This document shows, one piece after another, positions 1 through 64,000 of a stretch of 64,000 bases of DNA. The stretch is from positions 1 through 64,000 of the forward strand of contig CAILKP010000069.1 of assembly GCA_903834785.1 (NCBI GenBank), written 5' to 3'. The notes under the pieces are model-generated. The model worked only from the letters and a program-made list of their open reading frames with translations. It did not search any database and was not told where the DNA came from. Both the position numbers and the translations under genes were made by a program. This DNA is from an uncultured bacterium (lineage in GTDB: Bacteria > Planctomycetota > Phycisphaerae > Phycisphaerales > UBA1924). Every line of letters begins with the position of its first letter. Position 1 is the stretch's first letter.

Positions 1-157
1 AGACCTGGCCAATCAACCAGCCCGGCGGCGTCCACGAGGGCTTGCGGATCGTGCTGTACCACTCCGAGAGCCCGCTACTCGTCGCCGTGCCCCCGATCGC
101 CGCGGCACCAATGCAAACAGCAGCCATCACAATGACAGCACCGACCACCGCCGGCAT
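1..157 (-). CDS. TspO/MBR family protein, N-terminal part (cut by window edge)
   Basis: The minus strand reads about 52 codons from an ATG at 157 to the window edge. The translation starts MPAVVGAVIVMAAVCIGA and then carries the family signature SEWYSTIRKPSWTPPGW, which matches the conserved W-Y-x-x-L-x-K-P-x-W-x-P-P motif of TspO/MBR tryptophan-rich sensory proteins. The first hydrophobic stretch is the first of the family's five membrane helices. Known members bind porphyrins and affect stress or photosynthesis regulation; the role here cannot be told. The reading frame stays open upstream of the ATG, so the start is not certain. The C-terminal two thirds lie outside the window. Confidence 0.8.
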   Translation of the reverse strand, partial: MPAVVGAVIVMAAVCIGAAAIGGTATSSGLSEWYSTIRKPSWTPPGWLIGQV

Positions 158-541
158 GGTGCCAGGCTGCGACGAACGATCAGACTTTTGAGAACGTGTG
201 GAAACTGGAATGCCCCGCGGAATGCACCGTTTCTGGCGGTTCCGGGCTGACGCCCGAACAACCCGAGCGTCGAACCATAGCCGCAGTGGCCGCCGGGCTT
301 GATGTCACCCCGTACGCCTTGGATTGCAACCTGTCCGACCGGCGGCCCCGCACGCGGATGCCCCCCTGACACCCGAGTCAGGCCACCGGCACGGCATCTG
401 TGCAACGCCACCGCGGGGCCAGCGTTCCATCCATCCGGCGTCCTTGGCCGAGCGAAACGGAACATCGGTCGTTCCGGGCGGCCAATACACTCGACCGGTT
501 CGTGCCCACCCTTGACGCTGCAGTCATAACCCATCTTGCCC
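158..541. other. intergenic stretch, no gene recognised
   Basis: This is the 384-base gap between the divergent TspO-like gene and the DUF2231/cytochrome gene. Several open frames cross it, but none has recognisable protein features or a ribosome binding site. It probably holds promoters for both flanking genes. I could not identify a clear -35/-10 pair or hairpin. Confidence 0.4.
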
Positions 542-1474
542 ATGCTCTCCATCATTTCAAACAGCGCATTCGTTGTACCGCTGGCATCCCTGGTGCCGCC
601 GATCCCGCCGTTTGACCGGCTGCATCCGCTCGTGGTGCACTTTCCGATCGCGCTTGTACTGGTTGCCCCCGTGTTCGTCCTGCTGGCGGTTGCGCTCAAC
701 CGCTACGCCCGACCACTCCTGCTTGCAGCCACCTTGCTGGTGGCTATGGGCGCAGTGTCTGCGGCGGTAGCCGTGGAATCTGGGGAAGCCGCCGAGCACT
801 ACGCCGAGGCGGTGCCTGCCGCAGCCCCGGTGCTGGATCAGCACGCCTCACTGGCAAAGAAGGCCCGAAACGCCGTGTTCGGCCTCACCGGGCTGATGGC
901 CATATGCACCCTGGTCGTCTGGCGAAGCAAGGAGCCCATGGCCCGCAAGCAACTAAGCTACATCGCCGGCGGCACACTGGCGGCGTGGGCTGGCACGTCT
1001 TTGCTGCTGGCCAACGCCGCCCATGAAGGTGGAAGGCTGGTCCATGAGTTTGGAGTACGGGCATGGGCGGAACCCGCGGCCGTGCCTGTGACTGGGCAAC
1101 CCCCTAGTTCAGCCGGGGCACCAACCCGTGATGGGGCACCAAAACCGCCAGGGCTGATCTCCACAATGCAGGACATTGACTACGCGTTTGCCCGCTTGGA
1201 GGCGGCCGCCAAGAACAACTGGCAGCCCGCCGAGGGAGCCAGGCCGCTCGAAGCTGACGCTGCGGAGATCGCCGCAGCGTTGACCGTACTGAAAGACAAC
1301 GCTCGGGTGAAGGCCAAGCCGGAGGAGTTCCTTGTTTGGCTGCTGGAGGATGCCGCACACGCGGCGACGCTGAGGGACAAGCTCAAGGCCAAGGCTCCGG
1401 CCGAGGAAATCAAACAAGCGTTTACATTGCTGGCAACGGGCTGCGACCGCTGCCATAACAAGTATCGCGAGTGA
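542..1474 (+). CDS. DUF2231-type membrane protein with C-terminal cytochrome c'-like domain
   Basis: About 310 residues. The N-terminal part contains FDRLHPLVVHFPIAL followed by hydrophobic segments, the pattern of the DUF2231 membrane domain (four helices, residues about 20-165). A Pro/Ala/Gly-rich linker follows (about 175-200). The C-terminal part is a helical domain of roughly 110 residues that ends in CDRCHNKYRE. A CxxCH heme site right at the C-terminus followed by a basic/aromatic tail is typical of cytochrome c'-type four-helix bundles (CxxCHxxFR). The protein is probably membrane anchored with a periplasmic c-type heme, acting in electron transfer or NO/CO binding. The ATG at 542 was chosen; a TTG two codons upstream is also possible and no strong ribosome site is visible. 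It lies alone between divergent TspO and co-directional transketolase. Confidence 0.72.
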   Translation: MLSIISNSAFVVPLASLVPPIPPFDRLHPLVVHFPIALVLVAPVFVLLAVALNRYARPLLLAATLLVAMGAVSAAVAVESGEAAEHYAEAVPAAAPVLDQHASLAKKARNAVFGLTGLMAICTLVVWRSKEPMARKQLSYIAGGTLAAWAGTSLLLANAAHEGGRLVHEFGVRAWAEPAAVPVTGQPPSSAGAPTRDGAPKPPGLISTMQDIDYAFARLEAAAKNNWQPAEGARPLEADAAEIAAALTVLKDNARVKAKPEEFLVWLLEDAAHAATLRDKLKAKAPAEEIKQAFTLLATGCDRCHNKYRE

Positions 1475-1772
1475 GCCAACGCGCAAGAATCTACAGGTGG
1501 CCCCCGGTGTGCCAACAGAAGACCACACCGAACGGATCACTTATATTGTCTTCGGAACGCACTTTGCAGGCGAGACGCTCGCCCTTTCGGCCACCTCCCA
1601 CTATTATGGGCCCCTGACTTCGTCACGGGAGGTTCACCCCTCCTGCGGCGATGTTTTTGGTCCGTCTTTGGCGTGCAGCGGCCGTTCCGGCCGATGCATC
1701 TGCCCCGTCCGTCCCCCCGGCGACCGGTGCATCCGTGCCCCGGTTGACCTCATCAGCAAGGAAAGGTCGCCC

Positions 1773-3740
1773 ATGTCCTTTGAAGCAGCAGTCCACCACC
1801 AGGCAATCGAGCTTGACCGCATGGCGATCGAGATGTGTGCCGCCTCCGGAAGCGGCCACCCCAGCACTGCCCTGTCGCTGGGCCACATCATCACGGTGCT
1901 GATGTTCTCCACGATGCGCTGGAGCCCGGACTATCCGTCGTACCCGACGGCCGACCGTCTGGTGCTCTCGGAAGGTCACGCGGTGCCGATCGTGTACGCG
2001 GCGTGCATCAAGCTGGGCGTGAAGGTGGGCAAGGACCCCGAGAAGATGCGCGAGCTGACGGGCGACGACGTCAAGAAGCTGCGCGAGGCGAACAGCGAGC
2101 TCGACGGCCACCCCAACCCGATGGAAGGCTTCCCCTTCTTTGATACGGCCACCGGGTCGCTTGGTCAGGGTCTCTCCGCCGCGGCGGGTCTGGCCGAGGC
2201 CGCCCGTCTCGATGGGCTGGACAAGCGGATCTACTGCATCATCGGCGACGGCGAGAGCCGCGAGGGTCAGATCGCTGAGGCCTTGGACTACGTTGCGGAG
2301 CGCAAGCTCAACAACGTGCTGACGATCTTCAACTGCAACGAGTACGGCCAGGCGGACCGCGTGAGCGGCCAGCAGTCGGCCAAGACGCTGGCGGCCAAGC
2401 TGGCTGCGGCGAACTTCACCGTCCGCGAGATCGACGGCCACGACCCCAAGGCCATCAAGGCCGCGGTTGACGAGTTCGTCAAGACCTCGGGCACCCCCGG
2501 CACGCCGATGGCCATCGTGGCCAAGACGGTCAAGGGCTGGGGCACGACCGTGATGCACGGCGCAGCCTGGCACGGCAAGCCGGCAACCGGCGATCAGATG
2601 GTCAAGGCCCTGAGCGAGCTTGACCAGCGCCGCGTGGAGCTGACCAGCGCTCTGGTCAGCGCCGACAGCTTTGAGATCCAGCCCCCGGCTGAGTACAAGC
2701 CGCGTGAGGCCCGCAACGACGCGACCCCGACGCTGAGCGAGGTTGCCAAGAAGTACGACTTGGGCACCGCGATGCAGAGCGGCAAGATGGCCACCCGCCG
2801 CGCCTACGGCATCGCCCTGCGGGCCCTGGGCCACGCCAACGACAACGTCGTTGCCCTCGACTGCGACGTGTCCAACAGCACCTTCGCCGAGATGTTCCGC
2901 AAGGACGCGGCGCTGACCAACCGCTTCTTTGAGTGCAAGATCGCCGAGCAGAACATGATCAGCCTGGGCGCCGGCTTCTCGGCTGCGGGCAAGATCCCCT
3001 TCTGCTCGACGTTCGCCAAGTTCGTCACCCGCGCGTACGACCAGATCGAGATGGCCATCAACAGCGGCTCGAACATCAAGGTGATCGGCTCGCACGCCGG
3101 CATCACGCTGGCGGCCGACGGCCCCAGCCAGATGTCGCTGCCCGACATCAGCTGGTTCCGCTCCTTCTCGACGATGCGTGACCACCGCGGCAACCCCGGC
3201 TGCTACATCCTCCAGCCGTCGGACGCGTACGCCGCGTACGCCCTGACGATGGCCATGGCCGAGTACGAGGGCGCCTGCTACATGCGGACCCTGCGTGCCG
3301 ACACCGAGTTCATCTACTCCGACCACACCACGTTCAACCTTGGCGGCTTTGAAGTGCTGGCCGAGGGCCGTGACGTCCTGCTGTGCGCCAGCGGCTATAT
3401 GGTCCACGAGGCCAACAAGGCCCTGGACATCCTGGACAAGGCCGGCATCTCCGCCACGCTGGTGGACCTGTACTCCCTGCCGTTTGACACCGACAAGCTG
3501 ATGGACATCGCCAACCAGAACAACGGCCAGATCATCAGCATCGAGGACAACTACGGCGGCGGTATCGGCTCGGCGATCGCCGATGCCATTGCCACCAGCG
3601 GCGACGGCTTCACGCTCAAGCAGATGCACGTTCGCCGCATCCCCAAGAGCGCCAAGACCCCCGACGAAGTGCTCAAGATGTGCGGCCTGACCAGCGATGA
3701 CATCGTCAAGGAAGTCATGAAGCTGCTGCAGGTGGTGTGA
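1773..3740 (+). CDS. tkt: transketolase
   Basis: 655 residues, the normal length for transketolase, which moves two-carbon ketol units between sugar phosphates in the pentose phosphate pathway using thiamine diphosphate and Mg2+. The N-terminal TPP domain shows SGSGHPSTALS, LVLSEGHAVP and GDGESREGQIAEALDYV (the GDG...N-type Mg-TPP motif, continuing to NNVLTIFNCNEYGQ). The pyrimidine-binding domain (residues about 345-510) includes FFECKIAEQNMISLGAGFSAAGK with the catalytic Glu. A C-terminal regulatory domain ends the protein. The frame is open for 92 codons upstream, but ATG 1773 is preceded by GGAAAGG at suitable spacing and begins the homologous region, so the longer reading was rejected. 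It stands as a single transcription unit closed by a strong hairpin. Confidence 0.95.
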   Translation: MSFEAAVHHQAIELDRMAIEMCAASGSGHPSTALSLGHIITVLMFSTMRWSPDYPSYPTADRLVLSEGHAVPIVYAACIKLGVKVGKDPEKMRELTGDDVKKLREANSELDGHPNPMEGFPFFDTATGSLGQGLSAAAGLAEAARLDGLDKRIYCIIGDGESREGQIAEALDYVAERKLNNVLTIFNCNEYGQADRVSGQQSAKTLAAKLAAANFTVREIDGHDPKAIKAAVDEFVKTSGTPGTPMAIVAKTVKGWGTTVMHGAAWHGKPATGDQMVKALSELDQRRVELTSALVSADSFEIQPPAEYKPREARNDATPTLSEVAKKYDLGTAMQSGKMATRRAYGIALRALGHANDNVVALDCDVSNSTFAEMFRKDAALTNRFFECKIAEQNMISLGAGFSAAGKIPFCSTFAKFVTRAYDQIEMAINSGSNIKVIGSHAGITLAADGPSQMSLPDISWFRSFSTMRDHRGNPGCYILQPSDAYAAYALTMAMAEYEGACYMRTLRADTEFIYSDHTTFNLGGFEVLAEGRDVLLCASGYMVHEANKALDILDKAGISATLVDLYSLPFDTDKLMDIANQNNGQIISIEDNYGGGIGSAIADAIATSGDGFTLKQMHVRRIPKSAKTPDEVLKMCGLTSDDIVKEVMKLLQVV

Positions 3741-3777
3741 GCCGCCCGTAGCGTGCCGAATCCTGATTGAACCCTGT

Positions 3778-3812
3778 CACAAGGCCGCCGCGAGGCGGCC
3801 TTGTGTGTTTTT
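3778..3812 (+). terminator. Rho-independent terminator after transketolase
   Basis: A perfect 12-bp stem (cacaaggccgcc / ggcggccttgtg) with a gcga tetraloop begins 38 bases after the transketolase stop and is followed by tgttttt. Confidence 0.85.
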
Positions 3813-3850
3813 GCCGAACGCACGGCGGGTGCCGCTTTCGACGAGTGGCA

Positions 3851-4077
3851 CGCTTCGCTACCGCGAAGCGGTGCGGGTCAATAGCGTCGGGTCGCCGCGA
3901 AGCGGCACCCGACGACACGCACCGACAACGGGCCCGCCCACCGCGCAGTGGTGGAGGTACCCGGTCTGTCGAGCACGGACCTCCACCGCTGCGCGGTGGA
4001 ACCGCCAGAACTGGCCGGGTTCCGCGGGTGCCGCTTCGCGGCGACCCGCGGCTACTAGCCGTCGATCGCTGCGCGAT
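3851..4077. repeat. cluster of short palindromes, REP-like
   Basis: The 227 bases between two terminators hold six small palindromes: 3851-3870, 3886-3913, 3938-3954, 3982-4000, 4022-4051 and 4065-4077. The 22-mer at 3889-3910 (gggtcgccgcgaagcggcac plus cc) is repeated exactly in inverted orientation at 4026-4047. The palindromes at 3938 and 3982 are also near-inverted copies of one another. The whole therefore forms a nested inverted structure. No coding capacity fits it. It looks like REP/BIME-type extragenic repeats or a small non-autonomous element; copy number elsewhere is unknown. Confidence 0.6.
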
Positions 4078-4114
4078 GAAAACAAAGCCCCCGAGCACAG
4101 GTGCTCGGGGGCTT
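4075..4114 (-). terminator. terminator of the deoxyhypusine-synthase-like gene
   Basis: A perfect 14-bp stem (aagcccccgagcac, loop ag, gtgctcgggggctt) lies 33 bases beyond the stop. Read on the minus strand it is followed by TTTGTTTTC. Confidence 0.85.
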
Positions 4115-4147
4115 GGCAGAAAGTACAAAATGTTCAGGACACGCGGT

Positions 4148-5284
4148 TTAGCGGGCGGCCTTCTTCTTGCCGGTGGCGTGCATGAAATCGGGCAGGCCTT
4201 CGCCCTTCTCGAAAAGGTCGGCGAACTTGAAGCCCTTGCGCTTCTTCCAGTTGCCGCGGTGCAGGGCATCGCTGGCCAGCAGGGGGAACAGGGCGGAGAT
4301 CTCGCCAAAGACCATCTGCTCGTGGACGATGTCGACCTTGCCCCAGCTGCAGGCCTCACGCAGGGTGGAGCCCGACAGGGCGCCGTCGCGGCTGTCGGCC
4401 ACGGTCATCTGGACGGCATACTTGTGCATGCCGATGTCACCGCGGGCCTTGCCGCCCTTGCGCTCATTGAGCAGTTCGGCTGCGACGACGATGTCCTGGG
4501 CGAAGTTCTTGGGCACGCCGCCGCCGAGCATGAGCAGGCCGGTGTCCTTGCAGGCCAGCTTGATGTCGGTCAGCTCGCGGAAGTCCTTGCCGCTGTCGAA
4601 GGCGACCTGGCCGCGGCCTTCCTCGATGGCCTCGGTCTGCTGGAGCACGATGCCGAAGCCGGCGGAGCAGTCGCTGAAGGCGGGCACGAAGATGGGCACG
4701 CGCTTCTGGTAGCAGGTCTTGACCAGCGACTCGTTCTTGGGGTGCTTCTGGGCCAGGTACGCGCCCATGGCCTCGATGAACTCGCGGCTGGAGTACGCAC
4801 CGGGGGCGAACTGGTTGAAGATCTCGTAGGTGCAATCGTCGCAGTCGCGCAGATCGTCCTCGTTGATGTAGGTGTCGTAGATGCGGTCGATCATCATGTT
4901 CCGCAGGGTCATGTCATCGACCGGCGGCGCCTCGGGGCTGCCCGGGGCGATGTAGTGCTTGAAGCCCAGGCCTTCGAAGAAGTCCTGATCGACGATGTTG
5001 GCACCGGTCGACACGATCGCATCGATCATGTTGTGCTCGATCATCGTGATCAGCGCCTTCTTCAGGCCGGCGGAGACCAGCGAGCCGGCGAGCGTGACGA
5101 TCACGCCGCAGCCGGTGTCCTTGAGCATCATCGAGTAGATGTCCGCCGCGTTGGCCAGCGTGCGGCTGGAGAACGCCATGTTGCGGTAGCTGTCGATGAC
5201 CGGGCGGGCATCGAAGCTGGCGATATCAACGTGCTTGATCGGGCGGGAGAGCAGTTCTTTCTTGGTCCACTTGCCGTTTGCCAT
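4148..5284 (-). CDS. deoxyhypusine synthase-like protein (possible homospermidine synthase)
   Basis: 378 residues of the deoxyhypusine synthase family, NAD-dependent enzymes that transfer the aminobutyl group of spermidine to a lysine or to an amine. Visible family features are TLAGSLVSAGLKKAL and STGANIVDQD in the N-terminal NAD-binding part, GGGVPKNF, and SGSTLREACSWGKV. The last aligns with the active-site lysine loop (SWGK) of the human enzyme. Bacteria lack eIF5A, so the lysine target is absent; known bacterial relatives make homospermidine or act on other polyamines. ATG 5284 is chosen because GGAG precedes it and MANGKWTKKELL begins the conserved region; the frame upstream to 5464 has no homology. 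It is a monocistronic unit with its own terminator. Confidence 0.85.
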   Translation of the reverse strand: MANGKWTKKELLSRPIKHVDIASFDARPVIDSYRNMAFSSRTLANAADIYSMMLKDTGCGVIVTLAGSLVSAGLKKALITMIEHNMIDAIVSTGANIVDQDFFEGLGFKHYIAPGSPEAPPVDDMTLRNMMIDRIYDTYINEDDLRDCDDCTYEIFNQFAPGAYSSREFIEAMGAYLAQKHPKNESLVKTCYQKRVPIFVPAFSDCSAGFGIVLQQTEAIEEGRGQVAFDSGKDFRELTDIKLACKDTGLLMLGGGVPKNFAQDIVVAAELLNERKGGKARGDIGMHKYAVQMTVADSRDGALSGSTLREACSWGKVDIVHEQMVFGEISALFPLLASDALHRGNWKKRKGFKFADLFEKGEGLPDFMHATGKKKAAR

Positions 5285-5464
5285 GGGGGAAACTCCAAAA
5301 GGCCAAGCCCCCCTTAGCCGGGTCAGGTGCGTGAAAACGCCGGGGGTGGCGGCGTACAGAATGATACGTTGCTCTCCGAAGCCGGAGGGACGCTGGGCCA
5401 CGCCCAAAATGTCAAGCTGGGGTGAAACGCACGCCGCCGGGCAGGACGAACCGCTGAGCGGCAA

Positions 5465-7123
5465 TCACCCCGCTGGCAGCAGCAGCTCAAAGACCGCCCC
5501 GCGGGCATCCGCCCGGTTGCGGGCCAGCAGCAGGCCGCCATGCTCACGCACGATGCCCTCACTGACCGCCAGGCCCAGCCCCGTGCCGCGGCTGTCGAGC
5601 CGGGTGCTGGCAAAGGGCTCAAAGAGGCGGCTGGCGATGTTCGGATCGATCCCGGGGCCTTCATCGGCGATCATCAGCCGCGTCCAGCGGGCACCCTCGC
5701 GGTCGACCGTCTCGCCGGTGACCGTGATGCGGCGTTTGCCATCCATGTTCCACCGCGGGCCGGCATCGCCATCGGGCTCGGCCGCCGCGACCTCACGGGC
5801 CTCCAGCGTGGCGTCGCAGGCGTTCCGCAGGAGGTTGACCAGCACCTGAACGATGCGGTCGCCATCGCAGCGGGCGATGAGTTCCGTTCCTGCGGTTTCC
5901 GCCCCCTCGGCCTCCGCTGCGAAAAGCCCGCCGGCGGCCGGTCCGCCGGGCAGGCCGTTGACCAGTTCCAGCCGCGAGCCGATGTTGCGATCAAGCTTGA
6001 CGAGCGTCCAGGCCTCCTCGACCAGCGGCCGCAGGGGTGTGGCCGTGGTGTTCATGGGCCTCACGCGGGCAAAGTCCAGCAGACTGTCCGAGAGCTTCTC
6101 AAGCCGGCCGGTGACGCGGAGCATGAGCTGGGTCTCGGCCTTTTCCAGCCGGCCGTTCTTGTCCAGCGTCTCGCTGAGGCCCTTGATCACCGCCAGCGGC
6201 GTGTTCATCTCATGGGCCAGGCCCGCGCTCATGACGCCCAGCGAAGCGAGACGGTCCGCATCGGCCAGGTTGCGCTTGGCGGTTTCCAGCAGGTGGTTCT
6301 TGCGTTTCAGGTCGGCCAGCGTCTGCTCCAGCTGCTGGGCGGTATCGGCCAGAGCCCGCTCATTCTCGCGCAGCTGCATGACGGTGCGGTTGTGGCTGCG
6401 CATGATCTCGCCGAGCTCATCGGCGGGGATCTGCTTCTCATCGAGCAGTTCATCCTGCCGGCGGTTGTCACGCACGGCCTGATCCGCCCGAAGGATGGCC
6501 CGGATCGGCCCGTACACATGCCGCGGCAGCACCAGCACCTCCAGCGCCAGGGCGATGAGGGCATAGACCGCCAGCAGTGAGAGGATGAGCACGGCGTAGA
6601 CGTGTACCACCGCCTGCCGGGCATCATCCAGGCGGGCAGTGGCCAGCAGCATGGCCCCGGTGTCGATGCCGCGGACCAGCGGGGCTTTGAGCAGCACGCC
6701 GAGTGTCCCATCGGGCAGGCGGACCTCGATCCCCGCACGCTCGCTGACCGGGCCGGCCGCACCAAGCACACCGGCATTGTCCGCCGCGGCAAGGTCCTGC
6801 GTGCTCAGCCCCGCTTCCAAGGGCTCGGATCGACTGATCGCCGCGGCAACCAGCTCACCACTGACCATCGTGACACTGGCGGGCAACTGCACATCGGGGT
6901 CCGCCGCCAGCAGCCGGGCCGAAAGGATCACGGCCAGCCGGGCCTCGTGCAGCTCCGCACGCTCGAGAATGCGGTTGACCGCCGGACGGAGGGCCAGCGT
7001 GAGCAGCGCAACGAGAATGAGCGAGAAGAACGTGTGCAGGACGATCAGCTTCTTGCGGATGCGCATGCCCGCGAGAAACCCGGTGTCCGGCAGCGAGATG
7101 GGGCGGCGAGGTGTTCCAGCCAC
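5465..7123 (-). CDS. membrane-bound sensor histidine kinase
   Basis: 552 residues. An N-terminal membrane helix (about residues 22-46) follows MRIRKKL. A periplasmic sensing region runs to about residue 170 and a second membrane helix spans about 177-198. A HAMP-like segment (LPRHVYGPIRAILRADQAV) and coiled coil follow. The kinase core has the H-box GLAHEMNTPLAVI with His at about residue 304, an N-box NLLRNACDA, a G1 box DEGPGI and a G2 box GTGLGLAVSEGIV. It should autophosphorylate on His and pass phosphate to a response regulator, but no regulator gene is adjacent. Start GTG 7123 has GAGGA six bases upstream. The gene lies 55 bp behind the aldo/keto reductase gene and may share its transcript. 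Confidence 0.9.
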   Translation of the reverse strand: MAGTPRRPISLPDTGFLAGMRIRKKLIVLHTFFSLILVALLTLALRPAVNRILERAELHEARLAVILSARLLAADPDVQLPASVTMVSGELVAAAISRSEPLEAGLSTQDLAAADNAGVLGAAGPVSERAGIEVRLPDGTLGVLLKAPLVRGIDTGAMLLATARLDDARQAVVHVYAVLILSLLAVYALIALALEVLVLPRHVYGPIRAILRADQAVRDNRRQDELLDEKQIPADELGEIMRSHNRTVMQLRENERALADTAQQLEQTLADLKRKNHLLETAKRNLADADRLASLGVMSAGLAHEMNTPLAVIKGLSETLDKNGRLEKAETQLMLRVTGRLEKLSDSLLDFARVRPMNTTATPLRPLVEEAWTLVKLDRNIGSRLELVNGLPGGPAAGGLFAAEAEGAETAGTELIARCDGDRIVQVLVNLLRNACDATLEAREVAAAEPDGDAGPRWNMDGKRRITVTGETVDREGARWTRLMIADEGPGIDPNIASRLFEPFASTRLDSRGTGLGLAVSEGIVREHGGLLLARNRADARGAVFELLLPAG

Positions 7124-7178
7124 GGTCGGTCCTCATTCCCGGGCGCCGGGGCGGGTGCCGCGGCGGCAAAAGCTTGGC

Positions 7179-8186
7179 TCAGGCCTTGAACACACCACGG
7201 ATGAAGTCAACATCCGCCGCAGACATCGGCGCATCGGTCGCCGCACGCAGGTTGCACAGGGCCTGCCGCTGGTTTCGGAAACCAGGGATGACCGAACAGA
7301 CATGATCGTGTGCCAGCACCCAGCGGCAGGCGGCTGAAGCCAGATCCTCGGTCGTCGAGCCGCAGTGCTGCTTGACCTTGGCAAGCTGGTCCTTGACGCC
7401 GCGGAGTGTGGCGGTGGTAAAGTCCTTGCGCTGGTTGCGATAGTCGCCCTCATCAAACTTCGGCGGGTTCTCCGGGTCGAACTTATCGAGCAGGATCCCT
7501 TGGTCCAGCGGACCAAAGCCGACGAACGTGCAGCCGTGGGCGGCCATGAGCTTCTGCAGCTCGCAGCCGGGGCGGATGAAGTCGTCGTAGCGCATGTTGG
7601 CCTTGTTCTGCAGCACATGCGGCCGGAGCACCGGGATCGCGCGTGCAAAGTCCGCATCGCTGTAAGCCGACTGGCCGATGGTGCGGACCTTGCCTTCTCT
7701 CACCAGCGCGTGCATCGTGGCGGCGGCTTCGGCCAGGTAGTCATGGTCGCGCCCGTCGACATCCGGTCCGATGTACGTGCCGTGGTGGAAGTAATAGATG
7801 TCGATGTAGTCGGTGCCCAGATTCCGCAGCGACTGCTCGCACTGGTTGCGGACGTGAGCCGGGTAGTACGCGTACGGGGCAGTACCCCGGAAGTGGCCGA
7901 CCTTGGTAGCGATGACCTGGGTCTCGCGCTTGGCGCCAAGCTGCTTGAGGCACAGGCCCAGCGTCCGCTCGGCGCGGCCGTTGCCGTAGATGTCCGCGTT
8001 GTCCCAGTGGTTCACGCCCGCATCGAGCCCGGCCTTGATGCCCGCGAGCACATCATCGTGGTTCACATCCGCCCAGCCGATCGGTGAGCCGTTCTGCAGC
8101 GACCAGTTGGGACCGCCCATGGTCCAGCAGCCGAACCCGATTTCCGAGACCTTCACGCCTGTCTTGCCGATTTCGCGGTAACGCAT
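7179..8186 (-). CDS. aldo/keto reductase
   Basis: 335 residues, a (beta/alpha)8-barrel NADPH-dependent oxidoreductase. It opens MRYREIGKTGVKVSEIGFG, typical of the family. The tetrad is present: Asp and Tyr in WDNADIYGNG, Lys in VIATKVG and His in IYYFHHGTY. The C-terminal cofactor region reads CSVIPGFRNQRQ, as in the bacterial YghZ/Tas-like branch. The substrate is not predictable. ATG 8186 begins the conserved region; the frame extends upstream to 8582 but overlaps the divergent metallohydrolase gene, so that extension was rejected. No clear ribosome site is visible. Confidence 0.9.
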   Translation of the reverse strand: MRYREIGKTGVKVSEIGFGCWTMGGPNWSLQNGSPIGWADVNHDDVLAGIKAGLDAGVNHWDNADIYGNGRAERTLGLCLKQLGAKRETQVIATKVGHFRGTAPYAYYPAHVRNQCEQSLRNLGTDYIDIYYFHHGTYIGPDVDGRDHDYLAEAAATMHALVREGKVRTIGQSAYSDADFARAIPVLRPHVLQNKANMRYDDFIRPGCELQKLMAAHGCTFVGFGPLDQGILLDKFDPENPPKFDEGDYRNQRKDFTTATLRGVKDQLAKVKQHCGSTTEDLASAACRWVLAHDHVCSVIPGFRNQRQALCNLRAATDAPMSAADVDFIRGVFKA

Positions 8187-8286
8187 GGCGGAGCGTAGGT
8201 GTCGCCTGCCGACCATCGCATGGCGGCACGGCAGGCAGGCGCCACACCGCCTCGCCAGCCCCGCGGCAGTGCCGCTACGCTGACGC

Positions 8287-9117
8287 GTGCTCCGCTCGCT
8301 GCGATTCACGTTTCTTGGCACCGGCACCTCATCGGGTGTCCCCGCCATCGCCTGCGACTGCGCCGTCTGCACCAGCACCGACCCGCGCGACCGGCGGCTG
8401 CGGACCTCCGCGGCGGTGCGCTTCACCGATTCTGATGGCCTGCCCCGCACCGTCCTGCTGGACTGCTCGCCGGATCTGCGCGAACAGGCCCTGCGCTTCG
8501 GCCTGCGGCGGTGCGATGCGGTGCTGTTTACGCACAACCACGTGGACCACACCTGGGGTGTTGACGAACTGCGGCGGTTCAACGTCGTGCAGAACTCGGC
8601 GATCCCGATCTACGCCGAACAGCACACCATGGAGCACCTCCAGCGGGTGTACAAGCACATCTTTGATCGCCAGAACAACGTCAACGACTCGTTTGTCGCC
8701 ACGCTTGTGCCCTGCCGTATGGCCGCGGGGGAACCCATCGAACTGCATGGCATGCGGTTCGAGCCGCTGCGGCTGATCCACGGCAAGCTGCCGATCGTGG
8801 GCTTCCGAATCGAGCCCGTCGAGCGGCTCGCCGCCGGTGAGACGTCGGCCTTCCCGCTTGCGTACTGCACCGATGTGTCCTCGATCCCGCCGGAAACCTG
8901 GCCCCGGCTCCGCGGCGTGCGGACACTGGTGCTTGATGCCCTGCGGTACAAGCACCACCCGACGCATCTGACAATGGATGAGGCCCTCCGCATCGCCGAG
9001 CGCGTCGGAGCCGACAACACCTACTTCATTCACATGTCGCACGACCTTGGCCACGCCCAGACACAAGCACAACTCCCCGACTCGGTGCATCTGGCCTACG
9101 ACGGACTGGTGATCTGA
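8287..9117 (+). CDS. MBL-fold metallohydrolase, PhnP-like
   Basis: 276 residues. LRFTFLGTGTSSGVPAIACDCAVC is the N-terminus of PhnP-type metallo-beta-lactamase-fold phosphodiesterases, with the extra Cys pair region (CDCAVC) that binds a structural metal in PhnP. The active-site motif HNHVDH (THNHVDHTWGV) and later His/Asp ligands (LLDCSPD, YCTDVSS, FIHMSHDLGH) support a two-metal hydrolase. PhnP acts on cyclic phosphate esters in phosphonate breakdown, but no phn genes are near, so the substrate is open. The start is GTG 8287. It is divergent from the aldo/keto reductase gene with 100 bp between starts. Confidence 0.87.
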   Translation: MLRSLRFTFLGTGTSSGVPAIACDCAVCTSTDPRDRRLRTSAAVRFTDSDGLPRTVLLDCSPDLREQALRFGLRRCDAVLFTHNHVDHTWGVDELRRFNVVQNSAIPIYAEQHTMEHLQRVYKHIFDRQNNVNDSFVATLVPCRMAAGEPIELHGMRFEPLRLIHGKLPIVGFRIEPVERLAAGETSAFPLAYCTDVSSIPPETWPRLRGVRTLVLDALRYKHHPTHLTMDEALRIAERVGADNTYFIHMSHDLGHAQTQAQLPDSVHLAYDGLVI

Positions 9118-9150
9118 CCGTCCCGCCTCGACGCGAGGCCGTCGCCGACT

Positions 9151-9492
9151 TTACAGACCGTCATCGACTTCATCATCGCGCTTCGGCAGCACGGTGCGGT
9201 GGTACAGCCCGCCGCCGTGGCGATACGCCGCACGGCCGATCAGGTGCGAGGCCACCGGTGCGGTGAGCATGAACAGCACGATCAGCAGCAGCGCAGCCCC
9301 GGCGGAAAACATGGTCCCAAGCCAGGTTGCCGCACCGATGGCGATGAATGCCACCCCCAGCGTACCGGCCTTGGATGCCGCCTGCATGCGCATGAGCGTG
9401 TCAGGCATACGCAGCACGCCCACAGCCGCCAGCAGCATAAACACAACACCGGGGACGATCACGGCCGCACCGATGTACTGGTGAATCTCCAC
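9151..9492 (-). CDS. mnhG: Na+/H+ antiporter Mrp subunit G
   Basis: 113 residues with three hydrophobic segments. The family pattern VGVLRMPDTLMRMQAASKAGTLGVAFIAIG matches MnhG/MrpG/PhaG, where the usual motif is R-x-P-D-x-x-x-R-x-H-A-x-x-K. It is the last gene of the seven-gene operon, and its start overlaps the stop of mnhF. The subunit is a small membrane part of the multisubunit cation/proton antiporter. Confidence 0.9.
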   Translation of the reverse strand: MEIHQYIGAAVIVPGVVFMLLAAVGVLRMPDTLMRMQAASKAGTLGVAFIAIGAATWLGTMFSAGAALLLIVLFMLTAPVASHLIGRAAYRHGGGLYHRTVLPKRDDEVDDGL

Positions 9493-9773
9493 TACTTGGC
9501 CCCCCGCTGGAGATAGTGGGCAAAGGCAACAGTTCCCAGGAACGCCACCAGCGCGATGATGATGGCCACCGCGATGAGCCCGGGGCGGTCTGACTGCATG
9601 GCGTAAATGCAGATGCCGGCGGCCGCGAACACCCCCAGCAGATCGAGAGCCACGACCCGGTCGGCCAGGGACGGCCCGCGGAGCAGCCGCACGCCCAGCA
9701 GCAGCATGCCCAGACCCAGCACCAGCAGCACGCCGGAGAAGAAGTACAGACGGAACGTGACGGGATCGATCAT
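9492..9773 (-). CDS. mnhF: Na+/H+ antiporter Mrp subunit F
   Basis: 93 residues, three hydrophobic helices. LLRGPSLADRVVALDLLG is the conserved MnhF/MrpF signature (GP-x-x-x-DR-x-x-A-x-D). It overlaps mnhE by 4 bp and mnhG by 1 bp, which indicates coupled translation. In the Mrp complex this subunit packs beside the small subunits E and G; homologues in Bacillus also export bile salts. Confidence 0.92.
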   Translation of the reverse strand: MIDPVTFRLYFFSGVLLVLGLGMLLLGVRLLRGPSLADRVVALDLLGVFAAAGICIYAMQSDRPGLIAVAIIIALVAFLGTVAFAHYLQRGAK

Positions 9774-10273
9774 CGCATCACCTCGATAATGCGGCGTTCA
9801 AAGCCCTCCTTGATCTCGCGCCGGCGCTCGGCCGCATCGCCCAGATCCATGAAGTGCACCAGCAAGCGGCGGCGATCGGGCGAGATATCCAGACTCAGCG
9901 TGCCGGGCGTAAGCGTGACCATGCACGCCAGGATCGTGGCCTCGGCATCGGTCAGTTCCTCGAGCGGCACGGCCAGCACGCCGGGTTTGCTGGCACTGAG
10001 CGGTGCAACGCTCAGGTACGCCATCTTGATGTTGGACTTGACCAACTCGCTGACAAAGTACAGCAGCAGTGAAATCGCAAGCCACACCCGTCGGAGCGGA
10101 TTGATCGCCCCGCCCGGCCGACCCAACTGCTGGCGCGACTTGCCCTCACGCGGCTCGCGCCAGCACAGCCGCAGCAGCAGCCAGCCCGCAGCAGCACCAA
10201 GTGCAAGGCCCACGCCGTTCTGCGGCCCGATGGACAGCATCCACACCAGCGCCAGAATACCCGTCACGATCAC
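9770..10273 (-). CDS. mnhE: Na+/H+ antiporter Mrp subunit E
   Basis: 167 residues. Hydrophobic N-terminus, then LLLYFVSELVKSNIKMAYL and the C-terminal cytoplasmic pattern ACMVTLTPGTLSLDI with VHFMDL, as in MnhE/MrpE. It overlaps mnhD and mnhF by 4 bp each. A small basic insert (REPREGKSRQQLGRPGG) separates the first helices from the conserved part. Confidence 0.92.
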   Translation of the reverse strand: MIVTGILALVWMLSIGPQNGVGLALGAAAGWLLLRLCWREPREGKSRQQLGRPGGAINPLRRVWLAISLLLYFVSELVKSNIKMAYLSVAPLSASKPGVLAVPLEELTDAEATILACMVTLTPGTLSLDISPDRRRLLVHFMDLGDAAERRREIKEGFERRIIEVMR

Positions 10274-11976
10274 CGCTGAGATGGCACACCTCCTGCCGAT
10301 GCGGCGGCCGGAGCCGGTTCGGATGCAGATGCAGGCCTGCCAGCAGTCGGCCCGAGCACGGCGCGGATGTACGCCTGCGGCTCCAGCAACTCACGCGCGG
10401 CACGCTCGGCAACGCGATAGCAAGGACCGGCAAGCACACCCAGTGCAACGGTGGCCACAGCCATCACAGCCACGACCGTCATCATGATCGGTACGCCGCG
10501 GGGGCCGATGTCCGCCGCATCGATGGCTTCATCCGTCGGGTGCTGCCCCGCGGCAGCCAGATCCGCCGCGTCCGGTGTCACTTTCCAGAACGCCTCCGAC
10601 CAGATCTTGGTCATGGAATAGAGCGTCAGCACGCCGGTTCCCAGTGCCGCGGCCACGATGATCCACTCCCCGCCCGCCAGCCCCGCCCGCACCAGCACCA
10701 GCTTGGCCCAGAAGCCGGTGGCCACCGGCACACCAGCCAGTGACATGGCCGTGACCATGAACAGCACCGCCAGCCATGGACGGGTGAGGTAGAGATCACC
10801 CAGCCGCGCCAGAACCGTCGTTCCGCGGAGCTTGAGCACGATGCCGCCAACCAGGAACAAGTTGGTCTTGACAATGGCATGGTGAACCAGGAACAGCACC
10901 GTACCGGCCAGAGCCATCACGGCGAACTCGGGGATCGCCGCATTTACAGCCGAAGTCGACGCCGACGCGGAGGCACCGGCGGCCACGGACCCGCCCGGCA
11001 GCCCGTCAGCGACAGCCGCACCCGTGACCGCCAGGCCCATGAGCATGTAGCCGATCTGGCTGACAGAGTGAAAGGCCAGGATCCGGCGAATCTCCGTCTG
11101 CACCGCGGCACCAAACACACCGATGACCATCGTCAGCCCCGACACCGCGAGCATGATCGTGTACACCATCTGCGGCTCGTGGCTGAAGATCAGCGTGAAC
11201 GTGCGGATGATTGCGTAGATGCCCACCTTGCTCAGCAGCCCGGCAAAGAGCGCCGCGATGACCGGCGGCGGAGTCTGGTACGAGGCCGGAAGCCAGAAGA
11301 ACATCGGGAACACCGCGGCCTTGATGCCAAAGCTCACGAAGAACAGCAACCCCAGCGAGACGGCCAGGGCCGAGTTCTCGACGGCGGCGAACTTCACCGC
11401 CAGATCGGCCATGTTCAGCGTCCCGGTCACGGCATAGAGCACACCGACACCGGAAAGAAACAGCATCGAGGAGATGAGACTCAGCGTGACGTACTTGGTG
11501 GCACCCTCCAACTGGCCCCGCTGGCCGCCGAGGGTCATCAGCACGAACGAGGCCATGAGCATGACCTCAAACCACACATAGAGGTTGAAGATGTCACCGG
11601 TGACAAAAGCGCCGGACACCGCGGCGAGCATGCCGTGAACCAGTGCGTGGTAACCACCGGCCTCCCGACGCTGGCCGATACCGCCCAGCGAAAACAGCAC
11701 GATGCACACGGCGAGAAAGCCGTTGATGAGAAGCATGATGCAGGCCAGCGTGTCGGCAACCAGCGTGATGCCAAAGGGTGCGGGCCAGTTGCCCATCTGG
11801 CTGGCCACAGGACCGCTGGCCGAAACCTGCTGGAACAGCGCGACCGCGCTGGCAAGCAGGCCCGCGGCACCGGCGATGCTGATTCCCCGCTGGAGCGTGC
11901 GGTGCCGCCAGGCCAGTACGCACAGCACGGCGGCGGTCAGCGGGATCAGGATGGGGGCTGCCAGCAGCAGACTCAT
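10270..11976 (-). CDS. mnhD: Na+/H+ antiporter Mrp subunit D
   Basis: 568 residues, a polytopic relative of complex I subunits NuoM/NuoN. Proton-channel family features include VWFEVMLMASFVLMTLGG (the key Glu in a membrane helix), the Lys-bearing helix FGIKAAVFPMFFWLPASY and the helix-breaking HHAIVKTNLFLVGG. It carries the large ion-translocating fold together with MnhA. The C-terminus is long and Ala/Pro/Ser-rich. It overlaps mnhC and mnhE by 4 bp each. Confidence 0.94.
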   Translation of the reverse strand: MSLLLAAPILIPLTAAVLCVLAWRHRTLQRGISIAGAAGLLASAVALFQQVSASGPVASQMGNWPAPFGITLVADTLACIMLLINGFLAVCIVLFSLGGIGQRREAGGYHALVHGMLAAVSGAFVTGDIFNLYVWFEVMLMASFVLMTLGGQRGQLEGATKYVTLSLISSMLFLSGVGVLYAVTGTLNMADLAVKFAAVENSALAVSLGLLFFVSFGIKAAVFPMFFWLPASYQTPPPVIAALFAGLLSKVGIYAIIRTFTLIFSHEPQMVYTIMLAVSGLTMVIGVFGAAVQTEIRRILAFHSVSQIGYMLMGLAVTGAAVADGLPGGSVAAGASASASTSAVNAAIPEFAVMALAGTVLFLVHHAIVKTNLFLVGGIVLKLRGTTVLARLGDLYLTRPWLAVLFMVTAMSLAGVPVATGFWAKLVLVRAGLAGGEWIIVAAALGTGVLTLYSMTKIWSEAFWKVTPDAADLAAAGQHPTDEAIDAADIGPRGVPIMMTVVAVMAVATVALGVLAGPCYRVAERAARELLEPQAYIRAVLGPTAGRPASASEPAPAAASAGGVPSQR

Positions 11977-12320
11977 TGCTCGGTGGCCCTCATGTCATCA
12001 AGGTCATCACTGCCGATCTCCTGATACGCCCTCCTGAGCAGCACGATGGCAAACGCCGTGACCGCAAAGCCGATGACGATCGCGGTGAGGATGAGCGCCG
12101 GCGGCAGCGGATCGGTGTACGGAGCGGCCAGGGCGGTCTGTCCCTCGTCGATCAGCGGCGGCCGTCCGCGACGCACACCGACGGAGGAGAAGATCAGCAG
12201 ATTGGCGGCGTGACCGATGAGCACCAGTCCGAGCACCAGCTTGAGCAGACTGCGGCGCAGCAGCAGGTACACCGCCGCGGTGAAGAGCACACCAACCGTG
12301 ATGGCCAGCAGCACACCCAA
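11973..12320 (-). CDS. mnhC: Na+/H+ antiporter Mrp subunit C
   Basis: 115 residues, three helices, related to NuoK. LVLGLVLIGHAANLLIFSSVG and DPLPPALILTAIVIGFAVTAF are the diagnostic MnhC motifs. The likely TTG start directly follows the mnhB stop (TAGTTG) and is preceded by GGAGGA. It overlaps mnhD by 4 bp. Confidence 0.93.
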   Translation of the reverse strand: MGVLLAITVGVLFTAAVYLLLRRSLLKLVLGLVLIGHAANLLIFSSVGVRRGRPPLIDEGQTALAAPYTDPLPPALILTAIVIGFAVTAFAIVLLRRAYQEIGSDDLDDMRATEQ

Positions 12321-12743
12321 CTAGTCCTCCAGCAGTTCAAGGGCCATGGAAGCGACAACACCCAGCACCGTCAGGTACACACCGATATCAAACGTGACTG
12401 GTGTGCCGATCTTCAGTTCCCCCACCGCAGGTACGGCGAAGGTGCCCCAGACCCCGGTAAAGACCGGCTGCCCGTGCAGCAGCGGTGCCCAGAGGCCACT
12501 GATGATGGCCACCAGCAGGCCGATGCCGAGATAGGTGCGAGGGTCGAGTACGAGCAGCCGCCGGGCCGACGGGCTGCCACAGGAATAGGCCTGCAGAACC
12601 ACCGCGGCAGCCGCGATGAGGCCACCGACAAAGCCTCCTCCCGGCGCGTTGTGGCCACGCAGCAGTGCCGCGACCGACAGCAGCACCAGCAGGGGCACCA
12701 GGAGCCGCGTTGCCGACTGCAGGATGACGGAGCGAATGATCAC
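12321..12743 (-). CDS. mnhB: Na+/H+ antiporter Mrp subunit B
   Basis: 140 residues, four hydrophobic helices. [17 protein letters not shown] is the hallmark MnhB/MrpB motif, and [18 protein letters not shown] is the conserved C-terminal helix. Its start overlaps the end of mnhA by 4 bp. As a separate gene it shows this is the seven-gene (group 1) form of the operon and not the form with A and B fused. Confidence 0.93.
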
Positions 12744-15226
12744 GAGGGCACACCATCCTTGCCGTCTTCCGCTGCCGCGGTGCCGGAATCATGGCCGGCA
12801 CCCGGGCCCGTACCAGCACGCCGCGCTGTCGCCGATATTTCCCCGGACCGCGTCGGGCGGATCCGCAGCAGTGTCCAGATGCCCACCGCAGCGATGCCCA
12901 GCACCGTGATCTCACCCATCGTGTCCAGCGCACGGAAGTCAACCAGAATCACATTCACGACGTTGCGGCCGTAGCCCTCGGTCAGCGACCGCTCGGCAAA
13001 GAAGTGGGAGATCGGCTGCGCGGCAAGGTTGGACTGGGCAGCAAGTACCAGCCCCGTCATCAGCACGCCCACTCCGATGGCAATGCCCGCATCGAAAATC
13101 CTGGCTGGGCGCGACGACTTACCGTTGAACCGCGGCAGCCGGAAGACCACCAGCAGCAGAATGATCACGCTGAGCGTCTCGACGGCGAACTGCGTCATCG
13201 CGACATCCGGGGCACCGAAGACCACAAACAGCAGCGCGATGCAGTAGCCCACCAGTCCAACGGCGACGATCGCCGCCAGCCGCGAACCCACCAGCGTCGC
13301 GGCAACCGCCCCGGCGATGATCAGCGATACAAGCACGCCTTCGATCATCGTCGTGTCGGCCTTGACATCACCCAGTAGGTCTCGCCCGAGGAACGCCCCA
13401 CCACTGCCGGCAAGTGCCAGCCCGGCACTTGCCAGCACCGCGAGCATGACGATGCGGATGTACACCCGCAGCGAACCGTTCTGAAAGATGCGAGTCGAGA
13501 GCGACGCCAGCCCCAGCACGCCACCGTGAAAGATCGCTTCATAGGCCCGCTCGGCAGTGAGCCAGTCAAGCTTGTCCAGCGGCGCGGTGATCGCTCGCCA
13601 GCGTGCCCGCAGCACAAACAGTCCCACTCCCGCGGCAATGGCACCGAGGCTGATGTACAGCGCGGGGCCGAGGTGCAGCAGGTGGCCCAGCGACAGATCA
13701 ACCGGCATGGCCGCCAGTTCGCCGCGAGGAACACCCGCAACCGCTGCCGCCGCGGCACGGACAATCGGCTCGGCGAAGAGCCAAGGCGCGATCCCGGCAA
13801 CCAGACCAGCCACACCAAGGGCGACCGGCCCGAGCCACAGCCGCACCGGCCCTTCGTGGGGTGGCTCGCTGGTTGACATCAGCGGGCCGATGAAGGGCTT
13901 GAGACCCACCAGCAACGCCAGCAGCACCGTCAGCACGCTGGCCACCGCCGCGGCAACAACCAGCACCGCACCGAGCATGCTGCCGGGACCACCTGCCAGC
14001 ATCGTCACCAGAACCTGCTCTTTGGCGGCAAAGCCCAGCAGCGGCGGCACACCCATCATGCTGATGGTGGCGGTCACGGCGGCAGCGGCGGTAAACGGCA
14101 TGACCCGGCCCAGCCCACCCACTTGCTCGACATCCTTCAGATGAACGGCGTGGTCAACCGCTCCGGCAACCATGAACAGCGCACCCTTGAAGCACGCGTG
14201 GGCGAGGATGTACGTCGCCAGCCCGGCCGCGGTTGCCGCGGCGGCACCTGCCACTGGGGCCGCACTGACAGCGCCGATGAGCATGACCATCATGCCCAGC
14301 GAGCTGACGGTGGAGTACGCGAGTACCCGCTTGAAGTGTGTCTGACGGGAGGCGACAAACGCCCCCCACAGCATGGTCAGGCCGCCGACGACCGAGAGTG
14401 TGATCGTCCACCCCTGCGGCCCCCCGCTGCCCCCGCCGAGGATGGGAGTCAGCCGAGCAAGCAGGTACACGCCGGCCTTGACCATCGTCGACGAATGCAG
14501 GTACGCCGAGACCGGCGAGGGGGCGGTCATCGCTCCGGGAAGCCAGAAGTGAAACGGAATCTGGGCACTCTTGGTAAACGCGCCGATGAGTACAAGCACC
14601 ACGATCGGCGTGTAGAGCTCGCTGCCCGAAGCCGTAAAGCCCGAGGCCAGCATGCTCGAGAGCTCCCCGGTTCCCGAGGCCAGTTGCAGCAGCACCAGCC
14701 CTGCCAGCAGTGCCAGCCCGCCCGAACCGGTGACCACCAGGGCCTGCAGAGCCGCCTTGCGGGCCTTGGCATCTTTGTGGTCAAAGCCAATGAGCAGATA
14801 CGACGTAACGCTGGTGAGTTCCCAGAAGATAAACAGCGTGAGGATGTTGTCGGCCAGCACCAGCCCGAGCATGGAGGCCATGAAGCCCATCAGATACGCG
14901 TAGAACCGCCCCAGCAGCGCATCATCCTGCAAGTACGAGCTTGCGTAGAGGACGATGAACAGGCCGACCCCGGTCACCAGCAGGGCAAAGAGCAGACTCA
15001 GCCCGTCAAGCGAGAAGGAAAGCGATACACCGAGTTCGGGAACCCACGCGATGGCTTGCCGCAGCGTCTGCCCCTGGGCAATCACCGGAACCTGAGCGGC
15101 GAAGTACACCGCCGTCACGCCGACGACGGCGGCTAGCAGGTAGCCCGTGGCGCGACCCGCCAGGCGGCACACCGCCGGGGCCAGCATCGCAGTGATCGCC
15201 AGGATAGAGACGGCCTGTAGAAGCAA
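12740..15226 (-). CDS. mnhA: Na+/H+ antiporter Mrp subunit A
   Basis: About 828 residues. The N-terminal two thirds are a NuoL-like transporter with [39 protein letters not shown], the His-containing [18 protein letters not shown] and [13 protein letters not shown]. The C-terminal part has the additional MnhA helices, including [22 protein letters not shown] and the MbhE-like end [19 protein letters not shown]. It begins the operon. The frame is open to a GTG at 15262, but AAGGAG at 15238-15243 lies within that extension and points to TTG 15226 or the later ATG 15187; the start is uncertain. Together A to G form a secondary Na+(K+)/H+ antiporter for pH and salt homeostasis. Confidence 0.94.
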
Positions 15227-15367
15227 AACCGAGCACACTCCTTGCAGCCACGAACGCGGCACTGCACCGACCGACCGGCATAAGCGGCCCGGGCATTGAT
15301 TGCGATGGTACGCGGCGGCTGGAGTTGCTTCGCCAGACTCGTCGCGAGCCGGGGTCGCTCAAAAACA

Positions 15368-15397
15368 CAGACGCACCCGAGAGGTCGGGTGCGTCTG
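15368..15397 (-). terminator. terminator after nusG
   Basis: A perfect 13-bp stem (cagacgcacccga / tcgggtgcgtctg) with a 4-base loop lies 26 bases past the nusG stop and is followed on the minus strand by TGTTTTTG. Confidence 0.85.
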
Positions 15398-15422
15398 ACA
15401 AAGGACTGCGATGGGCCGCTGC

Positions 15423-16115
15423 TCAGGTCTTGTCGCTCTTGGCGATCTGCCATTCCTCGAGTTCGACGGGGGCCTGGCGACCGAAGATGGTGACCAGCAC
15501 GCGGACGAGGCCCTTCTCGGGGTTGAGCTCGTCGACGGTGCCCTCGTAACCCTGGAACGGGCCTTCCTTGATCTGCACGTGCTCGCCCTTCTCAAAGACG
15601 AGCTTGATCATCGGCTGATCCTCGACCTTGTAGCTGGCGGCCTGCATCTTCTCGATCTCGTAGGCCTTCATCGGCGTGGGGCGGCCCTTGGTGCCGACGA
15701 AGTCACCGACGCCGGAGGTTTCCTTGATCAGGAAGAACACATCCTGCGGAATGCGGCCGTCGTCCTCGAGCTTCATTTCAACGAACACATAGCCGGGGTA
15801 CAGCTTGTTCTCGGTGACCTTCTGCTTGCCGTTCTTGATGGTCTTGGTCTTCTCGGTGGGCACCAGGATGCGGCCGACGAGGTGCTCCATGTGCTCGATC
15901 TGCACCTTGCGGAGCAGGGTGTCGCGGACCTGCGACTCCTTGTTGCTCGCCACGCGGAGCACGAACCAGTTCATACCCTCACGCACAACCGCATCACCGG
16001 GAGCGATGTGTGAGTTCTTCTCGGCCGCGGCCTTGACCGAAGCACTGACGACCACGGGGACGTCCGAGGCAACGGGCGAGGCGGACATCATCTTTTCGTT
16101 CGGGTCGATTGCCAT
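15423..16115 (-). CDS. nusG: transcription termination/antitermination factor NusG
   Basis: 230 residues, longer than the usual 180 because of an N-terminal extension of about 45 residues. The NGN domain begins at MNWFVLRVASNKESQVRDTLL and includes NKLYPGYVFVEMKL. The KOW domain is the C-terminal segment KGEHVQIKEGPFQGYEGTVDELNPEKGLVRVLVTIFGR. NusG binds RNA polymerase, modulates pausing and links it to Rho or the ribosome. It follows secE by 51 bp, the classic secE-nusG pair, and ends the translation/secretion block with a strong terminator. Confidence 0.96.
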   Translation of the reverse strand: MAIDPNEKMMSASPVASDVPVVVSASVKAAAEKNSHIAPGDAVVREGMNWFVLRVASNKESQVRDTLLRKVQIEHMEHLVGRILVPTEKTKTIKNGKQKVTENKLYPGYVFVEMKLEDDGRIPQDVFFLIKETSGVGDFVGTKGRPTPMKAYEIEKMQAASYKVEDQPMIKLVFEKGEHVQIKEGPFQGYEGTVDELNPEKGLVRVLVTIFGRQAPVELEEWQIAKSDKT

Positions 16116-16166
16116 GGGGCGGGCCTCCGTGCGGTGCGATTCAAAGACAGGCGGGCCAAGGGCGGG

Positions 16167-16850
16167 TCAGCTCGGCAGCACACCCAGCAGCTTGAAGAAG
16201 TTCTCGAACACTCGGTCAAACAGGAACAGCGAGAGCGTCACCAGCACACAGGCGGCGATGACCACGTAGGTGCTGCCGATGATCTCGCGCGGGGTCGACC
16301 AGTTCACCCGCTTCATCTCAAAGTCCGTGGCGATCAGGAACTCGACGGTGCCCTGACGCACACCCACCAGCCAGTACGCCACCAGCGCCCCGCCCATGAT
16401 GACCACCGAGGCCATCAGACCGGAGAGCAGCGTTGGCTCGATCATCGCCACCGGCGTGCGGCGGCTGACCGCGGTGCGGGGTCCGTCCGCCGGTGCTGCC
16501 GCCCCCGGAGCGATCGAAAAGATCTGTGTCGGGTCGGCCTTCTCAGCCAGAGCCATGGATTTGACCAGAATGCTCTGGCCAGTCACTTCCGCAACCTGGG
16601 CGGAGCCCAGAACCGCCGGCGTGACGCCGGCATCGGAGGCACCGAAGAGTGTTACGGTCGCGCCGGGCTTGACCTCGGCGGCCACGGAGCGAACGTCGAG
16701 GTTCCAGCCGGCCTTGGGCAGCTTGTCGGCGATCAGCGCCGCCTGATTCCAGAGCCAGGCCGCCATGGCGACGGTGACAAGCGCGATCAGACCCGCAGTC
16801 ATGACCCGAACCAGGTAACCCTGACCGGCCTTGTAGATGCCAAACGACAT
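16167..16850 (-). CDS. secE: preprotein translocase subunit SecE, extended form
   Basis: 227 residues, far longer than typical SecE (about 60-130). The genuine SecE part is C-terminal: an amphipathic segment LIATDFEMKRVNWSTPREIIGSTYVVIAACVL and the final membrane helix. It is preceded by an extra N-terminal membrane helix (about residues 15-36), a soluble region of about 90 residues rich in Ala/Val (ADKLP to VSRRTP) and a second helix (SGLMASVVIMGGALVAYWLVG). SecE clamps SecY in the translocon. The ATG at 16850 was chosen; frame upstream to 16925 lacks homology and runs toward the tRNA-Trp terminator. Position before nusG supports the call. Confidence 0.9.
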   Translation of the reverse strand: MSFGIYKAGQGYLVRVMTAGLIALVTVAMAAWLWNQAALIADKLPKAGWNLDVRSVAAEVKPGATVTLFGASDAGVTPAVLGSAQVAEVTGQSILVKSMALAEKADPTQIFSIAPGAAAPADGPRTAVSRRTPVAMIEPTLLSGLMASVVIMGGALVAYWLVGVRQGTVEFLIATDFEMKRVNWSTPREIIGSTYVVIAACVLVTLSLFLFDRVFENFFKLLGVLPS

Positions 16851-16967
16851 GCTGACCCTTGGGCAAGAGGAAGATCGCGGGCCGCCGGAGGGACGGGCGG
16901 GACGCGGGAAAGACGGGGCACACACCGCCGCGAGACCGGCGAGCTATCTCGCGGCTTACGAAACAAA

Positions 16968-16999
16968 GGGCCCGTCGGGTTGTCACCCGATCAGGCCCA
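16968..16999 (-). terminator. hairpin downstream of tRNA-Trp
   Basis: On the minus strand GGGCCTGATCGGGT pairs with ACCCGACGGGCCC around a GACA loop and is followed by TTTGTTTC. It sits immediately after the tRNA-Trp gene and before secE, so it could terminate or attenuate transcription entering secE-nusG. Confidence 0.65.
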
Positions 17000-17001
17000 T
17001 G

Positions 17002-17074
<73 letters not shown>

Positions 17075-17125
17075 ATGGGTCGTACGCCAGTGTTCATCAC
17101 GCGGGCCTGATCAGCCCGCGGCGAA

Positions 17126-17308
17126 TCACTTGCGCTTGATCTTGTGCAGCGTGTGCTTGCGCAGTCGCGGGCAGTACTTCTTGAAGCCGGCCTTGACCTT
17201 GTCGGGGATACCGCCCTTGACGGGGATCTCGGTGCGGTAGTTCAGATCACCGCTCTCAGTGCATTGCAGCCACACGTACTCGCGGGCGAGGGACTTGCCT
17301 TTGGCCAT
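17126..17308 (-). CDS. rpmG: 50S ribosomal protein L33
   Basis: 60 residues. The family pattern is clear: VWLQCTESGDLNYRTE, then KKYCPRLRKHTLHKIKRK. Zinc-binding L33 forms carry two CxxC pairs; here each pair keeps only its first Cys (CTES and CPRL), so zinc binding is probably lost. This is a zinc-independent (C-minus) type that still looks derived from a C-plus ancestor. It lies between tuf and tRNA-Trp, where rpmG is commonly found. Confidence 0.93.
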   Translation of the reverse strand: MAKGKSLAREYVWLQCTESGDLNYRTEIPVKGGIPDKVKAGFKKYCPRLRKHTLHKIKRK

Positions 17309-17413
17309 TGGTCAGACTCCGGACAGAAAAAGTGAGACGTAAGAAGAGGTCAGCGAAGCAATCAAACCTGCCTTCGATGCGGAGCACGATCTGCTCCGAG
17401 CGTTGGCTAAAAC

Positions 17414-17439
17414 GGCCCGTCGGGAAATCCCGACGGGCC
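17414..17439 (-). terminator. terminator after tuf
   Basis: A perfect 11-bp stem (ggcccgtcggg / cccgacgggcc) with loop aaat. On the minus strand it is followed by GTTTTAGC. It lies about 110 bases past the tuf stop and separates tuf from rpmG. Confidence 0.75.
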
Positions 17440-17550
17440 GCGTCTGTTGATACATAGTAGGCCTTCGCAGGTCGTTAAACCAGCGTTTTCAGGCCCGGTC
17501 CGGGATCAGAGCCGCGTCAGGAAGCGACCCGTTTATCCGGACCAACTCGA

Positions 17551-18768
17551 TCAGGCGAGGATCTCGGTCACGACGCCCGAACCGACGGTGCGGCCGCCTT
17601 CGCGGATGGCGAAGCGGAGACCCTTCTCCATGGCGACGGGCTTCTCGCCCAGGTCAACCTCGAGCTTGACGTTGTCGCCCGGCATGCACATCTCGGCTTC
17701 CTTGCCCTCGTTGCTCAGCAGCTTGAGGACCGAACCCGTGACGTCGGTCGTGCGGAAGTAGAACTGCGGCTTGTAGCCCTTGAAGAACGGGGTCGTACGA
17801 CCGCCCTCTTCCTTGCTCAGGACGTACACCTCAGCGGTGAACTTGGTGTGCGGCTTGATGGAGCCGGGCTTGCAGATGACCTGGCCACGCTCGATGTCGT
17901 CCTTTTCGACGCCACGCAGCAGGACACCGACGTTGTCGCCGGCCTGGCCGCTGTCGAGGGTCTTCTGGAACATTTCCACGCCGGTGATGGTCGTGGTCTT
18001 GTTCTCCTTGCGGAGACCGACGATCTCGCCGGCATCGCCGACCTTGACCACGCCGCGGTCGATACGACCGGTGGCCACGGTACCGCGACCCTTGATCGAG
18101 AAGACGTCTTCGACGCTCATCAGGAAGGGCTTGTCAACCTCGCGGGTCGGCTCGGGGATGTAGCTGTCGATGGCCTCGAAGAGGTCGTCGATCGGCTTGC
18201 AGGCCTTGTCGTCACGGGGGTTCTCCAGGGCCAGCTTGGACTGACCGCGGATGATCGGGGTCTTCTCGCCCGGGAAGCTGTACTTGCTCAGCAGGTCGCG
18301 GATTTCCGACTCGACGAGCTCGAGGAGGTCCGGATCGTCAACCAGGTCGACCTTGTTGAGGAACACGACGATGTAGGGCACACCGACCTGGCGGGCCAGC
18401 AGCACGTGCTCGCGGGTCTGCGGCATCGGGCCGTCGGCGGCGGACACGACCAGGATCGCGCCGTCCATCTGGGCGGCACCGGTGATCATGTTCTTGACGA
18501 AGTCGGCGTGGCCCGGGCAGTCAACGTGAGCGTAGTGACGCTTCGTGGTCTCGTACTCGGTGTGAGACGAGGCGATGGTCACGGTCTTGTTGCTGTCGCG
18601 GACCGTACCACCCTTGGTGATTTCGGCATACGACTTGATCTCACCACCGAAACGGGCCGCGGAGCGGGCCGAAAGGGCGGCAGTCAGGGTCGACTTACCG
18701 TGGTCGATGTGGCCGATGGTGCCGACGTTGACGTGCGGCTTGTTGCGGGTGAATGTGCCCTTTGCCAT
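17551..18768 (-). CDS. tuf: translation elongation factor EF-Tu with divergent switch I
   Basis: 405 residues with all three EF-Tu domains. The GTPase delivers aminoacyl-tRNA to the ribosome. Visible motifs are the P-loop GHIDHGKS (residues 19-26, usually GHVDHGKT), DCPGH (83-87), NKVD, domain 2 [19 protein letters not shown] and a domain 3 ending [14 protein letters not shown]. The switch I region is unusual: where most bacteria have RGITI this protein reads KTVTI (residues 61-65), preceded by KGGTVRDSN. The Mg-coordinating Thr (T64) is kept. The change is probably a lineage trait. Upstream lies tRNA-Thr, the remnant of the usual tRNA-tuf cluster. Confidence 0.96.
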
Positions 18769-18941
18769 GGTGAGAATCCTCTAGAAAATCTGAAAATCAG
18801 AGTGCTGTACGCCGCAGCCGTTAAAAAGTGATGGTCCGCCGGGCGTGCACTGCGAACCGATCCGCCCCCGCACTGCAAGCTTTCTCGCAGCTGCGGGGGA
18901 AGGAGTTTATGCTCTGCCGACCAAACCGGGTCGGCAACCAA

Positions 18942-19013
<72 letters not shown>

Positions 19014-19301
19014 GCGGGAACGACGATCTCGCTTCCGAACCAAAACCACCGTCCGGCTGCCCGGACAGTGGGGGACGATGATACCGACTTGTCCACATGG
19101 GTCAAGCCCCTTCGCACCGGTTTCGGCTTCCGAAACCCCCGACAGGGCAACTCCCCGACCCACCATCACCTCCCCTTTGCCCCACTTGCCCTCCGGCAGC
19201 CACAATCCATCCACAGCCCCTCCATCTATAGGCCCGGATTGAGCTCATTAGGTCCGAATAACCGGCAGGCTGGAAAGCGGACCCCCCTCGCCTCGCCAAT
19301 C

Positions 19302-19640
19302 TCACGGGACGAGGGCCGCCTCAACCGTGGGGTACACCGAGAGCGTGGTCCCGAACTTCGCGGCAGCAATGACGCTGGCCGCAACTTTCGAGGGTGCAGC
19401 CAGATGCAGGTTGCCGCCGTTGTGCCGAAGTTCCTGCCGCAGCCACAGCAGACTGCCCAGCGCCAGACTGCCCATGAAGGTCACCTCGGCCAGACTGATC
19501 ACAACCAGCCGCGGCTTCTTGGCGGCGATGTCCTTGACCGCATTTTCCAGCTTGTCGACCGTGGTCATGCCCGCGTCTCCGCGGAGCGTGACGATCAGTG
19601 CGGCGTCGGTCTGCTGCAGGTCAATGTCAAGGTGTTCCAT
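19302..19640 (-). CDS. STAS-domain protein, anti-sigma factor antagonist-like
   Basis: 112 residues spanning one STAS domain: LIVTLRGDAGMTTVDKLENAVKDI, then KPRLVVISLAEVTFMGSLALGSLLWL. The Ser in FMGSLALG occupies the phosphorylation site of SpoIIAA-type antagonists (usually DSSGLG), so regulation by a partner kinase/anti-sigma factor is plausible. No kinase or phosphatase gene is adjacent. ATG 19640 was chosen because it starts the domain; the frame upstream to 19910 overlaps the divergent glycosidase leader. Confidence 0.82.
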   Translation of the reverse strand: MEHLDIDLQQTDAALIVTLRGDAGMTTVDKLENAVKDIAAKKPRLVVISLAEVTFMGSLALGSLLWLRQELRHNGGNLHLAAPSKVAASVIAAAKFGTTLSVYPTVEAALVP

Positions 19641-19908
19641 CGTGTGCTTCCGCTGGCTTCCTCGTGTGGGTGTTGCACCAGTGTAATCCCTGCAACTGGG
19701 CCACGCGGAGTCTCGCATGGCCGCCGCTACCTGTGCTCGGGTGAAACGGTCACCGCCGCACCCGGTAGATCCCCGTTGCCTGATCGAAAGCAGCCATGAT
19801 CTTGGCCGGGCAGTCTCCACACACCTCGGGGTTTCCCCGCTCCTGCCAGCCCCCCACCGCCATTCCCGCACGCCAACGGGTTTCCTGACGTTCCAAGAGC
19901 TCCCACCC

Positions 19909-22900
19909 ATGATCCACGCTCACATGCCTCGGTTCCACACTCGGGCACTCTTGCCTGTGCTCTGGGCGTTCATTGTGGCCGCGGCTGGGGGCTGCTCCTC
20001 GCCCCTTCGCTCCACCGAGCTGACATGCGAGTACCAGACGACCCCGCTGGCGATCGAGGATGCCGCTCCGCGGCTGAGCTGGGTGATCGCCTCCGATCGG
20101 CGTGGCACACTGGTCACCGCGTACAGGGTGCTCGTCGCTTCCTCGCCGCAGCTTCTCGCACAGGACCAGGGCGACCTCTGGGACTCGGGCCGTGTGGATT
20201 CGGCCACGACCACCCACATCGCGTATCGCGGCAAGTCGCTTGCCTCCCGACAAGTCTGCTGGTGGAAGGTCACAAGCTGGGACAACACCGGCCGCCAGTC
20301 GCCCTGGAGCGAGCCGGCACGATGGGAGATGGGGCTGCTCCAGCCGGCCGATTGGTCCGCGGCATGGATTGACGCCCGGCCCCAGACCAAGCCGGTGGAG
20401 ATCATCCGCGCCAGCTACGGCCCGGCCGATGGCACCCGCACTCGCGATGTCACAGCAGCGGTCTCCATTATGGCCGCCCGCGGCGAGGCGATTGCCGCCA
20501 CCAACGAGGCCCTCGGCGGCGACCCGGCGTACGGCACCCTCAAGCAACTGAGAATCCAGTTCCGGGCAGCCGGCACGGTCCAGAACATCACGGTCGATGA
20601 GAAGCAAACGGTCACCCTCGCGCCGGCACCACTGCCGCTGCTCCGCAAGACGTTTGATGTCGACAAGACCGTCGTGCGAGCCCGGCTGTACGCCACCGCA
20701 CTTGGCGTGTACGAACTCTCACTCAACGGCCAGCGCGTGGGCGACCATGAGCTGGCTCCGGGCTGGACAGACTACGCCCGCCGCGTGCAGTACCAGGTCT
20801 TTGACGTGACCTCCCAGCTATCCAGCGGCCGCAACGCACTGGGTGCAGTCGTTGCACCCGGCTGGTTCAGCGGCCGCGCAGGGCTGTTTCACGCCCGGGC
20901 GTTCTACGGCACGGCCCCCGCGCTGCGGATGCAGCTGGAAATCACCTACAGCGATGGCTCGACGGCACGCATCATCTCCGATGACACCTGGCGGCGGACC
21001 GACGGCCCCACGCTTTCGGCCGACATGATGGATGGCGAGGTGTTCGATGCACGCCTGGCCATCAGCGGCTGGGACAAACCGACGTTTGACGACCGCACCT
21101 GGCAGCGCGTGACTACTCGCGCCGAGTCGCGCAACCTCGTCAGCCAGCAGGACCACCCCGTCCGCGTGCTGGCCCAACTGCCGGCAAAGACCGTCACGGA
21201 GCCGAAGCCGGGCCGCTGGACCTTCGACGTCGGCCAGAACATGGTCGGCGTGCCCGCGATCCGCCTGGCCGCACCGGCCGGGACCGTAATCACCATCCGC
21301 AGCGGCGAGATCCTCAACCCCGACGGCACCATCTACACAACCAATCTCCGCGGTGCCGCCGCGACGGACACCTATATCGCCCGCGGCAGCACACCGGATG
21401 CTCCGGAAACCTGGCAGCCCCGCTTTACATTCCACGGCTTCCGCTACGTCGAGCTCACCGGCTTGCCGACCGGCTCACCCCCCACTGCCTCGGCAGTCAC
21501 CGGCATCGTGCTCGGCTCGGACCTGCCCGTCACCGGCACCTTCGCCTCGTCGGATGCTCGGCTGAACCAGCTGCAGTCCAACATCGTCTGGGGCCTCCGC
21601 GGCAACTACCTCAGCGTCCCGACCGATTGCCCCCAGCGCGATGAGCGCATGGGCTGGATGGCCGATGCGCAGGTCTTCGCACCCACCGCCGCCTTCAACG
21701 CCAACGTCGCGCCGTTCATGACCAAGTGGATGACCGATGTCGTCGATGCCCAGCGTGCCGATGGCGCCCACTCCGACGTCGCCCCCGTCATGAAGGGCCT
21801 GACCTACGGCACGCCCGCGTGGGCCGATGCCGGCACCATCGTCCCTTGGACGATCTACCAGCAATACGGCGACACGCGGATTCTGGAGCGGAACATCGAC
21901 TCGATGATCCGCTGGGTGGAATGGTGCCGCACGCACAGCACCGGGCTGATCCGCGACCGTGACCGCGGCAACGACTACGGCGACTGGCTGGCCATCGGCG
22001 CCGACACACCCAAAGACCTGATCGGCACCGCCTACTTCGCCCACTCTACAGACCTGCTCGCCCGCTCTCTGACAGTCCTCGGCCGCAAGACTGAGGCCGA
22101 CAAGTACCGCCAACTGTTCGCCGAAATCCGCACCGCGTTCATCGCCCGCTTCATCAAGCCCGATGGCCTGATCACCGGCAACACCCAGTGCGGCTACATC
22201 CTCGCCCTGCGGTTCAATCTGCTGCCCGATGCACTCCGCGAGAACGCCGCCAGGCGTCTGCTGGCCGACATCCAGAACCGCGGCTGGCACCTGTCCACCG
22301 GCTTCGTGGGTGTCAGCCACCTGCTGCCGACGCTCGATGCCGCGGGCCACAGCGAGGCCGCCGTCCGACTGCTGATGCAGGACACCTTCCCGTCGTGGCT
22401 CTTCTCCGTCCGTCACGGTGCCACCACCATCTGGGAACGCTGGGACGGCTGGACGCCCGCCACCGGCCCGCACCCGGACCACGGCATGAACTCCTCTAAC
22501 CACTACTCGCTGGGCTCGTGCGGGCAATGGCTCTTCGAGGGCCTCGGCGGCATCCGGCTCGATCCTGACCACCCCGGCTTCAGTCACTTCCTCATCCGCC
22601 CGCAGATCACCGGCACCATGCCGCTGACCTGGGTCCGCACAAGGTTCCGCTCGGTCCGCGGCGACATCACCAGCAACTGGTCACTCGATGGTGACTGGCT
22701 CACCCTGAATGTCTCCATCCCCGCCAACACCTCGGCAACGCTCACGATCCCGGTCCGCGACGGCGGCGAGCTGACCGAGTCCGGCACGGCCGTGCGCGCG
22801 GAGGCTTCCGCCATCGACGGGGTCCGCCTCCGCCGCCGCGGCAGCGGAACAGCCGATGTCGCCCTTGGCTCGGGCAACTACACCTTCCGGGCCCGGCGGC

Positions 22901-23808
22901 CCGCGGCAACTTCCGGCAATCCGGTCATCGCCGGCTGGTATGCCGACCCCGAGGCCGCCGTCTTCGCCGGCAAGTACTGGATCTACCCCACCACCAGCTC
23001 ACGCTACGACGATCAGCTCGCCTTCGATGCCTTCAGCTCACCTGATCTTGCCAGCTGGACCAAGCACGCCGATGTGCTGGCCCCCCGCAGCATCAGCTGG
23101 GCCAAGCGGGCCGTGTGGGCACCGTCGGTCATTGAACGTGACGGCCGGTACTTCATGTTCTTCTCGGCCAACGACATTCAGAAAAACGGCGAGCCCGGCG
23201 GCATCGGCGTTGCGGTCAGCAACTCCCCATCCGGCCCCTTTACCGATCATCTCGGCAAGCCGCTGGTCGATGCCTTCCACCACGGTGCCCAGCCGATTGA
23301 CCCCTTTGTGTTCCGCGACCACGACGGCCGGCACTACCTGATCTACGGTGGCTGGCGGCACTGCAACATCGCCCGGCTCAAGCCCGACTTTACCGGCTTC
23401 GAGCCCTTCGCCGACGGCTCGACCTTCAAGGAGATCACGCCCACCGGCTACGTCGAGGGCCCGTTCATGCTCCGGCGAGGCGGCAAGTACTACTTCATGT
23501 GGTCCGAGGGCGGTTGGGGCGGCCCCGACTACCGCGTGGCCTATGCCGTTGCGGACTCGCCAACCGGCCCGTTCACGCGAGTCGGCACGATTCTCAGCCA
23601 GGACCCGACCGTGGCCACCGGTGCCGGCCACCACAGCGTGGTGCAACTGATCGGGTCCGACGAGTACGCGATCGTCTACCACCGCCGCCCGCTCGGCCTG
23701 ACCGATGCCAATCACCGGGTCGTCTGCATCGACCGGCTCACCTTCGATGATCAGGGCAGGATCGAGCCCGTGCGGATCACCTTCCAGGGCGTGGCCCCAG
23801 CTCGATGA
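19909..23808 (+). CDS. GH78-GH43 fusion lipoprotein (alpha-L-rhamnosidase plus GH43 glycosidase)
   Basis: 1,299 residues. A signal peptide ends in a lipobox (AAAGGC), so it is a lipoprotein. Residues about 35-1000 match alpha-L-rhamnosidase GH78: Ig-like N-terminal part, two lectin-like beta domains (LYATALGVYELSLNGQRVG, ELAPGWTDY) and the (alpha/alpha)6 barrel with TDCPQRDERMGWMADAQVF and TTIWERWDGW, which hold the catalytic acidic residues. From about residue 1005 a five-bladed GH43-like domain follows, with Asp in WYADPEAA, Asp in PIDPFVFRD and Glu in VEGPFM, the expected base, pKa modulator and acid. It likely attacks a rhamnose/arabinose plant or algal polysaccharide at the cell surface. 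ATG 19909 begins the signal peptide. It stands 269 bp from the divergent STAS gene. Confidence 0.9.
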   Translation: MIHAHMPRFHTRALLPVLWAFIVAAAGGCSSPLRSTELTCEYQTTPLAIEDAAPRLSWVIASDRRGTLVTAYRVLVASSPQLLAQDQGDLWDSGRVDSATTTHIAYRGKSLASRQVCWWKVTSWDNTGRQSPWSEPARWEMGLLQPADWSAAWIDARPQTKPVEIIRASYGPADGTRTRDVTAAVSIMAARGEAIAATNEALGGDPAYGTLKQLRIQFRAAGTVQNITVDEKQTVTLAPAPLPLLRKTFDVDKTVVRARLYATALGVYELSLNGQRVGDHELAPGWTDYARRVQYQVFDVTSQLSSGRNALGAVVAPGWFSGRAGLFHARAFYGTAPALRMQLEITYSDGSTARIISDDTWRRTDGPTLSADMMDGEVFDARLAISGWDKPTFDDRTWQRVTTRAESRNLVSQQDHPVRVLAQLPAKTVTEPKPGRWTFDVGQNMVGVPAIRLAAPAGTVITIRSGEILNPDGTIYTTNLRGAAATDTYIARGSTPDAPETWQPRFTFHGFRYVELTGLPTGSPPTASAVTGIVLGSDLPVTGTFASSDARLNQLQSNIVWGLRGNYLSVPTDCPQRDERMGWMADAQVFAPTAAFNANVAPFMTKWMTDVVDAQRADGAHSDVAPVMKGLTYGTPAWADAGTIVPWTIYQQYGDTRILERNIDSMIRWVEWCRTHSTGLIRDRDRGNDYGDWLAIGADTPKDLIGTAYFAHSTDLLARSLTVLGRKTEADKYRQLFAEIRTAFIARFIKPDGLITGNTQCGYILALRFNLLPDALRENAARRLLADIQNRGWHLSTGFVGVSHLLPTLDAAGHSEAAVRLLMQDTFPSWLFSVRHGATTIWERWDGWTPATGPHPDHGMNSSNHYSLGSCGQWLFEGLGGIRLDPDHPGFSHFLIRPQITGTMPLTWVRTRFRSVRGDITSNWSLDGDWLTLNVSIPANTSATLTIPVRDGGELTESGTAVRAEASAIDGVRLRRRGSGTADVALGSGNYTFRARRPAATSGNPVIAGWYADPEAAVFAGKYWIYPTTSSRYDDQLAFDAFSSPDLASWTKHADVLAPRSISWAKRAVWAPSVIERDGRYFMFFSANDIQKNGEPGGIGVAVSNSPSGPFTDHLGKPLVDAFHHGAQPIDPFVFRDHDGRHYLIYGGWRHCNIARLKPDFTGFEPFADGSTFKEITPTGYVEGPFMLRRGGKYYFMWSEGGWGGPDYRVAYAVADSPTGPFTRVGTILSQDPTVATGAGHHSVVQLIGSDEYAIVYHRRPLGLTDANHRVVCIDRLTFDDQGRIEPVRITFQGVAPAR

Positions 23809-23892
23809 AACTTCGCGCTGCCGGTTACACATCGCCCCGGCGGCTGATAAACTCCGCCCCGCACCTTCTTTGCTGTCCGGAGCCGCCGCACC

Positions 23893-24933
23893 ATGGCCAA
23901 GCGTTCGCCCAAAACCAAGGCAACTTCCAAGCCCAGCCCCAAGTCCCGGTCCCGGACCAAGTCCGCCTCCGGCAAAGCGGCCGCCCCCGCCTCGAGCAAG
24001 GCCCAGATCACCTCCCTGCGGCAGGCCTCGGCCCGCAACGTCACCGTCGCCCTGACCCAGTTCGCCTGTGTTGAGGACCCTCGCGAGAACCTGCGGACCC
24101 AGGTCGAACTGGCCGAGCAGGCCGCCAAGAGCGGCGCCCAGATCATCTGCACGCAGGAGATGTTCACCAGCCAGTACTTCTGCCAGTGCGAGGACCACCG
24201 CTTCTTCAAGCTCGCCGAGCGCATCCCAGGTCCGAGCACCGACGCCCTGGCCAAAGTCGCCAAGCGTCACGGCTGCGTGATCATCGCCAGTCTGTTTGAG
24301 AAGCGGGCCAGCGGCCTCTACCACAACACCGCCGCGGTGATCGATGCCGACGGCTCGCTCATGGGCATCTACCGCAAGATGCACATCCCCGATGACCCGC
24401 TGTACTACGAGAAGTTCTACTTCACCCCCGGTGATCTGGGCTTCCGGGCCTGGCACACCCGTCACGCCACCATCGGCGTGCTGATCTGCTGGGACCAGTG
24501 GTACCCCGAGGGCGCACGCCTGACGGCCATGCAGGGTGCCGAGATCCTGTTCTATCCCACCGCCATCGGCTGGCACCCCGGTGAGAAGGACGAGTACGGC
24601 CACGCCCAGCACGATTCCTGGGAACTGTCCATGCGTGCCCACTCCGTGGCCAACGGCTGCTACGTGTGCGCCCCCAACCGCATCGGCCACGAGTTCATCG
24701 CCGGTCCGGACGGCAAGCCCGTCAGCAAGGACGGCATCCAGTTCTGGGGCCAGAGCTTCATCAGCCAGCCCAACGGGCAGGTCGTGGCTCGCGCACCGAT
24801 CGACAGCAAGCACATCCTGCTGGCCGACTGCGACCTGGACAAGGTCGAGTTCGCCCGCACCCACTGGCCATTCCTGCGTGACCGTCGCATCGACGCGTAC
24901 GGCGGGCTGACCCAGCGTTTCCTGACCCCGTAA
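23893..24933 (+). CDS. aguB: N-carbamoylputrescine amidase (nitrilase family)
   Basis: 346 residues. The nitrilase-fold catalytic triad is visible: Glu89 in CTQEMF, Lys162 in YRKMHIPDD and Cys199 in LICWDQWYPE. The set of motifs (QYFCQCED, FYFTPGDLGF, GWHPGEKDEYG) is that of AguB, which hydrolyses N-carbamoylputrescine to putrescine, CO2 and ammonia in the agmatine route. An unusual N-terminal extension of about 48 residues is rich in Lys, Ser, Ala and Pro and lacks a clear signal peptide. It lies 84 bp after the glycosidase gene and 15 bp before the OGT-like gene. No agmatine deiminase is in the window. Confidence 0.88.
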   Translation: MAKRSPKTKATSKPSPKSRSRTKSASGKAAAPASSKAQITSLRQASARNVTVALTQFACVEDPRENLRTQVELAEQAAKSGAQIICTQEMFTSQYFCQCEDHRFFKLAERIPGPSTDALAKVAKRHGCVIIASLFEKRASGLYHNTAAVIDADGSLMGIYRKMHIPDDPLYYEKFYFTPGDLGFRAWHTRHATIGVLICWDQWYPEGARLTAMQGAEILFYPTAIGWHPGEKDEYGHAQHDSWELSMRAHSVANGCYVCAPNRIGHEFIAGPDGKPVSKDGIQFWGQSFISQPNGQVVARAPIDSKHILLADCDLDKVEFARTHWPFLRDRRIDAYGGLTQRFLTP

Positions 24934-24948
24934 CCACAGGCGGGCAAC

Positions 24949-26805
24949 ATGGCCTCTGCCAGCCAGAGACACTTTGACCGTGCCGGCGAACTGCTGGCCG
25001 CAGGCCAGCTTGCCGAGGCCGAAGCGATCCTGCGCAAACTCCAGCAGCACGAGCCGCGGAACCCCGGCGTGCTGCTGCTGCTGGCCGAGGTGCTGACCCA
25101 GCGCGGCAACACCGCCGGGGCGGTCTCCGCTGCCGAGCGTGCCGTTTGCCTCCTGCCGCATGACATTCCCGTGCTGGTCAACGCCGCGACGATCTTCCGC
25201 CGTGCGCACGACCGCACGCGCACCATCGAGCTGCTGACCCGCGCCTGCGGCATCATCGAGGCCGCCCCCGAGCAGTTCCCCGCCGGTCCCGGGGCCTGGA
25301 ACCTGCTCGTTGAGGCCCTGCTGTGGTGCGAGCGACCGGCCGATGCCCTTGAAGTCGCCCGCCGCGGTCACCACTGCCACCCGGACCATCAGGGACCGCT
25401 GATCGATGAGGCACAGGCGATGATCCGTATGGACCAGGTCGGTCCGGCCATCGCGCTGCTCCGCTCGGTCATCGCCCGCTGGCCCGATGCACTGGGGGCT
25501 CATCAGACGCTGGCCTTCTGCACCAACTACGACGCCACGACCTCCCTGCGGCAGAGTTTGCTGGATCATCTGAACTTCGGCCGCACCCTGCAGCAGGCCG
25601 TCGCGGCCGATGTCGCAGCACGTGCCGGCCCGCGGTTTACCGCCCCCACCGCCGCCGATGCCGATCGCCCGCTGCGAGTCGGCATCCTCTCCCATGATCT
25701 GCGGAGTCACTCGGTGGCGTACTTCATCGAGCCAGTACTCAGCGCCATCCGGACGGCGGACCCCGCCGGCAGGAACCTCACACTCATCGGCCTGCCGACC
25801 GCGACCGAGGAGGATGCCGTCACCGCACGCATCAAGGCGAGCTGCCACGAGTGGCACCCGCTCGGCCACATGGTCGATGCCCGCGCGGCCGAGCGCATCA
25901 GTGAACTCAAGATCGATGTTCTCATCGAGCTCAACGGCCTGACCGGCGGCGAACGACTTGTTCTCCTCCTGCTTAAGCCCGCGCCGCTGATTCTCACGTA
26001 CCTTGGCTATCCGAACATCACCGGCATGCCCACCGTTGATGCACGCCTGACCGACCGCTTCACCGATCCGCCAGAAGCCGATGTGGCCCTGGCCAGTGCC
26101 GCCACCGCGGTGGGCGTGGCCACGCCCGAACGGCTGGTCCGGCTCGATGGCCCATTCCTGTGCTACCGGCCGCCGGACAATGTGCCCGAGATCGCACCCC
26201 CACCGTTCGAGCGAAACGGCTTTGTCACCTTCGGCAGTTTCAACGCCATCCGCAAGCTCAGCACCGAGTGCCTGCAGCTCTGGTCGCGCACCCTGGCCGC
26301 CGTGCCGGGCTCGCGGCTGCTGATCAAGAACCAGGGCCTCGCCGTACCCGCCGCACGCGAGAACCTCCTGCAGCGTCTGGAACACGCCGGCATCACCCGG
26401 GACCGCGTGATCTGCCTGGATTACGCCGGCTCCACGGCCGAGCATCTCCGCTGCTACAACCAGGTGGACATCGCACTGGACAGCTTCCCGTACTGCGGCA
26501 CAACAACCACGTTCGAGTCCGTGCTGATGGGCGTGCCCGTGATCACCCGTGCCGGCGAGACCCACGCTTCACGCGTCGGCCTGGCGATCATGAACTATCT
26601 CGGCACGCCCGGGTTCGCCGCGGACACCGACGACGCATTCATCGCCGCGGCAGCCGCACTGGCCGCCAAGCCCGCGGAACTCAGACGCCTTCGCGCGACA
26701 CTTCGAATCTGGCTCCTTGCCTCGCCCCTGTGCAATCCCGCGGGCATGGGTCATCGGTTTGCCTCTGCTGTGCATGCACTGTGGCGCCAGCGGTCTACTC
26801 AGTAG
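24949..26805 (+). CDS. TPR protein with GT41 (O-GlcNAc transferase/SPINDLY-like) domain
   Basis: 618 residues. The N-terminal 210 residues form helical TPR-like repeats (FDRAGELLAAGQLAEAEAIL, LLAEVLTQRGNTAGAVSAAE). The catalytic region has GT41 markers: VGILSHDLRSHSVAYFIEPVL, ILTYLGYPNITGM, TFGSFNAIRKLSTECLQLWS, SRLLIKN and VDIALDSFPYCGTTTTFESV with GVPVIT, the UDP-sugar site. Bacterial members glycosylate proteins, for example adhesins or flagellin, or act on unknown targets. It follows aguB by 15 bp, so the two are probably co-transcribed. Confidence 0.85.
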   Translation: MASASQRHFDRAGELLAAGQLAEAEAILRKLQQHEPRNPGVLLLLAEVLTQRGNTAGAVSAAERAVCLLPHDIPVLVNAATIFRRAHDRTRTIELLTRACGIIEAAPEQFPAGPGAWNLLVEALLWCERPADALEVARRGHHCHPDHQGPLIDEAQAMIRMDQVGPAIALLRSVIARWPDALGAHQTLAFCTNYDATTSLRQSLLDHLNFGRTLQQAVAADVAARAGPRFTAPTAADADRPLRVGILSHDLRSHSVAYFIEPVLSAIRTADPAGRNLTLIGLPTATEEDAVTARIKASCHEWHPLGHMVDARAAERISELKIDVLIELNGLTGGERLVLLLLKPAPLILTYLGYPNITGMPTVDARLTDRFTDPPEADVALASAATAVGVATPERLVRLDGPFLCYRPPDNVPEIAPPPFERNGFVTFGSFNAIRKLSTECLQLWSRTLAAVPGSRLLIKNQGLAVPAARENLLQRLEHAGITRDRVICLDYAGSTAEHLRCYNQVDIALDSFPYCGTTTTFESVLMGVPVITRAGETHASRVGLAIMNYLGTPGFAADTDDAFIAAAAALAAKPAELRRLRATLRIWLLASPLCNPAGMGHRFASAVHALWRQRSTQ

Positions 26806-26822
26806 CCCCCTCACGGAGCTGG

Positions 26823-27287
26823 TTACAGCCCGTACTCCGCCCACGTCGTCTCCGTCTCCGTCACCCGGACCCGCTCCAGCGTCACACCCTGCCGCAGGGT
26901 GTACGGGATCTTGCGTTCATCGTGATACGTGTTGCCCGCGGCAAGTTCCGTCGCAAGGTGCTGGAAGATCAGCCGCGCCATGACCTCCGTCGTCGGCTCA
27001 TCATCGATGGCCACGATGCGCTCACCCAGCGGCCCGGCCCGCAGCGCCTTGACCGTCTCATCGGCCGAGTTGACCAGCATCGCGTGGTCAAAGCGGTCCA
27101 TCAGCGGCTTGAGGGCCAGCTTTAAGGCCTTAAAGTCACACACCATGCCCGAGCTGTCGAGCGTCTCGGCACCAAGCACCACATCCACCCGCCGGGAGTG
27201 ACCGTGCGGAAAGCGGCACAGCCCGGGGTGCTTGCTGAGCATGTGCCCGGACTCGATGTGGAACGACTTGCAGACGCGGTAACGCAT
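26823..27287 (-). CDS. queD: 6-carboxytetrahydropterin synthase/PTPS family protein
   Basis: 154 residues. Zinc ligands appear in FHIESGH and FPHGHS, the catalytic Cys in LCRFPHGH, the second catalytic His in RFDHAML and the pterin-anchoring Glu in VRVTETETTWAEY. This fits QueD, which makes 6-carboxy-tetrahydropterin for queuosine/7-deazaguanine synthesis, or a related PTPS. No queC, queE or queF gene is adjacent, so the pathway is inferred from the family. ATG 27287 starts the domain. It converges on the OGT-like gene and diverges from the next gene. Confidence 0.82.
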   Translation of the reverse strand: MRYRVCKSFHIESGHMLSKHPGLCRFPHGHSRRVDVVLGAETLDSSGMVCDFKALKLALKPLMDRFDHAMLVNSADETVKALRAGPLGERIVAIDDEPTTEVMARLIFQHLATELAAGNTYHDERKIPYTLRQGVTLERVRVTETETTWAEYGL

Positions 27288-27463
27288 GGGAACCGCAATG
27301 ATAGATCCCGTCCCGCTCCGGCCCGTTTGGACGCTCAAACAAGGCCCACAATCCCTTCAGTCCACCTCCGAGAGCGGCCCTCCGGACGGAATATGTCGGT
27401 AAAAACCGCCCTGGCGGTCTGACAGGCAGGATCCGGACCCGCCCTCGGCCCGTACCCTGCGGC

Positions 27464-29011
27464 ATGACCGGACGCACCCTGCCCCAAACCGCCTCCCTCG
27501 CCCTTGCCGCCACCCTGGCTGGCGGGCTCACCTTCGGCCTGTCCCCGCAGCCGGCTGTTGCCAAGCCTGCCAGCCCAGCCGCCCCCACCCCGGCTGCACC
27601 CGCGGCACCCGCCGCACCGGCCAAGCCCGCTGCCCCGTCCAAGTTCGCCGACCGGGCTGCACTCAAGCTGGCCGCCCCTGCCAAGTCACCAATCGTCACC
27701 GAGGCGACGCTGCAGGATGCGCTCAACACCGCCAACGGCTCCCGCAAGGTGCTGATTGTGACACTGGCCATGGGGCCACGCCAGAAAGAGGCGGCCGACA
27801 AGCTCTGGACCAGCACCCCGCTGGCCCAGTGGGCGTACAAGCACGCCTTGGTCTTCGGCGTCACGCGTCAGGAAGACCTTGATGTGCTCCAGAGCATCGA
27901 CGCGGTGCCCACAGGCACCACCAACGACCCGATCTGCTTCCTGGACAGCAAGCAGCTCCGCATCTTCGGCTCAGCGATCCCGCAGAAGGGCTCGCGCATC
28001 GCCAACCCCAAGGCCGACCCGGCGATCGGCTCGCTGCTCAAACTCCACTGGACCCTGTCCCGCAAGTGCGAGACCGATGAAGGCCTCGCCGCCGTGCACA
28101 TGAGGCCCGACCCGGCCGAGGAAGGCAAGATCCGCTCGGAGATGGCCCGCCGCATGTTCGCCTGCACCGAGCCGGGCGAGCGCGAGGTCACACCGGTTCC
28201 CCTGCCGTCCCAGTGGCTCGAACAGCTGCTGGCCGCCCGCACCCGCCTGGCCCTGCTCCGCGACAAGCCGGAAGCAGAGCGCAGCGCCGCCGACATGATC
28301 AAGGCCGAGCAGGAGATGCTCCGCCTCTACGTCTGGTCGCTGTGGCACGACGACCTCATCGGTGCCCGCCATGGCGTGCTGGCACGCGAACTGGCGGACC
28401 TGGCCCGCACCAGCGAGCTGACGCGGCTGACACTCACCCGGATGCGCGACAGCGCCCTGGCCACCCACTGGCACCGCGAAGCCGGCCTGATCACCGAGGC
28501 GATCATGCTCGGCCGCATGATCGGCGATGGCGAGGAACTCATGCGGTTCCTCGATGACTCGCTCAACGATGCCGACGTCGTCACCACCATGCCCGCCAGC
28601 GATCGCATGAAGTACGAACTCATCCTTCGTCAGGCCAACTGGTCCGTCGGCGGCGATCCGGCCAAGCTGGTTGACAGCATCATCAAGTCCGCCAGCGACA
28701 GCGCCCCCAAGAACATGAACCCGCAGGCCTGGTTCGAGGTACGGGTCACCCGCACCGCACTGCAGCGGCTCCAGCTCGGTCGCAGCGTGATCCTCTCGCG
28801 CGAGGGCAAGTTCCCCATCGACAGCCTCCGCTCCGCCGCGGCACAGCTTGCCGGCACCGAGCAGCGTCACCTGCTCCTGCCGGCCGCGATGACGGCACTG
28901 GCTGCAGGCGAGGGCGAACTGGCGGTGATCTTCCTGGATCAGGCCGCCAAGAGCGGCACGGAACCGGGCATCATCGACCCGCTCAAGGCCCTGGCGGCCA
29001 AGCTGAAGTAA
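27464..29011 (+). CDS. secreted protein of unknown function with thioredoxin-like and helical regions
   Basis: 515 residues. Signal peptide (residues about 1-33, AVA cleavage), then a low-complexity Ala/Pro/Lys linker to about residue 65. Residues about 75-190 read RKVLIVTLAMGPRQKEAADKL ... NDPICFLDSKQLRIFG, a spacing that resembles a thioredoxin-like fold but without a CxxC site. The rest (about 210-515) is alpha-helical with repeat-like periodicity and no motif I recognise. Function unknown; periplasmic or surface location is likely. It is divergent from queD and convergent with the calpain gene. Confidence 0.7.
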   Translation: MTGRTLPQTASLALAATLAGGLTFGLSPQPAVAKPASPAAPTPAAPAAPAAPAKPAAPSKFADRAALKLAAPAKSPIVTEATLQDALNTANGSRKVLIVTLAMGPRQKEAADKLWTSTPLAQWAYKHALVFGVTRQEDLDVLQSIDAVPTGTTNDPICFLDSKQLRIFGSAIPQKGSRIANPKADPAIGSLLKLHWTLSRKCETDEGLAAVHMRPDPAEEGKIRSEMARRMFACTEPGEREVTPVPLPSQWLEQLLAARTRLALLRDKPEAERSAADMIKAEQEMLRLYVWSLWHDDLIGARHGVLARELADLARTSELTRLTLTRMRDSALATHWHREAGLITEAIMLGRMIGDGEELMRFLDDSLNDADVVTTMPASDRMKYELILRQANWSVGGDPAKLVDSIIKSASDSAPKNMNPQAWFEVRVTRTALQRLQLGRSVILSREGKFPIDSLRSAAAQLAGTEQRHLLLPAAMTALAAGEGELAVIFLDQAAKSGTEPGIIDPLKALAAKLK

Positions 29012-29046
29012 GCCACCGGTCCGCACCGGCACAGGCACCGAAAACA

Positions 29047-29074
29047 CAACCCGTCCGCTATCGCGGACGGGTTG
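29047..29074 (-). terminator. terminator of the FN3-calpain gene
   Basis: A perfect 12-bp stem (caacccgtccgc / gcggacgggttg) with loop tatc. The minus-strand side is followed by TGTGTTTTCGG, so it mainly serves the leftward gene. Confidence 0.75.
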
Positions 29075-29119
29075 GTACAAGGGAACAGATTGTTCAGCCA
29101 GTCCCGGCTGCCCGCGGCC

Positions 29120-31456
29120 TTACGCCGCAGCGCGGGCACCGGCACTGAAGTTCGCCTGCATCTGGGCGAAGGTGAGCACGGCGTAGCCACCGGAGTTCTC
29201 GCTGGACGTGCCGCTGACACCCCAGGGGTTGCGGACGGTGTAGCGGGCGACGCCATTTCCATCCCGCGTCGCGCTGATGAGCGTGTAGGCGTGGCCGCCG
29301 ACAAGGTTCGCCGGACGCGACACGGTGCCGAAGGTGATCGCGTTGCGGTTGCTCAGACCGCTGCTCATGGAGTTGTAGAAGTCGGCATCGGACTGGCTGA
29401 GGCTGATGAACGATGACGACTTGCCAAAGGCGTTGTTCACCTCGCCCATCCAGCCGCCGTTGAGTGAGGCGTAGGTGTTGGCCCCGCGGCGGAAGTGAGC
29501 GAAGGCCTTCTCCATCACCTGGGCCCACATGGTGTTGTTCGCACCGGCATGAGCAAACCGCATCCCGCCGAAACCGCCGGTCGGCATCGCGTTGCTCACA
29601 CGGGTGTGCACGTTCACACCGTTGCGCTTGAACTCGACGATGTAAGTGCCGTCGCCCAGATCAACCGCGGCCTCCTGCATCACCGCAGGGTTCACGGCGG
29701 CAAAGGCAGCGATGGAAGCCAGGAAGTAGCAGTCGCCGATGGCACCCTGATTGATGTCCGTCGCACTGGGGCCGCTGCCGAACAGCGACTTGTTCACGCG
29801 AGTGGTGTTGCCCGAATCGGTGGGATTGGGCAGGGCGGCGCCGGGTGCCAGTGAGACGTTGCCGGCCAGCGCCTGGATGACGTGGTTCGTGCCCACGCCG
29901 CTGACGATGTCGGTCCGGTCCACCCAGATCGACGTGTTGGTGGCGTTGGCGGTGATGCGGCTGCTGCCGTAGGCCAGCGCCGAGATCACCGTCCGTGCGG
30001 TCACGCTCGAATCGATGGTGATGGTGTCGCCGCCGCCGCGGTCGTAGATGAACAGCCCTGAAGTCGTCACCGAACTCGTGAAGGTCTGGCCGTTGATGCT
30101 GATCGTCAGTTCACTGCCACCCTGGCTGACATTGATGATGTCGGCACCCGGGAAGCTGGTGATGACCAGCTCGCTGCCGTAGCGGCTGGCGATGGTGACG
30201 GTGCTGGTGCCCTGGGCGCGAGCGGCCGAGGCCGCGGCCGACGCGTCGCTGTTGAGCGAACCGAAGAACGCACGCACCTTGTAGTGAAAGGTCTGACCGG
30301 GCGTTGCAGACGTATCGGTGTACGCGCGGGCCGTGCTGCTAGCCACCGTCGCCAGATCCGAGTACGTCTGTCCATCAGCCGAGCGCATGATCTTGTACCC
30401 GACGCCGGCCCGGTTGGAATCCGCCCACGTCACGCTCACGTTCGGGCCGTTGGCCGCGGCGGTCACGCTGCGCGGGGTGTTCAGCAGGGTCGTCACGCTC
30501 GCCGCGGGTGACACGCCGGCGCTGACCACGCCGTTGGTTGCGAGCACGCGGTACATGTAGTTGGTGGCCGTCGCCACCGCAGTGTCCGTGTAGGTCGTGG
30601 CCGTGCGGGTCAGCGTGGCCAGAACAGTGTAGGTCCGTCCGCCGTCGGTGCTTCGCTGCACCACCGCGTTGCGGGCGTTGGCATCTATACCGCTCCAGCT
30701 CATCGAGACGCTGGTGGCCGCCGCGGTTACGTTAAACTCGCCCGGATTCGTCAGCGAGATCGAGGCGCGAATCGCGGTCGTCCAGGCCGAGGCGTTGCTA
30801 TCAGTCGTTGCCCGCAGCTGATACAGGTACGACACGCCGGTGGTGATCGTCGAGTCCGTGTAGGTAGCCGTCGTGTTGTCGTTTATCGTCGTCAGCAGCG
30901 AGTACGTGCGGCCGTCGGTCGAACGCATCACCCGGAAGCCGGTGGCGTTGGCGTCGTTGCCGCGCCAGCGGAGCTCAACAGAGCTCGAGCCGTTGATCGT
31001 CACCGCCACGGCCGAGGGGGGAACCAGCGGAGTTGTCAGCGGCACCGACATCGCCTCGCCGGTAAGACCCGAAGCCGAGTAGGAGACCACCTTATAGCGG
31101 TACCCGTTGTTGGAGGTCACCGAGGTGTCGGTGAACACCGTCGTCAGTCGCGTCGTGATCCGTGAGAGCTGGGTGTACTCGCCGTTGTTCGTAGAGCGCA
31201 GGATGTTGTACCCGGTGACGCGGGTGTCCGTGTTGGTCCAGGTCAGGCGAATGCTGTTGGGTGCGACAGTGGTCGCCACGTTGGCAGGGTTCACCAGGCC
31301 GGCACCGAGGATCGGCAGCGAGCCCGACATCAGCGAGCGTTGCTCGAGTTGTTCGAACTGGTCCGAGAGCTCAACGAAGGAGTCGATCCGGTGCTGAGCC
31401 GTGACGGGACCATGGGGACGTGACAGAATCGAGTTGCGCGAGCAGAGGGTGAGCAT
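29120..31456 (-). CDS. surface protein with four FN3 domains and a C-terminal calpain-like protease
   Basis: 778 residues. The N-terminus carries FEQLEQRSLMSG, close to the LEPR-XLL motif of planctomycete exported proteins, without a classical signal peptide. Four fibronectin type III repeats follow (about 55-145, 147-235, 237-325, 327-415), each with the W...Y core and a DGRTY-type turn. A beta-rich segment runs from 420 to 530. The C-terminal domain (about 555-778) is a calpain family (C2) cysteine protease with Cys in QGAIGDCYFLASIAA, His in GGHAYTLISA and Asn in VRNPWG. No Ca-binding EF-hands are visible. It is probably exported and cell-surface attached. Confidence 0.85.
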   Translation of the reverse strand: MLTLCSRNSILSRPHGPVTAQHRIDSFVELSDQFEQLEQRSLMSGSLPILGAGLVNPANVATTVAPNSIRLTWTNTDTRVTGYNILRSTNNGEYTQLSRITTRLTTVFTDTSVTSNNGYRYKVVSYSASGLTGEAMSVPLTTPLVPPSAVAVTINGSSSVELRWRGNDANATGFRVMRSTDGRTYSLLTTINDNTTATYTDSTITTGVSYLYQLRATTDSNASAWTTAIRASISLTNPGEFNVTAAATSVSMSWSGIDANARNAVVQRSTDGGRTYTVLATLTRTATTYTDTAVATATNYMYRVLATNGVVSAGVSPAASVTTLLNTPRSVTAAANGPNVSVTWADSNRAGVGYKIMRSADGQTYSDLATVASSTARAYTDTSATPGQTFHYKVRAFFGSLNSDASAAASAARAQGTSTVTIASRYGSELVITSFPGADIINVSQGGSELTISINGQTFTSSVTTSGLFIYDRGGGDTITIDSSVTARTVISALAYGSSRITANATNTSIWVDRTDIVSGVGTNHVIQALAGNVSLAPGAALPNPTDSGNTTRVNKSLFGSGPSATDINQGAIGDCYFLASIAAFAAVNPAVMQEAAVDLGDGTYIVEFKRNGVNVHTRVSNAMPTGGFGGMRFAHAGANNTMWAQVMEKAFAHFRRGANTYASLNGGWMGEVNNAFGKSSSFISLSQSDADFYNSMSSGLSNRNAITFGTVSRPANLVGGHAYTLISATRDGNGVARYTVRNPWGVSGTSSENSGGYAVLTFAQMQANFSAGARAAA

Positions 31457-31663
31457 GATGGGGTTCCTTGTACCATCAGCGTCAGATCCGTCCGCGGCCC
31501 GTGCAAGCAGGTTTCAGGCTCGGCACGCGGGCTTTACAGTTGTTACCGGACACCAGGCCATACCCAGCCGCTCTGTCCGGCACGATCAGCCACGGAATGC
31601 CGATAAGCCCCGTGCGACCGTGGCCGGCCCGCACCGCGATTCACCCGGGCGGGGGGAAAGCAA

Positions 31664-31692
31664 CAGGGCCGCCCCGGAACGGGACGGCCCTG
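31664..31692 (-). terminator. hairpin after the CTERM protein gene
   Basis: A near-perfect 12-bp stem (cagggccgcccc / gggacggccctg, one mismatch). The minus strand then reads TTGCTTTCC. It lies 44 bases past the stop of the gene at 31737. Confidence 0.65.
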
Positions 31693-31736
31693 CGAGTGCG
31701 TAAGTCAATAACGAAAACAGGCGTGTGCCAGCCGCC

Positions 31737-32420
31737 TCACCGAGCGCGGCGGCGGCGGAACGCAGCCACTCCGGCCAGACCCAGCACCGCGGCGGCACCC
31801 GGCGTCGGCACCGTCACCTGGGCCACAAAGTTGGCAACACCCGTCACCGGATCACCGCCGAAGCTGAACTGCGACCAGCTGCCGTTGCTAAACGTGGTGG
31901 CGTTGTTGGTGTAAAAGCCAACGCTCTGGCCGAAGGTCGATGAGCACTGGAAGCCGAAGTCCCCGGCGTACGAGTAGTTCTGCACGCCGATGGACCAGCC
32001 GATGTTGTTGAATCCGCCCAGCGTCGAAACGCCCGGCAGCGGAATCGTGACATAGAAGAAGCCCGGTGCCCCACCCTCCAGCGCGGGAAGCTGAACATTG
32101 GTCAGCGTCGTGCTGTACAGCGTGGCCGCGCTGCCGAAGACCAGACCCGAAGGGTCGCCATCGTTAAACGTGAACGTCAGATCCGTCGTGCCCGCAGCCA
32201 CGGGGCCGGAGGCCGATACGGCGAAGCCAAGAGTGATGTCCCGCAGACCCACCGCCGGACCGAAGCCCAGCCAGCCGCTATCGGCATACCGCAGCGACGA
32301 CGGGCTGTTGGCGTTAAACGGCGTGAAATAGCCGTTGTCAAAGCCCGCATTGAACACAGTCTGGGCCGATGCGGCAGAACCGGCAGCGGCAACGATCGCA
32401 ACAGCAAGCACAACTCTCAT
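31737..32420 (-). CDS. secreted protein with PEP-CTERM-like (VPTPGA) anchor
   Basis: 227 residues. Signal peptide MRVVLAVAIVAAAGSAASAQ. The body is Gly/Ser/Thr/Phe-rich and beta-like, with no enzymatic motif. The C-terminus has VPTPGAAAVLGLAGVAAF followed by RRRR, the short motif-helix-Arg-cluster pattern used by PEP-CTERM/exosortase-like sorting in Phycisphaerae. It is likely a surface or matrix protein of unknown function. It diverges from the TPR-alpha-CTD gene and has its own terminator. Confidence 0.78.
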   Translation of the reverse strand: MRVVLAVAIVAAAGSAASAQTVFNAGFDNGYFTPFNANSPSSLRYADSGWLGFGPAVGLRDITLGFAVSASGPVAAGTTDLTFTFNDGDPSGLVFGSAATLYSTTLTNVQLPALEGGAPGFFYVTIPLPGVSTLGGFNNIGWSIGVQNYSYAGDFGFQCSSTFGQSVGFYTNNATTFSNGSWSQFSFGGDPVTGVANFVAQVTVPTPGAAAVLGLAGVAAFRRRRAR

Positions 32421-32673
32421 CTCAATCTCCTTGTATATGCAGAAAACTGCTCATCCAGCACTCCGCCGGAAACCGTCATTCATAGGGTTCAAGCGTAATG
32501 CGGTGCCACCAAACGCCGGGGGAGAGCCGCATGAAAATCAAGATTACGCACAAATAGTCCTATAACTCATCGCGCCGCCCTTGCCGTTCGCTTCGACGCC
32601 CCCGCCTTGCTAAACTTCTCCCCGCGCAGCCGATTGGGGTCGGTCAGGCGGTTTACCACGGAGCAAGCAGCAC

Positions 32674-33615
32674 ATGAGCACCATTGGGCTCGGACTCGAC
32701 ACGGTTATTGGCGGGCAGGAAATCAAGCGCGACGCTGCCGTCGCCAAGCAGCACTTCGATCTGGCCATTAAGGCCGAGGGCGCCGGCAACCACGATGGCG
32801 CACTGGCCGAGCTCCGCAAGGCTGTTGCCGCGGATCCCGGTGATCAGCGTGCACTGTTCAAGCTCGCTCTCCTGCTTGACATGTCCGGCGAGGATGAGGA
32901 GGCCATCGGCTTCTACGAGCAGATCGTCGAACACCCCCCCGCGCCGATCAACGCTCTGCTCAACCTGGCGACCCTCTACGAGGACCGCGGCGAGTTCGCC
33001 AAGGCCGAGCGCTGCCTCAAGCAGGTGCTCGACACCGACGCCAACCACCCCCGCGCCCGTCTGTTCATGCTCGACGTTCAGGCCAGCAAGGGCATGATCA
33101 AGGAAGATGACGGCGAGAAGGACCGCTTCAAGCGTTCCGCCCTGCTGGACACCCCGGTCACGGACTTCGAGCTCTCCGTCCGGGCCCGCACCTGCCTCAA
33201 GAAGATGTCCATCCGCACCCTCGGCGATCTGATCAAGACCACCGAAGCCGAGTTGCTCAGCTACAAGAACTTCGGCGACAACTCCCTGGTGGAGATCAAG
33301 CAGATGCTCGCGGCCAAGGGCCTCAAGCTCGGCCAGGGCCGCGACGAGGCACACCGCGCCGTCCGCAAGCAGATGATCGACCAGTACAAGGGCACGGCTC
33401 AGGAGGGCATCCTCCAGAAGGCCGTCAGCGAGCTGAACCTCTCGGTTCGCGCCCGCAAGGCCCTGCAGCTGCTGAACATCCACACCCTCGGCGAGCTCAT
33501 CGCTCACACCGAGGCCGAACTGCTCGGCGTCAAGAACTTCGGCGCCACCTCCCTGGCCGAGGTTCGCCAGAAGCTCAACGAGTTCGGCCTGCTGCTCCGC
33601 AAGATCGACGCGTAA
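32674..33615 (+). CDS. TPR protein with two RNA polymerase alpha-CTD-like domains
   Basis: 313 residues. Residues about 20-140 are TPR repeats (HFDLAIKAEGAGNHDGALAELRKAVAADP; LLNLATLYEDRGEFAKAERCL). Two copies of an alpha-CTD-like helix-hairpin-helix domain follow. The first (about 160-225) reads VTDFELSVRARTCLKKMSIR then TLGDLIKTTEAELLSYKNFG. The second (about 250-313) has LNLSVRARKALQLLNIHT then TEAELLGVKNFGATSLAEV. Both closely follow the RNA polymerase alpha C-terminal domain, yet no alpha N-terminal domain is present. It could bind DNA or RNA polymerase partners. Relatives are annotated in planctomycetes as alpha-CTD proteins; function unknown. It ends with a strong terminator. Confidence 0.85.
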   Translation: MSTIGLGLDTVIGGQEIKRDAAVAKQHFDLAIKAEGAGNHDGALAELRKAVAADPGDQRALFKLALLLDMSGEDEEAIGFYEQIVEHPPAPINALLNLATLYEDRGEFAKAERCLKQVLDTDANHPRARLFMLDVQASKGMIKEDDGEKDRFKRSALLDTPVTDFELSVRARTCLKKMSIRTLGDLIKTTEAELLSYKNFGDNSLVEIKQMLAAKGLKLGQGRDEAHRAVRKQMIDQYKGTAQEGILQKAVSELNLSVRARKALQLLNIHTLGELIAHTEAELLGVKNFGATSLAEVRQKLNEFGLLLRKIDA

Positions 33616-33640
33616 ACCGTCGACTTCCCTTCCAACAACG

Positions 33641-33678
33641 ACAAGGCCGCCCGATCCTCGGGCGGCCTTGTTCCTTTT
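33641..33678 (+). terminator. terminator after the TPR-alpha-CTD gene
   Basis: A perfect 14-bp stem (acaaggccgcccga / tcgggcggccttgt), loop tcc, then tccttttg, 26 bases past the stop. Confidence 0.88.
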
Positions 33679-33825
33679 GTGGGAGTCTCTGATCACTTGA
33701 AGGTCGACGGTGTCGGAAGCCCTGCTCGATGAGCGAACATCCAAGACCAGCACTGACGAGGCCGTCCTCACAGATCTATGATCGAGCGAGGGACAAACCT
33801 CCCACCCAACTTGGAGAGCAAAGAG

Positions 33826-34716
33826 ATGAACGCTGTCAGGAACTTCACTGGTCTCATGATCGTCGCGGCACTGGCCGGCACCGCCTCAGCCCAGACGTCG
33901 TACACCTATCTGGCCATCGGTGACTCGGTCGGCTTCGGCATCACCAACGGTGCGAGCTACACCCAGTTTTCCAACGGTGACCGCGGCTACGTCTCACTGT
34001 TCGCCGATTACCTGACGACGCAGAACGTCGGCCTGCGGCCCACCGTCCGCAACATCTCCATCTTCGGTGATGACACCGTGACGCTGGGCAACACCTCCAA
34101 CCCCGCCCGGGTCCTGAACACCAACTACCCGCTGTTCCCGGCGGTCAGCCAGCTCGACTTCATCTCCACTCAGATCGCCCAGGCCTCCCTGGCCGGCCGG
34201 CCGGTTCAGCGGGTCACCGTTTCCATGGGTGCCAACGACCTGCTCGGCGTCGTCCAGCAGCCCGGCTTCCTGGCGCTGCCCTCGCTCCAGCAGGCCGCCC
34301 TGGTGTTTGGCGCACTGAACACGGCGCAGAACAACCTCGCCTCGCTGTACGGCTCGCTTCGTGCGCAGCTGCCGACCGCCGAGATCATCGCCGTCGGGTA
34401 CTACGACCCCTTTGCCGTGCTGCCCGGCAACCCGAACCCCGCGCTGACCGCCGGGGCCATCAACCAGCTCAACCAGATCATCCAGGCCACCAGCACCGCG
34501 TTCGGTGCCCGCTATGTCGACGTCTACTCGGCCTTCTCGGGCAACGAGGCCGTGCTGACCAACATGCTGCTGGACCAGACCACCACAGCCCCCAACGTGC
34601 ACCCCACGGATGCGGGGTACCAGGTCATCGCCAATCAGATCATCCCGACCCCGGGCGCCGGTCTGGTCATGGCCACCGGCCTGGTGGTCCTCAGCCGCCG
34701 CCGCCGCACCGCCTGA
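33826..34716 (+). CDS. secreted SGNH/GDSL hydrolase with VPTPGA-type C-terminal anchor
   Basis: 296 residues. Signal peptide MNAVRNFTGLMIVAALAGTASAQ, then the GDSL block YLAIGDSVGFG with the nucleophile Ser, block III SMGANDLLG and block V NVHPTDAGY with the catalytic Asp/His. It is a Ser esterase/lipase of the SGNH fold, substrate unknown. The C-terminus has IPTPGAGLVMATGLVVLS and RRRRTA, the same anchor type as the neighbours. ATG 33826 is preceded by TTGGAGAG; the longer frame from 33778 lacks a signal start. Confidence 0.86.
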   Translation: MNAVRNFTGLMIVAALAGTASAQTSYTYLAIGDSVGFGITNGASYTQFSNGDRGYVSLFADYLTTQNVGLRPTVRNISIFGDDTVTLGNTSNPARVLNTNYPLFPAVSQLDFISTQIAQASLAGRPVQRVTVSMGANDLLGVVQQPGFLALPSLQQAALVFGALNTAQNNLASLYGSLRAQLPTAEIIAVGYYDPFAVLPGNPNPALTAGAINQLNQIIQATSTAFGARYVDVYSAFSGNEAVLTNMLLDQTTTAPNVHPTDAGYQVIANQIIPTPGAGLVMATGLVVLSRRRRTA

Positions 34717-34751
34717 GCCCCCCTCGCCCCTTCCGAGAAGACTTGTTCACG

Positions 34752-34783
34752 CAAGGCCCCACCAACTGTGAGGCCTTGTTTTT
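34752..34783 (+). terminator. weak terminator after the GDSL gene
   Basis: A 7-bp stem (caaggcc / ggccttg) with a 13-base loop, followed by tttttgg. Confidence 0.6.
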
Positions 34784-35090
34784 GGCCGATCTCCGGGCAC
34801 CAAACGGGTTTGACGGGCAACTGGCAACGAAAAGTCCGCTCACCGGACGGATCCAGTCGCCGCTTCGGATGGCCCCTTGTCCTCGGGCTACCCCCAGCTT
34901 TTTCGGCGGGGCTCGTGCTCGCTCTCCAGTTCACTGGCCGCGGCACGATCCTGGTGTGATCTACGTCAGAGCGTCCCGGCAGCCCGCCGAGGCGACTGCT
35001 GCCTCGTGCAGATTCAGACAGATGTCGCTCTGTTGGCCGCATTGCCGGAGGGCGACATGAAGTACAACCCACACATGGCCCCTTAAGGCC
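34784..35090. other. intergenic stretch, no gene recognised
   Basis: About 300 bases between the GDSL terminator and the next ribosome site. Open frames here show no protein-like features. It should contain the promoter of the gene at 35105, whose AAGGAG ribosome site is at 35091-35096. Confidence 0.35.
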
Positions 35091-35104
35091 CAAGGAGAGA
35101 TTTG

Positions 35105-35626
35105 ATGAATCGTGATATCGCATTTGGTACCTTCGCCGTTCTGCTCACCGCTGGCTCAGCGATGGCACAGGTGTTCGCTGGCAGCACCACCGGTGACCCG
35201 GTCTGGACCCGGCCTGTCGCCGGCACGCCGCCGGTCGGCCTTTCGGGTGTCGGCACGGCCACCCCGTACGACGTTCTGGCCTTCACCGTCGACATCACCG
35301 GCTCTTACACGTTCCAGAACACGGCCGTTGCCGCTTGGGACAACTACACCTTCCTGTACCAGAACTCATTTGACTCGACGCTGCCCCTGGCCAATGTGCT
35401 GACCGGCAACGATGACAACCCCGGCATCGGCCTGTCGGGGTTTGCCAGCAACCTCACCGCTGGTACGACCTACTTCTTCGTGACCACCGGCTTCGGCAAC
35501 TCCGACTCCGGTGACTACAGCCTGTCGATCAGCGGGCAGGGTATCGCGACGATCGTTCCGGCCCCGGGCGCCGCCGCACTGCTGGGCCTTGGCGGCCTTG
35601 CGCTGACTCGCCGTCGCCGTCGCTGA
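35105..35626 (+). CDS. small secreted protein with VPAPGA-type C-terminal anchor
   Basis: 173 residues. Signal peptide MNRDIAFGTFAVLLTAGSAMAQ, then a beta-rich body with TGSYTFQNTAVAAWDNYTFLYQ and LTAGTTYFFVTTGFGNSDSG, reminiscent of pre-peptidase C-terminal-like or DVUA0089-like beta domains. The C-terminus has VPAPGAAALLGLGGLAL and RRRRR. ATG 35105 lies 8 bases after AAGGAG (35091-35096); TTG 35102 is a less likely start. Likely a cell-surface protein of unknown role. Confidence 0.78.
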   Translation: MNRDIAFGTFAVLLTAGSAMAQVFAGSTTGDPVWTRPVAGTPPVGLSGVGTATPYDVLAFTVDITGSYTFQNTAVAAWDNYTFLYQNSFDSTLPLANVLTGNDDNPGIGLSGFASNLTAGTTYFFVTTGFGNSDSGDYSLSISGQGIATIVPAPGAAALLGLGGLALTRRRRR

Positions 35627-35670
35627 GCGATCGGCTTCAAGCCGAGCAACGACTCTCAGAGAGTTTGAAC

Positions 35671-35706
35671 ACAACACCCCGGCTCCGGCTGGGGTGTTGT
35701 CTTTTG
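35671..35706 (+). terminator. terminator after the small CTERM gene
   Basis: acaacacccc pairs with ggggtgttgt around a ggctccggct loop that can pair further, followed by cttttgg. Confidence 0.75.
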
Positions 35707-36029
35707 GCATCACCCACGGCAATCGGGGTGCCCTCAGGCGGACCCGACAACGTGGCCGACTCCAAACGCGAATGACTCACTCGGCCTCCTGGTCCTCCGA
35801 CGCGGCCTCCGTGCGCCCGGAGACCCGATAACAGCCCATTCTGACGCACGTGCCCGCCGCAACAGCGGGGCCTTGTTCTTAGGTCCACTTGCCGACTCTC
35901 AGGGGCCCAGGTGCTGGCAATAGGCGGCCGCCAGGAGCGTTCATCAGTTGGTTGATTCTCCAACCAACGGCGGAGCCGTTCGTGCTCTGTCCCTCATCCT
36001 GCCCCCACCCCCAACCTCCGAGCCGATCC
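35707..36029. other. intergenic stretch before the SET-NRPS-Nudix operon
   Basis: About 320 bases with no recognisable gene. It precedes a three-gene operon and must hold its promoter. The short inverted sequence ttggttgattctccaaccaa at 35946-35965 is a perfect 8-bp inverted repeat around gatt... and could be an operator, but this is only a possibility. Confidence 0.35.
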
Positions 36030-36584
36030 GTGGTAAACGACTCCTCTATCGCATCACTTGCCGCAGCCGAACTTGACGGCATCGCCGCGCCGCGTACAGC
36101 ACGCGTTCGCGTCGTCCACACCGATGGGATGTGGCGGGTACTGGCGATGGAGCACATCGGCCATGGCGAACTCATCCTCGAAATCAAAGGCGTGCTGGTC
36201 GACCAACCATCGCGGTACACCGTCCAGATCGGCGAAGGGGTACACATCGCGCCAGCACCGGGGAGGGACGACCCCAGCCGCGGCGACGATCCGCCGTCGT
36301 ACCCCTGGCAGTTCCTGAATCACTCGTGCGATCCAAACGCAGTGATCGCGGGGACAAACCTGGTCGCTCATCGTCGCATCGACGCTGGGCAGGAGGTCAC
36401 ATTCGACTACAACACGACGGAGTACGAGATGGCGACGCCCTTTGCCTGTCAGTGCCAGGCATGCGGTGACGGTGGCAGTCTGATCGCCGGCTTCCGGTTT
36501 CTCCCAACCCCGCGGCAGCGTGAGATGTACCCTCGCCTGGCGGAGCACCTCCGCCGCAAGCTGGGCGGGTCCGGAGCGACCTGA
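36030..36584 (+). CDS. SET-domain protein (putative protein/amine lysine methyltransferase)
   Basis: About 184 residues. The SET core is clear: MEHIGHGELILEIKG at the N-terminal strand region, FLNHSCDPNAVI (residues about 95-106, the S-adenosylmethionine/pseudoknot motif NHSCxPN), AGQEVTFDYNTTEYEMATPFACQCQAC, i.e. the catalytic DYN tyrosine region followed by a post-SET CxC..C zinc site. SET enzymes methylate lysine amines using S-adenosylmethionine. The start is uncertain: GTG 36030 was chosen because the frame upstream is Pro-rich and unlike the family. Its stop is only 3 bases before the ATG of the large NRPS gene, so the two are translationally coupled. Bacterial SET genes beside an NRPS are unusual. 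Confidence 0.83.
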   Translation: MVNDSSIASLAAAELDGIAAPRTARVRVVHTDGMWRVLAMEHIGHGELILEIKGVLVDQPSRYTVQIGEGVHIAPAPGRDDPSRGDDPPSYPWQFLNHSCDPNAVIAGTNLVAHRRIDAGQEVTFDYNTTEYEMATPFACQCQACGDGGSLIAGFRFLPTPRQREMYPRLAEHLRRKLGGSGAT

Positions 36585-36587
36585 GCG

Positions 36588-39500
36588 ATGCCCGACGCGT
36601 CTGACCAGACACCCCGGCTGCTTCACGACTTCTTTGCCGCCTCGGTGCGGGCGCACAGCGAACGCATCGCCGTTGATGTACCGCCGGACGGCCGCGGCGG
36701 TCATCGACAGACTGTGACCTACCGCGAGCTCGACGAGCAGTCCGACGCGATCGCCCAGTCGCTGGGCGCACTGCCGCCGGACACACTGGTGGCGGTGATG
36801 CTGCCTCGAAGCTCGTACCTGGTGTACGGGGCACAACTCGGGATCCTGAAGGCGGGTGGCGCGTTTGCCTGCATCGATCCGAGCTTCCCGGATTCTCACG
36901 TGCAGTCGGTGCTGGACGATGCCGGCAACCCGGTCCTGCTGACTGATGCCGCGGGAGCGGCACGAACGGCGGCCGCCGGAGTGCGGGCGGCGCGGGTAAT
37001 CGACATCACCGATGCAGCAGCGCTTCGACCCGACATGCACGCGACAGCCGCACGGGACCGAACGACGGTTCAGCCCGAGCACTTGTGCTATGTGATCTAC
37101 ACATCAGGCACAACGGGTAAGCCCAAGGGTGTGCTGATCGAGCACCGCTCGATCGTGAACCTGGTAGGCTCGGATGTCGCCGAGTTCGGACTGACGCCGG
37201 ACGACCGCGTGGCACAGGGCTCGTCTGCGGCGTACGACTCGTCGATCGAGGAAACCTGGCTGGCACTGGCGGCTGGCGCGACCGTCGTCGTGATGGACGA
37301 CCACACCGCACGCCTGGGGCCCGACCTGGTGGCGTGGCTGCGCCACGAGCGAGTGAGCGTGTTCTGCCCGCCGCCCACCCTGCTGCGCACGACCGGATGC
37401 GAGGACCCGGCAAGCGAGCTGCCGGACCTGCGGCTGCTGTACGTCGGCGGTGAAGCGTTGCCGGATGATCTGGTGGAGCGATGGGCCAGAGGCCGCCGGC
37501 TCGTCAACGGATACGGCCCGACTGAGTGCACGGTGACGGTTGTGCGAGGTGACGTGCGAGTCGGCGAAACGGTGACGATCGGCGATCCGGTACCCGGACA
37601 CACGGCGTGGGTTCTGGATACAGACCTGTGCGAGGTACCCCGCGGCGAACCGGGTGAGTTGTGCCTGGCGGGCATCGGTCTGGCTCGCGGGTACCGCAAT
37701 CGGCCTGAAGTGACGGCGGAGAAGTTCCCGACGCATCCGATCCTGGGGCGGATCTACCGCACGGGCGATCTGGTCACACAGAATCCAGACGGCTCGTACA
37801 ACTATCTCGGCCGGATCGATGGACAGGTCAAGCTCCGCGGTTACCGCGTGGAGCTTGAGGCCGTCGAGGCGCACCTGGCTCGCTGTCCCGGAGTTCGGGA
37901 GGCGGCCTGCCGGGTGCAGGGTATCGGCAGCGCGCAGCTGCTGACGGCACACATCGTGCCACTGATTCCGAACGATCCCCCCGACTTTGCGGAACTCAGC
38001 GGCTCGCTTCGGGGGGTGCTGCCGATGTACATGGTGCCGGCCCGCTACGGCCTCATCAGCGAACTGCCGCGAACCGTGGGTGGCAAGCTTGACCGCAAGC
38101 GACTGCCTGAACTGGCCGGTGCGGCCAGTCAGGCCGCCAGAGGCGATCGCGAGCCAGTTGCGCCGCGCACCGAGACTGAACGCACTGTGGCCGCGGCATT
38201 TGCGCGTGCGATATCCGCCGTCATCAGTGCAACCGGAACCTCTGGCACCCAGGTGGATGCTGTATCGGTGCTTGATGACTTCTTTATCGACCTTGGCGGT
38301 GATTCACTCTCAGCTGTCGGTGTGGTGTGCTCGCTAAGAGAACGCCCCGAAACCGCGGCAGTGACAACTCGCGACTTATACGAAACACGGACCGCTGCCG
38401 CACTGGCGGCACGGCTGGATGGACGCACAGCAACACGGCACCCCGTGAGGCGGGGAACCTGCGGACCGGTGAGCGGTGCCGCGATCCATCCGGTGAAGGT
38501 GACGGTGTTGCAGATGATCTGGCTCGCCGTGCAGTTGGTGGTGGCCAGTGCGGCGGGATACACGATCCTGTACGAGCTCTTTCCGCTCGCGCTCGAGCAC
38601 TTCGGCGTCCTTGGCACGCTCGCACTCGAACCAGTCGCCGCGGCGATCGGCGTCGTCATCTACACGCTGTGCATGGTGGGGCTGACGGCAGGTCTGAAGT
38701 GGACACTGATCGGCCGGTATGAACCGGGACGTTCTCCGGTCTGGAGCTGGTTCTACCTGCGGCACTGGATGGTCACGGGGGCGGCACGGATGATCCCTTG
38801 GGGACTGCTCTCGGGCACGGTGCTGTACGGCACCGTGCTGCGGGCGCTGGGCGCACATGTCGGGCGAGGCGTCCACATCCACCGCGGCGTCAACTTGGCC
38901 CAGGGAGGATGGGATCTGCTGACCATCGGTGACGGGGCCACACTTGCGTGCGATTCGCACATCGGGCTTGCTGAACTCGAGAGCGGGCAGCTGTGCATCG
39001 GTCCGGTGACCATCGGCCCCGATGCAACCGTCGACATCCGCGCCACCATCAGCGGGGGCGCACAGATCGGCCGCAGCGGCGTACTGGCACCCCTGAGCTG
39101 GCTCCCAGGCGGTCAGCAGATTCCCGACAACGAGTGCTGGAGCGGCGTTCCGGCCGTGCACACGGGCCCTGCGGAAGAGCGTGCTCTCGAGGGGGACAGC
39201 CGCGAGTTGTCTGCGGTGCTGTACTCGATCATTCAACTGGCCATGGCGGGCGCTTCGCACGCCGCGGCGATGCTGCCGGTCCTCGTCGGGCTGTACGCCC
39301 TGGCGACAGCGCTGTCGATCAGCCCGGAGGTCGTCGGTCAGTGGCTCAGCGACCCGGAGTGGACGGCCACCTCGCTGGCGCTGATGCTGGTGGCGGGCAT
39401 GGTGTGGGTGCCGGTATCACTGGCCGCCCGGGCTCTGGCGGTCCGCTGGTTCGGCCGGGTGCGTCCCGGGGTGGTGCACCGCTGGAGCGTTCCATATGCG

Positions 39501-41774
39501 CTCGCAGCGCACAAGACCCACGAGGTGGAGGAAGCAGGAAGGTGGCTCAGCGGGACCCTGTACTGGCCGGTGTGGCTGAGACTGGCGGGGATGAAGATCG
39601 GCCGTGACTGCGAGATCAGCACCATCACGGGCGTCGTACCCGAGTTGGTGGAGATCGGCCGGGGGAGTTTCTTTGCCGATGGAATCTATCTTGGCGGCCC
39701 GCACGTGCGCCGGGGGATGGCCACCCTTGGCCGGACGGTGCTGGGAAGCGGAACGTTTCTGGGCAATCACGTGGTGATCCAGGCCGGCGTGACAATGCCG
39801 CCGGGCACGTTTCTGGGCGTGTGCACCGTGGCGGATGCGTCGCTGGCGGGTCGAGCCACGGCGGACAGTTCGTGGTTCGGCGTGCCGGCGATGGAACTGC
39901 CGCGGCGGGAGGTAGTCAGCGTGGACCGCTCACTGACGCACGAGCCCGGCTTCTGGCGGTACACCTCTCGGGTGTTCTGGGAGTCGCTGCGGTTCGCGTT
40001 ACCGGTGGTGCCGCTGTGCGCCGGTGCGATCTGGCTGTGGCTGATGGCACTGGGATCGGAGGATGCGGGGTGGGCGGTGTGGGCACTGGTGATGGCACCC
40101 GCCGCGACGCTGGCGGTTGTCGTCGCTGAGTGTCTGCTGGTGGTGGCGATGAAATGGGCCCTACTCGGCCGCGCGAGGGCTGGGCAGCACCCGCTCTGGT
40201 CGTGCTGGTGCAGCCGCTGGGACTTTCTGTATGTCGCGTGGCAGTTCTACGCGGTGCGGGCACTGGCCGCACTGGAGGGCACGCTGCTGCTGGCGGTGTA
40301 TCTGCGGGCGATGGGTGTGCGGATCGGCCGTCGCGTGGTGCTGGGTCCCGGATTCGTCCAGGTGGCCGACCCGGACATGATCATCATCGAGGATGACGCG
40401 ACAGTCAGCGCGAACTATCAGGCGCACAGTTTCGAGGACCGCGTCCTGAAGCTGGCCCCGGTGACGGTTCAGCGTGGTGCCACGGTGGGCGAGTCGGCGG
40501 TCGTGTTCTACGGGGCGGACATCGGTGATGGTGCATGGGTGAGTCCCAACAGCGTCGTGATGAAAAACGAGGTCCTCGGCGCCGCTGAGACGTTCGCCGG
40601 GTGCCCGGTACAACCGGTCGATGCCGACGCTGACACCGCGGCGACCGAAGACCCAGTGACGGGACTGACGCCTGCAGCCCCGGCGACTTCGGGCCGCTTG
40701 GCAGAGCTTGATCTCGCCCGCGGCGTGGCGGTCATCGGCATGATCTACATGCACTTTGTACCGGCCGAGACCGTTCAGCCGGGGTTGCTCGGCGAATCGG
40801 CGGCGTGGCTCGCGGCGGCCCTGGAGGGCAAGGCGGCGGCACTGTTCTGCATCCTCGCCGGGATGACCTGGGAGCTGCAAGGCCGGAACCGTCGCGGCAA
40901 CGCACGGCCCGGCTGGCAGCACCTGATCCGACGGTCCGGCACGCTGGCGATTGTCGGTGTGGCATTCCACGCACTGGTGTGGCCGACATCGATCCTGCTT
41001 CCCTTTGCGGTGATGATGCTGCTGTCGGGGCTGATCCATCGGTCGGGAGTGCGAGCGGTACTGCTGGCCGCCGCACTGTGCCTTGTGCTGGCACCGGCGG
41101 TGGTACGGTGGCTCGGAGACTACAGCCAGACTGACTGGAACGCCGACGGCAGCCACCGGGCCGACTCGGAACTGGGATGGGCGACACTCCGGTGGTTGGT
41201 CTTCGACGGACACTACCCGCTGGTGCCGTGGCTGGCATTCCCGCTCATCGGCATGGCACTGATGGCCTGGCACCGCGACGGCTCGCGGCCGCTGCGGGCC
41301 TGGTTCGCCCCTGCCGCGGCCGTGGCAATCCTCTCGCAGGCCTATGTCTGGTGGGCAGATGCGAGCACCGAGACACTCGGCCCGCTGACGCCCTATCTCA
41401 CAAGCACATGGCTGCCGACTTCACTGGTGTTTGTCGTGCTGACCGGCAGTTCGGCACTGGCGGTCATCAGTGGTGCGGCATGGCTGTTCGGCCGCGGGGT
41501 CGGGTGCGAGGCGAGCACACCTCAATCCGGCCTCGCCGGCACACTGGCGCTCGTCGGCCGGGCCTCGCTGAGCCACTATCTGCTGCACCTGTGCGTGGTG
41601 TACGCCCCACTGCGTGCGTTACTAGGCCACGAGGAATGGTCGGTGCAGACCGGCCTGATCGCCTTCGCCGGGTATCTGGCGCTTGCCGTGCCGCTGACGG
41701 CGCTGTGGTTCCGCCGCTTCCGTCAAGGACCCGCCGAGTGGGCGTGGGCGCGTGCCTCCGGATCGGCGGCATGA
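36588..41774 (+). CDS. Pls/PosA-type single-module NRPS fused to an acyltransferase-like membrane domain
   Basis: 1,728 residues. An adenylation domain fills about 1-510: YTSGTTGKPKG (about 171), YDSSIEETW (Asp217), NGYGPTE, YRTGDL, GRIDGQVKLRGYRVE and the A10 lysine in VGGKLDRK. A carrier domain follows with FFIDLGGDSLSAV (phosphopantetheine Ser573). No ordinary condensation or thioesterase domain is present. Instead there are membrane segments alternating with three left-handed beta-helix (hexapeptide) regions near 750-850, 1000-1105 and 1240-1345, the architecture of the terminal region of epsilon-poly-L-lysine synthetase (Pls) and related poly-amino-acid synthetases. An extra C-terminal region from about 1365 begins LDLARGVAVIGMIYMHF and ends with a DUF418-like segment (GRASLSHYLLHL), resembling membrane acyltransferases. 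The product is inferred to be a homopoly- or acylated amino acid. Confidence 0.88.
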   Translation: MPDASDQTPRLLHDFFAASVRAHSERIAVDVPPDGRGGHRQTVTYRELDEQSDAIAQSLGALPPDTLVAVMLPRSSYLVYGAQLGILKAGGAFACIDPSFPDSHVQSVLDDAGNPVLLTDAAGAARTAAAGVRAARVIDITDAAALRPDMHATAARDRTTVQPEHLCYVIYTSGTTGKPKGVLIEHRSIVNLVGSDVAEFGLTPDDRVAQGSSAAYDSSIEETWLALAAGATVVVMDDHTARLGPDLVAWLRHERVSVFCPPPTLLRTTGCEDPASELPDLRLLYVGGEALPDDLVERWARGRRLVNGYGPTECTVTVVRGDVRVGETVTIGDPVPGHTAWVLDTDLCEVPRGEPGELCLAGIGLARGYRNRPEVTAEKFPTHPILGRIYRTGDLVTQNPDGSYNYLGRIDGQVKLRGYRVELEAVEAHLARCPGVREAACRVQGIGSAQLLTAHIVPLIPNDPPDFAELSGSLRGVLPMYMVPARYGLISELPRTVGGKLDRKRLPELAGAASQAARGDREPVAPRTETERTVAAAFARAISAVISATGTSGTQVDAVSVLDDFFIDLGGDSLSAVGVVCSLRERPETAAVTTRDLYETRTAAALAARLDGRTATRHPVRRGTCGPVSGAAIHPVKVTVLQMIWLAVQLVVASAAGYTILYELFPLALEHFGVLGTLALEPVAAAIGVVIYTLCMVGLTAGLKWTLIGRYEPGRSPVWSWFYLRHWMVTGAARMIPWGLLSGTVLYGTVLRALGAHVGRGVHIHRGVNLAQGGWDLLTIGDGATLACDSHIGLAELESGQLCIGPVTIGPDATVDIRATISGGAQIGRSGVLAPLSWLPGGQQIPDNECWSGVPAVHTGPAEERALEGDSRELSAVLYSIIQLAMAGASHAAAMLPVLVGLYALATALSISPEVVGQWLSDPEWTATSLALMLVAGMVWVPVSLAARALAVRWFGRVRPGVVHRWSVPYALAAHKTHEVEEAGRWLSGTLYWPVWLRLAGMKIGRDCEISTITGVVPELVEIGRGSFFADGIYLGGPHVRRGMATLGRTVLGSGTFLGNHVVIQAGVTMPPGTFLGVCTVADASLAGRATADSSWFGVPAMELPRREVVSVDRSLTHEPGFWRYTSRVFWESLRFALPVVPLCAGAIWLWLMALGSEDAGWAVWALVMAPAATLAVVVAECLLVVAMKWALLGRARAGQHPLWSCWCSRWDFLYVAWQFYAVRALAALEGTLLLAVYLRAMGVRIGRRVVLGPGFVQVADPDMIIIEDDATVSANYQAHSFEDRVLKLAPVTVQRGATVGESAVVFYGADIGDGAWVSPNSVVMKNEVLGAAETFAGCPVQPVDADADTAATEDPVTGLTPAAPATSGRLAELDLARGVAVIGMIYMHFVPAETVQPGLLGESAAWLAAALEGKAAALFCILAGMTWELQGRNRRGNARPGWQHLIRRSGTLAIVGVAFHALVWPTSILLPFAVMMLLSGLIHRSGVRAVLLAAALCLVLAPAVVRWLGDYSQTDWNADGSHRADSELGWATLRWLVFDGHYPLVPWLAFPLIGMALMAWHRDGSRPLRAWFAPAAAVAILSQAYVWWADASTETLGPLTPYLTSTWLPTSLVFVVLTGSSALAVISGAAWLFGRGVGCEASTPQSGLAGTLALVGRASLSHYLLHLCVVYAPLRALLGHEEWSVQTGLIAFAGYLALAVPLTALWFRRFRQGPAEWAWARASGSAA

Positions 41775-41777
41775 CCT

Positions 41778-42317
41778 GTGCGCACCGCCAGCGTCAGGAT
41801 GTCGGGTGCTGCGGGCCAGAGCGTACACTGCCGCGTGCATCCCGATCTGTTGCCACCATCCGATGTTCCGCCCGCGTACTGCTGCGCCATTCTGCTGGAT
41901 CGCGCAGGCCGGTTGCTGCTGGAACGGCGACCCAGCGACGATGCCGACGCCCCCGGACAGCTGACTTGCTTTGGTGGCGGGCGGGAGGCGGGGGAAGATC
42001 CGCTGATCTGCTTGCGGCGGGAACTGCTTGAGGAGATCGGCTTTGCCGTCGGCATCGCCTCGCACGTGCTGACGCTGCACACGCCGGCGGGCCCGGCGTG
42101 GTTCTATCTGGCCGAAGGACCGCTGGCGGGGACGGTGCGGGCCCACGAGCCCGGCCATGAGGCTGTCTGGCTGGAGCGTGCCGCACTCATGACCGCCCCG
42201 CTGGCCGACTGGCACGATGCGGCACTGCGGGCCTGGCACTCCGGCGAGCCGGAAGCCTGGGTGCAAGGGATGCGCCCGCGTGAGTGGTGGATAAAGAAAA
42301 ACAGCCGCCCGGGTTAA
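41778..42317 (+). CDS. Nudix hydrolase
   Basis: About 179 residues from GTG 41778, or 172 from ATG 41799. The Nudix box is complete: GGGREAGEDPLICLRRELLEEIG, matching G-x5-E-x7-R-E-x-x-E-E-x-G, so it should hydrolyse a nucleoside diphosphate linked to another moiety, with Mg2+. The substrate cannot be told. The gene begins 3 bases after the NRPS stop and is the last of the SET-NRPS-Nudix operon. It could be a housecleaning enzyme for adenylated by-products, but that is speculation. Its stop codon lies in the loop of the following hairpin. Confidence 0.87.
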   Translation: MRTASVRMSGAAGQSVHCRVHPDLLPPSDVPPAYCCAILLDRAGRLLLERRPSDDADAPGQLTCFGGGREAGEDPLICLRRELLEEIGFAVGIASHVLTLHTPAGPAWFYLAEGPLAGTVRAHEPGHEAVWLERAALMTAPLADWHDAALRAWHSGEPEAWVQGMRPREWWIKKNSRPG

Positions 42318-42329
42318 ACCGGGCGGCTG
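42302..42329 (-). terminator. terminator shared by phoD and the NRPS operon
   Basis: An 11-bp stem (cagccgcccgg / ccgggcggctg) with loop gttaaa. On the minus strand it is followed by TTTTTCTTT, a strong tail for the phoD side. On the plus strand only a CT-rich tail follows. Confidence 0.8.
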
Positions 42330-42403
42330 CTGCGGCAGGTCTCTCTCTCAAGCTCATTGAGTGCGCCGCACCGCGGCGGGCGTGAAGGGACGCAACGGAT
42401 AGA

Positions 42404-44170
42404 TCAGGCGTGTGCCCGCCGGCGGCGGCGGGCGACAAGCAAGCCAGCGAGACCGAGCAGTGCGCCGGTGGCGGGTGTGGGCACCGCACTGACGCGGAAC
42501 TGGCTGACGATCTCCGGGGTCAGCGAGGTGATCAAGGCCGGGTTCGCGTTCAGCTGCGCCTGGGTGTAGGGATCGATGCCCCAGGTCGTCACCAGCAGTT
42601 CCTGCGTGATGGCGTCGATGTTGAACTCGGTCCAGCCGAAGGTGTGCGTCGAGGCGTACGAACCGCTGACCAGCGTCGCGGGGATCCCCGAACCCTGCAG
42701 ACCGATGGGGTCGTAGCCCAGCGGAACCAACTGGGCGTTGAGCAGGTTCTCGATGAACCCGTCCTTGCCCTGCCGCGGGAGTGAGTTGTAGAACGCCGTC
42801 TGCGCTGGGGTGAGCAGGCCGAACTGGCTGGCAAGGCCGGCAACGGTCGGCCCGAACGGGGCATCGAAGGCAACGGAGCCGGTGGTGATCTCCCAAGCAT
42901 TCGTGGGGATCTGCGGCTGGCCGGGGCCGGTCTGGTATGTCAGGTTGTTGACCAGCGTGCCGTGGATGTCCGCCGAGATGAACACGACGTTGTCGATGTT
43001 GTTGTTGCGGATGAAGCTCAGCAGTTCCGTCCGCTCGGCGGCGTAGCCCTCGAAGCGATCCGAAGCACCCAGCACGCCGAGGTTCTGGATCGGCTCGTTG
43101 ATGTTGACGAACTTCCAGGTCGTGCCGTTCTGCTGGGCCGTGAGCAGGTCGTTCTTGAGGCGATTGAGCTGAGGGGTGCCCAGCAGCGTGCGCCCGGGCG
43201 TGAAGGATGCCGCGATGTACGCACCGATCGAAGCCGGATCAACGGGGTTGGCCGCCGGAAGCCCGGGGTCGCGGAAGCTGCGGGCATCCAGGACGCTGAC
43301 CTGCGCATCGGAGCCGTACGACTGGTTGCGGTAGAGGTCGGGGCGACCGTCAAAGCGGCTGTCGCCGGTTCCCGACCACACCCGCTGCTGGGTGGGGTGA
43401 TATTCCTGGAACGCGTGGATGCCGTTGCGGTAGAGCGTCGAGGTGTTGACCAGATCAGTCGGGGCTCCGGTGCCTGTGAACCGCGGGTCGGAGCCGATCG
43501 TCGCACCACCGATGAAGTCGTTGGTGACCTCGTGATCATCGATCGTGGCCAGCACCGACATGCTCGCACGCAGCGAGCGGAAGGTGTTCAGACCATAACG
43601 AGTGCTGTAGATCTCGTTGTGCTTGGCACGGAACTCACCGAGCGTGGTGGCCTGCGCGGCCGGAACGGCCGGCGAGGGATAGTCGGCGTAGATCGTGTCG
43701 CCCAGGGAGATCCAGAGTTCCAGGTTGCGGTCGGCAACGTTGCGAACGGCGGGGAATGGCGCAAGCTCACCCCGCCAGTCACCGGAGACGCCGAACCGCA
43801 GGCCGTTGCGCCCACCGGCGGCGGCGGTGCGGAACTGGCCGGCAGCGACGGAGCCCGCAGAATCCGTAGCGCGGTAGAAGTAGCGGGTGCCACCCGACAG
43901 CCCGGTGGCCGCCACGCGGACGGGCTCGGTCGGATCCGTCACCAGTGCGCCGTACGCACCGACGATGCTGCCGGCGGCAAAGTCCGGAGTCGTGGCAACC
44001 TCAAAGGTCACCGCACCGGTCTGGGTGCTGCGGGTCCACAGCACGGTGCTGCTGGTAGTCGTGTCACCGGAGGCGACACCGTTGGGAAGCGTCTCGATAC
44101 CGGCCGCGGCGGTACCGGCAGCGGCCAGCAGTACTGCGGCGGCGAACGGACGTGAAATCATCTTGATCAC
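42404..44170 (-). CDS. phoD: PhoD-type alkaline phosphatase with CTERM anchor
   Basis: 588 residues. Signal peptide MIKMISRPFAAAVLLAAAGTAAAG. An N-terminal beta domain follows (PNGVASGDTTTSSTVLWTR, typical of PhoD), then the catalytic core: FGVSGDWRG, SLGDTIYADY, IDDHEVTNDF, the NINEPIQ strand and VVFISADIHGTLVNN, which supply Ca/Fe-binding Asp/His residues. It releases phosphate from organic phosphomonoesters or diesters outside the cell. The C-terminus carries VPTPATGALLGLAGLLVA and RRRRRAHA, the same anchor as three other secreted proteins here. GTG 44170 is chosen because AGGAG precedes it by 7 bases. It lies behind the T2SS operon, from which a hairpin separates it. Confidence 0.9.
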   Translation of the reverse strand: MIKMISRPFAAAVLLAAAGTAAAGIETLPNGVASGDTTTSSTVLWTRSTQTGAVTFEVATTPDFAAGSIVGAYGALVTDPTEPVRVAATGLSGGTRYFYRATDSAGSVAAGQFRTAAAGGRNGLRFGVSGDWRGELAPFPAVRNVADRNLELWISLGDTIYADYPSPAVPAAQATTLGEFRAKHNEIYSTRYGLNTFRSLRASMSVLATIDDHEVTNDFIGGATIGSDPRFTGTGAPTDLVNTSTLYRNGIHAFQEYHPTQQRVWSGTGDSRFDGRPDLYRNQSYGSDAQVSVLDARSFRDPGLPAANPVDPASIGAYIAASFTPGRTLLGTPQLNRLKNDLLTAQQNGTTWKFVNINEPIQNLGVLGASDRFEGYAAERTELLSFIRNNNIDNVVFISADIHGTLVNNLTYQTGPGQPQIPTNAWEITTGSVAFDAPFGPTVAGLASQFGLLTPAQTAFYNSLPRQGKDGFIENLLNAQLVPLGYDPIGLQGSGIPATLVSGSYASTHTFGWTEFNIDAITQELLVTTWGIDPYTQAQLNANPALITSLTPEIVSQFRVSAVPTPATGALLGLAGLLVARRRRRAHA

Positions 44171-44343
44171 GATGCATCTCCTCACAAGGAAGGGATCTCT
44201 CTTGGCCACCGATGGGTACCGCCACGTGAGCGGAAGGGACATCCACCACCGAAGGCCCGTCATCAAGTGTGGCCCCGGCACGGTGCTTGCGCGGCCCCGG
44301 CCGCATCAAGAGTCAGTGATAGTTGCGCAAAGACCAATGCAAA

Positions 44344-44381
44344 CAGCCCGATACCACCGCTCAAAGCGGGGGTACGGGCTG
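44344..44381 (-). terminator. terminator of the type II secretion operon
   Basis: An imperfect long stem (cagcccg..accaccgct / agcgggggtacgggctg, one bulge, one mismatch) with loop caa. On the minus strand it is followed by TTTGCATT. It lies 55 bases past the gspD stop and before phoD. Confidence 0.6.
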
Positions 44382-44435
44382 ATTTGGGTGCGTCAGATCG
44401 GAGTATGCCGGGCAGGGGCGGGAAAGTCGGCGAGA

Positions 44436-47195
44436 TCACTCGCCGCCGCGGAGCCCGGGCGGGTCCTGCATGATCGGCGGGGCGACGGGTGGTGCGCCCG
44501 CATCGGGCTTGCTGCGGAGTTCGCCCATTTCCTGCCTGAGCTCCTCGAGCCGTTTACGTGCCGGCTCGTTGAGTTGCTTCATCTCGGTCGGGTTGTTGAC
44601 GACCACTGGCGTGATGAACGCGACGAGCTCGGTGCGTGTCTTGATCTTCTCGATGTTGGTGAACAAGGCACCCAGCAGCGGGATATCACCGAGCCCCGGG
44701 ATCTTGCGCTTCACGTCGGAGTCTTCGCTGCGGAGGATGCCGGAAATGACGACCGTCTGACCGTCCTGGACGATCAGCTGCGTGGTGGTTTCGCGGCGGT
44801 CGACGACGGCCTGGTTGTTGACCGTCCGGGAGGGATCCACACTCGACAGTTCGAGATTGACCTTGATGTCGACGTCACGCTCGGGCGTGATGCGCGGGCG
44901 GACACGCAGGGCGATGCCCACGGCCTTGTAATCAAAGCTGTTGACCACGTTCTGGTTGTTACCCGTGGGCACCTGTGAGTTGGTGATAAACGGGATGTCC
45001 TGACCGTCGAAGAACTCGGCCTGCTGGTTGTCGCCGGTGAAGATTCGCGGCTCGGAAAGAATGGTGACCTTGCTGGTCTGGGCCAGTGCCTGCAGGAGGA
45101 TGTTCAGATCAACACCCACGTTCAGGACGCTGGTGTCAAACAGCCCGGGGAGCAGATCGTTCTTCGTACCGGTGATCGGCTGGGTGACGTTGCCCGCGGC
45201 ATTGCGGCTGCCGCCGATGGCCACGGTGTTGTCCTGACGCGTCGGCGTGATACCCGTCTGGCTGAAGCGAACGCCCAGGGCGGTGGAGTCGTCCAGCGAG
45301 ATCTCGGCGATGATCGCAGAGATCAGCACCTGCCGTCCGGGACGGTCGAGCCGATTGATCAGCTCGTTGATGGCCTTGCGATACTCAACGGGAGCCAGGA
45401 CCATCAGCGCGTTCTGCCGGGCAACGGGGACGACACGGGCCTTGGCCACCAGGTTGCCGCTGCCGGCGTTGTCCGTGGGCACCCGTGCGCGGGACCACCA
45501 GAACGTCAGGTTGTTGTTCGCCGCGGTCTGCTGGTTGGCCTGCGTGGTGGTCTGGTCGGTCGTGCTGGCGGCAAACGGTGATGAGTTGGTCGCGCTGGTA
45601 GCCAGAGTCGAGTCCGTCCGCCTCACCTGAGCGACGGTGCCTTCCTGTGCCAGCAGGGCGTTGATCTGCTCGGCGAGATCCTCGGCGGTGGCGTGCTTGA
45701 GTTCGATTACATCAGGGATCATCGAAGTGACGGGCTTGTCGAGCTCCTCGATGACCTTCTCGATGACATCGAGGTTGTCGGGGCTCTTGGACACCACGAT
45801 GATGCGCGACGCCTCGGGAATGGCCTGGAAGCTGAACTGCCCAGCGAGCCGCCCGGTGCCCGTGGTGGAACCGGCACGGTTGGCCTGATTTCCGCCGCCA
45901 CCGCCACCCTGCGTGGTGGTGGCGGTGCCCTTGCCAAAGAGTCCCTCGAGCACATCGCGGATCTTGATCGCGTCGGTGTTCTTGAGGTCAAAGACGCGCG
46001 GCACAACCGCCTCCTCAGGCAGCGGGCGGTCCCACTGCTCGAGCACCTGTGTGCGGATCTGGTCGATGACGTTCTGTTCGGCCACCACGGTCACCGCGTT
46101 CTGCTGGGTGTTGGCCGTGACGCGGAGGTTGTTGCTGGTGGCAGCCGCAGCGGTGCCACCGCCCTGCTGGTTGTTGCCCCCGCGCCCGCCCTGCTGGTTG
46201 TTCCCACCGCCCTGGAACTGCCGGATGAACTGCTGCATCTGCTGGTTGCGGTTCGTGTTGTTCTGCTGGCCGCCGCGGCCGGCGGTCGTGCCGTCACCGT
46301 AGAGGTCGCGGATGTTCTGGGCGATCACTTCAGCATCCGCGTACTTCAGGTGGAACGTGGCGCTGGCCAGGGACGCTGTGCTCGGACGATCCAGGGCCAG
46401 GAGCACTCGCTCGATGCGCTGGAGCAGTGCGATCGGTCCGGTGATCAGGATCTGGTTGCTCTCCGGCTCGATGGCGATCTTGGCGTAGTCGGGGATCGAA
46501 GGCTTGAGCACCTCGCCGATGGTGGTGGCCGTGCCCGACCGCAACTGGAAGATCTTCTGGGCTACGGTGCCCACATCGCCACGTTCAAGCGTCGAGACCT
46601 CCGGACCGAGGACCGGGATCGGCTGCTTGTCGATATCAACCTGATCGCGCAGGTAGATGATCGTGTCGTTCTCGATGATCGCCACACCGGTCTGCTGCAG
46701 TGCCAGGAAGACCAGGTCCAGTGCCTGTGAACGCGGGATCGGCTTGTCGTTGAGCAGCGTGATGCGGCGGGCCAGCACCTCCTGCTGCGGCAGCACGACC
46801 TTGCCCGTGCTCTCGACAATGAACGGGATCAACTGCTCGACGTTGACCTGCTTGAACGACAGCTTCGTCGGCTCACCGGGCAGGATGCGCCGGTTGAGCG
46901 AGTCAAACTTCATCTCCGGCTTGGCCTCTGCAGCCTTGGCCTCGGGCGCCTTGCCGTCGGTCGCGGCGGCCGCACCAGGCGTGGCCGGTGTTGCAGGAGT
47001 TGCAACAGGCGTCGTCGCCGGCGCTGCCGCAGCCTCGCCCGCAGGCGCAGGCGTCGTCGCCGGGGCTGGCGTTGGTGCAGAGGCCGGGGTTGGCGCGGGA
47101 GATGGCGCAGGCGTCCCGGGAACGCCCGGCTGAGCGAACGCGCTCAGGCACAGGCCGCAGCAGGAAATCAGAGCAACAGTGCGGCGATCAAGCAT
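44436..47195 (-). CDS. gspD: type II secretion outer-membrane secretin GspD
   Basis: 919 residues. Signal peptide (MLDRRTVALISCCGLCLSAFAQ), then a Pro/Ala/Thr-rich linker to about residue 90. Several N-domains follow (FHLKYADAEVIAQNIRDLYG; RVFDLKNTDAIKIRDVLEGLFG; IELKHATAEDLAEQINALL), with Asn/Gln/Gly-rich inserts. The C-terminal secretin domain contains KIPGLGDIPLLGALFTN and the beta-barrel region IVQDGQTVVISGILRSE. The multimer forms the exit gate for folded exoproteins. It is the last gene of the T2SS operon, 97 bp after the PilP-like gene. Confidence 0.94.
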   Translation of the reverse strand: MLDRRTVALISCCGLCLSAFAQPGVPGTPAPSPAPTPASAPTPAPATTPAPAGEAAAAPATTPVATPATPATPGAAAATDGKAPEAKAAEAKPEMKFDSLNRRILPGEPTKLSFKQVNVEQLIPFIVESTGKVVLPQQEVLARRITLLNDKPIPRSQALDLVFLALQQTGVAIIENDTIIYLRDQVDIDKQPIPVLGPEVSTLERGDVGTVAQKIFQLRSGTATTIGEVLKPSIPDYAKIAIEPESNQILITGPIALLQRIERVLLALDRPSTASLASATFHLKYADAEVIAQNIRDLYGDGTTAGRGGQQNNTNRNQQMQQFIRQFQGGGNNQQGGRGGNNQQGGGTAAAATSNNLRVTANTQQNAVTVVAEQNVIDQIRTQVLEQWDRPLPEEAVVPRVFDLKNTDAIKIRDVLEGLFGKGTATTTQGGGGGGNQANRAGSTTGTGRLAGQFSFQAIPEASRIIVVSKSPDNLDVIEKVIEELDKPVTSMIPDVIELKHATAEDLAEQINALLAQEGTVAQVRRTDSTLATSATNSSPFAASTTDQTTTQANQQTAANNNLTFWWSRARVPTDNAGSGNLVAKARVVPVARQNALMVLAPVEYRKAINELINRLDRPGRQVLISAIIAEISLDDSTALGVRFSQTGITPTRQDNTVAIGGSRNAAGNVTQPITGTKNDLLPGLFDTSVLNVGVDLNILLQALAQTSKVTILSEPRIFTGDNQQAEFFDGQDIPFITNSQVPTGNNQNVVNSFDYKAVGIALRVRPRITPERDVDIKVNLELSSVDPSRTVNNQAVVDRRETTTQLIVQDGQTVVISGILRSEDSDVKRKIPGLGDIPLLGALFTNIEKIKTRTELVAFITPVVVNNPTEMKQLNEPARKRLEELRQEMGELRSKPDAGAPPVAPPIMQDPPGLRGGE

Positions 47196-47292
47196 GACAG
47201 GTATCCGGTCGTTCGAGCGGGACAAGAACAAGAACAGTCAAGGACGGGTAGACAAAGGCGGCCAGCAGCCAGCAGCGATCACACGGCCACAC

Positions 47293-48201
47293 CTACTTGG
47301 GCTTCTGATCCACGGACGGATCCGTCGTCGGAGGTGCAGGTGAAGGAGCAGGCGGGGTGGACGGATTCACCAGCGGAAGGTCCGGCAAGGCAGGCGGATT
47401 TGACGGTGCCGGTGCATAGGCAGGACCAGTAGCCGGGGCCGGTTCTGCGGGCTGGCTTGCCGGCTGGGTCGCATCAGGCGGCACACTTTGCGGGTTGGCT
47501 GCGCCGGGCGCATCGCCGCCGCGGGGCGGGCCACCAGGGCCTCCGTCGCCTCCGCCGCCACCGGGGCCGCGACCGCCATCTGCACGCGACTCACGGAAGT
47601 CCGGCCGCCCGCTGCCAGGACCGCTGCCGTTGCCACGGCCGCTGCGCGACGCGGGCTCGGTGGCCATTCCAGGTGGCGTCGTTGAGCCACCCAGGCCGGT
47701 GTTGAGCTTGACGGGGTCGCGCTCAAAGAGATTCACGGTAAACTCCGCCCCGTTGTACCGGAGGCGTGCCGACCACGGCGGATCGACGCTGACGACCGCC
47801 AGGCCACCCTCGCTGGGGCTGCCGACGGTCAGACGCTTGCCATCGGCAAAGAAGACGCTGTCAGACACCATGCCGATGATGGCCGGACCCGAGTACCGAG
47901 TCGGGGTCGGCGGCGGTGGCGGGGCCTTGGGCTTGGGCGGGTAGAACGGCGACCGCGTCGTCACCTTGTCTGCCGTAGCTGTGAGCGTCTTGCGGAACAG
48001 ATCCGTGCGGGCCTTGAGGTCATCGCCGCTGATCGGCTGCACATCCACCTTCGTCGGTGCGTCCATGGAGCGCATGAGCGCCGGCACCTGGGCCAGCACC
48101 ACCACGCCGCTGAGCAGCAGCAGGCACAGCACGGCCAGGCCGATCCATCCGCGGCCGCGGGATTGCAGCGAGAACGTCGCGATCAGTTCAGAGAGTTTCA
48201 A
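47293..48201 (-). CDS. GspC/PilP-like inner-membrane component
   Basis: 302 residues. A cytoplasmic start (LKLSELIATFSLQ), one membrane helix (WIGLAVLCLLLLSGVVVLAQ, about 19-38), a periplasmic region with RYSGPAIIGMVSDSVFFADGKRLTVG, a small beta domain of the GspC/PilP HR type, then a long Gly/Pro/Arg-rich tail. The start is TTG 48201, which overlaps the stop of the PilO-like gene (TTGA) and follows GGAGGG; the upstream open frame was rejected for this reason. It should link the inner-membrane platform to the secretin GspD. No PDZ domain is visible. Confidence 0.75.
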   Translation of the reverse strand: MKLSELIATFSLQSRGRGWIGLAVLCLLLLSGVVVLAQVPALMRSMDAPTKVDVQPISGDDLKARTDLFRKTLTATADKVTTRSPFYPPKPKAPPPPPTPTRYSGPAIIGMVSDSVFFADGKRLTVGSPSEGGLAVVSVDPPWSARLRYNGAEFTVNLFERDPVKLNTGLGGSTTPPGMATEPASRSGRGNGSGPGSGRPDFRESRADGGRGPGGGGGDGGPGGPPRGGDAPGAANPQSVPPDATQPASQPAEPAPATGPAYAPAPSNPPALPDLPLVNPSTPPAPSPAPPTTDPSVDQKPK

Positions 48202-48827
48202 AGGTTGCCCTCCGTTGCCGCGGGCGTTTCCTTGGCCGTGGCCGCACCGTCGGGCGCGATCGCCCACGCTTCAACAACAATCGTCACCGAGAGCACGCCG
48301 CCACCGGTCTTCGGGTTGACTTCACTGATCCGGCGAACATCCAGACGGCTGACGGCCGACACCTCGGGGGCCAGTTCAAGTTCACGGAGAATCGTCATCA
48401 GCTCGGCGGTCTCGCATTCAAGCTGCAGTTCCTTGCCGACGCGAGTGACCTTCTGGGCAACGCCCAGCGTCAGCGGCGTGAGGTTGTCACGCGTGAGCCG
48501 GCGCTTCTCCGTCGCGGCCTTTCCGTTGAGCACAGCGCTGAGCTTGCGGTCCAGAGCCGCCAGCCGGTCATCGCCCTGCGGCAGGTCCGGAGTGCCGAAG
48601 GCAGCGATCCCGGCATCGATCATCGCCCGATTGTTCTCGAGCCGGTCCTTGAGCGAGGCCCGCTGACGCAGCCGCGCCTCGATGCGGTCGGCCTCCACTG
48701 TCACCGAGTTCATGAAGTTGATGTACGGCTCGATTGCGCCGAAGTACAGCACCATCACGACAGCAAACCACACCCCCCACTTGCCGGCACGCGGCATCTG
48801 CCAATAGGACTCAAGGAGCTTCTTCAT
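48198..48827 (-). CDS. GspM/PilO-like protein
   Basis: 209 residues with one N-terminal membrane helix (WGVWFAVVMVLYFGAIEPYI), a coiled-coil section (about 40-100) and a C-terminal alpha/beta domain (LQLECETAELMTILRELELAPEVSAVSRLDV), the layout of PilO/GspM. It overlaps both neighbours by 4 bp. It is expected to pair with the GspL/PilN-like protein in the inner-membrane platform. Confidence 0.78.
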   Translation of the reverse strand: MKKLLESYWQMPRAGKWGVWFAVVMVLYFGAIEPYINFMNSVTVEADRIEARLRQRASLKDRLENNRAMIDAGIAAFGTPDLPQGDDRLAALDRKLSAVLNGKAATEKRRLTRDNLTPLTLGVAQKVTRVGKELQLECETAELMTILRELELAPEVSAVSRLDVRRISEVNPKTGGGVLSVTIVVEAWAIAPDGAATAKETPAATEGNL

Positions 48828-50608
48828 GAGCCACCCCCGGCGCTGTTGAGTGAATCCAGCCGCGCCTTGAGCTTGGCGACCTCCTCGGTCAACCTCGCCT
48901 TGACCTCCTCAGTCAGGTCGGGCCGCTGGCTGGCGCCGCGGCGCGTGGCCCACTCCTTCATGGTTCCCGAGCGGTCCAGAGCGTTGATGGCCGCATCGCT
49001 GATGGCATCCGGCGGCGGCTTGGGTGCCGATGACGCCGGGGCCGTTCCACCGCTGCCGCCGGCGGCAGTGCTTGGTGCGGCGGTCGTGTTCGTGCCACGA
49101 TTGCCGGTGTTGCTGTTGCCGCGATTACCCGTCGTCGCCGCAGGCGTGGTGCGGCTGTTGCGGTTGCCGTTGTTGTTGTTGCCTGCGTTGCCGGCAGGTG
49201 CCGCGGCGGTCGAGCTGGTTCCGGAACTGGCGGCCGGGGCGGAGGTGCTCGCGCCTGAAGATACCGTGGTGCTCGCCGGCGGCCTGGCCTTGCCACCCAG
49301 TGCGATCACAGCGTTGGCCGAAACGGCCGCACTGATCTGGAACCGCTGGCTGGCGCTCTCGGTCGTCGGGTTCTTGACATCCTCAAGCACCTTGGCCTTG
49401 CCAAGGGCATCGACGTAATCGCCCACCTGCGTTGCCTCATTGAACTGGCCGGAGATACCGATGCGCCGTCCGTGCTCGATCGTCAGCGACTCCAGCAGCA
49501 GGCCCTGGGGTGCCGTGGTCGTCACCTCGGCCAGCAGCCGGGCCATTGGCCACCGCTTGCTGGTCATCAGTTCGTAGAGGTCAAACTGCTTCTGGGCCAC
49601 ATCCACGGCATCATCGCCGCTGGCCAGCTCGGCCGATGCAGCTTTCAGCGCACTGAGCCGGGCGTAGGCAAAGGCCAGCGGGGCACCGGCGATCAGCAGC
49701 ATCGCAGCAACGCCGCACACCGCGGCCACCCGGGGCTGCCCCAGCGTGGTAATCACCCGCACCGCAAGGCTCTGCTTGACCGCCGCGGGCCGGTCGCTCA
49801 TCTCCAGCACAGGTGCCATGGCACCCTCGGCCAGCAGCCGGCCGGCCAGTGAGAGCAGGCCCGCCCGTGAAATCGGCTCGGTCCCGGTGCTCAGCGACCG
49901 CATCGCCGCCGGCAGTACCAGCATGGTGCCCAGCACTTCATCCTTGTACGTGCCGCTGCCTTCATCACCACCGACTGCATCGATCTGCTGCTGGGCCTTG
50001 GCCATCAGCGTGGCCGAGCCCGGCGGAGCCAGCACCACCGAGCGTGCCTGAGCCGCCGCTCCGGAGCGGACGATCGCAAAGCCGCCGGTGGTCGTATCGG
50101 CCAAGGCCGCCAACCCGCTGCTGCCTGCGGCATACGCCAGCACGGCCAGTTCAGGGATCCACACGTCAATCCGGGGCAGGCCCAGCGAGTCGGCAATGCC
50201 AGCCCACCCCACCACCACCGCCCGCGACTGCTCGCCACTGCCGAGCACAAACCCGCCCCGGCGATGGGAGGGGTACGTGCCGGGAAGGTGGGCTTCAGCC
50301 AAGAGCGACAGTGCGGCGGCAACGTCGGCCGACGAGCCGGTCGGGGCCTCCACCTTCGGCAGGTGTGCCGAGGTCCGGGCCGCCGGGACCAGCACGGCAA
50401 TCACGTCCGGCTTGGCCTTGGCAGCCATGGTCGAGACGGCGTTCCGGTCGGCCTCGGCCTCGACAGGCATGGCCGTGATCCGTTCAATGCTCAGCACGCC
50501 CCGGGTGATCTTGCCCAGCAGGAACCGGGCCGAGCCCACCTGCCTCTGGGCGATGAGCACCCGTCCGCTGAAACGCGAGCTTTTTGATGTGTTGCTGGGG
50601 CTGGGCAT
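48824..50608 (-). CDS. GspL/PilM-PilN-like inner-membrane platform protein
   Basis: 594 residues. Residues about 15-290 resemble the actin-like cytoplasmic part of GspL/PilM (VVVGWAGIADSLGLPRIDVW, TGGFAIVRSG). A membrane helix (VAAVCGVAAMLLIAGAPLAF, about 314-333) follows, then a PilN-like periplasmic domain (WPMARLLAEVTTTAPQGLLLESLTI, RIGISGQFNEATQVGDYVDAL). A strongly Asn/Thr/Gly-rich tract of about 70 residues (NNNNGNRNSRTTPAATTGN) precedes a helical C-terminus. GspE would dock on the cytoplasmic part. A 254-bp gap separates it from gspK upstream. Confidence 0.75.
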   Translation of the reverse strand: MPSPSNTSKSSRFSGRVLIAQRQVGSARFLLGKITRGVLSIERITAMPVEAEADRNAVSTMAAKAKPDVIAVLVPAARTSAHLPKVEAPTGSSADVAAALSLLAEAHLPGTYPSHRRGGFVLGSGEQSRAVVVGWAGIADSLGLPRIDVWIPELAVLAYAAGSSGLAALADTTTGGFAIVRSGAAAQARSVVLAPPGSATLMAKAQQQIDAVGGDEGSGTYKDEVLGTMLVLPAAMRSLSTGTEPISRAGLLSLAGRLLAEGAMAPVLEMSDRPAAVKQSLAVRVITTLGQPRVAAVCGVAAMLLIAGAPLAFAYARLSALKAASAELASGDDAVDVAQKQFDLYELMTSKRWPMARLLAEVTTTAPQGLLLESLTIEHGRRIGISGQFNEATQVGDYVDALGKAKVLEDVKNPTTESASQRFQISAAVSANAVIALGGKARPPASTTVSSGASTSAPAASSGTSSTAAAPAGNAGNNNNGNRNSRTTPAATTGNRGNSNTGNRGTNTTAAPSTAAGGSGGTAPASSAPKPPPDAISDAAINALDRSGTMKEWATRRGASQRPDLTEEVKARLTEEVAKLKARLDSLNSAGGGS

Positions 50609-50862
50609 GAAGTGCAGTTCAGGGCGGCAGGGGTCAGGAGGCCGGGAATCGGTCGTCGTCCGGGTCTACCGGGCGACCCCCGGCAGGTTTCCCGCTCTGG
50701 TCAGTTGCAGGAAACTGTTCCAGGGCAGGATGTCAAAGGCCGGACAATCCGGCAATGGCGGTGTGGATATCTCGTTGGAAGGGCGGAAAGGTCAGTTGGA
50801 ACAGGCGGTGGGGCAAATCAGGTCGGGAACTGGGCGGTCAAGGGGCATCAACCCGCCCCGGG

Positions 50863-52212
50863 TTATCTCACGCGCAGGGAGCGGATGGTGACAGGCATTG
50901 TGGAACGATCAATCTCGGCAATCATTTCAACTTCGATCCCGGTGGCCGGGTCCCGGCCCCGGCTGGTGGCAATGAACACCGTCGAAGCGACGTCAAACTG
51001 GGCGGCCAGGGTCGCCAGTTGGGTCCGGCTCAGCCCCGGAATATCCAGCAGCTCGACGATACTGGCCATCTCGCCGCTGGTGCGGTCACGGTACTCGATG
51101 ATCTCGTCGGCGATGGTCCGGTCCAGCGTCGCGTAATAGTCCAGGATGTCCCGGCTGCACGTGTTGATGTTCAGCTTGCCCGGCTTGGTGGCCGTCACCG
51201 GGCCGATCATGCACGAGTCGTAGAGCAGGATGAGCTGGTCCCGGGTCAGGTCCGGCGGGCGGCGGTTGGCAGGCAGCTGCTGGCCGGTCGCCTGGGCTGC
51301 CTGCGTCGCCAGGTCAGTCAAGGAGGTACGCAGGAAGGTCTCCATGGTCGCACCGCTGGCCGTCGCCGCGGCGATGATCGCATCGGCCTGCGTGGTGTTG
51401 ACCCCGAGCAAGCCCTGCAGCGAACCCGCATCCGTCGCAGTCAGATCGGTTCGGGGTTCCCCCAGTGGCGTCAACCCGGTCGTCGAGCTTGAGGCCGTGA
51501 TGTACGCCGACCAGCCGTTCTCGGCGACCGAGGCAGTCTGCAGCGTCGAATCCCCGCTGGTTCGCTCGCGGTTGGAGACGATGCCGTTGAGGTCGGTATC
51601 GGCACCTCGGACGTATTCCGGCTGCACGCCGTACACCAGGTCCAGCTCCGCCAGCGTGCGGATCGGCCCGTTGCGCGGCTTGTACGAATGCTCAAGCGTG
51701 CCGTACGTCTCGGCCTCAGCCCCGGAGGCCTGGGCATCCTCATCGGCATCGATGTAATCAATGATGGACTGAGAGATCTCCTCGGTCATGTCCGGCAGGA
51801 GCATCAGATCCTCCGCCGTCATCAGGTTCACGTTGATCCGCGTGTGGGTGTCAAACACACCCGGCTGCAGCGTGCCGTTGTCATCGGTGTGCTCGACGCG
51901 CCAGGTCGCATCACCCACGGTTCCCTCGGGCTCCGCGGCGATCGACGCCATCAGCGACACCGTGGACACCGGTGAGCCGGTCCGTGTCTGGCCCTGAACC
52001 TTGGCGATCACCGTCTCCACCCCGGCCCGCGCCGCCCAATGGGCACGCACCCGCGCCAGTGCCTCGCGGCCGCTCGCGGCCTGGCGGTAACTGGCTATCT
52101 GAATCGCCACCAGCATGACGGCGATGACAGCGACCGCCCACAGCACGATGGCGATGGCAAAGCCTCGCCGCGCACGCCGCACAAACCACGAACCACGAAC
52201 CGAAGTGCTCAC
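50863..52212 (-). CDS. gspK: type II secretion minor pseudopilin GspK
   Basis: 449 residues. The N-terminus RRARRGFAIAIVLWAVAVIAVML is a prepilin-like helix with the processing Gly-Phe. The large globular domain carries INVNLMTAEDLMLLPDMTEE and PGKLNINTCSRDILDYYATLD, the GspK SAM-like N-terminal motifs. GspK caps the pseudopilus tip with GspI and GspJ. It overlaps gspJ by 4 bp. Confidence 0.88.
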   Translation of the reverse strand: MSTSVRGSWFVRRARRGFAIAIVLWAVAVIAVMLVAIQIASYRQAASGREALARVRAHWAARAGVETVIAKVQGQTRTGSPVSTVSLMASIAAEPEGTVGDATWRVEHTDDNGTLQPGVFDTHTRINVNLMTAEDLMLLPDMTEEISQSIIDYIDADEDAQASGAEAETYGTLEHSYKPRNGPIRTLAELDLVYGVQPEYVRGADTDLNGIVSNRERTSGDSTLQTASVAENGWSAYITASSSTTGLTPLGEPRTDLTATDAGSLQGLLGVNTTQADAIIAAATASGATMETFLRTSLTDLATQAAQATGQQLPANRRPPDLTRDQLILLYDSCMIGPVTATKPGKLNINTCSRDILDYYATLDRTIADEIIEYRDRTSGEMASIVELLDIPGLSRTQLATLAAQFDVASTVFIATSRGRDPATGIEVEMIAEIDRSTMPVTIRSLRVR

Positions 52213-52934
52213 TCGGCGGCCTCCGTGCTCGGAGGCGTCACCGGCAGCGGCACCCGGTCCACGGCGATCGTCCGCCGGCTCACGCGCGTCACGCTGCCGT
52301 CATCACTGCGGGCCGTCACCGTCACGCGGACTGCGTGCGGGTAGCCGTCAGAGTCCGTATCCCAATCGTCAAACCAGCTTGTACCGTCAAACGCCTGGAT
52401 GCGGACACCCACAACGCCGGGCACCACGGGCGTCACCACGCCGCCTGCATCGAGATACTCATCAGCGTTCGGATCTTCCCGCCGCAGCAGCGCCGTTGGC
52501 GTCTCAGCCACGCCCGAGACGCTGAGCACCGCGGGTCCGCTGCCGGTTCCGACGCGGTACTGCACCTCGTGGGCGGGTCCCTCGTTGTGCGAGGGGTTCG
52601 GCCGCACGCGCCGGCCTGTGACAGACAGCATCGTCAGTTCATCGCGGGCGGCCTCCGGCTGGGCCTGCCCGCCATGGCGGACCGACAGCCGCGCGAACGT
52701 GAGGTTCGGATCGCGATTGACCGTCAGCACATCTCGCGCCATCAGTTCGGCCGCAAAGTCGGCCCGGGAGTACGCCTCCTGATTTGCCGCCGCACGCTGC
52801 GTCCGCCCCATGCGGAAGATCACCAGCGTCGTGGCTCCGCCGATCATCGCGACGATCACCGAAGCGGCGATCAGCTCAACGAGCGTAAAGCCGCGTCGAT
52901 GGCGGCGGGCCGGGTTGGACGGTTGTGCGTTCAC
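52209..52934 (-). CDS. gspJ: GspJ-like minor pseudopilin
   Basis: 241 residues. RRGFTLVELIAASVIVAMIGGATTLV is a canonical type IV prepilin signal (Gly-Phe, Glu at +5). The C-terminal part is beta-rich with VVGVRIQAFDGTSWFDDWDTD, as in GspJ (the YDG/W-D pattern). It overlaps gspI and gspK by 4 bp each, and position between them supports the name. Confidence 0.82.
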   Translation of the reverse strand: MNAQPSNPARRHRRGFTLVELIAASVIVAMIGGATTLVIFRMGRTQRAAANQEAYSRADFAAELMARDVLTVNRDPNLTFARLSVRHGGQAQPEAARDELTMLSVTGRRVRPNPSHNEGPAHEVQYRVGTGSGPAVLSVSGVAETPTALLRREDPNADEYLDAGGVVTPVVPGVVGVRIQAFDGTSWFDDWDTDSDGYPHAVRVTVTARSDDGSVTRVSRRTIAVDRVPLPVTPPSTEAAE

Positions 52935-53383
52935 TGCGGGCGGCTGATGATCGACTCGGGCTGGCGGACAGGATCCGGATCATCGCCGGTCCGGGCGGCA
53001 ATCGCCGTGGACACGCTGACGCGCCGCTCTCCGCCGGTGATGGGCCAGATGATCGTGACTTTGACGTTGTACGGCTGGATATCGCTGCCGCCGGAGATGG
53101 CCAGTTCGTAGCGGTAGCGGGAGAACGGGGCATCGCAGGTTCCGGCAAGCCCGAACTGCTGGCCGTAGTTGTCCGGGCCGCGGGCAACAACCATCTGCAG
53201 CTGCTCATCGGCCAGTGCCGCGGCGGTCTGCAGCTCCTCACCGGCGGTCTGCGTGCGCACCGCGCTGGTGGCGATGGACACCATGAACGCCAGCGAAACA
53301 CCCAGAATTATCGCCGCGACAATCGCCTCCATCAGCGCGACGCCGCGCCTCGAACCGCTTCGAACTGCCAGCATTCGGTTCAC
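52931..53383 (-). CDS. gspI: GspI-like minor pseudopilin
   Basis: About 150 residues. SRRGVALMEAIVAAIILGVSLAFM is a type IV prepilin-like helix with Glu at +5, and the globular part has TAAALADEQLQMV and YNVKVTIIWPITGGERRVSVSTAI, a GspI-like ending. GTG 53383 is chosen because it overlaps the gspH stop (GTGA); the frame is open further upstream only within gspH. Confidence 0.8.
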   Translation of the reverse strand: MNRMLAVRSGSRRGVALMEAIVAAIILGVSLAFMVSIATSAVRTQTAGEELQTAAALADEQLQMVVARGPDNYGQQFGLAGTCDAPFSRYRYELAISGGSDIQPYNVKVTIIWPITGGERRVSVSTAIAARTGDDPDPVRQPESIISRPQ

Positions 53384-53988
53384 CACACCGTGGTCCTCCC
53401 GCCCTGTGCATCCAGGTCCGTTGCCGCACTGTTGTCCAGCGGTGATGCCGTCGGGTTCCACTCCCTGGCATCGCCAAGGGCACGCTTGCGGGCAAACAGC
53501 TCGCCGGGCAGCAGGTCAATCTGCCACGCACCACCACGCGTGCTCTCCAGACACAGCGACAGCCGCGCTCGGGACTGCCCGCCGGGGAACTCCACCCGCC
53601 ACATCTTCGGTGAGAGAATCTGCCCATCCACCGCGGTGGCGTTCATCTTCAGCGAGATGAGCGTTAGAGGCTGGATCAGCGGGGCCTTGACCCACACATC
53701 CTGCTCCTTGTCGTCGACCTTGCGCATCTCCATCCGCAGCATGGCGGTCTCGCCCTCGTAAATCAGCGCCAGCGGCGAGACACTGAACGCGTCCTTCTCA
53801 CCCAGGCGAGAGAGCATCACCCGCACCGACTCGGCCTCCACCTCACCCCGGCGGTTGCCGCCCGCACTCATCCGCGGCAGCATGACCCCGGCCAGCACGC
53901 CCATGATCACGATGATCACCAGCAGCTCGATCATGGTAAAGCCGCGCCGAATGGCGACCAGGTAGCGGGATGGAATGAGTGAACGCAC
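53380..53988 (-). CDS. gspH: GspH-like minor pseudopilin
   Basis: 202 residues. IRRGFTMIELLVIIVIMGVLAGVMLPRM is a strong prepilin signal with Glu at +5. The rest is a beta-domain typical of GspH (MWRVEFPGGQSRARLSLCL). A GTG start at 53988 is likely. It overlaps gspI by 4 bp and follows gspG by 63 bp. Confidence 0.83.
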   Translation of the reverse strand: MRSLIPSRYLVAIRRGFTMIELLVIIVIMGVLAGVMLPRMSAGGNRRGEVEAESVRVMLSRLGEKDAFSVSPLALIYEGETAMLRMEMRKVDDKEQDVWVKAPLIQPLTLISLKMNATAVDGQILSPKMWRVEFPGGQSRARLSLCLESTRGGAWQIDLLPGELFARKRALGDAREWNPTASPLDNSAATDLDAQGGRTTVW

Positions 53989-54051
53989 GAGAGAAAATCA
54001 GGTGATGCAAACAGAACTCACGCCACGGTGAACCGGAAGAACACGACCGCT

Positions 54052-54504
54052 TCACGGCTTGACGACGTCGGCGTTGTCACCCTCGCCGCCCGGCGCACCG
54101 TCCGCACCGTACGAGACAATATCAAAGTCGGCGTTCTTCTTGCCCGGCATCACGATCATGAACGGCCTACCCCAGGGGTCCTTGATCTGATCGGCGTTCT
54201 TGAGATACGGGCCGTTCTGCTTCCACTTGGCCTCCTCCACGCCCGGCGGGCACCGCATCAGGAAGTCCTCGAGCTTGGTGCCCGATGGAATGCTGCCGCA
54301 GTCGGCCAGGAACAGTTCGACGGATGAAGCGATCGCCGCGGCATTGGTTTCCGCCGTCGACCGCTTGGCCTGACCGACGCGTCCGAGCAGACGCGGCGCG
54401 ATGACCGCCGCCAGCACGCCCAGAATCACAACGATCACGATGACTTCGATAATGGTAAAGCCGCGGCGGGTGTTGCTGCGGCGGCTGAGGTTCTTGTTGT
54501 TCAT
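54052..54504 (-). CDS. gspG: type II secretion major pseudopilin GspG
   Basis: 150 residues. TRRGFTIIEVIVIVVILGVLAAVIAPRLLG is the prepilin peptidase site and helix, followed by DPWGRPFMIVMPG and DFDIVSYGADGAPGGEG, the GspG calcium-binding loop. It forms the pseudopilus shaft that pushes substrates through GspD. A prepilin peptidase gene is not in the window. Confidence 0.92.
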   Translation of the reverse strand: MNNKNLSRRSNTRRGFTIIEVIVIVVILGVLAAVIAPRLLGRVGQAKRSTAETNAAAIASSVELFLADCGSIPSGTKLEDFLMRCPPGVEEAKWKQNGPYLKNADQIKDPWGRPFMIVMPGKKNADFDIVSYGADGAPGGEGDNADVVKP

Positions 54505-54584
54505 TGGCTTGAGTCCCTTCTGTTACTTGACTGAATCACGAATCATCCGGCATTGTCTACTGCCTGCTCCCCGCACCATCGGCG

Positions 54585-55958
54585 TCACATCCGCGACGCC
54601 GCATCCTGCATGTCCAGCAGCGGCAGCAGGATCGCGGCCACCACCACGCCAATCACACACGCCACCATCACCACCAGGATCGGCGGCAGAATCGTCGTGA
54701 GCACCTTCACCCGCGTCTCGGTCCGGTCCTCAAGCGAGGTGGCCGCCTGCGTCAGCAGGTCAGGCAGCTTGCCGGATCGCTCACCCAGCGAGACGATCTG
54801 AATCAGCAGCGGCGGGAAGATGCCAGTGGCTTCCAGCGGCTCGGCAATCGTCTTGCCGCCGGCAACCTCATCGCAGACTGATTCCACACCGCCGCGCAGG
54901 GCGGTGTTGGTCATCGTCTGGCCGGTCAGCCGCAGCGCCGTCAGCACCGGCAGGCCGCTCTTGACCAGCGTGCCCAGCGTGCGGGTGAACCGCGCCACCG
55001 CGGCATCACGAATGATCGGCCCGGCCAGCGGCGCACGCACCAGCATGTTGTCGATCCACAGCCGCGGGCCCGGCTGGGCGTGCAGGCGGCTGAACACCAG
55101 CGCCGCCAACGCACCAACCGTCATGATCGCCCACCAGTAGCTGCCCACAAAGTTCGCAAAGCCCTGCACCAGGATCGTCGGCAGCGGCAGCGGAATGTTC
55201 TGGCCCTTGAGCGGCTCGAGGATCTTGGGCACGATCACCGTTGTGATGATCGTCACCGCAATCGCCGCCAGCACCAGCAGAATCACCGGATACAGCGTGG
55301 CCGACATCACCGACCGCCGCAGCTTGAGGTCGCGCTCCAGCAGGTCCGCCGCCTGCGTCAGCACCTCGGCAAGCTTGCCAGAAACCTCGCCCGCCTTGGT
55401 CAGCGAGATGATCAGATCCGTAAACGGCTTGCCCCAGCTGGCAAACGCCTGATGCAGCGTCTTGCCGGATTCGACTTGCTCGATGAGGTGGTTGAGCATG
55501 ACCCGCTGCCGCGGCGTGCGCCCGCTCTTGGCCAGCGTGCGCAGCGCTGGCACAATCGGCAGGCCCGCCTGCACGGCCGTGGCCAGTTCACGGATGAAGC
55601 TGCCGGTCTCGGCGATCGACATGCTGCGGCGGGCAAACATCCCGCCGAACATGGCCGCTGATGCAACCTCCGAAGGGTCGAACTCAGCAGCCGTGATGTT
55701 GCCGCCAGACTTGCCCCGCGGCTTGCCGTTGGTCTTCTCCACCGTCGCCGTGCCGTTGGCAGATTCGTCCTGGTTGCCCGAGCCCGCGCCCCGCTTGCCC
55801 TTGGCCGCCCTCGGCTTCACCGCGACCGCTCCGTCCTCGACGGACCGCGGCGAGATCCCGCGTGAGACCAGGATCCGCACCGCAGCGGCACGATCCGGCG
55901 CATCAATCATCCCGGTCGGTGAGGAAGAACTCGAACTGGTGTAGCGGAAGGTGGGCAC
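54585..55958 (-). CDS. gspF: type II secretion inner-membrane protein GspF
   Basis: 457 residues. A Lys/Gly/Asn-rich spacer lies at about 45-95, after an N-terminal MPTFRYTSSSSSSPTG beta segment. Two T2SSF domains follow, each with the FIRELATAVQAGLPIVPAL / FTRTLGTLVKSGLPVLTALRL pattern, plus three membrane helices (AIAVTIITTVIV; WAIMTVGALAALVF; VVMVACVIGVVVAAILLPLL). GTG 55958 starts it. It follows gspE by 78 bp and is the polytopic platform protein. Confidence 0.93.
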   Translation of the reverse strand: MPTFRYTSSSSSSPTGMIDAPDRAAAVRILVSRGISPRSVEDGAVAVKPRAAKGKRGAGSGNQDESANGTATVEKTNGKPRGKSGGNITAAEFDPSEVASAAMFGGMFARRSMSIAETGSFIRELATAVQAGLPIVPALRTLAKSGRTPRQRVMLNHLIEQVESGKTLHQAFASWGKPFTDLIISLTKAGEVSGKLAEVLTQAADLLERDLKLRRSVMSATLYPVILLVLAAIAVTIITTVIVPKILEPLKGQNIPLPLPTILVQGFANFVGSYWWAIMTVGALAALVFSRLHAQPGPRLWIDNMLVRAPLAGPIIRDAAVARFTRTLGTLVKSGLPVLTALRLTGQTMTNTALRGGVESVCDEVAGGKTIAEPLEATGIFPPLLIQIVSLGERSGKLPDLLTQAATSLEDRTETRVKVLTTILPPILVVMVACVIGVVVAAILLPLLDMQDAASRM

Positions 55959-56036
55959 AGGTGGTCAGATCGTCAATCGGTTTGGTGTCAGCATCACAGC
56001 GAGCGTGCAGGTCGGGCAACAGTACCAGTCACGCGG

Positions 56037-57686
56037 TCATCCCCGCTTGCCCGGTTCCTCGGTGTCCTGCGTGGCCTGCAGCACCTCATCAACGGTGGTG
56101 AAGCCCTGCGACGCCTTGACCAGACCGTCATCGCGCATGGTCTTGTGGCTTGGCAGGGCCTGGGCCAGCAGCTCCGGCGGGCTGGAGTGCCCTTCGGTAA
56201 TCGCCCGCCGCATGTTCGTGGTCATCAGCAGCATCTCGTAGTAGCCGATGCGCCCGCGGAAGCCCGAGTTGTCGCACTTGTCGCAGCCCGCGCCCCTGTA
56301 GTGCTTCATCCCCGGGAACATCGGCCGCTCGGCATCAAGCAGGCGGTGCTGCAGCGCGTCAGGGATCGGCACCGGCGTGCGGCAGACCTGGCAGACTCGC
56401 CGGCCAAGCCGCTGCGCCAGGATGCCTTCCAGCACGCTGGCCAGCAGGAACGGCTCGATTTCCATGTCCAGCAAGCGACCCACGGCCGACGCCGCGTCGT
56501 TGGTGTGCAGCGTCGAGAAAATCAGGTGACCCGTCAACGCGGCACGCACGGCAATCTCCGCCGTCTCACCGTCGCGGATCTCACCGACCATCACCACATC
56601 AGGGTCCTGACGCAGAATGGCACGCAGCCCCGTGGCGAACATCAGCCCGCGGTCCGGGTTCACCGGGATCTGGTTCACGCCGCTGAGTTCGTACTCAACG
56701 GGGTCCTCGATCGTGATGATCTTCAGCGCCGGGTCGTACAACTTCGTCAGCGCCGCGTACAGCGTCGTCGTTTTGCCCGAGCCCGTCGGCCCCGTCACCA
56801 GCACCATGCCGTGCGGCAAGGCAATCAGCCGGTCCATGCTGTCGCGGTCTTCCTGCGACATGCCCAGGGCCTTGAGGTCCAGCTGGATGCTCTGCTTGTC
56901 GAGCAGACGCATCACAACACTCTCACCGTAAATCGTCGGGACCGTGCTCACACGGATATCAATCTTGCGGTTCTCAAACCGCAGGCCGATATGCCCGTCC
57001 TGCGGAACGTACCGCTCGGCAATGTCCATGCCCGACATGATCTTGATGCGGCTGGTAATCGCCGCCTGCAGCGCACGGGGCGGGCTGTTCTGCGGACGCA
57101 GCAACCCGTCAACCCGATACTTCACCGAGACATTCTTGTCGAACGGCTCGATGTGAATATCGCTCGCGCGGCACTTGACCGCTTCGAGGATGATCAGGTT
57201 CACCAGCGAGATGACCGACGGCTCCTCGGCCAGTCGGTGAACGTCCTTGACATCGAAGGCCTCCAGATTGGCCAGCAGGTCGTCTGTACTCTCCTCGCCG
57301 CCGCCGAGCTTCTCGGCCATCTGCTCGGCCGTCGCGCCGTACCCGCTGCGAAGCATGTCCTCAAAGACTTCCTGCACGCAGCCGACCGACACAACCGGCA
57401 ATCCGGAAATCACCGATATCTCATCACAGGCCGCACCGTCATCCGGTGCCAGCATCGCCACCTTCAGGCAGCCATCCTCAAATGCAAAGGGCACGCCGCG
57501 AAGCCGCGCCGCCGCCTCGGCGGTGATCAGCGCGGCCGCCGCCTGATCCAACTCCGGCTTAGCCGTCAGATACCCCGCCGGCGGGCCGCCAGCCGCACCG
57601 GTTGACGGCGAGCCAGCCGCACTCCGTAGCGAACGTGCGGCATCCGTCAGGGAAGTGGGCTGTGATCCTGGCGTGACTGTGGACAT
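56037..57686 (-). CDS. gspE: type II secretion ATPase GspE
   Basis: 549 residues. N-terminal MshEN-type domain (ALITAEAAARLRGVPFAFEDG). ATPase core: Walker A GPTGSGKTTTLYAAL near residue 300, Asp box ITIEDPVEYEL, Walker B DVVMVGEIRDGETAEIAV, His box LTGHLIFSTLHTNDAASAV, and the zinc-binding CxxC...CxxC (VCQVCRTP and GCDKCDNSG). It powers pseudopilus assembly. It is the first gene of the eleven-gene operon, so the promoter is expected upstream of 57686. Confidence 0.95.
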   Translation of the reverse strand: MSTVTPGSQPTSLTDAARSLRSAAGSPSTGAAGGPPAGYLTAKPELDQAAAALITAEAAARLRGVPFAFEDGCLKVAMLAPDDGAACDEISVISGLPVVSVGCVQEVFEDMLRSGYGATAEQMAEKLGGGEESTDDLLANLEAFDVKDVHRLAEEPSVISLVNLIILEAVKCRASDIHIEPFDKNVSVKYRVDGLLRPQNSPPRALQAAITSRIKIMSGMDIAERYVPQDGHIGLRFENRKIDIRVSTVPTIYGESVVMRLLDKQSIQLDLKALGMSQEDRDSMDRLIALPHGMVLVTGPTGSGKTTTLYAALTKLYDPALKIITIEDPVEYELSGVNQIPVNPDRGLMFATGLRAILRQDPDVVMVGEIRDGETAEIAVRAALTGHLIFSTLHTNDAASAVGRLLDMEIEPFLLASVLEGILAQRLGRRVCQVCRTPVPIPDALQHRLLDAERPMFPGMKHYRGAGCDKCDNSGFRGRIGYYEMLLMTTNMRRAITEGHSSPPELLAQALPSHKTMRDDGLVKASQGFTTVDEVLQATQDTEEPGKRG

Positions 57687-57830
57687 GTGCTCCTTCTACC
57701 ACTTGGCTCAACGTCGGTGGCATCCACCTATTGCCATTCACGCATATGCGATTCCACCGCGTCAGCGGCACCCCTGACCAACAACCCATCTCGAGATGGC
57801 CCTCCAAGTCCGGCACGTCAGTTTCTGCGA

Positions 57831-57869
57831 AAAAGCCCCCGCGGCGCAACGCATCGAGGGGGCCTTTGA
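57831..57869 (-). terminator. possible terminator after the SOUL gene
   Basis: On the minus strand AAAGGCCCCC pairs imperfectly with GGGGGCTTTTT across a 17-base loop, and the T-run is part of the 3' arm. Confidence 0.55.
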
Positions 57870-57927
57870 GGAGAGAGACATCACTGCAGCTCGCCCGGGG
57901 GCAAGCGGCCAAAGCACCCCCAGTTCC

Positions 57928-58842
57928 TTACTTCTTCTCTGCCGGTTGGGCAGGGGTCGTCTTGCCGTCCGTCTTGGCCTCCGCTGCTGGGGCGGCGGGG
58001 GTAGGGGCTGCTGGGGTCTTCGCCGCCGCATCCTTCCTCCGGACCGGCAGTTGCAGCTCGCTCCAGGGGAGCTCGCCGGGCCCGGTGTAACCGAACGACC
58101 GCAGTTCGCCAGCCTGCTCCCACTGCGGCTGGGAGGCCAGCCACTTGCGAAGTGCCGCTTCCTCATCGACCACCGTGTCAGGACCGGCAACAATCCCGTT
58201 ATCGATGCCGATGGCAACCACCGTGGTCTCGGCCGTGTCGACGATGGTCACCTTGCCGTCGGTGCCCGTCGGCCCAAGGTCCTTCGTGCGGTAGAGGAAA
58301 CTGACCTTCCACACCGGGGCCTGCTCAGCCGCGTCCTTCTTCTCTGCCTTGTCCGACTTGTCGGTCTTCGTCGGGGCAGGGAAGTCCATCTCGACGGGGC
58401 TGGTCATCGGGATCTTACGACCGGTAATGTGGTTGTACAGGGGCCGGAACGACTGGAACATCGCCGCCATCGGCTCACCAGCGACCGTGTACTCCGCCCG
58501 GCGCACACTGGGGTACGTCTTGAGCTCGATCGCCCCCGGCGCGGTCGGGGCGGGGTAGCCATCGGGCAGCGGGGCGGTGATCCGCAGTCTGGTGCCGGGC
58601 AGGGTGTAACCACCCTCCTTGGTCCGCTCCGGCTGCAACTTCGCATCGCCTGAGATTCGCACCGCCGCACCCGGCTTGGGTGCCTCAGTGGCGGCTGCCA
58701 TCGCCGGGGCTTGCCCTGGGTTCGCAGCCGCCGGTGCAACTGGGACCGCCGGCGCAACCGGGGCCGGGGCCGCCGACGGATCTGCCGCCAAGACAGGAAC
58801 GGCGACAGTCAAAATCACGAGAGAAACAGCATACATGTTCAT
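57928..58842 (-). CDS. secreted SOUL heme-binding family protein
   Basis: 304 residues. Signal peptide MNMYAVSLVILTVAVPVLA, then a Pro/Ala-rich linker to about residue 60. The SOUL domain (about 90-275) has AEYTVAGEPMAAMFQSFRPLYNHITGRKIPMTSPVEMDF, the family hallmark (KI-x-MT-x-PV), SFLYRTKDLG and the final FGYTGPGELPWSELQLPV. A Lys/Ala/Pro tail ends it. SOUL proteins bind heme or tetrapyrroles, though a binding His is not obvious here. It is a monocistronic gene between the T2SS operon and the helical paralogs. Confidence 0.82.
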   Translation of the reverse strand: MNMYAVSLVILTVAVPVLAADPSAAPAPVAPAVPVAPAAANPGQAPAMAAATEAPKPGAAVRISGDAKLQPERTKEGGYTLPGTRLRITAPLPDGYPAPTAPGAIELKTYPSVRRAEYTVAGEPMAAMFQSFRPLYNHITGRKIPMTSPVEMDFPAPTKTDKSDKAEKKDAAEQAPVWKVSFLYRTKDLGPTGTDGKVTIVDTAETTVVAIGIDNGIVAGPDTVVDEEAALRKWLASQPQWEQAGELRSFGYTGPGELPWSELQLPVRRKDAAAKTPAAPTPAAPAAEAKTDGKTTPAQPAEKK

Positions 58843-58990
58843 TCTTGGAACCTCTATAAAGTGCTAAGACCCCAACTGTCCCCGGTCTTCGGCAGCCAAG
58901 CGGAAATTGGATGCGTCACCCTGCTCGGCACATCTCACGCCGCGACAACCAGACGTGTTGCCAAACCAAGTGCCCGACGGGCCAAAAGAA

Positions 58991-59034
58991 CCAGCGGGCC
59001 GCACGAAGCTTCTTGGCATCGTGCGGCCCGCTGG
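58991..59034 (-). terminator. terminator after the first helical paralog gene
   Basis: A perfect 16-bp stem (ccagcgggccgcacga / tcgtgcggcccgctgg) with a 12-base loop. On the minus strand it is followed by TTCTTTTGG. Confidence 0.88.
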
Positions 59035-59107
59035 CAGGGAGAGAGTCGTCCGTTCAGCCGCAACCCGCGGCATCACTCATTGCGGGGCGTCAAGTCACCT
59101 GGCCCCG

Positions 59108-60868
59108 TCACCTGGTCCCAGGCTGCGTGATCACCCGCCGACGGACCGTACCGCCTTCGGGCGTCGTGCCTGTGGTGGTCGTGGTGTTCGCCCCCGCCGC
59201 GGCAGGGGCAACAGGTCCGCCGAACATCATGCCGCCGCCCGCTCGCTTGGGCAGTTTGGCCTTCTGCTCGTCGCTGAGAAGGTCGCGCACCTGCTTGACC
59301 AGTGCGCCCTCGGCCGTCGCGATGTCCTGCTGCGCCGTCATCGCGGTCAGATGCTCGACTGCCGCGTAGTTGATACCGCGTGTATCAAACCCGTCGGCCA
59401 TGATCTCCTGTTGCTTGATCGCATCCTCGACTGCACGCTGACGCAGGGCCGGAAGCTTGCCGCGGAGCGATTCAAGCCCCTGCGTGACAGAAGCCCGCTG
59501 CTCGTCGGTCAGGTCGTTCATCGCCAGGGCCGCCTCGGCCACGCGCTCGCCGTGCGTGGGCCGGTAGATGCCCGGGTACATCGCCCGCCGCACCGACTGA
59601 TCCCACTCGGCCTGCTGCTCGGCCGGCCACTGCTGGCCGATGATGCCCGCAAACCGCTGGTTCGCCCCGCGGATCCGCGCTGTGATCACACCCGCTTCCT
59701 TGTACATCTTGCCCATCCGGCCAAAGTCGGGCATCGCCGCACCCTCCTTGCCGGCACCCGCTGCCGCCGCCTGCTCCTTGTCCGCCTTGTCGTCACGCTC
59801 GTTCAGCTCCAGCAGGGCCTTGGCGTCGGCATCAATCGCCCCCTCGTACTCGAGCAGGGCCTGTTCAACCAGCTCGGGCAGCTTGACGCGCGTCGAGTTC
59901 CGCGACGAGTTTGAAGTGTTCGTCGTCGTGACCACCGCCGGCGGGTTGCTGATGCTCGTCGTGGTCTTGCCTCCGCTGGAGGTCTGGCTCATCGAGCTGT
60001 TCTGGCTGCTCGTCTGCGAGCTGCTCGACTTCTCGCTTGAGCTGTTGCTCTGCCGGTCGCTCGATGAACTCGAATCCGACTGCCGATCCGCCACACCCAC
60101 CCGCCGCGCCGCGGCAGGGTCGAACTTCCGCACATGCTCCTCAGCCAGCGTCCGCAAGTTGGCACGCACGCCGGGGGCCGACATGGCAAATCCGCCGCTG
60201 ACCGCCTTGTCCCGCCGCCGCTGCTGCTCGACCGCGGACCAGCGAGCCAGTTGCTCCTTGGTCGCCAGCGACTTGAGATCGTCCAGCACACCCTGCTCCT
60301 GGGCCTGACGCTCCTTGGCAAGTGCAGTCGCACGCTCCGCCATCGCGTCATCGCCGCCGGCAATGATCTGGATCGGCTCGCCCTGCTCGTGGTTCTCCAT
60401 CGCCGACCGGATCGCCTTCTGCAGCCCTTCTCGCATCGCCGTCTGCATTTCCTGGGCCTTCTGGCGGTAGTTGTCCATCCGCTGGCGGAAGACCGTCCGC
60501 GCCGCCTCCGCCTGCTCGGGCGTGAAATCCAGCGCGCCCATGTAGTTCTCAAACTGCTTGGTGCTCACCGGCGGGTTGGTCGCCCCGTCGAGCGGATTGC
60601 CCTCCTCATCGCCATCGCCAAAGGACACTTCGCCCATCACGATCTCACCAAGACCCAGTGCCGGACCACCCTCGGCCATCATCCCCGGCAGCGGCAGCCC
60701 GCCCGGTGCGTTGCCCGTCGTCTGGACCTGAATCACGATCTGCCCCTGAGCCGTTGCCGCCCCGATACCCGGCAGCATGCCCAGCCCGCACAGGCACAAC
60801 CCCGCCGCCGCAAGCAGCCGGCGTGATGACAAACCGACCCGGGACGACTCTGAAACACCCGTTTGCAT
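59108..60868 (-). CDS. secreted helical protein of an LTxxQ-like family, paralog 1
   Basis: 586 residues. Signal peptide (RLLAAAGLCLCGLGMLPGIGAATAQ). The body is helical and Gln/Glu/Arg-rich: ALDFTPEQAEAARTVFRQRM, LDDLKSLATKEQLARW, then a Ser/Asn/Thr-rich disordered tract (about 275-345), YPGIYRPTHGERVAEAA and VRDLLSDEQKAKLPKRAGG. The TPEQ/DEQ turns resemble LTxxQ motifs of Spy/CpxP-type periplasmic chaperones, but the protein is much longer. Two related genes lie upstream (61593 and 63238). Function unknown. Confidence 0.72.
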   Translation of the reverse strand: MQTGVSESSRVGLSSRRLLAAAGLCLCGLGMLPGIGAATAQGQIVIQVQTTGNAPGGLPLPGMMAEGGPALGLGEIVMGEVSFGDGDEEGNPLDGATNPPVSTKQFENYMGALDFTPEQAEAARTVFRQRMDNYRQKAQEMQTAMREGLQKAIRSAMENHEQGEPIQIIAGGDDAMAERATALAKERQAQEQGVLDDLKSLATKEQLARWSAVEQQRRRDKAVSGGFAMSAPGVRANLRTLAEEHVRKFDPAAARRVGVADRQSDSSSSSDRQSNSSSEKSSSSQTSSQNSSMSQTSSGGKTTTSISNPPAVVTTTNTSNSSRNSTRVKLPELVEQALLEYEGAIDADAKALLELNERDDKADKEQAAAAGAGKEGAAMPDFGRMGKMYKEAGVITARIRGANQRFAGIIGQQWPAEQQAEWDQSVRRAMYPGIYRPTHGERVAEAALAMNDLTDEQRASVTQGLESLRGKLPALRQRAVEDAIKQQEIMADGFDTRGINYAAVEHLTAMTAQQDIATAEGALVKQVRDLLSDEQKAKLPKRAGGGMMFGGPVAPAAAGANTTTTTGTTPEGGTVRRRVITQPGTR

Positions 60869-61069
60869 GCGATTCTCCGAACAGTGCGTGACCAACCCGC
60901 GATCAGGCGGCAACCGCCGCCATGACCCCGGGATGCGCGCTGGCCCCCCGTCCGTCATCACCGGGTTTGAAACTGGTCGGATCCTACCCCAACCGGGCCC
61001 CCGCCGGCCTCCGCAGCCCCGCCCACCCCCCCTACCACACGGGTTATCACCTCCGCCCGGAGCACCCCC

Positions 61070-61588
61070 ATGCACAGCCACGCCCGCTGCCTTCGCACAC
61101 TCCTCCGCTTCAACGCCGACATGCTCGGCAAAATGGCCCCCGACCTGACCGAGGATCTGCTCGACGCCCCGATGGTCACCAGTGGCAACACGCCCCGGTG
61201 GGTGCTGGCCCATCTGGCCGTCGGCCTGGACTTTGCCCTGCTGGCGATCGGCAAACCCACCCAACTGCCCCGCCCGTGGCTGCTGCTCTACGGCCCCGGC
61301 TCCACCGGCGACATGTCAGAACCCCGCCCCAGCCGCGAGGAACTCCTCGCCGCCATCGCCCGCGGCGTCGAAGCGGTCGATGCCGCCCTGGCCGAACTGG
61401 AAACCCCCACCCCCGCTGCGGCCGAACGCCTCGCCCGTCCGCACGCCGCCAAACTGCTCATGGGCACCCCGCTGACGACCATCGGCGACACCGTCGCTCA
61501 CCTGGTCACCACCCACTTTGCCATGCACATCGGCCAGCTCTCACTGGTCCGCCGCCAGGCGGGGCTCAAGCCCATTCTGGCGCCGTAA
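61070..61588 (+). CDS. DinB-like family protein
   Basis: 172 residues forming a DinB/YfiT-type four-helix bundle: LLRFNADMLGKMAPDLTEDLL, a first metal His in WVLAHLAVGLDF and the C-terminal pair HFAMHIGQLSLVRR. Such proteins bind metal and some act as thiol transferases (for example with bacillithiol or mycothiol). The exact role is unknown. It is the only plus-strand gene in this end of the window and meets the next gene tail to tail with 4 bp between stops. Confidence 0.82.
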   Translation: MHSHARCLRTLLRFNADMLGKMAPDLTEDLLDAPMVTSGNTPRWVLAHLAVGLDFALLAIGKPTQLPRPWLLLYGPGSTGDMSEPRPSREELLAAIARGVEAVDAALAELETPTPAAAERLARPHAAKLLMGTPLTTIGDTVAHLVTTHFAMHIGQLSLVRRQAGLKPILAP

Positions 61589-61592
61589 CCGA

Positions 61593-63029
61593 TCACTTCT
61601 TCTCATCATCCTTCCAGAACTGCATCTCCTTGGGCACACCCGCCGCCGGGCGCTTGGGCAGGCGCTTGCGCTGCTCCTCGCTGAGTGCGGCGCGCACGGC
61701 CTTGAGCGCCTCGGTGTCCGCGGTCTTCATGTCCTGCCGTGCTCCAGCCTGGCCGGGCATCATGGTCGCCGCGAAGGCCTCCGGCCCGCCGCCTTCCTTC
61801 AACGCCTTGTTCTGCTTTTCCTGCTGCTCAACCAGCTCCGTTACAGCCTTGGGCCGCAGCAACGCCAGTGAAGCGTTGTGTCTTTCGCTCAGTGCCGTCA
61901 GCGTCGTCCGCTGCTCGTCGGCCAGGTCCTCAAACTTCAGTGCCGCGGCAAGCACCCGCTGGCCGTGCGTCGGCCGGAAGATCTTCGGGTACGACGCCGT
62001 TCCGAACGCCTCGTTCCAGGCGGCCTGTGCCCCCTCGGGCAGGGCCAGCATGATCTCCCGCGACACCCGCTCGTGGGCCTGCCGCACGCGCTGGGCAATC
62101 TCGCCCGCCTCGCCCATCGCCTTAAAAATCGCCCCCATGTCCGGCATCTGGCCGTCCTTGCTGCGGCCCATCACCTGCATTTTCTCGTCGATGGCCAGCA
62201 CCGCCCCGGCGTCGGAATCCAGCGCAAGCTCGTAGTTGCCCAGCGACTCGCTGACCGCGGTTGTCGCCGCCGTCGGCAGCGCGGCATCACCCTTGCGGGC
62301 GGCCGCGAACTTCTCAAACTCCGCCCGAACATCAACCCGGTAGCCCGGGCTCATCATCATCGTCTGGCTTCGCAGCGCCTTGTCGATGCGCCGGGCCCGC
62401 TCCACCTTCGGCCACAGGCCCTGCTGCTCGGGGGTCAGCAGCGCCTTGAGGTCCTCAAGCACGCCAACTTCCATCTTCTTCTGCTCGGCCTGCAGTTCAA
62501 GGCCCACCTTCTCCATCCGCTCCTGCGCTCCCTTGTTCGGCTCCGGTGCCCCGCCCTCACGGATGGCCGACATCATCTCCTTCATCGCCTTGCTCATCTC
62601 CTCCCGCACCGCCTTCGCCCGATCCTGGTAGTTCTCCATCCGCTGCTTGAAGATCACCTTCGCCGCATCCCGCTGCTCGGGGGTGAAGTTCAGCAAAGTG
62701 CTGTACTTGCCCACATCCTGATCGGTCATCGGTGAGGCCGTCGCCGCACCGAACAGCCCGCCGTCGCCACCGGGCAGATCACCAAAATCAAAGGGCATGT
62801 TGTCAAAGGCGTCCTCCATCGCCGCTTCCATCGCCGCCTGCGTCGCCGGGTCGCTCATGTCCGGCTGCCCAACCGCGTTGATCGCGACCTGCGCCTGACT
62901 GCTGCGGGCAAGCCCCGCCACGCCGACCAGCACCGAAGCCGTCACCGCCAGCCCGCCCGCCAGTGCACGAAGGCGAATCCGGCACACCGGACGGGCAGCA
63001 GCACAGACGCGAGTCAGCAGATGGCGCAT
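61593..63029 (-). CDS. secreted helical protein of an LTxxQ-like family, paralog 2
   Basis: 478 residues. Signal peptide (LRALAGGLAVTASVLVGVAGLARSSQA). Shares with paralog 1: LLNFTPEQRDAAKVIFKQRMENY, LEDLKALLTPEQQGLWPKVER, YPKIFRPTHGQRVLAAALKF and VRAALSEEQRKRLPKRPAAG. The arrangement of FTPEQ, LTPEQ, SYP-IYR-T and C-terminal LPKR motifs defines a family I do not recognise. Likely periplasmic. A long upstream antiparallel gene-free stretch separates it from paralog 3. Confidence 0.72.
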   Translation of the reverse strand: MRHLLTRVCAAARPVCRIRLRALAGGLAVTASVLVGVAGLARSSQAQVAINAVGQPDMSDPATQAAMEAAMEDAFDNMPFDFGDLPGGDGGLFGAATASPMTDQDVGKYSTLLNFTPEQRDAAKVIFKQRMENYQDRAKAVREEMSKAMKEMMSAIREGGAPEPNKGAQERMEKVGLELQAEQKKMEVGVLEDLKALLTPEQQGLWPKVERARRIDKALRSQTMMMSPGYRVDVRAEFEKFAAARKGDAALPTAATTAVSESLGNYELALDSDAGAVLAIDEKMQVMGRSKDGQMPDMGAIFKAMGEAGEIAQRVRQAHERVSREIMLALPEGAQAAWNEAFGTASYPKIFRPTHGQRVLAAALKFEDLADEQRTTLTALSERHNASLALLRPKAVTELVEQQEKQNKALKEGGGPEAFAATMMPGQAGARQDMKTADTEALKAVRAALSEEQRKRLPKRPAAGVPKEMQFWKDDEKK

Positions 63030-63162
63030 AGTTCAGATCTCCAGATTGCTCAGGCCGAAGCCCTCGATACCCGAGTCCTTGGGAGTCCGGCCCCCGGGCT
63101 TTCGCCGCCAGCACATCGGTCGCGATCGATCTGTAACCCCGCCGGAACTCCCCAAAAGAGAA

Positions 63163-63186
63163 GCGACCCGGCTTGCACCGGGTCGC
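63163..63186 (-). terminator. terminator after helical paralog 3
   Basis: A 9-bp stem (gcgacccgg / ccgggtcgc) with loop cttgca. On the minus strand it is followed by TTCTCTTTTGG, about 50 bases past the stop. Confidence 0.75.
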
Positions 63187-63237
63187 CTCATGGGCTAACA
63201 AATCAAATTCCGCCCCCCCGTCACCAACACTTATCCC

Positions 63238-64000
63238 TTACTTCGGTGTGTTGGCCGGGGCCGGGGCCGGCGTGTTACCGCCACCCTGCCGCTGACGCCG
63301 GTTGCCGCCACCGTTGTTGTTGCCACCGCCATTATCGCCGCCGGCGTTGTTGTTCCGCGCCGGGCGGGCGCCATCGCCGCCACCACCTCCGGGGCCGCCG
63401 CCGTCGTTGCCGCGCTCGGGCAGCTTGGCCACCTGCTCGGGGGTCAGCAGCGCCTTGACCTGCTCGATGGTCTTGGTCTCAAGCTCGCGCCGGGCCGTGC
63501 GGACCTTGGTCATTTCCTCGTTGTTGCCGCCGCCCATCATGTTCTGGAGGCTGAAGTTCTCCTCCTGGGCGTCCTGGGCCTTCTCGGCCTGATCGTTCAG
63601 GGCGTTGTTGCGCTGATCAAAGTCGGCCTTGATGGCCTCGAGCGACTTCTTGGTCGTTGCATCGAGTTCCATCGCCGCCGCGGCATCGATCACCCGCGTG
63701 CCGTACCGCGTCGTGCGGTAGATCTGCGGGTACGACTCCTTGCGGAACTCGGCGTTGAACTTGGCCTGCTCCTCACCCGCCAGCAGACCCTCGATCTGCT
63801 TGGCATAGCGGCGGTTGGCGTCACGCACCCGCATCGCAGCCTGACGGCCTTCCTCGATCATCTTGTTGATCTCGGTCATGTCGCCGCCGGCAAAGGCCTC
63901 CCGCAGCGTGTTGCCCTGGCTCATGGCCTTCTCATTGACCTCGTTGCGCTTGACCAGCAGCCCGTCCAAGTCGACCTCGTAGCTGTCCAGAACCGGCGCC
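63238..64000 (-). CDS. secreted helical protein of an LTxxQ-like family, paralog 3 (C-terminal part)
   Basis: At least 254 residues; the frame runs off the window edge, so the N-terminus is missing. Visible are YPQIYRTTRYGTRVIDAAAAM, which parallels the YPxIYRPTHGxRV motif of paralogs 1 and 2, VRTARRELETKTIEQVKALLTPEQVAKLPERG, and a long Gly/Asn/Arg-rich tail that ends the protein. The tail is compositionally simple and probably disordered. Function unknown. Confidence 0.7.
   Translation of the reverse strand, partial: APVLDSYEVDLDGLLVKRNEVNEKAMSQGNTLREAFAGGDMTEINKMIEEGRQAAMRVRDANRRYAKQIEGLLAGEEQAKFNAEFRKESYPQIYRTTRYGTRVIDAAAAMELDATTKKSLEAIKADFDQRNNALNDQAEKAQDAQEENFSLQNMMGGGNNEEMTKVRTARRELETKTIEQVKALLTPEQVAKLPERGNDGGGPGGGGGDGARPARNNNAGGDNGGGNNNGGGNRRQRQGGGNTPAPAPANTPK

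Follow-up and report, generated by a model that had tools for sequence, protein, structure and literature searches.

Within the window, by which we mean the whole stretch of 64,000 nucleotides that was analysed, three genes follow one another on the forward strand. The first (36030–36584) encodes a SET-domain methyltransferase of 184 amino acids, a small enzyme of a type familiar from the marking of histones. It starts with GTG, ends with TGA at 36582–36584 and matches the Pfam SET profile (PF00856) with 37 bits against a cut-off of 22.4. Three base pairs (36585–36587), read from the sequence, separate its stop codon from the ATG of a Pls/PosA-type synthetase gene (36588–41774) that encodes a protein of 1,728 amino acids. 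After a further 3 bp (41775–41777) comes a Nudix hydrolase gene (41778–42317) with a GTG start, which scores 48.1 bits with PF00293. This arrangement of three genes with 3-bp gaps had been described in the original prediction and is confirmed from the sequence. An inverted repeat with a 13-bp stem (42300–42331), which has a T-rich tail on the minus strand, lies between convergent genes and is a possible terminator. No second SET match was found in the source genome (4.3 Mb in 161 contigs).

The synthetase consists of a single adenylation (A) domain, a single carrier (T) domain, a terminal membrane domain and an acyltransferase domain, all encoded in that order on the forward strand. The A domain (36636–38087) is composed of AMP-binding (residues 17–369, 238.7 bits) and AMP-binding_C (residues 426–500) and has the pocket code DSECYGGVTK. 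The carrier domain (38250–38417; PP-binding, residues 555–610, 27.6 bits) includes the attachment motif LGGDSL and is followed by a terminal membrane domain of the Pls/PosA type (38508–40610; TIGR02353, residues 641–1341, 388 bits). A scan with Pfam and NCBIfam found neither a condensation nor a thioesterase domain in the protein. Its C-terminal part (40695–41753), which the original prediction had missed, is a membrane acyltransferase domain that exceeds the Pfam cut-offs of both HGSNAT_cat (PF07786, residues 1370–1568, 47.8 bits) and DUF418 (PF04235, residues 1608–1722, 39.4 bits).

With the Pls/PosA family (TIGR02353), which includes the epsilon-poly-L-lysine and delta-poly-L-ornithine synthetases, the window protein shares the order of A, T and terminal membrane domains, the lack of condensation and thioesterase domains, an Asp at position 1 and a Glu at position 3 of the substrate pocket, and a terminal part of six helices and three soluble domains. 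An AlphaFold2 model of the terminal domain, built from 13 sequences (pTM 0.88), predicts a unit of one transmembrane hairpin and one left-handed beta-helix that occurs three times, with a soluble domain behind each transmembrane pair. The nearest PDB folds found with Foldseek are maltose O-acetyltransferases. Acetyltransferases of this type bind a pantetheine thioester, and on the basis of the model such a fold would suit the transfer of an aminoacyl group from the carrier domain.

To see how far the gene pair is conserved, separate searches for SET and for TIGR02353 were run on 251 genomes of the source order. About 36 of them include a TIGR02353 match of more than 200 bits, and 26 of these roughly 36 synthetase loci have a SET frame in the same orientation that stops immediately upstream of the synthetase frame. 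Measured from the SET stop, the nearest synthetase start lies anywhere from a few tens of bases upstream to 24 bp downstream; the junction is often a 4-base overlap of the ATGA type. We then scanned 84,980 GTDB species genomes with an alignment of the A-domain pocket. At least 59 loci belong to the subfamily, at 56–80% identity; after a gap, ordinary NRPS follow at 49% or less. SET is located directly upstream of the synthetase in 31 of the 59 listed loci, or in 32 with the contig-split L161/L209. Eight further genomes among the listed matches carry a SET of the subfamily that is unlinked to the synthetase, and SET is absent from about 19, several of them incomplete, which include Sphingomonadales and one member of the Bacteriovoracaceae. 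At L122 the two genes are about 305 bp apart; elsewhere a candidate synthetase start lies within about 60 bp of the SET stop.

The pair is present in at least five phyla among the listed matches. These include cultured Actinomycetota (Planosporangium, L103; Streptomyces nanshensis, L109; Kutzneria buriramensis, L111) as well as metagenome-derived genomes labelled Armatimonadota (L112, L157), Verrucomicrobiota (L118, L130, L155) and Acidobacteriota (L122, L137). A conserved neighbourhood, whose absence from related genomes the original prediction had named as grounds for its own rejection, was thus found in 26 genomes of the order and in these phyla. The loci sit in unrelated gene contexts and have no other gene in common; the only conserved neighbours are the synthetase and, in some loci, an acyltransferase. 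Neither a substitute methyltransferase nor any other shared gene was found in the loci that lack SET. The Nudix gene, which had been counted as part of the operon, has no homologue beside the synthetase at any other locus examined. It is therefore not a conserved third gene of the unit, and its position next to the pair is a coincidence of gene order.

Presence and absence of the two genes are strongly associated. Among 343 Planctomycetota genomes, searched with thresholds of at least 171 bits for SET (the next best match has 95) and at least 243 bits for the synthetase, nine include SET, 12 the synthetase and eight both (Fisher p = 1.0e-12). The one SET without a synthetase is in a genome that is 77% complete. 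The dependence is one-sided: SET is almost never found without the synthetase, and the synthetase is often found without SET. Pairwise distances between SET proteins and between synthetases are correlated over 47 non-redundant pairs (r = 0.76; all of 5000 permutations gave 0.19 or less), which shows that the two genes have a history in common. In a FastTree tree the SET-bearing synthetases occupy deep as well as shallow branches, and those without SET form scattered groups. The simpler reading is an old partnership that was lost repeatedly; the root of the tree is uncertain, as rooting with the outgroup was unreliable (its branches are long and it does not form one clade).

As a control we examined 121 genomes that share the genus of S. 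nanshensis (Streptomyces). Sixty-five carry about 90 canonical terminal domains, which score 660–889 bits and have no adjacent SET, and those with a readable A domain exhibit a pocket of the lysine type (D A E ...). Any SET at all is found in only seven of the 121 genomes, and only S. nanshensis itself has one adjoining a terminal domain, which scores just 336 bits. This control rules out that Pls genes generally have SET beside them and indicates that SET belongs to this branch of synthetases. Terminal domains of the subfamily score 336–399 bits, below the curated TIGR02353 cut-off of 423.1, which no synthetase reaches in the 251 genomes of the order. Since these scores stay below the cut-off while those of the 65 Streptomyces genomes lie above it, the window synthetase represents a separate branch and is not a TIGR02353 equivalog.

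The subfamily further differs from the known Pls/PosA types in its substrate pocket, which was read by eye from the A-domain core motifs. Nearly all members, whether SET-bearing or SET-less, have the code DSECYGGVTK, and Asp at position 1 and Glu at position 3 occur in all pockets read. SET-bearing and SET-less synthetases do not differ in the pocket except in a single V/I column. The code is distinct from the Lys, Orn and DAP/DAB classes; its position 2 is Ser, where the control copies of the epsilon-poly-L-lysine type have Ala. Exactly this code has been listed for a Bdellovibrionales protein, Bdello_A (PMC10522769), which is a clear member of the same subfamily (compare L128, from the Bacteriovoracaceae). 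In that study the A domain alone was assayed; it had modest activity with L-Arg and no preference for known diamino acids (PMC10522769). The paper mentions no SET, and L128 does not have one. That paper links Asp 1 with the alpha-amine, Glu 3 with the cation of the side chain, and residue 2 with the length of the chain (PMC10522769). Because of the Ser at position 2 and a Gly in place of Thr, the pocket should be roomier, and a roomy acidic pocket would suit a lysine that is N-methylated or a residue resembling arginine. The polylysine-like product that had been envisaged for this locus is not supported, in view of the distinct code and of the L-Arg activity of the homologue that has it too.

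The SET proteins beside the synthetases form a subfamily of their own, with the signature RYSVQ....H, WRFLNHSC.PN and TFDY.TTE..MAEPF.C.CG. The window copy includes the motifs NHSC and FDYxTTE and the post-SET motif CxC...C, and the H, C, Y, CxC and C columns are invariant in the alignment. Methylation in the pathway is likely because the catalytic motifs are intact and the neighbourhood is conserved; in this, and in the conserved pairing, the original prediction stands, though not in its polylysine-like product, its Nudix gene or the novelty that it claimed for SET beside an NRPS. To our knowledge, the only SET enzyme known to act in natural-product biosynthesis is BurB, and it is the nearest solved relative of the window protein in both sequence and fold. 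Searched against PDB chains, the subfamily profile scores best with BurB (69.5 bits), and the best histone enzyme, MLL1, reaches 55.5. The AlphaFold2 model of the SET protein (pLDDT 90) has as its top PDB fold BurB in complex with Met (9l4t, E 1.8e-9). BurB is likewise a small SET protein, of about 170 amino acids, that is encoded with an NRPS-type enzyme.

BurB, encoded in the bur cluster of Burkholderia, methylates free Met and not a protein (PMC12542666, PMC7496086); its product is turned into DMSP, the substrate that the A domain of the NRPS-PKS BurA loads (PMC7496086). SET beside an NRPS-type gene is therefore already known, contrary to what had been supposed. The homology is distant, at about 25% identity. 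The strand [YH][ST][VL]Q....H and the motif Y..TE are common to the SET subfamily and BurB and are absent from MLL1. In BurB this strand touches the amino group of Met, and Y..TE immediately precedes the residues by which the Met carboxylate is bound; the contacts with Met are made by the main chain (PMC12542666). The counterpart of BurB Tyr124 is kept as Tyr. At the site of the active-site Ser88 of BurB, however, the subfamily has an invariant Trp, and it has NHSC where BurB has LLHSC, the Asn being also kept in protein-lysine enzymes. This Asn and the Trp leave room for a substrate other than Met, and even for one that is not free. A small-molecule substrate is thus a good lead, suggested by the shared motifs and the modelled fold, but Met is only one candidate and the protein should not be filed as BurB. 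BurB makes DMSP from Met together with BurI, BurD and BurE, and no BurI/D/E-like genes lie beside the window pair; the decarboxylase, transaminase and dehydrogenase of a DMSP pathway are conserved beside none of the pairs. The A domain of BurA lacks Asp235, and that of the window keeps the Asp and is of the Pls type.

We tentatively propose that SET and the synthetase form a two-gene biosynthetic module in which SET may well methylate a cationic amino acid handled by the synthetase, be it free, carrier-bound or in the product. The synthetase would activate an alpha-amino acid that carries a positive charge and exceeds ornithine and lysine in size, and load it on its carrier domain. The membrane-anchored domain with its threefold beta-helix would then transfer it to an amine, which could be that of the next monomer, of the growing chain or of another acceptor. 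SET, as a BurB-like small-molecule methyltransferase, would use SAM to methylate the amino acid. The methyl group would most likely go to a nitrogen of the side chain, and most likely before the amino acid reaches the synthetase or during its stay there, and the outcome would be a methylated cationic monomer or product. The chemistry of SET enzymes fits a lysine side chain. From the sequences and models we infer that the substrate of SET is a small molecule, and likewise its identity, the methylated atom and the polymeric nature of the product. Somewhat at odds with this proposal, the pocket is unchanged in genomes without SET. The synthetase thus seems able to function on its own, which fits a SET that tailors the product better than one that supplies an obligatory monomer.

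Several other accounts of the pair were weighed against this one. The synthetase might join a basic amino acid through isopeptide bonds into a homopolymer, the amines of which SET would methylate once the polymer is finished. The Pls/PosA architecture agrees with this, as do the occurrence of the synthetase without SET, which is expected for a tailoring enzyme, and the classical action of SET enzymes on lysine side chains. Yet the pocket code falls outside the Lys, Orn and DAP/DAB types, and the homologue of identical code showed no preference for diamino acids (PMC10522769). The free amine of an epsilon-linked polymer would moreover be the alpha-amine, unlike the usual SET substrate, and the nearest solved SET protein acts on a free amino acid; we consider this account unlikely. 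SET could instead be a functional BurB that makes S-methylmethionine, a cationic sulfonium amino acid, for activation by the A domain. Its sequence score, fold and two shared motifs would all be explained, the pocket Glu could bind a sulfonium, and sulfonium substrates can be loaded, as BurA shows (PMC7496086). The Trp for Ser88, the NHSC for LLHSC and the absence of BurI/D/E-like genes nevertheless speak against it. S-methylmethionine also lacks the amine in its side chain that an isopeptide polymer requires, and the same pocket is kept in synthetases without SET, which together make a BurB function quite improbable.

A regulatory role, in which SET would methylate a lysine of the synthetase or of another protein, would agree with a fold and motifs that are those of protein-lysine methyltransferases, and tight translational coupling would suit modification of a partner. 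However, the synthetase has seven well conserved lysines, catalytic ones of the A domain among them, and all are equally kept in copies without SET; nor does the pair have a further conserved neighbour. Methylation of the synthetase itself is thus disfavoured, as no lysine is peculiar to SET-bearing loci, and protein methylation as a whole is very unlikely. That the adjacency could be a coincidence without functional link is illustrated by the neighbouring Nudix gene, but the pair recurs, amid unrelated genes, in at least five phyla, and the co-occurrence (p = 1e-12) and the correlated distances have already refuted this in practice; its probability is close to nil.

Methylation of the cationic amino acid thus remains our preferred reading. 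In its widest form, the pair would define a class of methylated cationic natural products that is widespread and has not been described; N-methylated or quaternary polymers or conjugates of basic amino acids would be examples. They would be made by a SET whose dedicated substrate is a basic amino acid, free or bound to the carrier, and by a new branch of Pls-type synthetases, with the pairing ancestral to the branch and lost repeatedly; taken as a whole, this is possible but doubtful. In the open-access literature we found no SET beside a Pls-type synthetase and no methyl-lysine with an NRPS, nor the conservation in five phyla, the link to the orphan pocket or the fused acyltransferase. Products of Pls-type enzymes are antimicrobial and antifungal polycations. 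The adjacency points to a putative methylated, positively charged natural product, and a methylated Pls-type product, if true, would be a new polymer type. The SET–synthetase pair also provides a genetic handle on the orphan DSECYGGVTK pocket. As a second, unrelated pairing of SET with a synthetase, it makes the question of what bacterial SET enzymes do testable in culturable strains, as Kutzneria buriramensis, Planosporangium flavigriseum and Streptomyces nanshensis carry it.

The HGSNAT/DUF418 acyltransferase is part of the pathway in a minority of subfamily members. Related to membrane acyltransferases of this kind by its match to both Pfam families, the window copy differs from them in being fused to a synthetase. 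Such a fusion was found in the window and in G119, L131, L132, L139 and L140. In L120, L124 and L157 the acyltransferase is encoded by a separate, adjacent next gene, and one was also called beside L147.

SET genes also occur apart from the Pls/PosA-type synthetase. A genome of the same family that lacks the synthetase (G242) carries four SET matches inside 3.5 kb (contig 4, 272126-275602; L018). Three further loci that do not adjoin a synthetase (L216, L218 and L219) belong to another bacterial SET subfamily, which scores 87-95 bits against the profile of the synthetase-associated subfamily and includes a strand, T.Q....H, similar to that of the paired proteins. At a further synthetase locus (L075; G129 contig 28, 10702-10953) the synthetase frame is intact and the adjoining SET gene appears to be frameshifted, apparently through gene decay or an assembly error. 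A gene that resembles an Sfp-type phosphopantetheinyl transferase when read by eye lies 40 bp downstream of a SET-less synthetase copy (L156, 13458-14075).

The window also encodes a large surface protein (29120-31456, minus strand); it contains fibronectin-like repeats, one of its ends is calpain-like, and its N-terminal part includes a stretch of FEQLEQRSLMSG. Several secreted proteins, a GDSL lipase and a PhoD phosphatase among them, share a sorting-like C-terminal tail, PTPGA..LGLAGL..RRRRR (31737-32420, 33778-34716, 35102-35626 and 42404-44281). The consecutive secretin-like and associated genes at 44436-50608 (minus strand) resemble an operon for type II secretion or for a pilus.

The gene at 32674-33615 (plus strand) encodes a protein in which TPR repeats are fused to a duplicated domain resembling the C-terminal domain of RNA polymerase alpha, and a Pfam scan matched PF03118 in two stretches of it. 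An open frame of 372 amino acids runs antisense through this gene.

Follow-up and report, generated by a model that had tools for sequence, protein, structure and literature searches.

A Pls/PosA-like synthetase fused to a TmAT membrane acyltransferase domain in a planctomycete genome, and its relatives

The window, by which we mean the whole 64,000-nucleotide stretch of DNA analysed (contig CAILKP010000069.1, from an uncultured planctomycete), encodes a protein in which a synthetase resembling those that make cationic homopolymers of amino acids continues, without interruption, into a membrane acyltransferase domain of the TmAT type. The fusion was confirmed to be genuine and recurrent. Our preferred reading, to which we assign a probability of roughly 55%, is that this synthetase carries its own tailoring enzyme, and that the TmAT domain draws on cytosolic acyl-CoA to acylate, outside the cytosol, the polymer that the protein itself has made.

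Domain architecture and recurrence of the fusion

The features of the locus are as follows, all coordinates being those of the window.

35889-36584, forward strand: SET-domain methyltransferase gene (PF00856), with the SET domain at 36132-36413; true start uncertain; 3-base gap before the synthetase gene
36588-41774, forward strand: whole synthetase gene, Pls/PosA-like in its adenylation, carrier and terminal domain order, plus TmAT domain; a single stop-free open frame of 1728 aa (open frame, domain profiles)
36636-38087, forward strand: adenylation domain (PF00501, PF13193), with specificity code DSECYGGVTK at residues 217, 218, 221, 260, 285, 287, 308, 316, 317 and 500
38250-38417, forward strand: carrier (phosphopantetheine) domain with GGDSL motif (PF00550)
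38508-40610, forward strand: Pls/PosA-type tandem terminal domain of three transmembrane pairs and three left-handed beta-helix regions (TIGR02353)
40611-40694, forward strand: linker of about 28 residues that differs between species (alignment)
40695-41771, forward strand: TmAT (HGSNAT/DUF418-like) membrane acyltransferase domain (Pfam profiles, fold match)
40710-40754, forward strand: DxxRx10H motif, D1375, R1378 and H1389, the acyl-CoA diphosphate and catalytic-type histidine positions according to PMC12423673 (motif in linked copies)
40845-40862, forward strand: FxxxxG motif, F1420-G1425, TmAT helix 2
41409-41753, forward strand: DUF418 portion of the TmAT domain (PF04235)
41565-41588, forward strand: SxxxYxxH motif, S1660, Y1664 and H1667, TmAT helix 9

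Pfam searches placed the AMP-binding domain at residues 17-369 (238.7 bits), within an adenylation domain extending overall over residues 17-500, and the PP-binding domain at residues 555-610. The TIGR02353 model aligned at full length (model positions 2-695) with residues 641-1341, scoring 388-391 bits and not reaching its cut-off of 423.1. Since this alignment is complete by residue 1341, some 30 residues before the TmAT domain starts, the additional region is not part of a normal Pls terminal domain. An earlier note, made from the sequence without database searches, had described the C-terminal extension as DUF418/HGSNAT-like, and the profile searches bore this out: HGSNAT_cat (PF07786, residues 1370-1568) scored 47.8 bits with the whole protein and 55.5 bits with the domain alone against a cut-off of 22, and DUF418 (PF04235, residues 1608-1722) scored 39.4 and 42.5 bits, respectively, against a cut-off of 23.6. 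The motif with which that note opened the region, LDLARGVAVIGMIYMHF, is present in the window protein; the domain itself stands, and its start was moved by 15 bases, from 40680 to 40695.

A survey of 55 related loci identified the fusion in 13, three of them from separate genera of the window's family and the other ten from genomes of a second planctomycete order, whilst in another four (three of the second order and one Armatimonadetes MAG) the TmAT was encoded by a gene of its own, immediately downstream of the synthetase and in the same orientation; as the loci were picked partly for long frames, these counts do not represent a frequency. In the Armatimonadetes MAG, the stop codon of the synthetase and the start codon of the TmAT overlap as GTGA. 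The synthetase was present in 5 of 163 genomes of the window's family, with HGSNAT_cat in the same frame in three of the five, each of a different genus, and in 33 of 151 genomes of the second order, where all ten frames of at least 1689 residues were fusions. The odds of an assembly or binning artefact, or of a misjoined gene pair, a danger that the earlier note had itself raised, are negligible: the window is one contig of a 161-contig draft genome, but the identical junction is repeated in 12 further independent genomes, including MAGs of different projects, which also excludes a chance origin. Our literature search found no earlier report of a synthetase-TmAT fusion.

No TmAT lay within or adjoining the synthetase gene in the remaining 38 of the 55 loci, so acylation would be optional. 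The domain is missing from several close relatives (loci L035 and L043, for instance), which indicates that the TmAT has been gained, split and lost. Nonetheless, its presence is clustered on the Pls tree, with five changes as opposed to approximately 12-15 in shuffles, the trees being the product of quick searches.

The linked acyltransferases

The 17 linked TmATs, fused and split, formed a single clade (SH-aLRT 99), separate from 16 free relatives, all from Planctomycetota, that were used for comparison. The TmAT superfamily unites HGSNAT, YeiB/DUF418, AT3 and GWT1, and its acyl-CoA site comprises DxxR, FxxxxG, an arginine of helix 3, a glycine of helix 6 and SxxxY (PMC12423673). The motifs [DE]xxRx10H, FxxxxG and SxxxYxxH were found in 17/17 linked copies, one having Glu in place of Asp, and persisted down to 35% identity. 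Invariant residues R80 and G186 of the alignment lie in places that would suit the helix-3 Arg and helix-6 Gly, to which they may correspond.

The histidine of DxxRx10H is characteristic of AT3 proteins, HGSNAT having Asn at this position (PMC12423673). All 17 linked copies have His at the position of HGSNAT N286, and the 16 free relatives have Asn (11), His (4) or Asp (1). With HGSNAT numbering obtained by adding 257 to each position of the model, counted without gaps, which agrees with the aligned ranges of the fold match, two further residues named in PMC11199644, R275 and M282, are kept in the window TmAT and N286 is His. By profile and motif, the linked clade is thus HGSNAT/DUF418-like with an AT3-type histidine.

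An AlphaFold model of the TmAT domain, built from four sequences and of low confidence (mean pLDDT 55.7), was compared with known folds using VIA-align, and matched the 10-helix TmAT fold of HGSNAT with Z 17-19 over approximately 300 residues, followed by GWT1 (13.7) and a next match at 6.7. A model of the terminal domain together with the TmAT (1099 aa) had a pLDDT of 36.6 and was set aside, and no relative was found when the TmAT profile was searched against the sequences of solved structures.

The synthetase clade and neighbouring genes

By its sequence, the synthetase is a member of a divergent Pls/PosA subfamily with a nearly invariant code. Of the 52 proteins with all ten positions readable, 48 had DSECYGGVTK and the other four differed at one position, and 74 positions of the terminal domain were conserved at 98% or more across the clade. 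All clade members checked scored under the TIGR02353 cut-off; an Azospirillum Pls/PosA protein scored 626 and an ordinary-type protein from one other planctomycete genome (G639) scored 720 bits. The window synthetase shares 49.8% identity with a Streptomyces clade member, as opposed to 30-33% with plasmid-borne proteins annotated as Pls/PosA. Clade members with DSECYGGVTK occur on Streptomyces linear plasmids (e.g. NZ_CP108254.1; locus L114, 11941-15960), where the annotation is merely 'amino acid adenylation domain-containing protein'.

In the window protein, Asp and Glu (D217 and E221) occupy code positions 1 and 3; in PosA these residues bind basic side chains (PMC10522769). The same paper reports on 'Bdello_A', a Bdellovibrionales enzyme with the code DSECYGGVTK, for which four diamino acids tested were not favoured and L-arginine was activated; its authors suspected a larger arginine analogue as the substrate. 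A basic amino acid, either arginine or a larger analogue, is accordingly predicted as the substrate of the window enzyme.

In 35 of 50 assessable loci, the synthetase gene is immediately preceded by a SET gene of the same orientation. The window's SET protein, which has the NHSCxPN and FDY motifs, scored 36.2 bits on PF00856 (cut-off 22.4), and its gene is the only SET gene found in the genome; across the 21 upstream SET genes aligned, these motifs are kept apart from minor changes. No SET gene was found in the Armatimonadetes genome, nor in the annotated neighbourhood of the Streptomyces member, and several checked genomes without an adjacent SET gene, that of Armatimonadetes included, have none anywhere, so SET was rejected as an obligatory partner; it is frequent beside the synthetase but not required. 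The synthetase clade is widespread in Planctomycetota and has members in other phyla among those sampled. No papers on SET genes beside such synthetases were found in our literature search, and no gene besides SET was conserved in the synthetase neighbourhoods. The NUDIX hydrolase gene three bases past the synthetase stop (41778-42317, forward strand) is not conserved beside other synthetases and was discarded as a pathway member. A defence system was likewise considered and rejected, as neither the synthetase nor the SET protein matched any PADLOC model.

Several other genes of the window were recorded. The gene at 32674-33615 (forward strand) encodes TPR repeats followed by two RNA polymerase alpha-subunit C-terminal domains (PF03118, 133 bits over two stretches), a pairing that is unusual outside RNA polymerase, and that at 29120-31456 (reverse) a secreted-looking protein with fibronectin type III repeats and then a calpain-family cysteine protease domain. 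Four secreted-looking proteins, including a GDSL lipase and a PhoD-like phosphatase, have a C-terminal PEP-CTERM-like tail (VP.PG/PT..A..LGL.GL...RRR), encoded at 31737-32420 (reverse), 33778-34716 (forward), 35102-35626 (forward) and 42404-44281 (reverse). The region 44436-50608 (reverse) encodes a GspD-like secretin and then type IV pilus/type II secretion-like proteins, including a weak PilN match.

Proposed pathway, alternatives and comparison with known systems

In the mechanism that we favour, the adenylation domain would load a basic amino acid onto the carrier domain and the terminal domain would link the units, as in Pls and PosA. The soluble parts of the terminal domain, situated between transmembrane pairs, would lie on the cytosolic side, and the linker runs directly into the DxxR end of TmAT helix 1, an end that TmATs have on the cytosolic side (PMC12423673). 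As the beta-helix that precedes it is necessarily cytosolic too, the topology would fit; acyl-CoA would therefore enter from the cytosol and transfer would take place at the membrane's outer face, where we infer the active site to be. There the acyl group would be passed to the polymer, whose free amino groups are the likeliest acceptors. The polymer as acceptor is a guess made solely because the two are physically linked, and the choice of amine to be acylated and the acyl group used are likewise guesses.

The main rival, unlikely though appreciable, is that an active TmAT acts on another envelope molecule, such as a sugar or the head group of a lipid; the fusion would then serve just to co-locate polymer synthesis and envelope modification, or to anchor the polymer to an acylated carrier. 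Known TmATs (HGSNAT, OafB and GWT1) do act on sugars and lipids (PMC12423673), and the many close relatives without an acyltransferase suggest that the polymer does not need one. Nevertheless, the linked TmATs form their own clade and track one synthetase through two planctomycete lineages and an Armatimonadetes MAG, as would be expected of an enzyme that serves the synthetase's product.

Rather less probably, the clade synthetase may not be a polymerase, and would instead turn arginine or an analogue into a short amide or a single aminoacyl conjugate, subsequently N-acylated by the TmAT. The preference of Bdello_A for L-arginine and the suspected larger analogue (PMC10522769) agree with this, as do the clade's scores under the curated cut-off and the poor nucleophilicity of the arginine guanidine in the formation of isopeptide chains. 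However, the full-length alignment of the terminal domain and its 74 highly conserved positions suggest that the chemistry is probably that of Pls/PosA.

It is improbable that the TmAT is catalytically dead and functions as a membrane anchor, a dimerization module or an export module for the polymer. No conserved counterpart of the HGSNAT catalytic pair H297/D307 was recognizable in the TmAT alignment, and the terminal domain, itself a membrane protein, may need help with secretion; yet the acyl-CoA-binding residues and catalytic-type histidine are kept in every linked copy, from which we infer that the domain is probably competent. For the same reason, of the two roles that the earlier note had suggested, acylation of the product is better supported than export, for which no support was found, HGSNAT not carrying its acceptor across the membrane (PMC11199644).

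Pls/PosA enzymes make unusual polycations, some of them antimicrobial or antifungal. To our knowledge, those known so far end with the terminal domain, and we know of few products of this kind from Planctomycetota. A built-in membrane acyltransferase and an upstream methyltransferase gene would, if our reading is true, imply that decoration of such polymers occurs in bacteria; the recurrence of the partnership in other bacteria suggests an unknown, chemically decorated polymer, and the clade code points to a substrate beyond the known set. More tentatively, SET, synthetase and TmAT may constitute a compact pathway, distributed over Planctomycetota and extending to other phyla, for an undescribed cationic polymer built of arginine or of a basic amino acid that is N-methylated. 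In it, SET would act in the cytosol, methylating either the monomer or the chain, the synthetase would polymerize and the TmAT would acylate outside, the DSECYGGVTK enzymes then being a separate class of homopolyamino-acid synthetases.

Compared with known systems, the window synthetase resembles Pls (epsilon-poly-L-lysine) and PosA (delta-poly-L-ornithine) in domain order, full-length TIGR02353 alignment and the acidic pair of its code; it differs in a code unlike those of the Lys, Orn, Dab and Dap enzymes, in the fused TmAT and in the upstream SET gene. Its code is identical to that of Bdello_A, a comparison by code and description only, the sections of PMC10522769 consulted mentioning neither a TmAT fusion nor a SET gene. 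The TmAT domain belongs with the HGSNAT/YeiB (DUF418) branch by both Pfam profiles, fold match and DxxR, FxxxxG and SxxxY motifs, but departs from HGSNAT in its histidine, the lack of a luminal domain and the lack of an evident H297/D307 pair, and from YeiB in scoring only 44 of 325 bits on the equivalog NF008093, far under the cut-off. With AT3 acyltransferases (OatA, OafB and OacB) it shares DxxRx10H, and 13 of 15 copies are hit by PF01757 with E values of at most 0.001; however, the window copy falls just under the cut-off (30 of 31 bits), helix 3 is without RxxR (IRRSGTLA), and the partner is a synthetase rather than an SGNH domain.
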